Origin: Argopecten irradians
Taxonomy: Eukaryota > Mollusca > Bivalvia > Pectinida > Pectinidae
Direction of reading: 5' to 3'
DNA length: 64,000 nt
Assembly (NCBI RefSeq): GCF_041381155.1
Contig: NC_091134.1
Coordinates: forward strand, 9,332,755-9,396,754
The notes under the pieces are model-generated. The model did not search any database. It was given only the letters and a program-made list of their open reading frames with translations, and had not been told where the DNA came from. Both the position numbers and the translations under genes were made by a program. Shown here one piece after another: positions 1-64,000 of the stretch; within the stretch, counting starts at the first letter, position 1, and each line of letters starts with the position of its first letter.

Positions 1-1855
1 TGTGAAATAAAATATACCGATTGAAAACTCCTAGATTTTTGAAATGTCCTCTCCTATATCGGATTTCGCCAAGGACAGTATTGGGACACTGTTTGGAATG
101 TTACAGTGTAATTAGGGACTTTACACTATAATTGTTTTCTGAAAGATTATTTTTCCTCAAGTAACTAAAGTAAGTCAGATTAAAATCTACGAATAAATAT
201 TGAATGATTGAAGAGTAAAATAGAAAAATCAAGATTGTTTCCCATTAAGGAACTATTTTTATCGATGCAGTGTTAAGTGAGAACCTATGCTTTACTTGAT
301 AATTAAAATAATAGAATTTTATATCTGTAGTTCAAGTAATTTAGACCTATTTTCACTGTAAACCAGTTAAGACATGAAAGTGATGAAGAAATTGCTAAAC
401 CTTCGACAATAGAATTTCTCTGATGGAATACCTTGTATATGAAACCTGATTTTTTTAATACATATACAAATGTATTTCACATCTTCGCTAATGTTTTTAT
501 ATGGTTCACTTCAAACCGTTGTTAACCCCGCTTTGCTTGCAGTATCACTTGCCCTGTGAGGCAATGCCTGCCACCTGGATGTTATTGTTATAGACTTAAT
601 GGTATATTTTAAAGTTTACTGACTTCGTGCATATGAGAAATATACTGTATTACAAGATGAATTATCTTATATAAGCTTATTACTTTTATAAAAAAGACAA
701 CCTAGCCTGTATTTGTTTTATAGGGATGTGTTTTCTTGAAATAAAATGTATTTCACTATTTTATCTTGAAGAGCTTTATTTTGGTATTCCCCAATAACGT
801 CACCCTGACCAATAAAACAGAATTATCAAAATTAATATGTTTGAGGACAATAGATATGATATATTCTACAGGAAACGACAGTTTAAATGGGCCTGTTGGC
901 ATTCTTCACTATTTACCGGCTTGGTACAAGATATGATTGAAGATGATTCAAACAATTTCACATTTCAACTTCCCATGTTTCTCATGAAAACTAGAAATAC
1001 ACATTTATTATAGAAAACAAGATACGGAATACGATGATTAACAAAACTGAACATTCTATATATTCTGTTGATGGATGACGGAAATTATAAATGCCATGTA
1101 TATATGAACTCATAGCATGTAGTTTGGTTATAGATTACTAGTATTAATTCTTACAACCTTTCAAAGTATACCAACTTTTAATATAACATAAAAAGTAAAA
1201 CTTTTATCATTTTAAACTATCGACAATGATAATATTTTAAACGATTGTGTCTGAAATGTATCATGGTTGATTAATTTGTACCAACACCTAATCATACGTA
1301 TTTTCGTTTTGTTTTTGTGAGTACATGTATACTGTATAAGGGAGCTTGATAGTAAGTAACGCAAAACTAATGAAATTAACCATAATTACGTTGCTTTTCG
1401 TCGAAGATTTCAGGGTTGATATTGCATTTGATGAATACTTTTGAAAAGCGTATCGGCAAAACAAAAAACAGCAGAACCACTAGTCACATACTATAAATTT
1501 ATCCAATATTTCAAGTGCAATCTCCTTCACCTTACCACTGATATCATCACCGAAAAGTCATTCCGATGAATTGTTTGTCTACAAAATTCTTTTGTGGAGT
1601 TAGGATTTAGCTATCGCTAAAACGTTTGAATTATTTCATTTGACTTTCACGACATCATCAACTCTTAAACTAGTTTAGGGAAAAAGTTTATATGAAAAAA
1701 ATCAATTTCATATTACTTAAACTGCTTTAGAACGATGTAACGCTAAACATTAACATTTAAAAGATAATGAGATGGTGTGTGTAGTTAAATAGAACGCGTT
1801 TTAATATCGAAGTGACGGATGATACGGAACTTTGGTTTTGTGGTCACCACTGACA
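1..1855. other. AT-rich intergenic DNA, no gene seen
   Basis: No reading frame with coding character or splice-bounded exon was recognised on either strand. The stretch is AT-rich with scattered stops in all frames. Confidence 0.5.
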
Positions 1856-4423
1856 CAGTAGGCGAACTCCACTGTATGAATACCGGACATTGCGACCGCC
1901 GAAGCGACAGATTTGTTTTGAAAACACAGTATGCATATGATCAAAGTCAAGTTTTCGATTCTTTAGCACGATTAAGAAGGTTGTCGGAAAATATATAATA
2001 TATATATACATTATCCTTTGATGCTAACTTGTACTTCTTCGAAAATGACATCTATAATTACCTGAAAATATATCGAATCAGTGCCAGAAGTACCCTCTTC
2101 GGCCGATAGTCTCGCAAATTTTTTGAATAATTAGCTCATATATCATCTTTCACTTACAGTTTACGAATTCTTCCTCCATTTGATTATGCTTTAAATCAAA
2201 GCACTTCTCATAGAAAGCATTCGAACTTTAGAAAACAAATTAAACATCGATTATAAACAGCACCTTTGGACACGGTACTGTATGGCTTGTAGCGGGAAGA
2301 CTGTATGTTGATAGCGATTTTGGTTTTATATGACTGTATACATTGTTGGATTAATCATTTTGTCTCTTAATGAATTAAGACCCTTTTTCACACAGATGGA
2401 TAACTTGGATAATGGAGTTATTGCCCAAAAAGTTGCGAAGATTTTAATGACATCATTAACCACTGTATACAAGAGTAATGTATGTTCTGTTCTTAAAATT
2501 GCATTTGTAAAAAATACATCTTTAAAAAGAGCAGTGAAAAAACTAAAGATTTTTCAAATAATTCCAAAAGAGATAATCCTTAGGGAATGCATAAAGTCTC
2601 GTATGATGAAAACTGTGGCGTTCATGTACACATACATGGTTTGGCATCTCTCAAAACTCCAATGTACCAATGCAATATTCACTGAAAACAGGCACTATCT
2701 GAATGTTGACCAATTAGAAGCCAGATAACTTGAAAAAGGAATTCCCAACAAGAGTTTCTCCATTGACTTGGTTATTTGATATCATTAGAAGTAGTGTAAT
2801 GATTAAACCGGTACACCTATGAACCCATAATCGGGTGTTCGAAGCGCGCAAAGAGAATATTTTTATTTTTGTTTTTGTAATTTTTTAACAATGTGTTTCA
2901 ATTAAAATGAAAACTGAAACGTTAATTTAGATGTACCTTCTATATTAATGTATTGTAACAAAATAGTTTCCGTTTTTAAGAAAGTTTCAACATCAAAGTA
3001 CACCTTGATTATGTTTCTTCTCGTAAAACTCCATGAAAGCCTTCTTCTGATTGGTCGGAATTTTCTAATAGACTTTCTTCGGCAGATGCAGATCGTATCA
3101 AGTAACCTACGGTTTTAGACATTCGGAAGAAGAAAGCTAGTTGGGAATAAGTGAAAATAAAATAAATTAGTTGTCTTTTACGATTATGCAATAGGGGCAG
3201 CAAAGGCAATTCTAACATCCAACATGCAGGGCCGGGCTAATTACTTGAGGACCGACGATACCTATAAACTGTCGACTTTTATCTTCAGTTATTATTAATA
3301 TGTTCAGTTGCAGAAAGGCATTATTTTTATGAATTTGTTTACAGTATAACTCTAAAATTTGATCCTATGATGATATTGGATTATAAGTAACCAGATTCTT
3401 CTGACGGTTCCATTTTACAATAATACCGATGCTGATGGTAATATTGGAAATAGGATATTGTCTTATTTAATGTACCCTTGTACCCTTTTAAATTAGTATC
3501 TCGTGTAAGTCTTTTTAGGCTGGGAATTTTAATTTATTGTATGTGTACAAATGTAATGTAATGTAGCATTTTGTTTTAAATGTGTGACATTATAATAAAA
3601 GGTATCTTACTTACTATATAACCACCATCCCGGAATTACAATACATCCACAGTTCTAAGCTATTAACACGTATAAGTAGAAACTTCGAATTACATACAAA
3701 CTAGAATTGAAATGCTGAAAATATGGCTAAATATCTTACATCAATAATATCAATAACGTCGTAAAGACTCTAGATATGTTCCCGTGTATACGGTTGTTAT
3801 TTTGTATTCGTTATACGTGTGGTTAAAATTTAAAATGAAGTTGAATTTAAATTGCATAGTGTCATTAATTAAATGTGTCTTTATATAATATACTCAACAC
3901 TGGTATATGTATCTAATACGATGAAAAGTTCGAAGAGACACATGCAGCAAATCGCTAGGAATCGCCAGTAGAATCACTACGAACCATACAGTCAATTCCG
4001 TCATGACCAGCTACAAGTCATACAGTAGCCCCGGATAAAAGACATGATTGTGGACATTCTAAATAACAGTTTTCACATACATTGTCAGGTTTTCTCTCCA
4101 TACATAATATTTTATTATGAATCATTCAATATTTCGCCCAATTTTTATCAGAATTACAGAAATTAGACCGGATCGAATGCTGGTGTTGTTGATTTATGGT
4201 TGATTATGAACGATTATAAAGTGGTTATCAATATATATATAATTATACCGATTGCAAAAGTTAAATAAATAATCGCTGAGTCTATTTTAATTTATAACAC
4301 GATATATAAAGTCCATAGAATGATTAAAAGACACATTGAATATCAGTACCCGCTAATCTATTTTTAATCTCTCGCTTCGGCGGTCGCAATGTCCGGTATT
4401 CATACAGTGGAGTTCGCCTACTG
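1856..4423. mobile_element. 2.57 kb unit with 57-bp terminal inverted repeats
   Basis: Bases 1856-1912 and 4367-4423 are reverse complements over 57 bp with about one mismatch. The outer end reads CAGTAGGCGAACTCCACTG on one side and its complement on the other. The inside is AT-rich and contains a 132-codon open frame at 2330-2728 that I cannot assign to any transposase. No clean target-site duplication is visible: TGACA precedes the left end and CGACT follows the right end. It may be a non-autonomous DNA transposon, or two solitary copies of a shorter element in opposite orientation. Confidence 0.5.
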
Positions 4424-4895
4424 CGACTAATATGCACATGTGCTCGCGTGTGAACACGTGTGCTTATGTGGTAGGGTGTGAAGAGTGTAAATATCATGAA
4501 CTGTTTTAAACCAATGAGCCGATTAGCCCCAAGATAATAAAGGATCGTACCATAACTATTTAATTAACATTAACTAGACAATGCATGACGATAACATGAA
4601 TAAGTTACAAGGCCATCCTAATCGATAGGAAAACCGCATTTCCCACAGTGATGCATATTTATTGATCACTTACACAAAACATTAATGGATATACAAGTAT
4701 CATAATTTTACAATTCATAATGCTGTGACATAAAAATGCCACGCTAATTCATTAAGATAATTGAAAACGCGGGAGACATACAATATTCACTTCCCTAATA
4801 TCTTCGGAGTAGTTCATTTGTTCTTTGTATTTGCTGTTCCTTTCAGAATACTTTAAAAAACATATTTTTCAAAAAGGGAATCAATACTTATTGCA

Positions 4896-5419
4896 GAAGT
4901 CGCAATAAATACGATGGTGAAACAGTACCAAATTAGTCGTACCGCTTTGTCTGTTTTAACCTCGGTAGTTTCCAATAAATGTGTTTCAATTAGAGAGACT
5001 AACATTACCTCCGTTTTGCTATCTAAAGCGCATTCAAGTTTGCGAAGCATTTTAATACATAAAACAGTTGTATATGGGCTATCAATACTATATCTAATTT
5101 TTTTATTTGGAAGATAAAACTCTAAGAGGATAATGAAAACCAGGACTAAAGAAAAATGAAGTCGCAATAAATACGATGGTGAAACAGTACCAAATTAGTC
5201 GTACCGCTTTGTCTGTTTTAACCTCGGTAGTTTCCAATAAATGTGTTTCAATTAGAGAGACTAACATTACCTCCGTTTTGCTATCTAAAGCGCATTCAAG
5301 TTTGCGAAGCATTTTAATACATAAAACAGTTGTATATGGGCTATCAATACTATATCTAATTTTTTTATTTGGAAGATAAAACTCTAAGAGGATAATGAAA
5401 ACCAGGACTAAAGAAAAAT
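4896..5419. repeat. perfect 262-bp tandem duplication
   Basis: The 262 bases at 4896-5157 are repeated immediately at 5158-5419 with no difference that I can see. Each copy contains the same 67-codon open frame (4914-5117 and 5176-5379), and each also has an open minus-strand frame. Neither peptide is recognisable. The absence of divergence means either a very recent duplication or an assembly duplication. Confidence 0.85.
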
Positions 5420-6849
5420 GAACATTTTATTCTCATAATTAAACAAAATTGAAAGCGTTGTATTCGTATTAGATTAGTAAATATATTACATTGTCTTAAG
5501 ACCGGATTTGTCTGTGGTGCCGATTTAATCTTAGTAGGACCGCAGATTTAATCCGGAACACATACCATAACCTTGAAAATAAAACTGTTTGTAAAAAAGA
5601 ATGAAAGTATGAAAAAGTGCTATTTCATTACACACATGATGAAAGAAAGAAAAACAGACGTTATCTACACTTTAAATGAAAGAAGGAAAGGAAAGGTGTA
5701 ATCTATATGCATTAAAAGAAAGAAAGAAGACATGAAAGAAAGAAAATATGTATAAACAACCTGTAGAATGAATGTCTAAAACCAGTGGGTCATGAATGAA
5801 AACGCCGTGTGAGGGTACAGGACATCTGTTTATATTTGGAAAGCTCATTCATCATAGTCACAAAACTTGGCTGCCTTCAAATGTATTCATGTTTAGGGCA
5901 CTAAAGATGTTTTAATGTAAAAAAACAACAACAAAACATTAAGAAGATTTAGATTTAATTTAGGAAGTAAAAATGTTTCAATTTTAGTTGATTGATTCAT
6001 AAAAAACTTACATAATTTCTTCCCAAATTTTATTATTATGTAATTGCTGCAAAAAGGAACAAGGTTACAGTATTGCGACAGTTATGGACCCTTATACGTG
6101 GCTCTGGTCTTTGATGGATTACACTGAACACTTAGAGATATCAGACCTACCAATCCTGCAACTACCAAGAAGACAAAGCCCTATCTGTGCCAGGATTTCT
6201 CGACCTTACACGACCTTAACACACAATGAAAACAAATTATCATATAAGTTGTTTTTATTTCAGAATATACTAATTTTATATTTATTAGCACTTTTAAAAC
6301 CATACACATCACGGCATTCATTCCCCAGTTCCCCGTAAATATCGTGTCGGAGTATTAATGGTATTAATATTCAATGTCAGCGTCAAAACTTATCTACAGC
6401 TGAAGTCGATTTCCTAATTATATCTATAAGACATTTTTATTTACCACATGTGGTGTATTTTTTACACAGTATAAAATGACGAAAGGAAATAATGAACATC
6501 GTGAATTATCAACAAATATATATTTTTCATTAAAAATCTCTTCATAAAGAAGTAGGGTTATAGAACCAGGGATACCACAAGACTAACCGTTACCCGTTTC
6601 CTCGATGACACCTGCCATACAAATCGAGGTCAAATCATCATCGCCATGTAGATATACCGGATGATAACAGACCCCGATTTCGATAACATTCCTAAACTAT
6701 AAATGCTATGTTCTACATCAGATTTAGCTAAGTGGGGGACCAGTAGTCGGTCAGTTATTTAGTAATTTTGATGAATTTTTTTTATTTCTGTGAATACAAT
6801 ATAATTGTGAACATTACTGGTAATGATAAATTAATATACAATTATCGCA

Positions 6850-6880
<31 letters not shown>

Positions 6881-8183
6881 AAAAAAAAAAACGAAAAAAA
6901 ACCCCAAACAAACAAACATTTGAATTCGCGTTCGAGCCTTGTTGCGAAGTTACCAGAAAATTTTGTATCTCGCAAAATTAAATTTTTAAAGCAATAAAAA
7001 TGTACAAAAGCAGCAAAATTCAATGATGTCTTTGAACTTCATAATTCAAAATATTTTAAAATAATTATCCTAGAACGAGTCTTATCTATCTGTTACTTAT
7101 GTTACAAACCAGATTAGCCAAATTTGATTATTTATTTTGAATGTTTTAATTATAAAATCAGCATTTCCTGAATGAATAGTTTTTTTGCGGAAACAGTAAA
7201 GATAAATACATGTATTAAACATCTACGCATCTGAATATCTTTTTGCCTACGAAGTTTCAATATTACGCCAGTCAGTATTATTACTCAAACCTTTTAAACT
7301 GACTTTTGGCCATACTTTCTTCCACCCATCAAACATAAGAATTTTGTTTTTATGTTTTGTTTTGAGAGCAGTAAAATGATATATATATATAGGGTATAGA
7401 TTCGCTTGTACAGTATCTATCCGAATGTTCAATGTTATTTCTTTGATACCAACAAAGTTTAACAATAATTAATTACAACTCCTATGCATAATAAAGCTAA
7501 AATGTTGATTTGAATTGCAAAAATAAGACTTTTTTGTTATATCATCCAGTTACCCTATGTGCGGTTTGTATATGAGTGGTTAACATTTGGGAATCAAACA
7601 GTAAATATTGAAAATAATTACAAAAAGCACACATTCTAAACTGAACAGAATGTAAACTTTATTTATTATATTGATATGATGCATAACAATAAAGTGAAAT
7701 GTTTCCGTGATTCGTTATGTACTATGTAGTGTAGCTACAATTACCAATCAACTTAGTACAACTTGCGGAATACAAATTGTAAATACCTTTAATATTTTGT
7801 TCGTCTTTTTGTTCCATCTAAACTATAATCTAAGTATTTATATAAAAAGAAAATCAATTCACATACCAAATATTTGCCCCGAGTCTGTCAGATTTATTTC
7901 CCTTCATTCAGTAATACTGGCGGAATGAAACGAAGGGAATTATCTCCGATAGATCAAAATACCACAAATTTATTTCGTTATCATACCTTCAACATTTCGA
8001 CAAAAAGCTAGTAATTGTCAATTGTCTTGTTTCGGCGATGCACAATATTTCACATCATAGTCCAACTGGTTTCCGTCGTTTCCTATTTTATATGACTGTA
8101 CATTATTGTACCAAACACTGCAGTAGCACACAGTTTCTTCATCCTTATAGAAGATGATACTGATACGAGATGTAAAACATGTA
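5420..8183. other. intergenic DNA with simple repeats, no gene seen
   Basis: Contains a purine-rich GAAA/GAAAG tract around 5640-5745 and a poly-A run broken by single C and G bases at about 6850-6892. A short sequence, ACAAATTTATTTCGTTATCAT, at about 7964 recurs at about 9243. No coding exon was supported. Confidence 0.5.
6850..6901. repeat. poly-A tract
   Basis: Runs of A interrupted only by CT and CG, about 50 bp long. It may mark the tail of an old retroposed copy, but no body could be identified next to it. Confidence 0.8.
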
Positions 8184-8187
8184 TTAA

Positions 8188-9075
8188 AGGTAGATTTTGC
8201 TCATCCAAATAATTTTTTTTTGTAAAATCCGATAAACGGAAGAAAAGGTGAAAAAACCTATTAAAAATACATCAATTTAATTTCTTAATGCGTATGAGAT
8301 TGAGCAAATGGGTCTTGAATACAAAATAGAAGGAATTCTTGATTTATTACGATCGTGGATTGTATGCAAATGAACTGCGATGGATAGTGTTGTCGAAGTT
8401 TCGTGCATGCGCATTGTTACGCACTAAAAATAAACAAAATGGCTGAACGAAAGCGTGTGAGAAAAAAACATGTATCAGAATCGGCATCAAAGAGAAGGAA
8501 ACTAGAATGAATCGGTAGCATCCTCGGATATCTCTAGGGAATGGAACTCAGAGATGGCATGTAGCAATAGAAGAAACAGAAGCCACATTTCATGCGGACC
8601 TCGCCCGAATTCTGTTTGGTCGTGTTGCACGTGGTGAGTTAAATTTCAACACATATGCCAGCGCACATACGGCGGCAGACTAACTACATATATGTTTGAT
8701 GTACTAAGCTAGCGAGCGTATGTCAGTAGTTGAAGTGTTATAGATTATATGACATGTAGGTTATAAACTATCTATCGTACTTCGATTTGTTTTTTTTTAA
8801 CTAAACATGCCGTGGCAAGACTGTCACTTCTATCTGACATTTTGTTGCACGCTTCCGTTTGTTGATGCGGCCTCGTTTTGGAAAAAAAATACGTCATGTT
8901 CTATGTAAATCTTGACTTCGCTCTATTTTTTGAGGAGTATTTTCCTGGTCAAGCTAGGCAACTGACCACCCATATTGTTCGCTGTACGCATCGAAAATGA
9001 TCTGAAGTACAGGATATCTATGTACAGGATAAATTTCAATTTCGTAGACTATATTTCATTGGGCGAAACCTACCT
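8188..9075. mobile_element. TTAA-flanked miniature DNA transposon (piggyBac-type target)
   Basis: The left end AGGTAGATTTTGCTCA and the right end (read inward as AGGTAGGTTTCGCCCA) are imperfect inverted repeats. Both are flanked by TTAA (8184-8187 and 9076-9079), the target duplication typical of piggyBac-superfamily elements. The body is about 890 bp and has no transposase. It contains a short broken coding piece, listed separately. Two other TTAA-flanked elements in the window (43550 and 46341) have different ends. Confidence 0.6.
8439..8633 (+). pseudogene. broken exon of a basic nuclear-type protein inside the TTAA element
   Basis: An ATG at 8439 opens a 23-codon, lysine/arginine-rich peptide that starts MAERKRVRKKHVSES and ends KRRKLE before a TGA at 8508-8510. 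Coding character resumes one frame over, at about 8525-8633, with a peptide starting RISLGNGTQRWHVAIEE and continuing to ...ARILFGRVAR. It then meets a good splice donor (CACGTG followed by GTGAGT). The two pieces look like one ancestral first exon broken by a frameshift. The family is not certain. The basic, NLS-like start suggests a nuclear protein captured by the transposon. Confidence 0.35.
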
Positions 9076-9752
9076 TTAAGGATACAAAATTGCATTGTCT
9101 GAAAGCATATTGCACATAAAATGTAGGTGAATGTGGGCCCAGATACCTATTCAACTTCTAACAACGCACATGTCAAATTCATGAATATGTACAACTTTAT
9201 CACGTTCTCACATTTTTGTGTTTTATAATTTGTTTTTTTAATTACAAATTTATTTCGTTATCATGGAAATAAGAAAAGTTGTACTTAGACATCCGGTCCT
9301 CTTCTCAACACTGGCAAGCACTTCCTGTACCTATAATTATTAATTAACATATCATAAATGAACGATTTAAAAAAGATACCGAGTCATAAGAAAGATTTAT
9401 TTACATATCTGCAATCGGTAATAGGTATTATGTTTGAAAAATAATGAATATTTACAGTTTGCACTGACATGGACTCAATAACCAAGTTTTCTAGTATTAT
9501 CTTTATAAGTGTATAATGATAGAACAACTCGTGCGGCGATTCCATTGTTACGGGAATAGTAACGTGGGGTCGTGACCGCACTTTTGGTGGGAAAATATAA
9601 ATGACTCGATTCCAATCAGCTGTTCAATCGAATTCGTTGACCCTGGCGGGAGATTAAAATATATTGGTATTTGAATAAAAATCATGCAACTGTCGGGAGA
9701 ATAAATAATATTCATTTACGTGAAAAACTGAAAATATAAGGAATAGATTTTG

Positions 9753-9880
9753 ATTTTGTTGATGTTATGAGGGTAAAATGATAATTGAGCCCGTGTAAAT
9801 TTTATGTAACCCGGCTTCGCCGGGGTTTCGTAAACTACACGTGCTCCATTATCTTTATACCCTCATTACCTCAACAAAAT
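9753..9880. repeat. foldback (long hairpin) element
   Basis: About 55-bp arms (from ATTTTGTTGATG at 9753 and its complement ending at 9880) close on a short GC-rich loop around CCCGGCTTCGCCGGGG. Weaker complementarity extends beyond both arms. This would form a strong cruciform or transcript hairpin. No coding content. Confidence 0.7.
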
Positions 9881-10358
9881 TAAAAAAAAATCCTTAAATA
9901 TCTACCAATTTCGAAAAAATCGCAATCCAAATAATAATTATAGCAAAAGAATACAATATTGGTATATTGAAAGAAGCGTAGATTCACGCCGCTACTCTGA
10001 AAGAAGTGACAGTTTTTCAAAAGCCAAAGACAAATTCGGGTTCAATGATGTTTTCTTTGAAATCAATCTTGTTGGTGGATATATTGAACGTGCTGGGTTA
10101 AGATACATTTGTTTATGATACTTAAGATTTATTAAATGCTGTCGGGGGATATTTTAAACCCTAATTCTTAAACATTTTTAAATACGTTTTGTGGGGTCTA
10201 GATATATCAAATACATTAATTCCCATGTAAAATGCATGTAACCTACTGTTATAGGAACGGTACCTAACCAATCTGTGACCACTTTTTATGAGTGAAAGTG
10301 TACATTTAAAGGAAGAGGAAAGAGTCAGTTTACTTGTATTTGGTTAGAAAATACATAC

Positions 10359-11160
10359 CCAACAGAAGATTCCGACCACTGCTGCACAAGTATTTCGAAC
10401 TCTTTCAGCAGTTACGCCAGCAATGAGATCTTGTGCTTTCTTTGCGTCCTCTGCCTGTATAGATTCGACATCTAACGACGCCATCTTTTTTATCAATGAG
10501 TTGTCAGATACTTGTGCTAGAGCTACTTTTGCTGTCCTGAAATCCTACAACAAATCACAGAATGGCACAGACTTTATATATAAGACTGATTGCGAAATGA
10601 GTGCATTACACTAAATGCAAACTGTTTTACTGGTAATATGCCTGTAAAAATGATAAGCGATTAGCAGTGCACATAGATTTACAAGAATTACTTTATTTTT
10701 CTCTCTTTCCTAACAAAAATTCGTACCTACATAAACCACAAAAAAACCCCGGATGGATTTTACTTATAAATACTCACATCTCCGTTATGTCGTCTATATT
10801 ATTATAGATACATTTAATATAGGAGAAGGTGAATGGATTCGTTTGGAATAAAAATTTTGGCAACCTAAAACGTTTTAAAATAGAATGTCTCCGGGATAAG
10901 TTCAATATTTATTATATTTATTCATGGTATAAGAACCGTAAAGCTTATTACAATATACTACTACATAAGTGCATATATACACATAGGAGAAGTGATATAA
11001 AAATATGATAATATTATGTAAGGCATTATATAAATGCATTTTCCTTTGGATTTGATTCCCCTAGAAGTATCATAGCAGCTGCTAAGGTATCTTTGACAGC
11101 CTGAGGTGGAGCAGCTCAACGTTTTATTATAACGAGATCCTGTTGTTTTACTTCGGCCAT
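10359..11160 (-). pseudogene. decayed dynein-stalk/MTBD-like small gene, copy 1
   Basis: Exon 2 is intact at 10544-10359: 62 codons starting DFRTAKVALAQVSDNSLIKK and ending GIFCW, bounded by TTGTAG and GTATGT exactly as in the plus-strand sisters. Exon 1 is recognisable upstream at 11160-11038 (ATG at 11160). It keeps the family pattern ...AAPPQAVKDTLAAAMILLG..., but its codon 15 is TGA where the sisters have leucine. The position where they have a GT donor reads AAGGAAAAT. No third exon was found downstream. The exon 2 sequence is closest to copy 2, which starts about 0.9 kb away on the opposite strand, so the two form a divergent pair. It is most likely a dead copy, unless another first exon is used. 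Confidence 0.65.
10725..10854 (-). repeat. direct repeat, promoter-like (copy b)
   Basis: About 130 bp, nearly identical to 11302-11427. Read on the minus strand it carries GTGAGTATTTATAAG, a TATA-like core. Copy b lies between exon 1 and exon 2 of the minus-strand pseudogene. Confidence 0.7.
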
Positions 11161-11301
11161 TTTGAATTTGGTGCTTTAAACCTAACCGATATTCGACCTG
11201 CTTTGCAATATAAATACGTTCAATGTTATAGTGGTGTGAACTATAATTTATATACATATACTCGACGAGGAATTCACATTGTACACCGATGAAGCCTTGG
11301 C

Positions 11302-11427
11302 ACCTACATAAACCAAAAAAAACCCTGGGTGGATTTTACTTATAAATACTCACAACTACGTGATGTCATCTATATTATTATAGATACATTAATATAGGAG
11401 AAGGCGAATGGATTCGTTTGGAATAAA
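11302..11427 (-). promoter_or_regulatory. direct repeat, likely promoter of minus-strand copy 1 (copy a)
   Basis: This second copy of the repeat lies about 140 bp upstream of the minus-strand ATG at 11160, where a promoter would be expected. On the minus strand it carries the TATA-like GTGAGTATTTATAAG and a CGTAGT-type motif. Loosely similar bases (GAGTAAAATCCAACGACG and GTGAGTATAT) occur upstream of the plus-strand copy at 25773. The promoter role is inferred from position and sharing. Confidence 0.35.
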
Positions 11428-12073
11428 AAAAACACCCCAGGTCATTTAAAGGGAAATCCCAATTTTTATCTAGAGCTATATTACTCATCAACAATCTAAG
11501 CGAAGTCTGGGCCGAGATGTTGACGCTAATGTGAAATCTATATTGGCAAATCGAACTGTTATAACAAGCCTTATGAATGAATATATAGGATTTAAAAGCA
11601 AAAAATGCAGATAAGATACAAACGCTTAACTAACACATAGATAAATATCCGGATGTATCATGTATTCATCATATAAATGCAGTGAAAATGTCTCGTAAAT
11701 TCATGAAATATTTCAGTTTTAATTCCACTGATTTATAACACAAACTTGCGCTCTATCATGAGAGGATATTTCAACTTTTGATGTGAAATTACATAATATA
11801 AATAATCCTATGTAATCTAATAAATTACAAATATTGTACAAGCAAAAATTTACGTTTTGCGTTTGAGTGTTCATTCTAAATGTTACGTTCCCAAAATGAG
11901 TGCCTACTTAAAAGAGCTATGAGTGCCTGCCAGCGGATAATTCTTTCGTTGTTTATACGTAAGACCTACTAATACGAAAACAGAACGGAAATCGCATACC
12001 CATTGTACTAATAAATCACAAAGGTATTTTTATTAACATGAGGTCAGAATAAAGGTAATAGTATGTTCTTAAC

Positions 12074-12939
12074 ATGGCTAAGGTAGCAGTCACACCACAT
12101 GAAATTGGCGAACTAAAATCTCTGCTATGTCCTCCGAAGATAATCAAGGACATATTGGCAGCTGTCATGATATTGATAGGAGAACCTAACCCACGGGTAC
12201 GTATTATTTATTGTACAATACATAAAATAGGTATTGGATATTATTTAAACCTATTATGAATATATATTACACTTTCTACTTTCTGCGGCATTTAGTTTTA
12301 TATTTTCTTGCTTACTGTAATTTCCATAGCGTTTTATAGAGATTTGTGATAATACGTTATTTTGTATCTGTAATTGGCGCTCTTTTGCGACGACTTTTAA
12401 AAACAATTTCTTCAAATTTTGATGCAGGACTATGTAACTGCGCAAAAGGTGCTAAACCTAAAGTGCGATAACTCCCTGATACAAAGAATTTCGACGCTAG
12501 ATGTCGCTTCCATCGCTCAGGAGGAGGTTGTAAAAGCACGCGGGCTCGTGGATGGATTGACAATTGACATTGTTCGGAATAATAATCTTGCTGTATGTAA
12601 CCTATTTTGTTGGGTATGTATTATTTTAACTAAATAGAAAATGTAAACGCGAAACACGGAAAACGCGAAATAACGTATGGAAGGGATCACAAAAAATGAA
12701 AATGAAAGATTAAATAATGATTAGTCGAACTATTTTGAAAAGAAAGATCAGTGTTTCTTTAGGGAATCATAAAAAAAAAATTCTTGTAATGAAAATGTAG
12801 AAGATGACATTATCAACTCAATACTTTCTTGACTATATAACAGTCCATTTTGAATAAATTGCCTTCATATAGCTAGTTAAACCAAACTCCATGCCTCCTT
12901 GATTTGTTTCAGGTTCAGGAAGTATTGCCAATGGTGTAG
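12074..12939 (+). CDS. standalone dynein-stalk/MTBD-like protein, copy 2 (short-tailed)
   Basis: Three exons: 12074-12196 (41 codons), 12428-12613 (62 codons) and 12913-12939 (8 codons plus stop), joined by GT-AG introns in phase 0. The protein is 111 residues. Residues 10-36 carry EIGELKSL..PPKIIKDILAAVMILIG, matching helix H1 of the dynein heavy chain microtubule-binding domain (pattern ITEIKS..NPP..V..V...V..LLG). Exon 2 (DYVTAQKVLNLKCDNSLIQR ... LFCW) matches the following helices. No signal peptide or membrane segment. Exon 3 stops after VQEVLPMV, where copies 3-5 continue with EKRTGDL. The bases beyond the TAG still read as a decayed tail, so a GAG-to-TAG change probably shortened the protein. 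AATAAA lies at 13001. Microtubule binding is inferred from the fold only. Confidence 0.75.
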
Positions 12940-14469
12940 ATGGGGACGGACAGTTTAACTATCTCTACATAGAATGTGTGCTATAGCATATTAGACATGA
13001 AATAAAGATCAGCTCGTCAAAATTATTTCATATTGAATACGAAGATATGTTATGTCATTTACGTATAGAAGCAAATATGATATTAATGCAACAACCATTC
13101 TGTGTTTGTATGACCTGAGTATATATTGACTATAATATAAGTGGCGCATGCAAAACGTGGCAGTATTTTGAATGGTATAACATAATTAAATTGTAACCCT
13201 TTTTTGTTTTTGAATCACCTAGACTACCTTGAATGGACATGATTTTACAAACAAGTTGTTCTGTTTTCATGTATTTTGTTTATCCAGTCTTTTTATATTT
13301 CACCTTTTCATTTAAAATGCTCTACTGCATCATTAATCTTCATATATATCTTCATTTATGAGATGATTATCTGCAAAGCTCTGACATCTATATAGACCAT
13401 AGATGCCATAGCAAGATAGTTTAATTCCTATATTCACATTATCAATTCACTTTACGGTGTTTGCATTAACATTGTTTAAGCTAGATCAGGAAAACTCTTT
13501 ATCAACTACGATATAATCCACAACATGGAACAGCCGTTGTGACGGTGATCAGTCGGCGTCACCACGTCAACATTAGTGACGTCATAATGGTAATGTTTTG
13601 GGTGTCAGTTATGCCGTCATATACTTCACTTTGCCTTGGTTAGTTTATATAGTCGAAGTGACAAGAAAATGTAAATATAATTGTTTAATATTATACATTA
13701 TTTTTCAGTTACTTGAACGTGATTATGCTCCTTTAATGTTTGATTTTGTTTGACCAATTACAATAAACAAATTGATTGACTGTTTGATACCACGTGTCCA
13801 TTGTCATTCCTGGATTTTGTATAATGATGCTCTATTTCATAATGTACTAAGAAAGGAACTGAAATGTGTTATTTTGTACAACTCTAGCTGTATGCAACTA
13901 CTTAAATATGTGTTGTAACTAAAAATAAATTATAACCGGTGAAACAAAACCGGAGTTGTTACGTTTAAACGAATATATTTAAAAGTATTTAGCCAAGGGA
14001 AAATACCTATAATCTGGACATCCCTCTTCTGTCAACAAAAACAAAGAATGAGTTTCCAATCTCTATGGGTATATTTTTATGCTAATATGAAATATATGAT
14101 TCAGAACTAACAGTATATTATAATGGAAACAACGTAGTTAGCATATTGAAGTCATCTGATTCACATCGACTTCACTGATGACGTGCTTGGCACGTGTTCA
14201 GACCAAGTAACTGCTATATTAAGGACTAGCTAGGCAACGACAATAACAACACAATGGACACCAAATCGGTCAGTCTATTTATCGACATTAAAGGGATTTC
14301 CCAGTCCCTGTATGGAATCTTGTACGTAGTATGTGTATATAGTTATGAAAAACTTTTCTAGTTCGTGTATGCAACCATGTAGTAGGTGTGTATACTTATG
14401 AAGAGATTTTAACACAGAGTAGTTCAGAATCGATTTAGAACTTACTGATTTTACACGACGTCTAACATT
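12940..14469. other. intergenic spacer between copies 2 and 3
   Basis: Holds the poly-A signal of copy 2 at 13001 and AT-rich DNA with no exon. The upstream control region of copy 3 lies at about 14205-14330. Confidence 0.5.
14205..14330 (+). promoter_or_regulatory. conserved upstream block of copy 3
   Basis: GCTATATTAAGGACT at 14213-14227 is repeated exactly upstream of copy 5 (25554-25568). Looser similarity follows in both (CAATAACAA, GACACCA and a ...GGGATTTCC / GGGGCTTTCC motif). It lies 140-260 bp before the ATG at 14470. It is either a shared promoter element or simply sequence copied along with the gene. Confidence 0.4.
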
Positions 14470-15919
14470 ATGGTTACGAAAGGGGACATTACTGAGATTA
14501 AGTCATTATCTAACCCTCCTCAATTGGTCAAGAATATCCTTGTGGCTACGATGGCACTTCTGGGCGTTCCAAACGTAGAGGTAAGCATACAGTATTTCAG
14601 AATTGTGCTTGTGATGAATAGATTTACGGAATGTTAGCTTATGCAAAACGGGTGTCCAAGCTATACTGCAATATTCTATCATAGCCATGAAGTTTGATTG
14701 TTATGTAGGTGAGGCTAATTATGATTGACCGATTAACAACTCGATTAAAATAAAGATCTTAACTTTTCACTACGTTATGAAGATCTAACAGTGGCTGATA
14801 AGGGGTCATGTTCAGATGACCTTTCACCAGTTCAGATGACCTTTCACCTAGCCAATGGAAACATATGTTTGATCACATATTTATCAAGATAGTATTGTCA
14901 GCGCATATCTGATTACTTTAGCGGTAAAAAAATACTTCATTTACTTTCACGAATTTAACGATTTGGCCATAAAATGGGGGTTCTTCACGGATAAAAGTTT
15001 GGTGATCTCTTCAATATCCCGCGAAAAGAGTATACGTTATAAATAAGCCAGCATGTATCAATTATCAATTAGAACACCTACTATTTCAAACATAAATGTA
15101 TTGATAATGTGTCATTAATGAATTTTGCTTCACAATGATATTTTTTTTCTCTATACAGGATTACCGATACGTGAAAAGAGCGCTGGGCGATTACACACTT
15201 CTACAGAATATGTCAAATATAGACATTGATTCTGTATCTCAAGAGACAGCTTTAAAAGCACGTCAAATTGTAGATGGTATTACAGAGGCGGAAATCTGTA
15301 AAGTCAGTAAAGCGACAGTGTCATTTCTTAAATGGGTATGTATCTATAAAGAAAATCGAAATAAATTTACTTAACATTAAACGAAAATTAATTTGGTGTA
15401 CGGAGGGCCGTTGTTGAGGGGATTACCAGTGTCGAGCCAGTATTATTATTTTTCAATTTCCGCTGAGAACTTGATAGCAGTATATTGCATAGGGTTGGGC
15501 TTATTATGGAAACAATTTGATTAAAAGTGGACAAGCAAATTCTAAAAGAATTAAGTGGTCCAAATAATGAAGAAATTCTTAAAGATGACATTAAATCACA
15601 GATTCGGAATCTGTACAGTCATACCTAATTTTAGTTATGTTTAATTTATATCAAATCTTTATTTTCCCTTGCTTATGAAACACCCACTTAAATGCAAAGC
15701 GAAATCCACCGTTAACAATTTAACTGTTGTTAGTAAAGGCTTTTTATAAATTCCCAATATTTAACAGTTTATGCGTTAATTTTAATCATCATGTTTGTTG
15801 TTAGGAATGTTCTTAAATGTACCTAAATGTTTTGTCTGTAGGTGAACCATGTAATAGCAGAAGTTGAGAAGAGAACAGGAGATCTGAGTGTAGCAACAAA
15901 ACAAGAACCCACAGCTTGA
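14470..15919 (+). CDS. standalone dynein-stalk/MTBD-like protein, copy 3
   Basis: Exons 14470-14580 (37 codons), 15159-15335 (59 codons) and 15842-15919 (25 codons plus TGA), phase-0 introns, 121 residues. Exon 1 gives MVTKGDITEIKSLSNPPQLV..., with ITEIKSL and NPP, the signature of dynein MTBD helix H1. Exon 2 (DYRYVKRALGDYTLLQNMSN ... SKATVSFLKW) follows the dynein pattern W..KK.LGD..FL..L.NFD.D.I, then KVSKA...L.KWV. The tail, VNHVIAEVEKRTGDLSVATK followed by QEPTA, is shared with copies 4 and 5. The protein lacks the AAA ring and the full stalk, so it cannot be a motor. A soluble microtubule-lattice binder or a dominant partner of the KY-fusion protein is possible but unproven. This is the best-preserved match to dynein in the cluster. 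Confidence 0.82.
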
Positions 15920-18311
15920 CATGCAGAATAAATACCCAATGTTCAAGTCCTTTCCTTACATGCTGTGCAATAGATATAGTATGAATCGGCGTCATATGAC
16001 ATACTGAATTCAAAAACTCCATTACAATCTATTATGTTATTACTATAATTACTCTATTGTTATAAACAATTTTAAAGCAGTCTTGTCATACGGTTCTGTA
16101 TAAATTTACTGTTTTTTGTTATTATTAAATGATTTATAGTGAATTGTCTTAATGCTGCTGAGCAATCATCAACCTGGTATTTGTATAGTTGTTCTCCTAC
16201 TAACGACACATCGACATGTGCCACCCAAAACACGTTCAGTGTGATGTTCACTTATAATACCTTTAAAACCTGTAATGAGCGTCATATCTCATACTTTGAG
16301 ACTCCGATTTCGACCTATAAACTTCTCCAAAGTTTTCATCAAACTGTATGTAAATAAGTTCATACACAGTCAAGAGTATGAGAACTATTCATGGTATTCA
16401 AGTGCAACTCTATCAACGTACAAACATCGTACAATTACAGAATGTCGATGATTTTCTTCAATACGATTTGAAATATAAAATTATCAAATAATCATTTCAA
16501 ATAGACTTATCTTATTATATGTGTGTTTGTTTGATTTATTATAATAAAATGTTTAATTATTTTTGATGTCTTGTTTTCATTTTTGTCTTAGAATGTGGTG
16601 CACTATGTCCCATTATTTTTATTTGTTGAGATTCGTGATTTGTACATGTATATCTAGACATTAGATTGAATGAACGTTTGGATAAATCATGTATACCTCA
16701 AGTCTCAAAAGCATTAGCTTTCGAAAGATCCAGAAGGACTACAACTAAATGAATATTATCATCAAAGAGAATCGTCTCCAGTCTTCAACCGTACTCTGAA
16801 GCATCACAGGAACTTATTCAAGATGTTTTAAAAGTGATCGCTAAGACATATATATTAGATAATTTTGATAAATTAGATGTGACTTGAACCTTCTGAAGAT
16901 CATTTTTATATGAGGCAAGTCAGATATGGCTAAGACTGGCGATGCATATTCAAACTATATATAATGTAATAATCCGTTTTTCAGTGACACGTTCAAAAGA
17001 AAAAAATACAAGTATACTTTATATGTCCAAAATATGAGCGATATTCGTATTTAATTTTTTGAGAAGTCGTTTATACCATCAATTTACTACTGATGGCCTC
17101 ACTCGCTCAGACCAAACATTTGTACAATTTTGAATCATCACCTCATTAGGATGCTACATGAAAAAACCATGAACAATATGTATTCATAACTTTTAAACAT
17201 GTATAGTCGTTTATAGCAATACGGTCAATGTGACCTATTTTAGCTCCACCCCTCAGAGGCCCCGATGGTCAGTTCAACCACTTGTACAATTTGGAATCCT
17301 TATTTCATAAAAATGATAACAGCCAACCACTGTAGTATTGTTGATCACCATATCTACTTAATCATAATTCTTGTAAGGTATCAGAGTTTAATATGATACA
17401 TTTCCCTTTAGTGGTACATGCTGGTCATTGACATCTCTCACAAACATACCATGCGCCCAGAACATATCGTTTACATCATCTATGTCATCAAATATATGAG
17501 TCACAATGGAAATGCACTCTTGAGAGATCCTCGTTTGGTTCTACTTCAAAATATTTTTTGTAGCTTTTTAAAGGTAACTATTTTTTGTAGCTGTCGTGTG
17601 GCTGTCGTCACAGTGGAAGTCTAAAGAATTCCGAATAGTTCTTTTATACAACAGTTGGTTCTTAAATGATATTGTCAAAGTTACCAAAGGTGGGTGTCAT
17701 TGGATAACTCTTATCTTGTCTCACTAGGTTAAAAGTCATCTCACCTACACAGATGAGATGATCAAAATAAAGAAATATTTTGTCAAGATATTAACTCAAA
17801 TAGATAAGATGGTTACTTATAGAAGATTGTGTATATTAGTCCTTTGCGACATAGAAAGCCCATAACAATTTGACCCTTATTCTATCACACTCAAGGTCAT
17901 CACGCGCCTTCTACGTGGTAGATATGCTGTCACAAAGGATAAGAAAAAAAAACACTATCATGTAATGAACGGTCTGTCCGCATAAACCCCAACTTTAATG
18001 AGATTGCTGTTGCAATTTTGTTCAACTTTTTTTTAAAACTAAAACAAAATATCTAAGATATGGTTCGGAATGATATGTTCCAGAAATTTCAATAGGTGGG
18101 TATGCTGAGATAAACTCTCAGCGGAATAACTGTAGGCCCTTTTAAGAGAGAAATCCAGAGTAAAAACCAAAGACGTAGCTCATATACTGCTGTCCTGATT
18201 TATACATAAATGACGTTATTGGTCAGCGTAAAAGTTAACAGGTTAACAAGTTAACGTTAACAACATCACAGTAGAAATCTGAAGTCCGTATGATACATCG
18301 CATGAATAAGT
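15920..18311. other. intergenic spacer between copies 3 and 4
   Basis: An AATAAA lies at 15927-15932, directly after the stop of copy 3. Around 17085-17340 two diverged direct copies of a dispersed repeat occur, sharing TTGTACAATTT and GAATC...CTCAT. No coding exon was found. Confidence 0.45.
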
Positions 18312-21300
18312 ATGGAGATAAAGAAAGCTGATGTTACGGAGATAAAATCTCTATCTTCTCCTCCGATTCTGGTCATAAAGGTCCTCAAAGCTACAGTAAC
18401 ACTTCTTGGGGTAAAACATGTAGAGGTAAGTATTTTTTTTATAATGTTAAGAAATGTAAAAAAAAAATATTAAGAAATTTAATGAAATATTTCACATGGT
18501 AGCTTTTGGGTCTTAGTAAGTCAGATGAAATCCTCGATACTCCAGGGGTTACTATTATTATCGTTATACCCACCGTGGACTATATATATATAAATATATG
18601 TCAAACTGAAAGCAGTTCAAGAGAAAATAAAACTGACCAATCGCAGACCTCCGGAGACTTCCTTGGATAATAACAGAGAGCGAGGTATCACTTGAAAGCC
18701 ATACATTGTATCGTTATACAATTTTATTATCACATTACTTGTCTCATCTGTCAGAGCATGTCGTAAGTCTAAGATGAGATATAACGAAAGTGATAGTAAC
18801 CTCTAGAATATCACAAATGGTATTCTTTCTACAATTCTTATAATTTGTCAAAGTGTAAAGTGGTCGTAATGTTTGAATAACATAATAACATAATAGTTTC
18901 AGTTACAGCTGCTCACATTAAAAACGGACTGACATAAAGCAATATAGTGTATTGGTGTATTCTGAAATAAATATAGAAACATGAGTAACAGAAATGTATT
19001 ATCGATGAATAACTTTATGTAATTACTGAAAGTATAACAGTTTTGTATTGTAAGTAGCAATTATAAATGACTGTTGTCTAATGATATCATGTTTAGGTAT
19101 GTTGGCTATGAAATTATGTTTAATTTCTGTTTCTATTGTCATTGTAGGAATTCCGCTATGTTAAAAGGATAGTGAGCAGTTCAACATTTCTGCAGGACTT
19201 GTCAAAACTAGACATAGATTCTATTCCTCGTGACACCGCTTCCAGGGCTCAGTGCTTAATAGACGGTATAACTAAAGAGGAAATACGTAACGTCAATCGA
19301 GCGGCAGCGTCATTTCTTCAGTGGGTATGTATATATAATAAGTTATTAATATACCTCTACTTTATTTACACTATATAAAAGATACTTTGTTAAATTTACT
19401 AGCTCCCTGCTTTTTCCAAAAACCTCTCTCAGCTGTGTGTTAGTCATAGAACTAGCACACCTCTGGAAGCTAGCACACCCTTGTACTCGGGTATTTCCGT
19501 TTAACCAATCAGATTTGAGGTGGGCGGGACTTGTTTCCGATCACGCCATCAGTTGCTAGGTGACGTAACAATTGGACTGAGCTAGTTTCCGATCACGCCA
19601 TCTCCGTTGACGTACTCAGACGACGTTAGTATCGATCGGAAACTGTTACCGAACACGTCGCCATGTTTATCTTGTAAGTGAGAGGCTTGTGAAAAAATGT
19701 AATGGGGTCAGAGGACAATACCTTTTATACATGTATATAGGCTACCTGTAAGTGGTTAACGTCTCGGAATTTCAACAATATTTATATACAAATTCAAGTA
19801 TTTTGCCTAGTGGTATAAATGTTGAAATATCGAGAAATCATAGCGGAATCAAATTTTAACCTGCGGTTTGAATAGAAGCAAAACAAAACGGACATAGAAT
19901 CACAGTTATCATCTCAGAATAATTTGTATGTTTGAAGATAAGATTACGTAGATCGATTACAATGTAAAAGTAGGCCTATCTCAATCTCCAATGGCCATTA
20001 TTGTACGCGACAGGAATAGAGAGAACGTTAGCGTATAAAAGAAATATAGTTTTAGTCTTATCATAGCTTTTGTAGGTATCGGTATATTAAAACAGTTAAA
20101 GTATGGGATTGAGTGATATATCAAGTTTCCGGTTTCCCTCGAACTTGCCTATTTCCCTCGGCTCCGCCTCGGGAAATAGACAAGTCTCGGGAAACCAGAA
20201 ACTTGCTATATCCCTCAACCCCATACTTTAACTGTATAATTAGAAATTCAGTTTTTATGTTATCTGTATCAATGAGGTGCGTTGTGGGCGAGTGATATAT
20301 GTATATATAATGCAACAACTTTGGAAAAAAAAGATAATGTAATGATGTTGTCCATTCTCCACTGCTTAAGTGTAATATCCTGTAAGTATGCCAGTTATAT
20401 TTGAATAATATTTGGTATATTTGTACAAAGAAGCTGAAAACTAAATGCAAATAAAGAATTTGAATTTGAGTAATTAGGGGGCTCTTATACATTACCACCA
20501 GTCGGAAACGACATGGGCGACGTCGCAGAGGTCGGATGCTTTTCTCTAGGTACTCAACTTTTTCAAAATACGTCAAGTCTTTAAAATACCTGTCTCTTCA
20601 TGTAGTTAAGCATTAACATATATCAATATGTTAGAACAGAAGAATAAAGAAAAGGGTGTCATTGTCAGATGGGTTGATATCGAGTCTGTACGCAATGATT
20701 TTTTGTAATTGTTAAAATATCATATTGATATCACCTCAGCTTGAATTTTTATTAATTACACAAGCTATATACCCTACAGCTATCCGTGTTCGGGAAGACG
20801 ATTTGTACATCATTTTTATATAGGCTTAATATATTAATATATTTAGTATTTATTTAGGATTTAGAAATTGTTCATGGTTGTATTAGGGGCATTGTACTAA
20901 GAATGTTATAAACCGTGTATGCGGGGGATGGGAGCATTTAGGAATTATTTGTAAAAGGATACTAACATACATATTACATCAGTATATATTCCTTTATATT
21001 TAATCCCGTACTCGTATACAACATTTATTATGTAGATCCGTCCCGTACTCGTATACAACATTTATTATGTAGATCCGTCCCGTACTCGTATACAACATTT
21101 ATTATGTAGATCCGTGAATTTCCTTGGTTTTTAGACCGGAAAATAAAGGAAAGATATGCCTCAAAGAGTTGCGGGTAAATTATTTGTTCCATTTGAGGTT
21201 CTTTTCAGTGATTTTGTTGATGGGTTGGCTCTTTAATTTTTCACGACATACATAATTATATTTGAAACTATGTAGCAATCGAGATTCCGTTAATATTTTT

Positions 21301-21424
21301 TCTTATGATGAATATTTTTGTACACATAGCATTGTCTCTGTTTTAGGTAAAACATATATTAGCTCGGGCTGAGAAGAGAACAGGAGATCTGAGTGTAGCG
21401 ACAAAACCAGAACCCACAGCATGA
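18312..21424 (+). CDS. standalone dynein-stalk/MTBD-like protein, copy 4
   Basis: Exons 18312-18425 (38 codons), 19148-19324 (59 codons) and 21347-21424 (25 codons plus TGA), phase-0 introns, 122 residues. Exon 1 starts MEIKKADVTEIKSLSSPPIL, with the ITEIKSL..PP dynein H1 signature. Exon 2 reads EFRYVKRIVSSSTFLQDLSK ... NRAAASFLQW. The tail is VKHILARAEKRTGDLSVATK followed by PEPTA. An upstream ATG at 18302 is out of frame and closes quickly, so the ATG at 18312 was chosen by alignment to the sisters. Intron 2 is 2.0 kb, far longer than in the sisters, and holds a CpG-richer promoter-like block (about 19440-19680), a 144-bp hairpin and a 37-bp minisatellite. Confidence 0.8.
19440..19680. other. 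GC- and CpG-richer promoter-like island in intron 2 of copy 4
   Basis: Stands out from its AT-rich surroundings. It has a CCAAT-type AACCAATCAG at about 19503, a GGGCGGG box at about 19521, TGACGT-type motifs, and two exact copies of GTTTCCGATCACGCCATC (19533-19550 and 19585-19602), with GATCGGAAAC inverted nearby. No exon follows that I can support. It may be a promoter, an inserted element, or both. Confidence 0.35.
20092..20235. repeat. foldback (long hairpin) element
   Basis: ACAGTTAAAGTATGGG at 20092 and its complement ending at 20235 begin two arms of about 67 bp that meet at a GGCTCCGCC loop. The arms contain CAAGTTTCCGGTTTCC and its near-complement. The loop resembles that of the foldback at 9753 (GGCTTCGCC), but the arm sequences differ. 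Confidence 0.75.
21004..21114. repeat. minisatellite, 3 copies of 37 bp
   Basis: The unit beginning TCCCGTACTCGTATACAACA and ending TAGATCCG is repeated three times without visible change, inside intron 2 of copy 4. Confidence 0.9.
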
Positions 21425-23656
21425 CAGAAAAACAACAACATCAAACTACACAGTGTTCAAGAGATTGACCGATATGTTTTGCAATATATATTACGTGTTT
21501 TCTAAATAAATTACAAGATTATCCTAACAGACTTATATTTTGTGATATATACCAAATATTTAAAGAAAAATCAATGTAATGGAATCAGTTATGTTTTGTT
21601 ATAAAACAACTATTAATCATATACTATCATACAGGTGTGCATCATTTTACCAATTTTATTTTAATATAGTTTATCATGACTTTGACGTAAAGCCAATCAG
21701 CAATCAACATTAAAATATACGTTTATCTATGTATTCTCATCGTTAATATTAAATCAATCACACTTATTAAACAACAAAAGGATTCATATAACACATGGAA
21801 AACGGTGTTTTTCGACTAGATACTGATGTCGACCTAGAAACTTTCCCAAAGTATTTATCTATTACATACCTGTAAACCCTATTTGTTCAGAACGTTTCTT
21901 CAACTTCAAATATATTAATAGACAAAGAAGAGATATAGATTATTTGGAATGGTTGTAAGTCAATAGAATTTTTACCTAATATTTTATACTGTTTCGTTTA
22001 AGTCGATGTACTAGTATTCAAACAAGCATGTTCATTTATTTCACTTATGTTAGCAGATATTTTATAATGTTAATGTCTTGTGCTCCTTTTTCGTTTCAAA
22101 CTAGACGTTATTGATGCATCGTTTCAGAATTGAATTCAGTAATGTTTAACATTTTACAAAATATTTTATTTCTACATGCTTCTTATCTGGCGATCATGAT
22201 AAAACAAAATACATAAGTAAACATTTATTGATTACAATTTTTGTTACCTGCAGCATAGAAACACATAGCTGTAATCTTATCAAATTGTGATAATGCCTAG
22301 CTACAGCACTTTGGAAAGTAAACTTTAAAAATCAAAATGTGTTAAAGATGTTGTGACTTAGCGCACATTGATATTTTTTCAAGGTGTGTAATATGGCGCA
22401 TACAATGATTTGAGTCATTTTGTTGAACTGTTTTATCAAGCATATTAAATGCACATTAGCTCATGATAAGGATGGCATTAACCTTTAATATTTTTATTCG
22501 GAAAACTTTGTCATATTCAGTGTTGAAACAAACAAAAGTTTAGCTTTAAAAACTGATGTACATAATAGGACTGAGACCACAATTACATACTTCCGGTTTC
22601 AGTACCCACGAATGAAGTCTCTTCAGAAATGTATGTATTTTATGAAAACATGCAGCATGCCCCTGTGAACTTGGTATTTGCCAACAAATGTAATGTAGAT
22701 GTGTAGTGTACATGTCATTTTAACTGTTATAGTGTAAAATATTGAATTTTCTTATGTTTTATTGCTCCAGGATCCTGTGTAAAAAGTCTTGTTTTGACCC
22801 CAATCCATGACCCGGATGTATATAATTGGCACATGGTGACACTTGATGACAGATATCTTGAGAAAATGCCGGTCATGCTAGGTTGAAACTTTCAGAATTT
22901 GTTCCTCGGATATTGACCTTGACCAGGTTAGATGGAAACTTGTTAACGAAATTTTGGGAATTTATTATGATTTTTAACGTTAACATATAGCAGAGTTATT
23001 TGTGGTGTCGGTCCAAATGCATTTTATCTCTAAAGAACTATTTAAGTCAGTGTCACATCAAACAATTTATTTTTAAAAACAAAAAATATGCCAATATTCT
23101 AATGTGCTCCAGTGCAAAAACGTTGAGTTCTTTAGGGTGGTGTCCTATGACCATAGTTTTTCTAAAATGCACGCACATAAAAAATGCTATTGCCATTGAA
23201 AAAACCCCTCTAAATCAAATGTAAAAAATTGGGACATTTGAATCGGGTAATATGGTGAAAATTCGGGGTTCGGGTAGGATATTGGTTATTATTTGAATCT
23301 CTCAAGGAAATATATTGCCATTTTGTTAGGTGTCAGTGGAGGAAACAAATACTTAACCCATGCCGTTAAGATATTTTAAATATCATATGGAATTTATTTG
23401 AACGGAGACCGATGAAAAAGTTCAACAATTAATATTTACAAATGCCACTGTTTCTGTATCGATAAACTAAGTTAGGGCCGATCTGTTTATATTAAGTGCA
23501 GAACGTGACCCGATTCACTGCGTATGAATACAATTGGTAAACATTGGCGAACTTCTTTACATATTTCACAAAATCTCGTATCAATGTTTACAAATAACAC
23601 ATGTACGAAACAATCGGAGACATAAAGAAACAGATTTAAATTTTTAATTTGTTATT

Positions 23657-24597
23657 TACGAAAGCCGATTGGGCTCATTTTGGTAGAAGAAAATCAACAA
23701 AAAATCGCGTAATTACACGAAACTTTCGCATTATTACGCGAATCTTGTGGCGTTATAACGCGAAATTTTTGGCGTTATTAAGCGAGACTTTTAAACAATT
23801 AATATTTTGTTTTATGATGTTATACCACCCGAATTTACATAATCGGCAGTCTTTATCTTATATTTTACCGGGGCAGTATGACACCTATATGTACATTAAG
23901 CGAATCAAAGGCCTCTATTTCTCTGAAAAATGTCAATAGGATTATTTGAGGTGCTTGTTAGTAAGAAAAAGGATGGCCATACAACACTACGCTAATGAAC
24001 TCAATGTTTTGAATAGTGGAATTGAAAAGTCCAATATCGATGCGACTATGACGTTAAAACACTAATATCAAACTTATGTTTCTGAAATGATCCGAGTCCA
24101 TATGCTATACACCGATCTCCGCGTGACCATGAGATTAGTGGAAATTTTTGTCTCATACATTTGTTTTTCCAACAATAAAATGTCATAAGTTGTAACGCGA
24201 ACGTTTAAATCAAATTCATTGTACATCAATGGATTTTTTAGGAAGTATAGAAAAACTCATTAGAGTTATTTTAGCAACAGTATAGATACAAGCAAAGAGA
24301 AAATTTGCTTCTTATAAATTGTGTGTAAAATGGTAATCATAATCTATTCTAAAATGAACATGAAAATTATGTGAATATGGTAGCTTAACCCCTGAAACCA
24401 ACCCTTAACCAACCCTTAACCAACTTCATGCTTATAGATGATATGTGTATAAGTTCTTGCTCGTCCATATTAGATGTGGCTTCCGGAATCAAATGTGGCT
24501 TCCGAGGGCTCAAACAATGTAATAATATATAGCATTTTTCGCGTAATAACGCAATAGTTTTTTTCTTCTTTCAAAATTAGCCCAGTCCGCTTTCGTA
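23657..24597. mobile_element. 941-bp inverted-repeat element, TA target (mariner/Tc1-like size class)
   Basis: The left end TACGAAAGCCGATTGGGCT and the right end (inward TACGAAAGCGGACTGGGCT) match over about 27 bp with few mismatches. TA at each extremity fits a TA target duplication. Subterminal ACGCGAA / CGTTATTACGCG motifs repeat at both ends. No transposase frame was recognised, so this is a non-autonomous copy. Confidence 0.6.
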
Positions 24598-25479
24598 TTG
24601 ACTTGAATACATTAACTGATATAAAGGAACTATTTTTTCATGTCATGGAGAAAACGGCAGGATTAAGCGGCAGTCAACGGCGCGCTTTTTATGAGTGGCA
24701 TTTGTGCATGGATACACATGACGGCAGTATATTAACACACGGTAAATGATTGTATCTGTCGTTTTGATATATAAGGATTAGCCTCTTACTTTGCTTAGTT
24801 TATGAGATGATAAACCCAATGTAGCAATCGGTAAATTGTACGTAAACGCTTCTTCGAGCTCAGCATTCACAAAACTAACCCAGGACGTAGCCGGATCACA
24901 AAATCAACAACGAATCTGATTGTAACAATAAAACTACAGGAACAAAGCCGATCACATAATAAGTTTCTTATTTTCAACATGGGACAATGATGATCGTAAA
25001 ACCTACACATAGTCATCACTAACTTGTGCCACTGTAACTCTGGTATAATAAGGATTAAGGGTTGCTGATTGAAAACAACGACAATAATATGGAAAGGAAT
25101 TTCTCTCTATGATTCACGAGAGAAAAATATAAAAAGAAACAGCAAAAAATGAAATAATCTATCTGTGAAATTCCTTCTACTATGTAAATATGGTCGATGA
25201 CAAAATCTGCCTAATTTCTAGAAATTGATAACGAGCAAAATGGCAAAAAAATCGATTATAAAGAAATATCAAACTATGAAGTTAAGATCAGTTAATTCCG
25301 TCAACACATTGAGTTCTTTTAAATTCTTTATCTTCTAGTCTACTAACAACTCATTCCACACCTGGTTTAAATACAATCTCGACCTTTCTGTCATATTGTT
25401 AATATCACATATACTCATTATTCCTCCTTCAATAATTAGTTATGTCTTGAATTTCAATGGAATAAATTGGGGTATTTAA

Positions 25480-25640
25480 AAACTGAAATCCCGAGTAAAA
25501 TCCAACGACGTAGTGAGTATATTATTGTACCTGTGACGTTTTAGAAACACTACGCTATATTAAGGACTTGGTGTGATGATATAGCCAGGTAACTTCAATA
25601 ACAAAGGCTATATTCCAATAGGCCAACCTATTTGTTGACA
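25480..25640 (+). promoter_or_regulatory. upstream block of copy 5 shared with other family members
   Basis: GAAATCCCGAGTAAAATCCA and ACGACGTAG resemble the block upstream of copy 4 (18150-18180). GCTATATTAAGGACT at 25554-25568 is identical to that upstream of copy 3. It seems to combine the two upstream motifs of its neighbours. Confidence 0.4.
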
Positions 25641-25772
25641 CCAGGGGCTTTCCAAATATATACAGGTGTGTGTGTGTATATATACATGTATATATATTAT
25701 ATATAAAGATATAAAGATTAAAAATAGCAAAAGAGTGTTATATTTGAAGTTTGCTGGCCTACCCCTATAATA

Positions 25773-27485
25773 ATGGCGGAGATAAAGAAAGCCGACGTTG
25801 ATGAGATGAAAGTTTTCGCTCGTCCACCAGAGTTAGTGATAAAGGTTCTTACAGCTACCATGACACTGCTCGGATTGGAGTACACAGAGGTAGGCAAAAC
25901 CACTAATCATTTAGAAGTGGAATATAGTTTTGATGGGGTTGAAAACAAATAACTTATTAACCAAGCTCTATACCGTGCTTGTACAATAGAAACAATATTA
26001 TTTCTAGCCTGCAATCATTATTTTTCTTACTCCGATGAAATTTAAAAAATAGTGCCACCAATGCTTAAATAACCGAAAATCTTCGGCTGAGAACTTAGTC
26101 AAGCTAATAATTCAGAACACCTATTATAAGTTTGTGCTACGATGCGGGATACAGTTGTCAAACATCTGGCGAAACGTCCTTCCCATCATAATTATAAATT
26201 GTTATCCTAAGAAACATTTTTTGCTTATTTTGGTGGCAGTTCACAATATAACCAAATGACAACAAACTGAGTATAGTCGGTGTCAATGAAGTGCATTGCA
26301 CTCTCACTGTTATAACCTTGGCGATTATAGATAACATAGAACATGGTTTGTCACTATAAAACGGATTAACAGTTATTAACAAAGAATGTTGTCTGACTAA
26401 ACGGTAAATAATTGTTATTACATAATGAGCTACATAACGTTTTCTGTTGTAGCGGGATTACCGATATATCCAAAGGATGCTGGGCAGCTCAACATTTCTA
26501 CAAGACGTTGCAAAGTTAGATGTTGGTTCTATTTCTTTAGAGACAGCTTTAAAGGCACATTCGCGTATAGAGGGTATCACGGAGGAAAATTTGTGTAGAG
26601 TCAGTACAGCGGCTGTGTCATTTCTACGATGGGTATGTATATTAAATTGAAGAAAAAAAAAAGAATCAAAACAAACAAACAAATTCAAACAGACAGAATT
26701 TAAGTCTATATAAGTTTAAAAACTAAATATATGTCCAAGAATAATAATTAATATTTTCAAGAATTCTTTGCGGCCTCTAGATTTCTAGATTCTTGAAAAT
26801 GTATTTCGTGAAAACAACGTTTGAATTAAAACTGAAAGTTATTTTTCAAGTTCGTTGGTTTTTTTTCAATATTCTTTGAAAAATGTTCCATACTGGGTAG
26901 GTACCGACATGTTAAATTTTAGTTACGAAAACATAATGATATTTTACGTTTATCAAAAAAGGTGACTATAGAGAATGTTATTACTTGGTGTTTATCGATG
27001 ATGTTACATAAACTGAGCCTTGAATCAACAACCTGGCACATCTTAATGTTAGTCTTCGTTATTTTACTTCAAGTAAACTTTCATTAGTTTAGCTAACACA
27101 ATTCAAAATGTATGATTTTCTAAGATTAGCCTATTAAACAGAAATACTTTACCAAATTGTACCTGATTTGATTTGACAATGAGTAGAAAAAATGTTTTAC
27201 CTCGTCTTGCATTATCTGGTTTAATATATGCCATAATTCTTTAATAATTTTGATTATTATTCTGTGATACGTATAATATTGGTTATTTTTGATATAATCA
27301 ATCATAGTATTTGTAACTTTGTAAGAAATAAGTAATCCAAATTTGTTTTAATTTTCACTTCTCGTGTTTTGATCTTATCATCTGACTCCATGATTTGTCT
27401 GTTTTAGGTGAAAGATGTATTAGCTGCGGTTGAGAAGAGAACAGGAGATCTGAGTGTAGCGACAAAAGAGGAACCCACAGCATAA
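25773..27485 (+). CDS. standalone dynein-stalk/MTBD-like protein, copy 5
   Basis: Exons 25773-25889 (39 codons), 26453-26632 (60 codons) and 27408-27485 (25 codons plus TAA), phase-0 introns, 124 residues. Exon 1: MAEIKKADVDEMKVFARPPE, with the PP turn kept but the ITEIKS core changed to VDEMKVF. Exon 2 begins RDYRYIQRMLGSSTFLQDVA and ends SFLRW. The acceptor AG sits three bases upstream compared with the sisters, adding one arginine. The tail is VKDVLAAVEKRTGDLSVATK followed by EEPTA. Last of the plus-strand copies, it faces the C-terminal end of the KY-fusion gene 1.9 kb away. Function as for the sisters: predicted helical MTBD-like bundle, no motor parts. Confidence 0.8.
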
Positions 27486-29409
27486 ACTATAGAGTAAAAT
27501 ATACAGGGACTTATGCTGGGCAATATATAAACAGCATAACGTGTTCAAATATTAAAGTTAATTATTTTGATAATTAAAAAAAAAAAGAAAAGAAAAGAAC
27601 ATGACATAATATATTTACGGTAAGAATTCAATTATATTTATTCCGTTGTCTAATAAACATATACACATAGGTAGCTCTGTCCTATACTTTTATACGGTTG
27701 TCTTTAAATAATATTAAAGAAGTAAACCATTAGTCTAAAAACTCACCACAGCTTCGAAATGTTTTATATTCGACTAATTATTTCCATGTTAACGTATATA
27801 ACATCAAAGGTGTCATCACTAGCAAAAACACAACCTATTGATTTTTCATCATTTATCGTTTGAATGTGGTGGGTTTTGGTGAAAAACGCTGTAAAACCCA
27901 TTTAAATTTCTTGTCAAGCTATTCCTGTTCTTAAACAATGAATCATAGCAACACACACGCCCTGCGTATGTACGTTATAAACATGGAAATAATTAGTATA
28001 ATAACTGTTATTTTCAATTTTTCAAACATTTCATGATTTGTTAATGTCACTTTTTTCTCACATATCGTGGACTTAGAAAATGGTTGTTTAAATCAGCTGT
28101 TTTGTATTTGCGATTTTGGTATATCAGTTCTTATACAATCCAAACAATTCATCATTCATTTTTCGGTATTTTAATCGTAGAAAAGTAGCAAAATTCAGGG
28201 AAGAGGACATGTTGTCACAATGCTGTTTATATTGGTCAGCTATCTCTTGTTCTTGTTTGAGGTCAATTTATAATTCTGGTTTTGATATTACAACCAAGAC
28301 AAATGACGTAAGACATCAATACATATGTTCATTTATTTTTATTGTATTTTGCATTGATCATTACATTAGCTTACAAAGCACACATTTTACATATTTCTAT
28401 TTCATGCAAACGATCAAAGCATTTCATCTAAATGTGCAACCCAAAAAACATTTTGCTGGCTTCAAGCATGTTAAATTCTGGATTTTTTTTTATTGCCCTA
28501 AGCGGAGCATTATTGGTTATGAGATCATACAATGTACATATTGTATTTAATCAATCACGTAAAAACATTTGCAGGCAAGAGAATAATAGCAAAAGAGCAA
28601 ACCAATGTAGCATTTTCAATACAAGTGAAAACTTCCTAGAAAAATGTAAATTATTGAATTAAAACATCCAAAAGCGGAGTAGTAAAAAGAGGCAGTAGCT
28701 CTTTGTTTATAGTATCGTTTGAATGATATAGCTTACCTTATACATGCAGTGCGTATATTTGACCCAATAGTTACGTAAATGTTGTATAAAAATGTATATT
28801 ATTTTAAATGTATGAGCCCTGAAATAAACTATATTCATGTATGGTAAATGTTACATAGCCTATGGTGCGACTGATATTAGAGTGTGAAGGAATATTCGAA
28901 TTTTGGTTGGCATATATCAACTCATAATAGTACCTTTGGCACGATTGAATCCAATTCATTTGTTCCTGATTATGGAGATGTCATATATATATTTGTTGAT
29001 GTCATTAGGATAGTAAATATTACGGATACAAATCAATACAAATAAACAAAATACGAGTACCCGCCTTTTAGCAGAAAAAAATACGATATATGTTTGCATT
29101 AATAGCCGTAGCTACACCGGCATATGAATCTTGCACAAATGTTATAACACACCTATACATATCACGTATATCAGACTTATAAACATATCCCTGATTTTGG
29201 AAGATAATAATACTTGTTGTCATAAATGGGACGTTACTCTTCAGAATATATACTATACGATTTCTTTCAATATGTTCCAAAAGGGACATAACTCTGGTTG
29301 CGTTAAGACACTATACATGATCCTTCGGTTCCATATATGGTTTTAAGTCAAGGGACAAAACTCTGGTTGCCTTCAGACTATTGACTATTTCTCATTCGAT
29401 AAAATAACT
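27486..29409. other. convergent intergenic region
   Basis: Lies between the stop of copy 5 and the stop of the minus-strand KY-fusion gene. AATAAA occurs at about 27651. The open frames here (for example 28116-28550) lack coding character and splice context. Confidence 0.5.
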
Positions 29410-32400
29410 TCAATCGACCGGAACCATGGTCCGTTCCCGTTTCCGTCTGTTAGACGTTCTCGGTCTGACAGTGGCGATTACTTCGGCATTTCTTCTCTCC
29501 AATTCTTCTGTCAACCCCTTTACCTATTAATATTAAATACAATAGTATTTATCATGTACAGAGTATCTTATAAAAGGGATAACTCATTACGTTTGAAATA
29601 TTTATTTGAAAAAACAAACATAATGCATAAGATTAATAAGGGATAATACCAAGAATGCATATAAAACAAGGCAAGTCAAATGAAAATTAATTTAAAACAT
29701 TAGTACACGTGAAAAGATGTCTTACCCAAACATAGAAGGTCGCGCCACCAGCACTGACCATTCGGACCTGGTCCAATGAAAAGTCTCGTATCAAATCACG
29801 TGCTCCCAGAGCGACATCTAGCGGTATATTATCCACCACCAGTTCCTGTATCCTGCGCTTGATGGCGTCTTTTCCCATCTTTCCCAATGCGATCTGTATA
29901 TTTTTCCAATCCTGCAAAGAATGTATTTATATAGAGACATTTGTACATTGGTTGATAATTAATGGATTGGGATAGTTCGGAACTTACATCGATGTCTAAA
30001 TGTTTTTTTTAATATCGAAATAGTGATATAACAATTTGTATTTTTCATTTCATCTTAAACAAACATATGGTATAGTTTTAAACCTACCTCTGTCTCTTCC
30101 TCCCAGTGTCCCAGTAAAAGTAGCGTGGCCATCATTACCCTGTGAACTGCCGGAGGCGGACTATTGTAACAGCGGATTTCTCCTATAGTCTTCTGGTCAA
30201 GTGTAAGCACAGCGTGTAGGAGTCTGAAATAAATAAAGAATGATACTGTATCGGGAAAGTGTCGTTAATTAGAAAAAATATTGGAGAGGCTAAAATATGT
30301 AGTTTAAGACAAAGAGTCGTCAAACAGAAATGGTCGTCAGAGCATGTTTCACGGTGTTTGATTAATCAATATATGTTTAGGAAAAGATGAAAAGTTGAAA
30401 TTAATCAAGCATATACATAACGAAGTTGTTAAATATGGAATAGTGGGAATAAGTGGTCGAAGAAATACAGTAAAACCCAGATAAGTCCACGTTTGACGGA
30501 ACCAGGAAAATCATTCGTCTTATCCGATGGTTCTAGTTTCTATGAATGGACGCATCGATATGATTTGAATTACTTAGATGTCTATTGGATACATATTTTA
30601 GAGCATTGTACTTGTACGGGAAAGCAATATTTAACATTTTAGAGTTTTAAAGAAAATAAAACAATGTTAACACTTGCAAATGTGGATGTAGCATGTATAA
30701 AATGATAGTGCTATAAAATGTAATTAAAAATATGCACGATGATATAAATCTTACATCTTTAACACCTTCCGGATTTTCGATCGAACTGAATAATTGGGTC
30801 AAGTTGTAAGTGAACTATCCATATCTAAACAATTTTTTGTCGCATTCCATTAAAACCAAACAGAAATATTTACTTGTTTATATTTCGGATTCTCTCCAGC
30901 ATGCCTTTAGCGTTCATGACTTCCCGCTCCAGTCTGGTTTCCAGTTGTTTCTCCCGTACATTCTTCAGGGCCTCGCGTATCACATTCATGTCCTTCTCAT
31001 TGGTCGCATCAATGATTTCTGAAAACAAAAACGTGTATTTTCTATAATTTGTATAGACGTCTTACAGAAGAACCACTACAAAACTAAATTATATTCGACA
31101 TTGTTTGATTTTGGAAAAAGACCTTAAACAGAAACCAAAAACAAAACTTGAAAATAGAGACGAATCTCAAAACATATCACCTCAATTATATTTCTTATGA
31201 ATATCATTGAAGTCGTTATTAAAGTTCGCATAACACCATCTTTATAATCAACGCTCCTTTTAGCTTCATCACGGCAACTGCGACTGTGATGATACTCATA
31301 AACTCGTCCAATCGACTTATAAACATTTACTGTTACTTTCATTTCACCCTATGATTCAGGGATATATTGCCCTGAAGACGATCAGAACTGCCATTCATCT
31401 GAACAAACAAATAATGGTACACAGAAAAAAACCTTACCCCGTCGGCATTTAAAGAATTCCAGTTCCTTCTCTGCCACCTCAATATCATTCTTCATGGTGG
31501 GCAGACCTAGCGACTTCATTTCTTCTATGGCTTGTTCCAACTCTTTCTCATTTTCCTCGTATATTGCGTTTCTGATCCGCTCACGGAGTTGATTTGGTAG
31601 ATCTATCAGGACAACATTAAGCCATGTTAATAGAATATTACGAATTAAAACTTATTTGCACGCGTCATATTTCTGTTTGTGATGGTTGATTGTTATTTAG
31701 GGCTTTGAAAGGCTTTGAAATGACCTAATTTTGTTCTTAATTTGTATGGCAAGTGCTGTTAACAAGCCAAAGAAATGCTTACTAAAACCTTATTTTGCTT
31801 TCATTGTCCTTTTGCATGCAAATATAAAATTCCCTTACTTGCCATTAGGTTTAAAAGTTGATATAATGTTAAAAAAGTATAACATTATACTGAGTGGTAT
31901 TTAAAAAAATGGCTTTTTCGTACTGGCATTGGTAAACCGAAAGCTTTTCTGGTAACAAATATCAAACAGTGTAAAACTATTGTCTATCACATTTAATGAT
32001 AATTCAAATAATTGTTTTGGTTTGATAATGGCGAGTGATGCCACTCAACCTATCACTGATAAAATGTGTTTACTTTTGGAATACCGGATGAATATTCCAA
32101 ACAATCACGTGTATACAACATTTATGCGAGTATATTCAAATTCTTAATGCATATATTCAGTTTAAATAACAAATTTCCAGTGGACTGAAATGATTAATTG
32201 ACTAAATAAAGAAAACTTACGTGAACCTAGTGAATTGTCTCCCTTGATTTCTGCCTTATCTCCGCCTGAGGCGGCCGTCGTGCCGCCTGCCTGTGTCTGA
32301 GATAGCGGAGCCAATTGGATGCGTTTGCTTCTGTTTTTCTTGTACTTGACCACATAGTCGTACAGACTTTGAAATCCTTTTCCTGTGTTTCCCATCAGTC

Positions 32401-35400
32401 TCAGGCCATAGTTTCCGTTCTGTGGGAACCGAACGGTAAAACGACAAATATCACCATCCTGTTCCTGGGAAATTAGTCTTTTAGCTACTTCCGGTCTCAC
32501 CATTTTTCCTGATAAATTCAGGGAAAGATCAATGTTCTTTTCGTTCTTGAATTCAAGCACAATTTCTTCATCCTCACATTGAAGGAATCCTGTTGGGTGA
32601 GATATTGCCTTGATTCCTGCTATCGCTGCTCCTTTCTTGGGTCCGAGTTTTTCATTGAAGCCACGCGGGAAGGCAAAGTTCTCTCCTACTTGTTTAGAGG
32701 TCACGAGATAATTGCAAAAGTTTCTGTCTATTTCTTCTCCCTCGTCTTTTGTGAACAACTTCAATGCGTATTCTCCCTGGCGCGGTGTGTTCACATTGAA
32801 TATTAAGTCACCATTTTCGTATCTTTGTACGACATGATCTGACACGTCTTCGGCGTTATTTCCTCCTTTGACTAGTTCAGCTCTTACTGTCTTTGTGCTC
32901 CAGTCCTTCCCATCAACAGGACTGAATTTCACTTCGAGCGCGCCGGTATCTTTAGCCTCGATCTCACCACCAAAGTGGCTCATTGGAGCCAGGCCACATT
33001 CAATTGTGTCTCTACCCGGTCCCCACCCTATTATCGGGCATTCTGGGAAAGGTTCACAGTTTTCTTTCTCGCTATTAAATATGATTTTGAATATTGTCAA
33101 CCAGTCATAATCGTATGCAGGATCCTCTACCGTAACATCCTTACCAACTAATTCAAACCGGAAGGTATCGGCGACCGGAGAACGAATCCGGATAACGAGA
33201 AGGGTGTCTTTTACTCTGTGAAGAAACACGTACCGGTCATATCTGAAATAAAAATTGGATTTCTAGTTAATCTAAAAGTAACAATTCTGTCATAAAAACT
33301 CAAAATTATATCTATGCATATTGTTATGGGTCAAGGAAGTAATATCAATATTCAGACAATACGCATAGCCATTGTCCCTATTGTTTATCTTTTTTGTGTT
33401 CGTTGTTTATGTTTTTGTGAATGTTCGCGACCATCCTTAATATGTAATTTATTTGTTCTTTTTGTGTCTTGACAAAGGGGCAGATCGTCTCGAAAATGCG
33501 ACAATATTTTGTCCACACTGTTAGAATTACTTCTGTGCCCTAAATATATATAGTTATACATAAAAACCCAAAAAACAGTTTTTAAATTTTCAAGATTTCA
33601 AATAACTTCAATGGAATATTGAAATTAAAATTTTTCTAAACAATACATGCTGTTAAAATATTTTTTTAATATTCTGGGGAGTCTTTTCTGCTTACCTATG
33701 TAAAGATCCTTGAGCAGATGTTCGTTTTAGTCTGAACATAAGGTACTGAAAATCCATGTTCATGTATCTATCTTCTGGAAGTTCAAATTTGATTTCGACT
33801 TCCCCTGTCGCGTGCACAACACATTTTTGAGGGGATATCAATTTCAGTTTCAAATTGAAATATCTGTCCTTTAGAAATGCTCTTTCCTCAAAGTTTTCCT
33901 CTGTTACAGGCACTTCTTTAAGCTGCCATATTGGATCGTGAGGAAGATGAGTACTCGCCATTTGATCTGGATCAGTCAAGAAGTAGTTTTCGTCACAAGA
34001 ATAAAACAGCTGTTTGCTGATTTGATCCCCTTTCACATCCTCGCCGCCTCCTCTGTCAACCACCTCCCATTTTGTGTCTTCTACTCCTCCCTCTGCGCAT
34101 GTGCCCCAGTAAGCGTTCACGAACCGCCAATCACCATTCACCAGAACTGCGTTCCATTCCCCATAATGCTGTTCGTCATCCATCTTCTCGCCAACTTCGT
34201 ACGTGGAGCCCTTTAACTTTCCGTGAATTATTACACATGGGATTTGGGCAAATCTGAAATAAAAAAAACCAGCGATACTATGATATAATGAAAGGTCTGA
34301 TATTCAGTTTTTGACACAGCTTTCATGAGCTTTCATTGCTTCCTGATGGTATATTTAGATAGTCCGCACTCTTTAGGGAAACTACTTAGTGGTCTTGCAT
34401 GCACCGGGCATGAGATGTCCATGGTGGTCTGGGGGTACCTCTAACCTTATTTATTATTGCTAACTCTGAATAATTATGCACTTCTGATTCGTTAAGCATA
34501 TCTCTTGCATAATTTTCGACGTATCTTATTGAGTTTTCGTTTGTTGTTTTATTTTGATAAACACATGTACTAGATTAACACTTCTACACAATCATGATAT
34601 CTATGGCAAAGCATAATTGTGGTGACATATTCTTTTAACCTTCTTCAATGAGTATAATTCCAATCTCCGTCCGCGTTTTATTTCATAGCTACTCAAATAC
34701 AGTGTACGTGTATCAGGGGATAATACGGAACACATGTTGATATCGTCAACATTTTCACATGACGAGATCAGTTTCACGACCATTTCTTAACTTAAGGAAA
34801 TATCTTTGAATTCCCCGTAGGAAAGCATAACATAAGTAAAGGAAAGTTCCTGAACTAAGATTGTTTTTATTTTAACTTCCTATGAGGAATTTCAATGTTA
34901 CGAAGGTTCTTTAAGTTAAGGAATGTTTGTGAAACTGGGCCCTGACGTTACAAGTATGAGAGAAAGTAGTGCCTTTTAGCGTCTGTCTGATGTCTTGTAC
35001 GACAGCATTCTCAGAAGTATCTCATACCTGCAGAGCAGACTGACGAGCTGGGCGTAGTTCCCCTTGCGATGTTTTATACGCCATAACTGGAACTGGGTAT
35101 GGGAGTGGGGCGGTTCCTTTTTATCAATACTCAGTTGGTCGATGGGTTGTGCTGTGACCCACCGATAGATGGCGCGCATCTTGGACATGTCATCATCATA
35201 GCCTTCTGTGAGATACTCAACCAGCACTGACAGAGGCTGCTTCAGCAACTTGGTAGGTGCCTGTAAACAATGAGCTGATGTTTTGTATGGGTTTTTAGCT
35301 ATCTTTTATCTATAATACAGATAAACAACTATTAAGTTCTAAATGTACTTCAGAACAACATCAGCACATATTGCAGATACAACTGAGGATAGCGTGGGTA

Positions 35401-38400
35401 ATTTAGAGTATCATGTGATATACCGTACAACCGATCATTTTCGTGGGTCAACATTTTGTTTTTTTTTACTAAAACGAGAAAATTAAAATTAAGCCGCTTT
35501 AACCATTTCCCAATAGTCAGCGGATATTTTTTGCGAACATAGCAATGATCCGCAAAATCGAGAAAATGTTATTCGCGCAAACATGACCGATTATACGGTA
35601 TTAAAAGCAATCATTAGTAGTAAAACTGTCACTGATTACTGCACACGTAGAATCATGACGTTTTATGAAGGATCCCGAATTCATCAAAGTCACTCTAGAT
35701 CTTTTACGTTCAAGCATATAGAATTATATTTCTTTGGTTGAATTGGCTGGAAAAGAATGAATTTCGCAATACCTGAACTGCTCTTTTGTCTACGGCAGTG
35801 TACTTTTTTGGATCAAAAATGGCGTCTTTGAGTGAAGATGGCGGTCGTGGCTCCGGAAGTTCATCAACTCCATTGAGAGAGTCTACATAGCAGTGGTGTC
35901 TCTCTGAGAGCTTAAAGGAAGGAATCAACTGATAGGTGGCGAACAGACGTCCCAACTCAGGAGCGACCTGGCAAAAAAAAAAAAACAACAAAAAAAACTC
36001 AGTAGCACGCTGTTCACAGCAAAACCAGTACATAGACGGAATATTCTAATTATCATTTAACAATATATAGATATGTTTCTGCTCTTGATGGAATATTTTC
36101 GATGGTCTTCCTCCGTTAACTTCGGCAAGTGTTTACATAAATATGAAGAAGAAGATTTGCTCATATAAAGGATTATAAAACCAAAAAATATAATTGATCA
36201 TAATGACCCAGTACATTAAATCCACCTAGAAGTCTCTTTCCCCAATCTAAAGATTTATTTTTTCTGTCTTTGAAATCTATTGTTTTCAGCTTCGTTCTGT
36301 GTACTCTCCAGATCTGTTTTCACTCAAAATAGCTTCATGATTATATGTTAACATAACCCTCAATACTACTTGTGAAGTAGGTTCGGTAGGTTTTGTTAAT
36401 TATTGTAACAAAACATCAACTATCGCATTGTGCACACCTGGCTATGCCTTGTATAGGATTATTAACAGTCCTAAAATACCTCTTCTAAATAAAGCGCATT
36501 TCGTGGAAACTTTTGTTGCTCCAAAAATCTTGTGTATCAATAAGTTAAACTGTTAAGGGTGTTTGAAATAAAGATATTTCGAAAAGCTGTTGATATACTA
36601 TTATCTATATGAATGTACACTCCTCGTTTCTAGTCAGGAAAATTGGCTTGTTTTAAAAATGAAAGCAATTATCATATACGAAAATACTATTTTCTCATTT
36701 CACAGCCCCGGACAATAATTTTGTACCAATTCCTCGTTAAGATTATGCAGTAAAACACCAAAGAAAAACTAAGTAGAGGCGCGTCAAAAAATAATTGACA
36801 GGGATTTTAACTTTCCCTTAAATTACTCCTCCGGCTTCTGGTCTACCAATAAGTAATGATCTAATTGAATAACATTTTGCGTCTGGAGTACGAACACTCA
36901 TGATAAAAAAAACTAAATCCAGTATAATAACAAATGTGGGTCAAATTCGGATTTACGTACGGTCTCAAGAGCGAGACTACAAAAACCTTAACCGCAAATT
37001 ATATAAAGAAAGTTGCAAGCCTATAAACATATAGTTTACGCTTAAAATATAAACTTCTTAAAGAGAATGTCGACAAATTGAAAACAAATTTAATATCATT
37101 AGAAGTACTAACACTTTGCTTTTGGACAAAGAAAAAGAAATATAATAAATATAACTGTGCAAATTGTAACAAAACATGCGGACAAATAATATATATATAT
37201 GTATATTGACATCGTAAGTTAAAGCCCTAAAAGGTTGGTTTGGTGACATATGAACCGTATCTGAAATACATAACTCGAGAGTTAAACACATGATCTAACA
37301 AATACAATAAGCAAACCAAACTGTGCATCATGAGTTGCATTACAAAGTTAGAAGGAAATTGAAAACTCTTTAAAAAGTTAGGTACGAAAAATGAATAAAA
37401 ATGATTCTGTATGAAATAAATCATTTGTGAAAAATCCGCATGCATGAGCGGAACGTATATGGCAGTCTAAACAAACACATCTCCAACATGTGTAGCTTAT
37501 CGAGAAAACGATAAATATACGGGTTTTTTTAGGTTGTAGAACAGAGTGCGTTGTTTACACCGAAATTGCAAATATTGATATCAATCGGGTATTTCAGGTC
37601 TTCGAGTCGCTGTTATGACGGAGAACTTTAGGTGGAAGCAGTACCGGACACGAGGCTACACTGTGATAGATTAGGTACTTATGAGACGTCCGTCTGAAAG
37701 TGATATACAGATATAATTCTTGTCTTTAGATAAACTAATGATAATATGACTGACTAGTTTGTACAAAGATTATATCTGCTGGTCGCCCGCCCCGAAGCCA
37801 ATGGTCCGTTGTTACCCATGTCAGTGAAATGTCTTCAGGCACGTAAAGTGGTCATTTGTTGGACTGAATAAATCTAGTAGGGTTTTTGGTTGGCATTCAT
37901 TGTGATATGACAACCAGAAATAATTATTACGAGATTCCTAGAGCGATGCAAATACATTTAACGTATCTCAGTTTGATTATTATGGTTGTCATGTTTTTGA
38001 CACCTTGTTTTCAACAAAATGAAAGTTTAGGATTATATCCAAATTGTCATATTTAGTTTTATTTGATATAACATTAAGATATAGTTTTACTATCAAAAAT
38101 GTAAGCAAAGCCTCAAAATATGATCATGCGTTAAAGATGGACGATTACTTTTGGTAGACCACTCAGTGGTATATGATTATACTATTGAGGTATACATACA
38201 CGACAGTATGTTACAATCTATAAATGGTATGTTGCTTTTTGTACCTGGTTTGGTTTGTGCTTACTTTCACTTTACAAAGTTTAGAAGCATTGCTCGCTAT
38301 ACAAATGTATCATCATATAGGAGTCTTGATGGGAAATGAAAAATATCATGAAATTGTTGTAAGTTTGTTCGTTATAAACGTATATATCTTCACACATATA

Positions 38401-41400
38401 TTGACATTGCCTCAAACCGAACCCACGACCCGAATTCGAGCTTACAAATCGTGTGTCAACCCGATGTTAGTGAACATCCGATATACAGCAGGCAATCCAA
38501 GACATTATTTATTTATCATTCATATATTTTATCTTTTTGATAGTAAACTTTTTATTGTTTTGAGGAATGTTTGCATAAAATGCCGAAATGGGAAATTCAA
38601 AGTTTAATCAAATGAAATAAATTGTTAAGTGAGGTCCACGGGATATTGAAATCACGCGTGCATAGCAATAAGATTAGTTAGTAATGGAATATTATAAAAA
38701 AAGGTTTCAACGTAAAATCCCAGGAAAGTGACATGTCAATAAAATAAATCATGAGATGTATTATCAAAACGTTTTTTGTAACCTACTACTCAAGATACAT
38801 TGGTTTCTGGATAATATATCTAATGGTATAATCACATTAAAACCAAACTTGATATTGAATCCGTGTGAATTTTAGGGAAACCAAAGCTATAAATCTTCTA
38901 TATATGTATAGTCAGACAATATCGGTCATGGTTGGAAGCGTAGGGTTAGGTTGACGGTTTAAATTTGATTTGAATGCTATTCATTCCCTTTATATTAATG
39001 TTTACATAATTATGGAAATAATCTACTACCATACAATGAGTGCTTAGCTTTGGGCTTTGTTGAAATTGATAAAATGATTTCCGACTACAGTTCAGAGTAG
39101 ATATTGTAGATCATGTGAATTTTAGCGAAACCCCGACAATTGATTTTACCCAAACAAATACAACCAGTCACAGCTTCCTTTGCTTTAAGTGAGAACATAT
39201 CATTTTTCCAGTTTCTAATTCAAAGTTAAACAGGTGTGAAAGTTAAAGGTTTCGTATTTGGCTTAAACCAAGTAATCAGCTACGTCATACAGGTACGTCC
39301 AGGTGAGTGGTTATGATATCGCCAGTGTGTTGGAAATAAAGCCGATTAGCTCGGTAGTGATTAGAAAATAAAGGGCTGTGTTTATTACACAAATATTGAC
39401 ACGGGTGTTACCAGTGTGATTATTGTATGTTCACTGAAAAGTCAATACACCAGGCCAGTAACAGTTACCTAACTAGCCAAATATAGGCCATACTATAGGC
39501 TACCATAAATCCAATAGGTGATTTATTTTCTTTATTGTGAAACAAGATTCAAGGATTTTTAATAAATTGATTTGTATAATACACCTATTTATTGAAATAC
39601 CGTGATTCAAAAATTGGCAACAATTAGTTTAAGGCTGTATGTACATCAAACATAAGATGCGATTTATTTTCTTGGCCATGAAAGACCTCAAGAAAGCTTT
39701 CCGAGCTTTCAATTTCCTTAGACTCATCATCAAGTATAAGAACCATGATTTTAAGGAAAGGAATTACTATAGGTAGTGCTGTCTTGTCATAGTAATTAGG
39801 TCCATAATTTCAGAAGAACAGATAAATAAATAAAACTGCATCTTATTAAGAAAATTTACCCTTTAATACCATATCGGACAGATGACGCGGGAAAGCAAGC
39901 CCGAAAATGAAATCAATAGCTTACTATTCCGATCGTTACTAAAAGGGCTAAAATAACCTACTGAAAGTGACGTTATGACATCCGTTTAACATGACCAGGT
40001 TAAGCACTGGTCGATTATACCCTGATGTAACAAGGCTAACAGAGCGGAGTAAATGCCATGTGATTACCTAACTCAAAGTCTCCGTTAATGGGGCCTTGGG
40101 TCTACTAAGTTACGATAGGTTCACGGGGTCAAATGGATTACAGGACCAATTGATTAATTGGAATTAAGTGACAATGAGACTAATCCCATTAACCACACGA
40201 TCAGGAGGTCAACACTGGACACAGGTCAGTACGGTCCGTACCAACGGACAAGGGGAGGGGGACTGAGAGAGGCTATTTGTGTAATAAAAGGACCAATGAA
40301 TAATTCTAGTCGAAACCATGCGAAGATGGCCAGATAGAAAGCATTTGACTGTTACATTTAACTGCTGATAAAGTAATTATGTATTATTTTAAGACAGACA
40401 AGACACATGTAATAAAACACTTCAGAAAAAGCGTACATACTTGCAAAATAATGATAATATCCACAGCTAGAAATGTCTATGTTTAAGAATGAGAGAACCA
40501 ATGCAATACTTTATATCAGTCTTTAACGGCTGTTGAAACACCGTTGTAATGTAAACTCAATAATATTACGTAATTCGACTTTCAAGAAAATATCTAAATT
40601 GTTTTTCAAAACTCTTTTGATCGCTTGTTACACTTTGACATCAATGCTGACGTCAAGAGGAATTATATCTCGATATGACACCCAGAAAGACATATTTAGT
40701 AAAAGGAAGTTCGTGGCTAAACTATGTAAACAAACTGAATTCCTAATAACAATTCAAGACGCAAGAATGTTTAAACAAGGCATAGTTAGCTATTTGTGGT
40801 TTACGGTCATAAATATCTCCAAAGTGGACATTTCACTATCAATATGATGAAGTGTCAGCAGAGTAAATAAAGTCTTTGTGAGTAAATAATGTTGACGGCA
40901 ATTTCAAGGTGTCGTATTTTATTAAACGCTTTGTCAAGTGTTACTGTGAAAATAAAAAAAGGATAATTGTTAAGTCGCTGTGTGTCGGGTTGAACGTACA
41001 AATAAGTCTTCTAAATGACAAATAGTTTCAGTGTGAAGATTTTCTATTTATATATTTGATTAATGATTCAACAGTGTTACCCTTCAGCGTTTTTATGTTA
41101 ACTTTTATCACGCGGTGAAGGGCTAAGAAACATTCACTACTTTAAACATGTAGGGAGTTAGATTCAATATGCTTGATGTCAGCATAGCCTTGACGAAAAA
41201 ATGTGGAGTGCTTTAAACGCAAGAAGTTAAATATACATGTAGAAAGAAACATATCCTTAAAAGCTAGAAAGATATAAATAAGAAAATGATTTATCACTTT
41301 TAACTCACCGCGAAAATTCAAACTAGCTTTGAAGGTAAATTGATAAAAAGGGAAATATAGTTATAATTTCAAACAGATTTCTAATTTATATGGCGTAATT

Positions 41401-44400
41401 ATCTTTAAAGGTAGAAATAATCGATGGTTATCAAGGTGTATTACACAGTGGCAGATTTAGTACAGATACAGTTTAAGTACAAATATAAATTGCCATATGA
41501 TATCAGCGTAGTCACTCTGTCCTTGGGCGCTATATGTAATTATTATAACGTCTACTACTGTGTGGAAGTACTGATATATTATACAGTTGGTTGAGAAAGG
41601 AATTTCACTAGTCTTGTTAGTAGGTTCGCTATGTTCAGTGGAGCATGAACACAGACTATATGATAAACAACTAGGTTCGAAAAATATGTCGTATATGATC
41701 TACCATCTGTTATTCATTTAAGCTTGTACGAGGTTGTCATGGTCATCAATCACAAATTCAATATCTGCGTAAAAATTAAAAGTATTTATGAATTTACTTG
41801 ATAAAATTCAACCGGAAGCAACTGCTATAAAAACAGTCGGACCAGATTTTAAATCAACAAACACATGTCTACAATATATAGGAATTTTAAACAGGCGTTT
41901 TAAAGCCTGGAACACAGATAGTGTTATATAGTACACCATGATGTTATCCTGTTCTATTTACACAAGGCCATTTAAACTGACATAAAAACTGTAGACGAAC
42001 AGGTAGGAAATAACACGTTAGTATTGATTACGTCAAATAATGGAAAACACAACTTGAATACAAAACTACATTCCAACTGAAATTGGTTTGCGTGGTAATT
42101 GTATTACGACGAGAACGAGCTATCAAGGAAACTCATCATTGCATATTTAACTATGTTGCAAAAAAAAACCCCAAGAAAAATAATAAAAATAAGAAAATGT
42201 TAATATGCTATATGGAATCTTCGTTAAGTATATTTGCTTGTTTATATGTTTCTAAATAAGCTTTGAATTTACAATGCCCCACCTTCTTGTTGTTGTTCTT
42301 TGATCCTGTTGAATTTCGTATTACATCCATCGTGCCTTTTTCTATGCCTTTTTCATTTTTATACTGATAAACTATCAAACACTTTTCGAGAAGAAGCTGG
42401 TAATCCGAAATGATTCTCCAAGGTCAACTTGAGCAATAGATCGTCACCATGTTCTATAGAAAGTGCCAGATAAAAGTCAGTAGCAAAATCAAGTTTTCTT
42501 TGGCACTGGCAGTAAATCAAAATATTTGTACATAATTTCCTCAGTTTGTGATAAACTCCAATACCAATCACTTATCAGTGGTCAGCGTTAAGCGGTCCAT
42601 TCCTCTGACCTGTTGATTGCTAAATTCATTCCATGTTAGGAGCAACGTCCGCAGGTTATGTCATCTGGCTAAACTTGACATGCAGTAAGTAAGTTAACCA
42701 CTAACCAGGGTACCAGCCCTTGCCTTAGGAAACTCCGCAGTGCCTAGATAAGGGAGTCTCGGGAGAAGGTGTTACCTGCACTGCCTATAGAGAGGTAGTG
42801 TAGCTCCGGCAAGATAGAATCTTAAGGACTTTAAACCGATAAAACATTCAAACAAGTGCCACCACAAACCAATGGTATTGGCATACGTATACACACACCG
42901 CTGATTTAACTGACGTCCGGATACGTTTTGTGGTAAAGAATGTGTATTGTTGCCTGTAAAAAGTGGAGCACGACTACTAAACAACAAGCGTCGATAGTGA
43001 CATAGCATCTGGGAACTTTAAACGAATGTAATGACACGATTCATGATCTTCACCATGACGAAGCAGATGGATTGAGAGACATCTCGTTTTTGTCTGTACC
43101 AAGGATTAAACTTATTGTTTAAATAGAAAAAAAATGTTTAGAGCGTGCCCGAATAAAAAGACAATTGGAAGCTTACCACGATATAACAAAGGGCTCATGA
43201 GGTGATTTTTAATATATATCATCTACGTTTACATGATATATTTATAATGACTATGTATCGTGTACTAAAAGTATGTTTTTCATGATACATCTGTAATTTC
43301 TATCGTATATAATAAATATATTTTATACCATATTTTACCATATATCAAATTTATCAAAATAGGGGAACATCTAGTTATTGTCGGGAATCTAGAAAACAAT
43401 TATTTTATTGGAATCTTGTGAAAGAATTGTTAAAATATTGAAAATGTTTTCAGATGTCATCAATGACAAGATAAACACATATTTTCACACGCAACTGTCA
43501 TTATTCGAAATATTAATAATTTATGAAAATCTTATAAAAGCGTTGTTAAAGATGCTCCACCGCTGACAAATCGTATTTTTTTACTATCAAAAACAGGAGC
43601 AGTCGATTTAGTATTTTTCTTCAGTTACAAAAGTTAGGTACTTCACACCATTACTACTATTGAAATTTTGAGCTTCTAATTTTACTTTAAGTTCAAAAAA
43701 AAAATAAAATAATAATTAGTTGCATCCCGAAAAAATTCACTGGCACTATATCCTATATGGAATGAAGTACTGATTGCGCATGCACCAAAGGCAAAATCAA
43801 TTATTTCATATTATTTTTTTTGTGTTAATTAGACATAAATGTACACGATTAAACACCAATTATTGTTCAAATGATGAATATCATTTATGCTCTGTCGGCG
43901 GTGGAGCATATTTAATATAATGACAGAATAAATGTTTTCAGGTGTCAAGGATTGTATTCATACATAATTTGCCATTGCCGTTATTCGAATTACTCAATAT
44001 GGGTATTAAAGCAAAGAGAACATACCAGGTACCAAAGTATATGTAAATATTCATAATGGTGAACTGAACGATTAAATAAAACCAGTTACTATGATGCCTG
44101 GGCAGTATACTGTTAAGTTTTAAATAAGTAAATCTGTTTATTAATCAAATTTCATTAGATAGAATCGTCACACCACCTGATTTACTGCAGTAAATATAAG
44201 ATATCGAATAATTGTGAAACAAGTCATGTAGACCCATATTGATCGCTCAACAGTGATTTATGGGACTCGCCTGTCAAGATGAGTCCTGGACTCATTATTT
44301 TCCTGTGGAACTAATATATGGGCAGCCACTCTTTTTTCTTTGCTGGGATATATTTTATATCAGTTTAACGTTCTATTAACAGCTATGGTCGTGCAAGGAC

Positions 44401-47400
44401 GTGTCAGGTCTGTTGGTTGAGGAAAGTCGGAGTACACAGAGAAAAACTACCGACCATCGGGATTCGAACTCGCACCCCAGACGTGAAGGGTTTGTGGTAA
44501 TATGTCGGAACCTCTAAACCACTCGGCTAACTGATCTTTCACCATCGACAACCGAAAAATGAATGTTCTGATAATTGATAAACATGTATGCGCGTATGCA
44601 AGAGAGAAGGTACTTAATGTTGGAAGAAACTGGAGCTCGTATGCAAGAGAAAAGGTACTTAATGTTGGAAAAAACTGGAGTACCCGTTGAAAACCCATGT
44701 AATAGGACATTTTGTGATCCTATAGCTTTGGTGGTCTGATCAGGAAAATGAATCATGACCGTACATCAATACATAACTTTACAGTAAATAGTTTTGGTAT
44801 TATTACATAAAGTATGTTATTATACATGTGTTTGGGTCTGTAGACCCTACCCTAAAATGATAACATTAAAAAAAACCCTAAAAACTTCCATTCCAATTTG
44901 AGCTCAGTTTAAGTACGAAATGTTGGAACATAATGAAAAAAATCCTTTGCCACGTTGTAAAGGAAAGAAAGCACGAGGTAATAAATAGGTGTACGTAATT
45001 GAACGTAATAACATGTTTCTTTCACACTTTTGTTGCGCCATGGTAAAAATACTGCATTAAATCTATCCTCCAGACTATTTAACATTTTCATCATGACAGG
45101 TAGTGTTGTACCCGTCTGTACGACAGAAGCATGCCTTTAAACGTGTGGTTCACCGTTTAATGTTCTTAATCATATCACTGCTCTACGTTAAGCTATCCAC
45201 GGTGATTTGTATGTAATCTTGATTAATGTATCAAACAAATTCATCTATAAAAAGGAATCTAATGAGGATTTTTTTACAGTTTGAATTTAATATGCACTTT
45301 GTTTTATCTTTGTGAATATTAGCACTATTACGGTATTAACAATTTTGTTAACTGCATTCGAGGTTTGATTTCTTGATGTGATATGCAGGATTCATTATTA
45401 AATGATCAGTTTAATCATGGTCTCTCAAGTCAGGATGAAATTGTTTTTTCCCGCTATCTGTAGACGTTTTCTGTATCAGACATATTAATATACTTTTCAG
45501 TAGCAATGATCATTTAACAATTCAGCGAACCCTTTCCCCAATACCAATAAAGCTATCTTAGGTTAGGATTAAAAAATGAAAATTAAACTTGCCACTTCTA
45601 GTGACAACCCTCCAACAGCTGTAGGTGATTATAAATTTAAGGAAGTGACACTATTACCATTATTTTCCGACAGATAGTGACTTGGAAGTGCATCATAAGC
45701 GTTTTGTGGTTTCCAATATTTTGCAGTGATTGTAGTTAGATACAGTTGGCATATGGTTCTTAGTTATTATATTCCTGAATACCTGGCTAAAATCTTGCAG
45801 ATAATGTTGTTGAATGTGTCTCGTACTAAAATATATTTTATATGTTCTATCATTGGTTGGATGGTATGCTTGGATTACTATTTTCTGATATTTTTGCTCG
45901 TATTTGCGGTAACAAATAGATAAATGATATCTCCACAAACTTATATACAATAAATAATTAAATGTCACCCAAGATATAAAGCACCGGTACAATTTAGCAG
46001 TAACATTGAAAACACTAAACAGCAATTACTGGTATCCATGTTCCTTAGAACGATTTCTTTTGGCCAGAAACCCTCGAGACACAAAATCGATACAAAGTAA
46101 ATTGATGAAGTGAAAACACGTGGCATTAAGTGACTTTCATTCAACCTGTGATTTTTGTGCAAGGAGTGTCACTCAATTTCATTACAGGTGAAAAGATATA
46201 ACAACAGACATTAGACAGGGTATCGATGCTATAACTCTCAAGGCCTTCACAAAAGTAAGCTTTTAACAGTATGTAACGACAAGCAAATTTTAAAAGGGAT
46301 TCTATTTTCCTTTAATTTTACTTTTTAAGTCATATATTAAAGGGATAATTCAGTCTAAAAGATCATTAAAATCTGTACATATATCGAAAACCCCCCAGTT
46401 CTAATGGAAATTAGATCAGTCGGTTTTACGGTGATATGTCAGAAAAAAAACGTGGTGATTAAATGCGTTTGAAATGTTCAAACTCGCTCGCTGTCCGTCA
46501 TTACACATTGTGGTAAAAAAAACTTGTATGCTGAACCCTGCTCTTAGAGTAAAGCAACTTTTGTCTAGAACTGCTCAAATCGCTCTGACAGTAGTGTGTT
46601 TACCTTATTTGGTGAATGGTCTTGCCTAAAAAATCATTTTATCACCTCTTCAGTGGTTATGTAGTTCATTTGTTTAACGTGCGTGACTTTGGCTCGGGTA
46701 TGGGTACAGCGTACATTTTGTACCTGCTTAATCGTATTGATCAACGATTTGTAATTACAACGGTATCAATCAAAATACTAAACAATGACGTGGAATTTGT
46801 TTTATATTATATGTTTCAAAAGAAATGTAAAACAATACATTTATGCCAATTTTGCTTTGTGGTTATACAAAAGAATTAGCCTGAGTGAATTATCCCTTTA
46901 AAGACTTTGATATTTCTGAAAATGTATTTTTAGCGTAAAAAACTGTTTAAATTGCTTAATATTATATCCTCGATTAAGAAATACAGTATTTGAGATGAAC
47001 AATGTTTAATTGAACCTTGAAAGTTATGTGACCTTGAGGAAGACGCATACCTTGAGTCTTTGACCAGCTGATGGCCGATTGCCAGTATTTCTGGACTGTA
47101 AAAATTAAATTCATCATTATCTTCATCATCGATCATCACCATCATCATCATCAGTAGGTTGTGATGCAACTATCGTTATAATCGATTCCTTGATATGGAA
47201 CACCTTGTTTCATAATCATAGTGTCATCATGATTTCAATTTCACCAGTTTTACCATCAACATGTTTTATAGAAAACACACATACCTGACATTGTATTATC
47301 TAAAATACCTATTTGACATGCATTAAGTTGATAACAACTTTTGTAAGTGTATCATGAAATGTACGTTTCCATTTGCTTCTTTGAATAATACTATCAATCC

Positions 47401-50400
47401 AGTCTATTTTATTAATCATGTTATACTGTATAAAAGACAAAACATAGTACGTTTATTCCATCACCAACTATTTAATGTGATCCGTTTACAAAATTACACT
47501 ATATTGTTCAACTATGTAATGCATTCTTATGCAATATTATATTATATTCCTATTATTTGTATGGTGACTAATATTGTTATGTAGATAGAATAATTTCGGT
47601 TAAGCGCGAGAAAATCGCCATAACAAGTTAGGAATATTATATTCAAATAAATTCCATTACACATATATGCAATCTACAATTTCCGACATGTACGGAATCA
47701 ATGATTAAATTTCCCAGCTATATATTGAAAAAAAAATAAAAATAAATAAAAATAAAATGTACACGTTAAGGTAAAAATAAATTTTATACGATTTCCCCAC
47801 ATTTTACAGATTTGGCAAAACTTAATTAGAAGCAGTCTCGTTTGATAAGGTATGGTTGTATGAAATAGCACAATGTATTGCATACTTGTAGTACGTGGGT
47901 GCAGTTTGGACTCCTCTGGTATTGAGCACGTAATAGGGAGAGTTAATCTAAAAAAGCCAAGTATTTGTTAACAAGTAGGTTGATATCTATCGCATCATAG
48001 TTACAGCAAACACGGGCCGTGTTTTAGATTACAAGAGTTATCGATCTTTAACAACCTGCTTTGAATGGTGTCCGATAGCTGGCGTTTGATTAAACCAAAC
48101 CCTATACCTGGAATTTATTTATCGAAAAGAAAATTAGCTTTTTAAGCACATGCATGTCGGAGCTGTGTATTAGCAAACTGTGGTACCTTTGGAGATAATG
48201 CATTTGTTTACGTTCTTGTTAGTGTTTATTATGTAAAGAGAGTGGATAAAGGTAACGGAGAAAGCAACTGATAAAACATCGAAATACACATCAAATGATT
48301 ACATGGCAGTTTAAATTTTGGGTTTATTATACCTTATTAAAAAAAACCAACCAAATAAATCAATAAATAATAAATGTTTGTATAAAATATAACTATATGT
48401 TTCACAAACATTGTATATCGATATATATGGTATTAAATAAATGAATAATTATATCCACGTGCAAATATACTGTTTCTACTATTAAGATGCTGACTCTTTT
48501 GGTGCAATTTCAAACGACCAGCATTTAAATATGTATACATATTTTTACATTACATTTTCCATATATAAAGGTAGATATACAACAAATAAAATTGGTTAAT
48601 GATTGTCAGTTTTATAATTAGTTTTCTATGTTTCACAAACCAGTGAATTAGCAGTTTAAATCTATGTTACTTTCCCCCCAAATTATCATTAACAACTGCA
48701 CAAATTAAATATACCAAACGATAAAAAATCAAGTTATTTGAAATGTTTAAATTAAAAATTAAAAAAAATTAATTTTACCTGTAATCTCTTTACGGCGGCG
48801 TATTAGGGCCACTACAAACTTTTATTTATCTTGTACGTACAAGTTATATCTGTACGTACAAGATATATCTTGTACGTACAAGTTAGTATCTTGTACGTAC
48901 AAGTAGTAAGAGTATCTTGTACGTACAAGTAGTATCTTGTACGTACAATAGTATCTTGTACGTACAAGTTAGTATCTTGTACGTACAACTTAGTATCTTG
49001 TAGTAAACTAGTATCTTGTACGTACAAGATAGTATAATGTTGAAACTCTCGTATTAAAGGCTTTGGCTGGTTTACTCTCACAATGGCATCGCATGCTATA
49101 CGTATATACGTAAACTTTGTTTAAGCCAAAGGAGAAAAGAATATATGTTGTGGAGTTTAATGCTGTGATAAGTTTCCGAACACTTATATGTAAATGTTTA
49201 TAACAGAGTATTTACTATGATCATCATTTGGACAATAATTGATGTGTGTATATATGTCTAATAAACACAAAAACACATATGAAATATTTTGTTTTGCTTT
49301 TGCTGTCTTCATCTACATTAGGCATAATGCCTAGGATTTTTTTCGGAGGCAGTTAATTATTTTCAGTACTACTATTCTGATGTAAACAGATAAAACTTAT
49401 CATTCATCGGAGATGTATCATATCCATTTTATCACTAAATGTATCTTATCTATAAAACAAGCGACTATACAGTTTTCTCGAAAGGAACTATACAGTGTCA
49501 GTTTCAAAATAATGCAAGTGACTATACAGTTTCAACTCATAATCCGGCAATTTCAAATTACGATTGTGAAAAAGATATTGTTCTCATTAATATATATTCA
49601 TATTTTTAATATAATAAACCTGTGATCGTGCTTGAAGCAATGTAAAGTAGACCGACTATCTTTAATTACGAAAAATATCAGGCGGGTGACTCAATTCTGC
49701 GGTGATGAACAGCAGTTCAACTCAACTTGTATGTTCAAGATACTAAGTTGTACGTACAAGATACTATCTTGTACGTACAAGATACTATAAGTTGTACGTA
49801 CAAGATAGTAACTTGTACGTACAAGATACTAAGTTGTACGTACAAGATACTAAGTTGTACGTACAAGATACTATCTTGTACGTACAAGATACTAAGTTGT
49901 ACGTACAAGATACTAACTTGTACGTACAAGATACTAACTTGTACGTACAAGATACTAAGTTGTACGTACAAGATACTAAGTTGTACGTACAAGATACTAT
50001 CTTGTACGTACAAGATACTAACTTGTACGTACAAGATAATAACTTGTACGTACAAGATAAATAAAATTTTGTAAAATTAATTTTACCTGTAATCTCAAAA
50101 GATATATTATTTTATTATATATTATTTTCATCTGATATTGTTCATTTTATGTGTATTTGACCATATTTAGGTGGATGTCAGCGTCATTTAATTTTGTTAT
50201 CGATACATATGAAAATGAAAGTTGGGAAGCATGATCTTAAAAATCTGTTTATTTCGACCATTACACCAATTGTATATCAAATAGAGTTATTATTTGTTCT
50301 ATCAATAATCACAAACGAAGTTATAATAGATACCACGTAATAGAAATATGCCAATGCATGTATATCAAAGCGATATAACCTACTTCCTGGTTCTGTCGAA

Positions 50401-52502
50401 CTCTTTATCTGATCTGAACAAATCTCGACACACAGACCAAAGGGCCTCATGCAATGTAGCAGTATGGATACTCGTATTAGCCTTATGGACGGGAGGTCTT
50501 CTTGGACATTTATAATGTGATATCTTTAGACTAATATCGATTAGGAAAATGGAAAAAACGAGAACATTATTGACAAAACTTCCGGCTCTTATATCGGACT
50601 GAACAAATTTCGTTATCATAATATTGTACTTTTTATGTTTGTTTATCGTGTAATGGATAATTTATAATGTCACCGATAGAGTGATTCACTCAATGACAGA
50701 TCAACATATCTAACTGATAATATTCTGCGTGCAAATGATACAATTCTATTTCTTTTAATTTTGTTTTTATCTTATGTATTTTACAAATTAATATTTGGTG
50801 TATTTCGTACACCAAGCATGTTTAAAACACGTTTTGATATACAAATGGGATTTTTTTGTCTTGACATTATGTGCAAATAGATAGTAACGTTCTGAAACTT
50901 TCTCTAACAATTAAAAAAATAAAAACTAACCGAGTTAATAGGGTAGACAGATTTGAACCTTACAGTTCCACACGCACACTAATTTCATTACAGGTAGGGG
51001 GAGAATGGTGCACTGATAAGAAGTAAGGGTCAGGTAAATATCGTGGTCGTTATAATCTTTGTGATCTTTAAATCCGGGGTCAGAACCAATCAGTATGACC
51101 TATTGAATATCGGCGCTATAATTCTATAGGCAAACTTAACAGATTACAAAAACTAGAAAACAGGTATGTCTAAACTGATCACAGATACCAGAGGTGTTCT
51201 GAGGACAATAGTTTTTTTTAGGTTTTGTCTCTAAAACACAAACAAAACCCAAAATATTTACACGCTCGTTTTTGTTATATCTTCATATTTCTAACTATAT
51301 ATGATAATATGACTCAATCTTTTAAAACTGCTTACACGTGTAAAAGTTGATGAGAAATGACCCTTGATATCCCCCGTTAGTCCTCTTAAAGTAAGACCTG
51401 ACACTCTCTCGACAGGTAAAATATAAATCGTTTAGAACAGAACATTCAGGCGAACGATCCCAATGTTATCGGTTAGTTATGGTAAAAAACAAAAACTTCC
51501 CAATCCGGCAGACCTGTTGTCGAGGTGAAGTGATTATTGTTACAGTACAAATGTACATTGTAAAAACCTATTGTAGTATGATTGTTCAAATGTACGGTTA
51601 AAGACATTTATCAAGGGATACATATCGACCTTTTTGTCGTATTTTAAAATCTGTTTTGGTTGCTCACTCAGCAGAATTTTATTTGTTGGTTTCACGTGAA
51701 GTGTAATCGGTGATGTTTATATATGTAACTGCAAAGAGACAACTTAACAATCAAATGAACCAATGACACTGATGATTTATAATAAGATAATTGGTACGTG
51801 TATTTGTTTATAGTTATATTGTATAATGAATGCGTACACCCGAAAGCATGGAACATTCGAAAGCCCAACATACATGTTTATGATCGCTATAGACAGCTGT
51901 TATACACTCTCTAATCTCTCAAAGGAAAAATGTAACTTGTATTAACATCGACTTAATGAAGTAACATTTATATAATGTCTCGTACTTACTATAGTAATGC
52001 TTTTGTAATTTATTTTTGTGACAAAATTATTTTTGAATTAAAAGTATGATAAAATGTAATGTAACATTATCTTGAATGTGATCTTGAATTTATGTTTATT
52101 ACTTTTGAAACAGAGGCAGTGCCTTCACTTTATCTACAGGTATTCACTTTGTTACATGTTATGTCTTTAAAACATCCCTAACACGTACTGAATATTGATA
52201 TAATCTTATCACAAATAATTAATCTAAACATCCACAATATTCATGTTTATTATAGAAATATTTAACAGAATGACGAGTTTTACACCGTACTAATTATTTT
52301 TTCTTCTTCTTCAGAATATGCCTTTAAGATGTTTTCATTTCGAGTAAATATAACAATGTACAATGAACAGAATTCAATACAATTTTGTGTTGTACCTTGT
52401 CTCTGTCTCAATAATATATATTATCCTTAATTAGGATAAACAATTTCATTATCTTACCTGGGATGTTTTCTTTGATGAAGGTCCACACCCCATTCCAAAC
52501 AT
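29410..52502 (-). CDS. KY/hillarin-type transglutaminase-like protein fused to coiled coil and dynein-MTBD-like domain
   Basis: Eleven exons in joining phase, about 947 residues: 52502-52458, 47095-47051, 35967-35773, 35260-35028, 34253-33696, 33242-32221, 31602-31438, 31018-30874, 30223-30088, 29911-29726, 29523-29410. Exon 1 is MFGMGCGPSSKKTSQ; starting at the second Met gives a myristoylation/palmitoylation-type MGCG...SSKK. Residues about 96-225 are transglutaminase-like of the kyphoscoliosis family (SVLVEYLTEG, MRAIYRWVTA, YAQLVSLLCR, EWNAVLVNGDWRFVNAYWG). The catalytic Cys, His and Asp positions read Lys161, Gly204 and Asn219. Residues about 290-690 hold repeated Ig-like strands (PRQGEYALKLF, PQNGNYGLRLM). 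Residues 700-815 are charged coiled coil, 816-910 MTBD-like (TIGEIRCYNSPPPAV ... AGGATFYVW), and then a basic tail. A cytoskeletal scaffold rather than an enzyme is inferred. Exons 3-11 are well supported; the first two small exons rest on splice signals and phase. Confidence 0.75.
34769..34937. mobile_element. 169-bp MITE with CAGTTTCAC ends (intron of the KY-fusion gene)
   Basis: The left end CAGTTTCACGACCATTTCTT and the right end (inward CAGTTTCACAAACATTCCTT) are inverted repeats, followed in both by AACTTAA. It lies between exons 4 and 5 of the minus-strand gene. Confidence 0.65.
35421..35600. mobile_element. 180-bp MITE with TACCGTA ends (intron of the KY-fusion gene)
   Basis: The left end TACCGTACAACCGATCATTT and the right end (inward TACCGTATAATCGGTCATGT) are inverted repeats with a TA at each extremity. 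It lies between exons 3 and 4. Confidence 0.7.
43550..43911. mobile_element. 362-bp TTAA-flanked MITE (intron 2 of the KY-fusion gene)
   Basis: The left end AGATGCTCCACCGCTGACA and the right end (inward ATATGCTCCACCGCCGACA) are inverted repeats. TTAA flanks both sides (43546-43549 and 43912-43915), as in piggyBac-type insertions. No coding content. Confidence 0.75.
44345..44540 (-). mobile_element. tRNA-derived SINE
   Basis: On the minus strand the head reads TTAGCCGAGTGGTTTAGAGG (A-box type) and then GTGCGAGTTCGAATCCCGAT (B-box type), as in a tRNA-derived pol III promoter. It is followed by a body with ...TGTGTACTCCGACTTTCCTC and a tail with TTAATAGAACGTTAAAC. This arrangement is typical of molluscan SINEs. 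It lies in intron 2 of the KY-fusion gene. Confidence 0.75.
44594..44683. repeat. two tandem copies of a 45-bp unit
   Basis: GTATGCAAGAGAGAAGGTAC... at 44594-44638 is repeated with few changes at 44639-44683. Confidence 0.85.
46341..46897. mobile_element. 557-bp TTAA-flanked MITE (intron 2 of the KY-fusion gene)
   Basis: The left end AGGGATAATTCAGTC and the right end (inward AGGGATAATTCACTC) are inverted repeats, with TTAA at 46337-46340 and 46898-46901. The interior has no transposase. The 87-codon frame at 46616 is not recognised. Confidence 0.75.
48826..49040. repeat. array 1 of TTGTACGTACAA units
   Basis: About ten units of roughly 19-26 bp. About eight keep the perfect palindrome TTGTACGTACAA, the spacers are mostly GTTAGTAT, and one unit is degenerate. 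Confidence 0.9.
49731..50062. repeat. array 2 of TTGTACGTACAA units, 21-bp period
   Basis: About fifteen perfect TTGTACGTACAA palindromes plus one degenerate unit. Nearly all are spaced 21 bp apart by GATACTAAG, GATACTAAC or GATACTATC. The array reads open in several frames only because the period is a multiple of three; these frames are not genes. Confidence 0.92.
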
Positions 52503-55500
52503 CACAATATACGTGTTAATAGATAAGGCAGTCACGTGACATATGTACCTGCACTCATCCCGTCAGTAAAACGTGAGTCAGGCTCCAAAGCCCGCGGTAC
52601 CTGTACGGGGTAGGTAGCACTATGCTTTAGTGTTGTATAGATAATACAGTGGGCTTCGATAACAGCCAATGCCTAAGTAGATTTAACGATTTACCGTTAA
52701 GCCAGGACCACAGTTGATAAACCTACACACAAATCGAAATCTAACCGAAATACACTTGCAGTAACAGCATTGTCGCTTGTGACTGTTTCATGTAAGTATA
52801 TTCGTAATAATTCCAGTACTTAAGTTATAAATCCGCAATGGCCTGCACGGAGATCAATTGTTTTGATTGACAAAAGAGAAAAAAACCCAAACCAATGATT
52901 AAAGAGCCAGATTATTTGGTAACGATTTTTTTGTATAGAGTAGCACAAGGTGATTGGTTTTAATACACCAGTGTAAACCCTATCAGAAATTACACCTTCC
53001 CATTGACGAGTATATATAATAAATATCTGATACCAATAACATGATCTTCGGTCTGGTATACGACATAGATAAATTGGATATAACATTTTCAACGTAAAGT
53101 TAATCATTATTACAAAGAAGGTCATTTAGGGTAATAGGAATTCCCACTTACAATTAACTCATACAATTCTTAAAAAAAACAACATCTGACAATGGAAGAT
53201 TTGAATAAAGAAATAGAACGTTGTTGTCTTTGGTAAATAATGGCATTAGAAACGTGAACCACAAAACTTTTACTCACAAAATAACGTATATTGACAAATG
53301 CCTTATGATTTTACTCACAGGCCATATTAAAGTCATAACATTTGTTTATTAACATATATTTGTGTCCGTTCGTTTGCAAAGAGGCGAAATTGTCAAATTC
53401 AGAGAGAAATCGATAAGTCAGCAAGAAAAGATATTCATACGGATATGGGTGAGTGAAAGTGCTATGAAAACACAGACCCGAACAAGGCGAAAGTGCTTCA
53501 CATCGATACATTTTAAAGTCTTCTATCTTCCTCGTTCGTAACTTGTAATTTAAATTTTGGTCAAATTTTGGTTACCTTACATGTAAATGATGAAACAATA
53601 TTTGAATGACTGGAACCCAACATGCTTTGGATAAATTGTTTTTTAATTGATTTTTGTCGTTGGTATCAGAAATAATCATCCTGGCTTGCACCCGTAGTAT
53701 TATAAAGCTTAGTTTGTGTGGTTAAAATACCAAATGAAATATTTTGCATATATATTGTTTGTGCAGCAAAATGGGTTCTTAAATGTGTTTTATGTATTAC
53801 ATTAAATTACTGCTCATTCTTTAAAACAAAATTACGATCCAAGTAAAATGAAGAAGATGTACTTTTTAATGATAATTCATAATGCATATATATACACTGA
53901 TTTTACACATGTATTTCCACACCTTTGTTGTTTTCCAATTTATGATACAAGACATGTAAAACGCAGGTTTAAATGCTAAAAATAAAAATGTTTTGTGGAA
54001 AGATATCAGGAGTCCAATAATAATTTACATTAATTCCAACATACTTATGCTTTAGATGAACAATAGTTTTTTTCCTGGCAACAGGTTTTTTTCTCAGTCT
54101 AAAACCACTGCTTGCTGTGTAAAGGCTACATACATATATTTTTCGAAAAGCTTTAAACATTGATCCAATTATGGAAAAGATTTTATGTTAGCTATCTAAT
54201 GGCGGGTTGGATATTGTAATCGAACTCTGAACACGAAACGGAAGTAAATTGCTCTCTGTAAAAACTCAATATTGATTGGCTCACCTAATGTAAGCTGTGG
54301 TATATTTAGATAGATAAAATGCTTCGTTCGTAACGCTGTTTGGCACGTCCTCAAGAACACTATTTACTTATTTTAAAAATACATAACTTTTAGTCTAACC
54401 GCCTTTTCTCGTCGGTGTCCATAGAAAGTTATACTGGTCTGGTTGTGAGAACGCTGGTATTTAGTTCAATGCCAATATTCAAATCGTAAATCCTGATAAG
54501 TGGAAACAGATTAATGAATAGAATGTTTTAAAGGATCAAACTCAAATTTATGTCAGAGAAAAATTGAAAAGTTAGTTTTTGTAATAATAAGACGAACATT
54601 GATGGGAAAACAATAAAAACATTATATATAATTCAAGTTTCAAAGAATTTGCACGGAAACTGGTTTGTCACTATATTATTGAATTTCATTTAATTGTTTT
54701 GTACATCATATGGACTACAATACAAACACATGTTGGCACAACAGCTTTGATGATTTTCGTTCTACCCTTTGTAATATGTATGTAATATCACTTTGTCTAT
54801 TTTTACTATCACCTTGCTTTTATGTCAGATTTTTTTTTCCAGAATTTGATTCTAGCAATGACGAACATGTATAAATGGTAAAATATTTAAAATAAAACAA
54901 TAATCTGTGATTGTTCTAGCATGCATTCGTCTCTTATTCCTGTATTAACTTCTTCAAATGCTCCCATACCATTTTTTTAAATGTTTGATTTAGACACAAT
55001 TACGCCAGGGCAAATAAGATAAACGCATGTAAAAAACAGCTAATATTTCATAACAACATCAGACTTAAAAAAATTTTCCTGGAAGTGTTTCTTTTTATTT
55101 AAAAGTCATAGTCAGTAGTCAGGGTTTAGTGAGTAGGTTGTCAGATAATGACAAAGATAATATCAATAGACACATTCAAGGAAGGCGGGTCCATTATGGT
55201 CCACATAGCAACACATCACCATATAGTTACACATACACCAAAGCGCCCTCATGTGTTAAACCTTAGTACTATATTTGTCCAATCAGGGGAACACAAACTA
55301 AACAATCTACATGTGTTTCCTTCCTGACAGTAACAAAAATTGATGATCCTTAGAATCGGACATTAATATGATGACACTCTTCTCTCATCGTGTTATTTTT
55401 AGTCGAGTTATGACTTGTTGAGATAGTAATGACGACAAGTAAAGTTAAAGTATACCATTGAGCCTCGCTGTGGAGGATGTATACCCCTTCATTACGTCAC

Positions 55501-58500
55501 CAGTCAAGGTACATATGTATCTGGATATATGCACAGCACAGAGGGCTGTAATTTTTTGTTATATCAAAATAAAGACCACCATTAAGAAAGGTTGAAATGA
55601 TTGCGAGATCGTTGAGCCCTCGATTCCGTATCGATAGTATTGGTAACGTTGTTGTTGCTGTTTTCAAACATCACTGATGACCTGTTGGATCATGGCATTT
55701 TAAGAAAGTTTTATTCGAAAGCGTTGTGAGACGACAACCTCAGGGTGTGTTCGACTACGGATATCTGGTGGGAGTAGGAAATGTCATGATAACATGGTTA
55801 TTCACTGGGGATTTTCCATTGGATAGGGCAATTTTCTTGATATAAATGATTGATGACCAGTTTGTTCCTTCAATTAAAACACATCTTATGATAGTGTGAC
55901 ATGAAAACATTTGTAGACGGAAGGACATTAAATTTTTAATTGTTTTCCTCTTATTTATCTTGGAATCCCTCTCAACTTGTTTTACACATGTGATTTTCCA
56001 TTGCATTAGTAAACTATTTTCTGAAGGATGAATAATCTTAAATTGCAGGAAATCTTTCCTAAATATTTCATTTCCCAATGGTTATGTTATTACATGTACC
56101 CACGATATGAAGATATATAGTGGATTGTGTTCGCAGATATCATCAAGATCAAATATTGTCTATATGTTCCTATCTGGTTAAAGTAGACGAAGAAGTGGTT
56201 ATGGATGAATTGCCAGTTCCATGGGAAGTATACTGTGAAGAAACATTTGATTGAAACAAATGAATATGTGTTTCCATGCACATCCAACACTAGAAATAAC
56301 AGGCAATGACAAGAAATCAGTTGTGGGTCTATTCTGGAAAAAGGCGTAAAGATGCCCTATTGATAGTAATGGAAGATATGGCCTAAAAGCTGTCCGCAGA
56401 AGGGCAGTAATTTAGATCAGACGACCACCTTACTCGATTCCTTGTGGATGTTCAAGGTGAAGACTCGGATCATATAATGAACACCCGAGGACATCTGTGG
56501 AGTGGCAATCCTTTGATTGCAATTAGGTAATAGCAATATATCAGAATTGTAGTCGTGTGAACTTTGCCCACTGTGTTGTAATCATAACGGCGGCCATTTT
56601 ATAAAACAATGTAAAATATCTAAAAATCGAACGCTGTCAAGATGCTCGTACTTGCTATATCTGCAGGTATCTATTTGAATTCAGCTTTGTCAATTAAAAA
56701 GTTTATAAACAGATAGAGGTCGTAAATTCTGGAATACAAAATACTCGAATTTTTGTGCTAGTACTACACTAATGCGAGGATCTAAGATATGGACTTAGAC
56801 TGCTTTAAAACATTCAAGATGGCAAAATAAAGGCAGGTTCGATAGTTACTTTTGTAAAACCAATATAACAGTCGCTAGAGGTCGTGATTGTTTTTGCTCT
56901 GTGTTGTCCTAAAATCCTACAGAAGTCTTGTACAAAGTCTCCTCTCACTTTCTTGAAACTTTGAACGATTTTGACTCCACACCCATTCTAGCCGCGCCGC
57001 TATAGCAGATTGTACATCGATTCAAAAGCGTTACTAACATTCATTCCATTCTCTTTTTAATATCATAACTGTGAATGGTTATAATTACAAGGGTATTAGA
57101 TATCCTGTTAAAATAAATTACAAATAAAATGTCACCTGCACGACCTTTATTGCCGAAATTAGCTGGATACAATGTATCCGATTATACAGGGAAGCATTTC
57201 ATTAAGTTAAATATGTGTAATTAATGTATTAATACGATATATAACCTTGGGTAGCGCTGTCTAAATATGGACTACAAAACAGTGAAATATGATGGAAAAT
57301 AAATCATATGGAAGTAAAATGCGCTAGTGTTTGGCGAAGAATATGTCCTTTCAAATGCTTTGTAAATTCCCGTGGTTAACAGGTTCTACTTTTTAATTAA
57401 GGATTTCGGCAAGACCTACTAGTAATGAACACATCTATAACGGATTTGTTATAGTCATCTAAGAAAAGTTTATGATGATAGTTTTAAAGTTTTGACAAGA
57501 CCAACATAATATTAAAAAAGGGAAAAAGAAAAGAAAAAGAAAAGATAAAATGTTTATGGGATTGTATAAATTTAAAATGTTATCCTAGTGGAAATGAGAG
57601 CAAATAATTTTATCGCATTGAGACCATATTGGTTACAGAAGAGAAAGCCAATACAAACCAATCTAAACCTGATGTGTATCGACCCTCCCATTTTTACAAA
57701 AAAATTCTCGAGTTCTCATAAAATATTTTAGCGGGAATCCTAGAATACATGTGCCACTAGCACCATAATACTGTCAGTAAAGTGGCGACGGCAGTACAAA
57801 GACAATTGGTTATATACCAGAACGAATTAAAAATCGCATATTGCAATACATTAAATATATTAAATGCCTGTACGTAACCGTTACATGAAAATTTGTTATG
57901 AAAAAGCATTAAGATATAATACATAAATGCAACTAGTAATCGAACGCGTACGTCAAGTATCATACATTGATGACGGTGTACATTAGATTAATTGAACGTT
58001 GACAGAACACCGATTTTAGTCTAATAATAAAAAATGATGCCATCGGAGTCATGCAGTAACAAACTAATAAAGTGAATTTTTTCACAGTTTCTCGTGTGAA
58101 ACCGGATGGGGCTATAACGTTAGTTTCCGTCCGTCTGTCCGTCCGTCCTTTCGTCCGTCTGTGATCTTGGTTGTCAGACAATAACCCGTAAAGTTACGTG
58201 TGTTTTGTGAAACGGTCCCTGGGTGGATAGATTTTGATGAAACATCATACAATGGTAGGTTATGAAGTAACACAGTTTGGGATTGAAAATGGGTCAAAAG
58301 GTCAGATACAAAGGTAGTGTCAGGGTATAAGTATAGTTGTATAAACTAAAGCAGCATAAAATAAATTAAAATACTATAATATTGAAGAAAAAGAAGAGAG
58401 ATTGTGACAATTGTTTTTTTAACACTATATACACAATTATTTTAACACTGTGACACAATACACTCTATGGTTGTTTGTATATGCTGTGATATAAAACTGT

Positions 58501-59179
58501 TAATTTAAAATCATTGTTGCGAAACGTTGCATTTCTCGAAAAAGACGTGCACTAAAAAGTGTTTTTTTTAATTTTGACATATTGTGGACTTCATTTACAA
58601 ATTGTGTTATTAAAATTGTGGTTCGTAGAAGGAAATCAAAGAGAGTGTGTTCTGATACTACGCGTTACTAGGTTGGGAATGTCTACCTGTATAAGGGGAA
58701 TAACTCGCACATGATATCTGTTAGACTCAGTATTGAAATGAAAATCGGCTTGGTATGTACTTTGAATTAGAATTATAACTTTTGAATTGGATTTGATGAA
58801 TTTGTTATGGTGTGAGTTTTATTCATTTGCAAAGTTTTGGATACTATTTTTCATACAGAAAGATTTTATTTTCGGTGAAGTAGGCAACGTTTTATTCGAT
58901 ATTTGTAATGTTTTTCACCGATCGTTTCTGAGACACCCCGCGGCTCAGTGACAGCGTCGTATCCAAGGAAGAGGAGTCATTTTTCTTTTGCTCAGCTAAG
59001 ATACCTTACTATGACCTACCATCTATATGAAGCACGGGAATCGCCATATAACTAACCTAGGATACAAGTGCCCCGATATTGCAGACAACATATTACCAAA
59101 ATCAATGATGGCGGAAATAAACAATGGATCAAATATTTCAGCGAAATGACTCCTAGAATTGTATGAAATAAATATCGTA
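52503..59179. other. intergenic DNA upstream of the KY-fusion gene, no gene seen
   Basis: 6.7 kb in which no exon could be supported. The promoter of the KY-fusion gene should lie just above 52502. A TCCG/TCTG-rich simple tract is at 58125-58165. The open frames at 55755-56290 on the minus strand are not recognisable. Confidence 0.45.
58125..58165. repeat. TCCG/TCTG simple repeat
   Basis: GTCCGTCTGTCCGTCCGTCC and variants, about 40 bp. It lies in what looks like a dispersed repeat (GTGAAACCGGATGGGGC before it, TTGGTTGTCAGACAAT after). Confidence 0.7.
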
Positions 59180-60279
59180 CCGGTGTAACGTTGAAAATGG
59201 ACCTTCGTTGAAAATTGACCTCGGGTCATTTTTCAACGTTGAAAACGGACCCCGAATGCCGTTGAAAATTGAAACATGCCGTTGAAAAATGACCTTGGCA
59301 AACTCTCAACGGATGGTCTCTTGAAAATGACTTTAGTGCCTTCACATATGTAGCTGTTGCACAAACATAATTCTCGAATTCTGTTATCGCCATTCCTAAT
59401 ATAAGCGACCCTTCTGTGCTGGTATCTAAATTACGTAATCACCGCGATTTGAATTGAAATTTTGTATTGTTATCATCGTTGTGTTTTGTGTTTTGTGTTG
59501 TTGTGTTATGTTGTTATGTTGTGTGTTATTGGTGTGTTGTGTGTTGTTGTTCGATGCTGTGTGGCTGTGTTTTGTGTGGTGCTGTGTTGTGTTTTTGTTG
59601 TGATGTGTGTTGTGTGTCGTGTTGTTGTGTGATATGTTGTATTATGTTGTGTTGTGGTTTTGTGAGGTGTGTGGTTGTGTTGTGTGTTGTTGTCGTGTGG
59701 TTGTGTTGTGGTTGTGTTGTGTATTGTAGTGTTGTGTGATGTGTTGTTGTGTGATGTTGTGTTGTGTGATGTGTTGTGTGATGGTGTCGTGTGTTGTGTT
59801 GTTGTTGTGTTTTGTTGTTGTTTGGTGGTGTTGTATTGTTGTTGCGTAGTTGTGTGTTGTGTTGTGTTGTGTGTTGTTGTGTTGTGTGTTGTTTTGTGAT
59901 TTGTTGTTGTGTGATGTTTTGTTGTGATGTGTTGTTGTGTGGTGTTTTCGTGTGTTGTGTGGTTGTGTTTTGTTGTGTTGTTGTTAGGTGGTGTTGTGTT
60001 TTTGTTGCGTGGTTGTGTGTTGTGGTGTGGTTGTGTTGTGTGTAGTGTGATATTGTGTGTGATGTGTTGTGTGTTGTTGTGTTGTTGTGTAATATTGTGT
60101 TGTGTGGAGTTGTTGTACAAAGATGTTATGTGTCAATAGGATTAGACATCAGGCATAGCCTATCTTAGTCTTCTCATGAGAAGGGTCACTTTTCAATGGG
60201 GTCCATTTTCAACGGGTCGGTGTGAAAAGTGCGCTAAAGTTCAGTTTTCAACGGGGGTCCATTTTCAACGTTACACCGG
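59180..60279. mobile_element. 1.1 kb inverted-repeat element filled with G/T simple sequence
   Basis: The left end CCGGTGTAACGTTGAAAATG (59180) is matched by its complement ending at 60279 over 24 bp. GTTGAAAATGGACC / GTTGAAAATTGACC motifs are repeated several times subterminally on both sides. About 650 bp of the interior is GT-rich simple sequence. No transposase. Confidence 0.65.
59468..60117. repeat. 650-bp G/T-only simple repeat (TGTTGTG-type)
   Basis: Irregular TGTTG, TGTGTTG and TGTGG words. The plus strand is almost free of C and poor in A. It yields long spurious open frames (Cys/Val-rich forward, Thr/His/Asn-rich reverse), which are not genes. Confidence 0.92.
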
Positions 60280-61248
60280 CGGCACAGCTAGCAGACTGTT
60301 CGGTACAGCGTAACAAACGCAGCAGATATAATAGGTAAGAACGATAACTCGTATATATGAGCTTATTCTTAAAGATTTGCGTGCTTTAAAGACAAGACCC
60401 CTTACGTCTTCGTAAGCTGTATCGGTGTACATATATAGACATGTCGATTCACATAGGGGGTAGGTGAGCAAGTAAGATAGAAACAACATGGCTACCCCTC
60501 GGCAGTGGAATGCCCCATTAATGTCCCAACGATTCTTGCAGTACTTGATTTTTTTCCCCAAATCTCATTGCTTTTGAACTTGCATTGTCAGCTTTAAGCT
60601 GATAGAAATATCAACTCCTTCACATTTGTGGTATTTATTATTTGTTTCGTATGTTTTTCCATTATTTTTTTTCTTAGTAAAGCTGATGTATGACTAATGA
60701 GGTTTATTGTTATTTTCGAATTTCTGATTACCTCTCCTTCTGAATGACATCATATATCGTGAACTTTGCACAGTCTGAACTCATTACATTTATTCAATTG
60801 CAAAGAAAATATATTGTAACTGATTCCAATAAACTAAAATACATTAAAAGCTCAGTCCAACCTGTTTGATAAATAGTTTATTGTTCGAGTACCTTTAAAA
60901 ATCTAGCTTTTAAAAGACGTCCAATGACTAGCACTGCAGTGAATATTTCTTCTGACTAAAATGGTTTGTTATTAACATATTCGCAAATTTTCATTTATTT
61001 GTATCTGGAATTCTTTTAGATGGTTCGATTTGTGGTAGAAATTGGTCACATGACTCCAGGTTAAAGGATATGGAATTTATTTCAAGCATACACGTTATTC
61101 TCTAAAGATCGTGTCTTTTGTAACTTTTAAAAATATTGAATGATTGAATTTACTTGAATCGCAAAATCTGTGAATTCAAAGTTGGTTTTCAACAAAGACC
61201 AATCACTGAGTGTATTATATGAGCAAATTATTAAAGGATTCATCTACC

Positions 61249-61520
61249 AATTCAGAAACTGATGAAAATATTCATATGAAAATGCTGAATTTCCTTATGA
61301 TATGAAATCGTATATCATATTTAAGCATCATTCTCAATATCTTTTGGGGTTATGAAGTCATAGACAAAAAAAAAAAAAAAAAAAACAACGGAAGGACATT
61401 ATTTCGTTATTCCGGTCTTCTTAACCCCGAAAGATTTTGAGAATAATGCATATAATGCTTATAATTTAATTCAGATGATTTACTCAGGTACTGATAAGCT
61501 GATTTTCTAATTTCTGAATT
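61249..61520. repeat. foldback element around a poly-A run
   Basis: AATTCAGAAA at 61249 and its complement ending at 61520 bound two imperfect arms. The inner arms (ATTCTCAATATCTTTTGGGG and near-complement, about 61330-61450) are strongly paired across a poly-A stretch at 61366-61384. Confidence 0.6.
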
Positions 61521-61573
61521 CGATATGACAGAAAAATACAATTAAAACCATTAACATGTATATATTCATGCAC

Positions 61574-61745
61574 GAGAGGCCGCGGTGGCTGGGTGGTACT
61601 GATGTATTACCACAACACCCACCTCGGAGTCGCGAGTTCGAATTCTTTGTGGGACAGCTGTCAGGTACTGAACGCTTGACGGTATATATGTTTTTCACGG
61701 GATACTCTGGTTGTCCTTTCAAACCTGACACGTTCTTAAAGGAAT
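61574..61745 (+). mobile_element. tRNA-derived SINE, second copy, shortened
   Basis: The head GGCCGCGGTGGCTGGGTGGT resembles an A box, and GAGTCGCGAGTTCGAATTCT a B box. The following body (ACTCTGGTTGTCCTTTCAAA, then CCTGACACGTTCTTAAA) matches the body of the SINE at 44345 in diverged form. It lacks a clear tail. Confidence 0.65.
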
Positions 61746-63239
61746 ATGGCTGTTTGTTCATAGAATGTTTATTAAACTAATCTGTGCAGTGAACATAAAT
61801 ATGAAAGGTTTCTCTATGTTTGTTAATGTATAACCCCGGGGGTGTTAGTGTAGTTAGAATGACTGTATACCAGCGTGCATATACATTGTACATCGATCTT
61901 CAAGACGTAGCAACATATACAACGACGGAATTTCAGAGTTTGGAGATTACGGTACTCAATGTGGATTCTAGAATTGAACTTAAAATTGCAATTTATATTA
62001 TGTTGAAAAAAATTTAACAGTTTTTTGTGGTGTATGTTTCTTAACCTTCGCGTCTTTCACCGTGCTTTACAAAAGGGTTACATCAGGAACCACATCACCA
62101 CTACCTCGATACAGATGTTACGTAAACAGACAATTCAACCACACAGGTGTACTCATAGGTAATCTTCTGTAGATTTATAAGTCGATTTCATCTTATCTAA
62201 GATATTTAGAGGTGTATTATCAAAGTTGTGTTAGAATTAAAAATTGAATTTTGTATTTGTTTAAAAATTGAATTTTGTATTTGTTTTACATCAACTTTGT
62301 TGCTGAGCATGTCCATAAAACATGTCGCGAGTTTGACGCTTCATAAAAAGTGTTTCAATAGACGGAGGAAGTCGATGTTTATACCATAATAAAGGTAATG
62401 ATCTGCTTTGTAGAACGATTATCAAAAAATAACAAGAAATCTTTTCCTTAATGCTATAATGGAATTCACGAGAAAGTCACATTTCGCTAATTTTGCGATT
62501 TGTTCAGAAAATTGCTTTCACTGAAAGAATTTATTTGCGGTGTCCATTCTTCTTTTCGGTGGTATTCTGAATATTGTCCCTTAAATTCACATTTTGATAA
62601 ATTCTTTAAATTTTCTTCCTGGAGATGGACGGATGCATGATGGGCGACATGTTTGTAAGGTATTACATTCACTTAAGTAGGGGATTTTCTGGTCGCTTAA
62701 TAGAGTGCTATAATTTCAGCCTGAATCTTGATGTTGATGGAAAGCCACTGAATCATGAATATCAGTACATTTGTACCAACTTCAGTTAAATTCAGACACT
62801 CATACTCTCAGAGGCATTTTTAATTTTCAAAAAAGGTTTAGTATTGCAAAAGTTATTACATGTGAAAGACGGGATATAAAAACCTTGTAAATTATGAATT
62901 GTTATTGATCATGAGGTACAGAATGCTCTCTATCACAGATACAAAAATGACTGTAGTCTCTCTAATGTATTATATCATGTTTGCTTGTACAGATGTTTAG
63001 CCAAGTACTGATGTGATAAAACAAGATAAAGACTGATATGGTTTCTGTAAATAAAATATGATTGGAATGCTATTTTGACTTTTGTTAATTTTAATGTCCA
63101 CGTTTGATCTGCAATTACGTCGAGTTGTCAAAAAAAACACCCTGTTAAAATCGACTGTTAAACTGTGCTGTATGACCGGAGTGACGTCAAACCTATAATT
63201 CATGACGTCATATGTTTTTAGTCAATGGGGTATAATAAA

Positions 63240-63378
63240 ATAGTTATCGACTGGGTTTTCGGGCAACAGTTAATTTGTTGGACCCTCACCCAACCCGTTG
63301 GCCGCAGGGGTCAGCCAACAGTTTTTATTCGGGTCCAACAAACCATCTGATGTGATAAAACCCAGTAAACAACTGTAT
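63240..63378. mobile_element. 139-bp inverted-repeat (foldback) element
   Basis: ATAGTTATCGACTGGGTTTT on the left pairs with AAAACCCAGTAAACAACTGT on the right. Inside, TTTGTTGGACCC pairs with GGGTCCAACAAA around a GTTGGCCGC...GCCAAC centre. It lies 84 bp before the kinase exon. Confidence 0.55.
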
Positions 63379-63461
63379 AATGTTTATTGCAAAAAATATA
63401 TTATTGATGCAATAGCTGGAGAGTGCAACCTCTAACTAAATATTAAATGTTTATTTTCTAG

Positions 63462-64000
63462 GGAAAAGAACGACAATCGGACACAGGTATCATTATCAGC
63501 TTAGATTTGATTCTGGTTTCCACGGAAATGTTTATATCGGTACCGACACCATAACCAACGAAAAGGTAGCCGTAAAAATCTACAATGATCCTATTCGTTT
63601 AAAGTCTGACTCTGAAGGTTCCATATTACAGGCTCTACAAGGCGGGGAAGGAATTCCTGTCCTCAAATGGTTCGGCAATGTTGGAAGAACAAATACAGCT
63701 GTTGTGACTGAACTTTTAGGCCCCAGTTTATTTGATATTGTCAAGGAAAAATCTCTTCATATGAGAACAGTTTTGCTTATCGCTTATCAATTACTCAGTA
63801 GACTCGAGTACATCCACTCCAAAGGTTATATTCATAGAGATACAAAACCTGATAACATTGTTACCGGTCTAGCTACCTCATCAGCGGGACAGGCCATATA
63901 TGTTATAGATTTTGGAGCGTCTTCTAGCTACCTCATCAGCGGGACAGGCCAGCATGTTCCTTATGTAACTGGACATGGCCTTCGCAAAAGTTGCATATTT
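63462..64000 (+). CDS. casein kinase 1-like protein kinase, partial (exon running off the window)
   Basis: The exon opens after TATTTTCTAG and stays open to the window end in one frame (about 179 codons). A glycine loop (FDSGFHGNVYIGTD), the beta-3 lysine in VAVKIYND, and the CK1 hallmarks GIPVLKWFG, TELLGPSLFDIV, LLIAYQLLSRLEYIHSKGYI, HRDTKPDN and DFG are present in order. CK1 family members normally have LGSGSFG, HRDVKPDN and IDFGLAKKY, so this copy is somewhat diverged but keeps the Lys, HRD and DFG residues needed for phosphotransfer. The stretch after DFG (ASSSYLISGTGQHVPY) is unusual and is built from a 29-bp sequence that also occurs 55 bp upstream. The 5' exon and the C-terminal lobe are not in view. 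Confidence 0.8.

Follow-up and report, generated by a model that had tools for sequence, protein, structure and literature searches.

Predicted stand-alone genes for a dynein-type microtubule-binding domain beside a KY/hillarin-type gene of Argopecten irradians

Known relatives and layout of the locus

The grip of the dynein tip on the microtubule is set by the sliding of its stalk helices, with the movement of CC1 against CC2 giving a high or a low affinity. Tips separated from their motor are known as engineered SRS-MTBD fusions (PDB 3ERR, 3J1T, 6RZB), which carry the microtubule-binding domain (MTBD) on a stalk in a chosen register, as described in the accessible part of PMC6629372. The mini-genes presented here resemble them in that the MTBD is removed from the motor, and differ in being natural and in lacking CC1. 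The other relevant family are the KY (kyphoscoliosis peptidase)/hillarin proteins. In the literature covered (titles and abstract openings, with few subscription journals or preprints) we found no description of stand-alone dynein MTBD genes, of a KY-MTBD fusion or of any link between both families; the term 'MTBD-like' occurs in one title or abstract (PMC12366701), and papers naming PF12777 treat dynein domains in a general way.

The window (the whole stretch of 64,000 nucleotides analysed) contains a cluster of five three-exon mini-genes, four intact (g12, g14, g18 and g25) and one decayed (g10), next to a large gene (Table 1). The original prediction of five small genes, one of them decayed, beside a minus-strand neighbor ending in the same domain was borne out. 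In exon 1 of g10 a TGA interrupts the frame, and donor 1 reads GA in place of GT, so that the end of this exon was placed by homology. The predicted extent (10359-31602) was too narrow, as the mini-gene exons span 9250-27485 and those of the large gene 29410-35967.

Table 1. Coordinates of the mini-gene and large-gene features within the window
Feature	Position	Strand	Remarks
g10 pseudogene exon 3	9250..9330	-	VQEVLASVEKRTGCLSTTFLISMITK, then stop
g10 pseudogene exon 2	10359..10544	-	frame open; AG acceptor, GT donor present
g10 pseudogene exon 1	11044..11160	-	in-frame TGA; GA at donor position
g12 exon 1	12074..12196	+	ATG; in-frame stop 4 codons upstream, no AG between
g12 exon 2	12428..12613	+	
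g12 exon 3	12913..12939	+	VQEVLPMV, then stop; 27 nt only; AATAAA ~61 nt past stop
g14 exon 1	14470..14580	+	ATG; in-frame stop 7 codons upstream, no AG between
g14 exon 2	15159..15335	+	
g14 exon 3	15842..15919	+	AATAAA ~7 nt past stop
g18 upstream block	18088..18197	+	69% similar to g25 upstream block
g18 exon 1	18312..18425	+	
g18 exon 2	19148..19324	+	
g18 exon 3	21347..21424	+	AATAAA ~80 nt past stop
g25 upstream block	25428..25533	+	counterpart of g18 upstream block
g25 exon 1	25773..25889	+	
g25 exon 2	26453..26632	+	acceptor 3 nt upstream of common site; R added
g25 exon 3	27408..27485	+	ATTAAA ~65 nt past stop
Large gene exon 9	29410..29523	-	tail past conserved W and stop codon
Large gene exon 8	29726..29911	-	second part of MTBD-like domain
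Large gene exon 7	30088..30223	-	first part of MTBD-like domain (H1, PP, H2)
Large gene exon 6	30874..31018	-	helical linker; dynein match extends back into this exon
Large gene exon 5	31438..31602	-	linker, charged for the most part, probably helical
Large gene exon 4	32221..33242	-	residues ~329-669; part of best KY Ig-like stretch (262-395)
Large gene exon 3	33696..34253	-	residues ~143-328; second part of transglutaminase-like core; best KY Ig-like stretch begins
Large gene exon 2	35028..35260	-	residues ~66-142; first part of transglutaminase-like core
Large gene, first exon identified	35773..35967	-	true 5' end not found

The copies were delimited by scanning exon-1 and exon-2 profiles against all six-frame ORFs of at least 12 aa in the window. 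Six copies were recovered with each, at E 1e-8 to 1.3e-22 for exon 1 (next-best ORF 1.8) and at E 1.4e-29 to 2e-31 for exon 2 (next-best 0.37). The profiles were made from the same copies that they find, except for g10 exon 1, which was outside the exon-1 profile, so that this exon (1e-8) is the sole independent find. Exon 3 was located by motif search at all six loci, with its start in g18 set separately. A chance origin of the pattern is excluded because the copies match sequences outside the family, namely dynein heavy chains.

At the six loci intron 1 falls just before D/E-[FYW] and intron 2 directly after the conserved W, in phase 0. The identical splits claimed earlier for every copy hold apart from two deviations: the acceptor of g25 is shifted by 3 nt upstream (E-R-DY instead of E-DY) and g10 has lost donor 1. 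The mini-gene frames, which encode proteins of 111-124 residues, are under purifying selection, with dN/dS of 0.26-0.42 at dS 0.86-1.18 (g14, g18 and g25, exons 1-2). Rfam gave no matches across the window at gathering scores. No relatives were confirmed among prokaryotic genome contigs or viral contigs, a result that is silent on animals given the composition of these two sets.

The shared domain and its carriers

In a search of the PDB, a profile of the four intact mini-proteins plus the large-gene domain reached a best E of 1.3e-14, and the best 60 of 90 matches were all dynein heavy chains, which upholds the dynein MTBD identity proposed at the outset. Single sequences pointed the same way, with E 6.4e-6 for g14 (dynein in 36 of 39 rows) and 5.4e-5 for the C-terminus of the large gene (19 of 20), whose alignment reaches back into CC1. 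Comparison of the profile of the four minis with that of five dyneins (hhalign) gave E 9.6e-21. The Pfam MT family (PF12777) was matched at all six loci, with every score (15.4-21.1 bits) below the curated cut-off of 24 bits; neither in g10 nor in any of the four intact minis did another family come up at E<=1. The minis cover positions 101-207 of this model, and the matching stretch of the large gene stops before the W.

None of four reversed sequences (g14, g18, g25 and the large-gene C-terminus) matched MT, and two of them gave other weak matches at E 0.025-0.098. Lone matches near E 0.01-0.1 can thus be due to chance, and given these weak control matches the identification rests on the PDB-profile, single-sequence and five-dynein profile results. 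NCBIfam gave a single, unrelated match with g14 and g18 (E 0.069). The sole structure predicted, that of g14 exon 2 (59 aa), was of low confidence (pLDDT 63.9), and Foldseek returned with it seven matches and none significant (best E 2.6), three to identified dyneins and two to chains of dynein length. The sequence comparisons show that the minis, and likewise exons 7-9 of the large gene, encode a homologue of the dynein MTBD, from H1 through H6 to the conserved W.

The minis share with the central part of the dynein domain the H1-PP-H2 signature and the conserved W. The best dynein matches are axonemal types such as DNAH2, DNAH6 and DNAH10, and identity to four axonemal dyneins is 21-34%. Unlike dynein heavy chains, the minis have no AAA ring, CC1 or flap insertion, end 8-26 residues after the W and show a two-residue gap before H6 relative to the five dyneins. 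No AAA family was found at E<=1 in the four minis, g10 or the partial large-gene model (917 residues). Since the mini-proteins begin at helix H1, they lack the CC1 half of the stalk; in the large gene, the linker ahead of the domain matches CC1 weakly.

By its domain content the large gene encodes not a dynein but a transglutaminase-like protein of the KY/hillarin type that ends in an MTBD. It carries, as do KY/hillarin proteins, the families Ig-like_KY (PF23265, E 2.4e-47, three stretches) and Transglut_core (PF01841, E 1.4e-5), both above their curated cut-offs, and departs from them in its added C-terminal linker and MTBD. The original prediction made no mention of this KY/hillarin-like nature. 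The catalytic Cys, His and Asp, at what we take to be the positions of the triad, appear all replaced in a weak alignment to a PDB transglutaminase-like chain (E 0.72).

Origin of the mini-genes

The simplest route to the cluster would be the copying of the last three exons of the large gene, as the original prediction had it, followed by tandem duplication. That prediction drew on the adjacency and on the shared introns, for which the dynein genes of this animal would form the outgroup. The tail and the profile match to the large gene speak for such a birth; in sequence identity the large gene is no nearer to the minis than axonemal dyneins are, and the tree is weak. An alternative, which we consider unlikely but by no means negligible, is that the minis were copied straight from a dynein heavy-chain gene, before or independently of the KY fusion, and that their introns are ancestral dynein introns. 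The minis indeed match dyneins no worse (18-34% identity with the five dyneins) than the large gene (23-31%), and the hhalign value for the five-dynein profile is better than that for the single large-gene sequence (E 1.7e-14), although the two are not strictly comparable. Moreover, three residues present in the large gene, g10 and g12 are missing from g14, g18 and g25, as they are from the five dyneins. Against this, the two-residue gap before H6 unites the minis and the large gene against the five dyneins, and the minis adjoin the large gene.

The tail after the W also argues for the large gene. Anchored at the W over 15 residues, the likeness to the large gene had p ~0.001 in three of the four tails compared and 0.014 in the fourth, that of g10, and was missing from two dynein tails. 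A gapped test had been run first, and the W-anchored one was added afterwards and repeated with dynein controls; the gapped version was weaker (p 0.071, 0.027, 0.051 and 0.002; joint 0.0097), with the best g25 alignment out of register with the W. Only g12 was excluded, because its tail has just 8 residues. In the tree, which is unrooted and includes five dyneins, the best topology groups the minis with the large gene (support 84/83) and the minis by themselves have 76/79; no branch has strong support. AU tests rejected none of the groupings of minis with DNAH10 (p-AU 0.207), of g10 and g12 with the large gene (0.185), or of g14, g18 and g25 with the large gene (0.128); joining DNAH2, DNAH6 and the Chlamydomonas chain to the large gene gave 0.065. 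As the tail is shared and absent from two dyneins, the evidence favors common descent of a derived form of the domain, present in the minis and at the large-gene C-terminus.

Tubulin contacts and proposed function

The basic residues of mouse dynein that contact tubulin are K3298, K3299, K3364 and R3382 (available sections of PMC6429364 and PMC4987762), with K3367 as an additional contact (PMC6429364, same sections); salt bridges proposed for K3298 were absent from the simulations in the available text of PMC4987762. At the first four sites K or R is found four times in g25, three in g14 and g18, two in g10, once in g12 and never in the large gene. The R3382 position is N in g10, g12 and g18.

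A mini would consist of hardly more than a dynein MTBD, with H1, the PP turn and H2-H6 followed by the conserved W and a short tail, and would dock, dynein-like, at the intradimer groove of alpha/beta-tubulin. Since CC1 is absent, its binding would escape the switching of the motor. In the bound state H1 and CC1 are described as shifting together (PMC6629372). Most likely the minis are non-motor, register-free microtubule binders, which could act as unregulated decorators of microtubules or competitors for motors, perhaps on the axonemal ones; the large protein would carry its MTBD as a C-terminal anchor. The analysis establishes the homology, the layout of the exons, purifying selection, the decay of g10 and the absence of CC1 and motor; expression, microtubule binding and a cellular role of the minis, as well as the direction of copying, are inferred. 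The reading as a whole, non-motor microtubule-binding minis whose domain is shared with a KY-type gene, most simply through copied last exons, seems to us somewhat better than an even prospect.

It is improbable, although a serious contender, that the domain has ceased to bind microtubules and became a protein-protein module, through which the minis might, for example, pair with axonemal partners or the large KY protein. Along these lines, the four sites read T, P, K and N in g12 and D, Q, G and M in the large gene, so that the large-gene domain may not bind microtubules; K3367 is lost in all six copies, and the stretch up to the W carries a net charge of -2 to +1 in all but g18 (+3). However, g14 and g25 retain K/R at 3299, 3364 and 3382, and dyneins themselves vary at these sites, as in DNAH10, where 3364 is N and 3382 is A. 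MTBDs can bind weakly: DNAH7, carried by its own 12-heptad stalk, gave poor decoration of microtubules (accessible part of PMC6629372).

If the minis are microtubule binders, the animal may produce free microtubule clamps from a motor part. That this lineage made register-less clamps from a KY-type protein that had captured the tip, so that dynein has natural competitors without a motor, is a more tentative proposal, to which we give rather less than even credence. Natural tips without the CC1 half of the stalk, under purifying selection, would reveal what the tip does alone; they may serve as endogenous regulators of dynein or of cilia, and the fused tip connects two cytoskeletal families.

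That the exons belong to larger genes, or form alternative 3' ends of transcripts not seen here, is very improbable. In g10, g18 and g25 one to three AGs precede the ATG within the stretch that follows the upstream stop, so that a coding exon further upstream is formally possible; in g12 and g14 this stretch offers no possible acceptor. All copies begin with an ATG placed at almost the same codon and end in a stop of their own, and a poly(A)-like hexamer (a weak sign in AT-rich DNA) lies near each stop.

Six copies of one exon set

A profile scan of six-frame open reading frames recovered the first coding exon six times in the window and the second also six times, and a third exon was found at each of the six loci (see table). 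Five of these are three-exon mini-genes; the other belongs to a neighbouring large gene, forming its 3' end, and the remaining identified exons of that gene extend to 35967. At all six loci intron 1 ends directly before D/E-[FYW] and intron 2 lies directly after the conserved W, in phase 0 (the exception being g25, with the acceptor placed 3 nt upstream), and the introns measure 176-2022 nt. The four intact mini-genes (g12, g14, g18 and g25) have predicted proteins of 111-124 residues. The ATG is preceded by an in-frame stop four codons upstream in g12 and seven codons upstream in g14, with no AG in between, so that no upstream coding exon could be joined there; in g10, g18 and g25 this gap holds one to three AGs. 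AATAAA or ATTAAA hexamers follow all five mini-gene stops (overlapping the stop in g10), which is weak support since such hexamers are common in AT-rich DNA.

Loci of the MTBD-like exon set, with the residues equivalent to four positions of mouse dynein reported to contact tubulin or its tails
Locus	Coordinates	Strand	Located by	K3298/K3299/K3364/R3382
g10 mini-gene	11160-9250	minus	exon profiles and third-exon location	K/Q/K/N
g12 mini-gene	12074-12939		exon profiles and third-exon location	T/P/K/N
g14 mini-gene	14470-15919		exon profiles and third-exon location	T/K/K/K
g18 mini-gene	18312-21424		exon profiles and third-exon location	K/K/R/N
g25 mini-gene	25773-27485		exon profiles and third-exon location	K/K/K/R
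Large gene, exons 7-9	30223-29410	minus	exon profiles and third-exon location	D/Q/G/M

We took g10 as a pseudogene because exon 1 holds an in-frame TGA and the first donor is GA, not GT; exons 2 and 3 keep open frames and AG acceptors. Its exon 1 is flanked by two near-identical blocks (10740-10854 and 11316-11429; 92% over 75 nt, 98% over 41 nt), perhaps linked to the decay.

The sole Pfam match at E<=1 was the MT family (PF12777), which models the dynein stalk and its microtubule-binding domain (MTBD), for the intact four (E 0.0016-0.0095) and again for g10 (E 0.00019), within model positions 101-207. In the large gene MT (E 0.0062) spans model positions 57-168; on the protein the match takes up residues 726-848, encoded by exons 6 and 7 together with part of exon 8. 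Scores at the six loci were 15.4-21.1 bits, each under the 24-bit Pfam cut-off. Built from the four intact proteins plus the large-gene domain, a profile matched 90 PDB sequences at E up to 10 (best chain E 1.3e-14); the best 60 of these 90 were assessed, and all are read as dynein heavy chains. Most carry that name; some ten of the 60 have other labels, such as AAA+ ATPase, DHC_N2, MKIAA0325 or, for a 4583-residue chain, "radial spoke head protein 9 homolog", and we take these to be dyneins by length, position or background knowledge. Alone, g14 reached E 6.4e-6 (36 of 39 rows dynein; the remaining three, at E 0.16-1, comprise a flagellar peptide of 35 residues and a pair of viral capsid chains) and the large-gene C terminus E 5.4e-5 (dynein in 19 of 20). 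None of four reversed proteins (g14, g18, g25 and the large-gene C terminus) matched MT; two gave other weak matches (E 0.025-0.098). An AlphaFold model of low confidence, covering exon 2 of g14 only (59 aa, pLDDT 63.9), has five helices, and its seven Foldseek matches, none significant (best E 2.6), include three identified dyneins (8j07_k8, labelled DNAH10, 2rr7 and 6rzb) and two chains of dynein length that belong to a doublet and to an outer-arm complex.

The large gene and probable common descent

The partial large-gene model (917 residues) matches Transglut_core (E 1.4e-5) and, in three stretches, Ig-like_KY (E 2.4e-47) over the Pfam cut-off, and no AAA family is among its Pfam matches. 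With MT, the former two families identify the predicted product as a protein of KY/hillarin type that carries a linker and ends in an MTBD-like domain, and the absence of AAA families indicates that it is not a dynein; the name hillarin, and kinship with KY past Pfam's label, are taken from general background. The linker (30874-31602) resembles helical hairpins, and no Pfam family exceeds the cut-off there (best E 0.056). Agreeing phases at the exon 4/exon 5 junction, and a first Met not before the middle of the exon 5 frame, favour placing both exons in one predicted gene. The Cys, His and Asp of the transglutaminase-like core (33696-34253, 35028-35260) seem replaced, in a weak PDB alignment (E 0.72) and at motif positions that we presume, so the core may be a pseudoenzyme.

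Common descent of the mini-genes and the large-gene domain is favoured by sequence comparison. Both introns, the tail after the conserved W (exon 3, or exon 9 of the large gene) and, versus five dyneins, a two-residue gap before helix H6 are common to them. Anchored at W, resemblance to the large-gene tail has p about 0.001 for three mini-gene tails and 0.014 for that of g10, versus 0.52-0.85 for control tails of DNAH2 and DYNC1H1; when gaps are allowed the signal is weaker (joint p 0.0097), and the best g25 alignment then falls out of the anchored register. By hhalign the mini-genes match the large gene at E 1.7e-14 over 109 columns, reaching into the tail. Other results count against such descent: identity of the mini-genes to the large gene (23-31%) is not above that to four dyneins of axonemal type (21-34%), support for the branch uniting them is 84/83 in an unrooted tree with the five dyneins, and several alternative groupings were not rejected. 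Three extra residues are common to the large gene, g10 and g12, and are missing from g14, g18, g25 and the five dyneins.

Divergence among the mini-genes

Exons 1-2 of g14, g18 and g25 differ at dN 0.30-0.36 and dS 0.86-1.18 (28-33, 18-21 and 43-50 differences at codon positions 1, 2 and 3); for g10-g12 dN is 0.45 and dS 2.27, close to saturation. Exon 3 of the same three genes (15842-15919, 21347-21424, 27408-27485) is 85-87% identical in DNA, versus 60-71% for exons 1-2, with dS 0.11-0.34 over 25 codons and alignable flanks, which could reflect either recent gene conversion or extra, nucleotide-level constraint; between g18 and g25 its dN (0.14) is not lower than dS (0.11). An upstream block common to g18 and g25 (69% over 112 columns) shows that, for these two at the least, copying took in some upstream DNA. 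Intron 2 of g18 holds an imperfect inverted repeat (20085-20242; 54-nt arms, 87% complementary), which may be a mobile-element remnant, and a 37-nt unit in three tandem copies (21004-21115).

Possible mode of action

The dynein MTBD is reported to dock at the tubulin intradimer interface and, in its high-affinity state, to have H1 and the stalk half CC1 shifted as one, with little change in the remaining domain (PMC6629372). Unlike dynein, the mini-genes begin at H1 and lack CC1, so their affinity would not be settable by stalk register. Mouse K3298, K3299, K3364 and R3382 are reported to contact tubulin or its tails (PMC6429364, PMC4987762), and by the residues at these sites g25 and g14 look the likeliest microtubule binders and the large-gene domain the least likely. 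With moderate confidence we propose that the mini-gene proteins would act as unregulated decorators of microtubules or competitors for them. The main rival is that microtubule binding was lost; K3367, a fifth reported contact site, is retained in none of the six copies. The best overall explanation, towards which we lean, remains non-motor, MTBD-only proteins that share their tip with the large gene and would decorate or compete without regulation. That this lineage has free, register-less clamps born from a KY-type protein, natural motor-free competitors of dynein, is a more tentative proposal. The loss of K3367 and the out-of-register gapped tail alignment slightly lowered our confidence in both.

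Neither stand-alone dynein MTBD genes nor a fusion of KY with an MTBD came up in the open full-text literature, as judged by titles and abstract openings; like proteins may stand unnamed in annotated animal proteome databases. Elsewhere in the window, simple-repeat stretches at 49709-50111 and 59458-60132 have long open frames in several frames of both strands and are probably not genes, and a partial protein-kinase gene (Pkinase, E 6.4e-17) occupies the window end (63440-64000).
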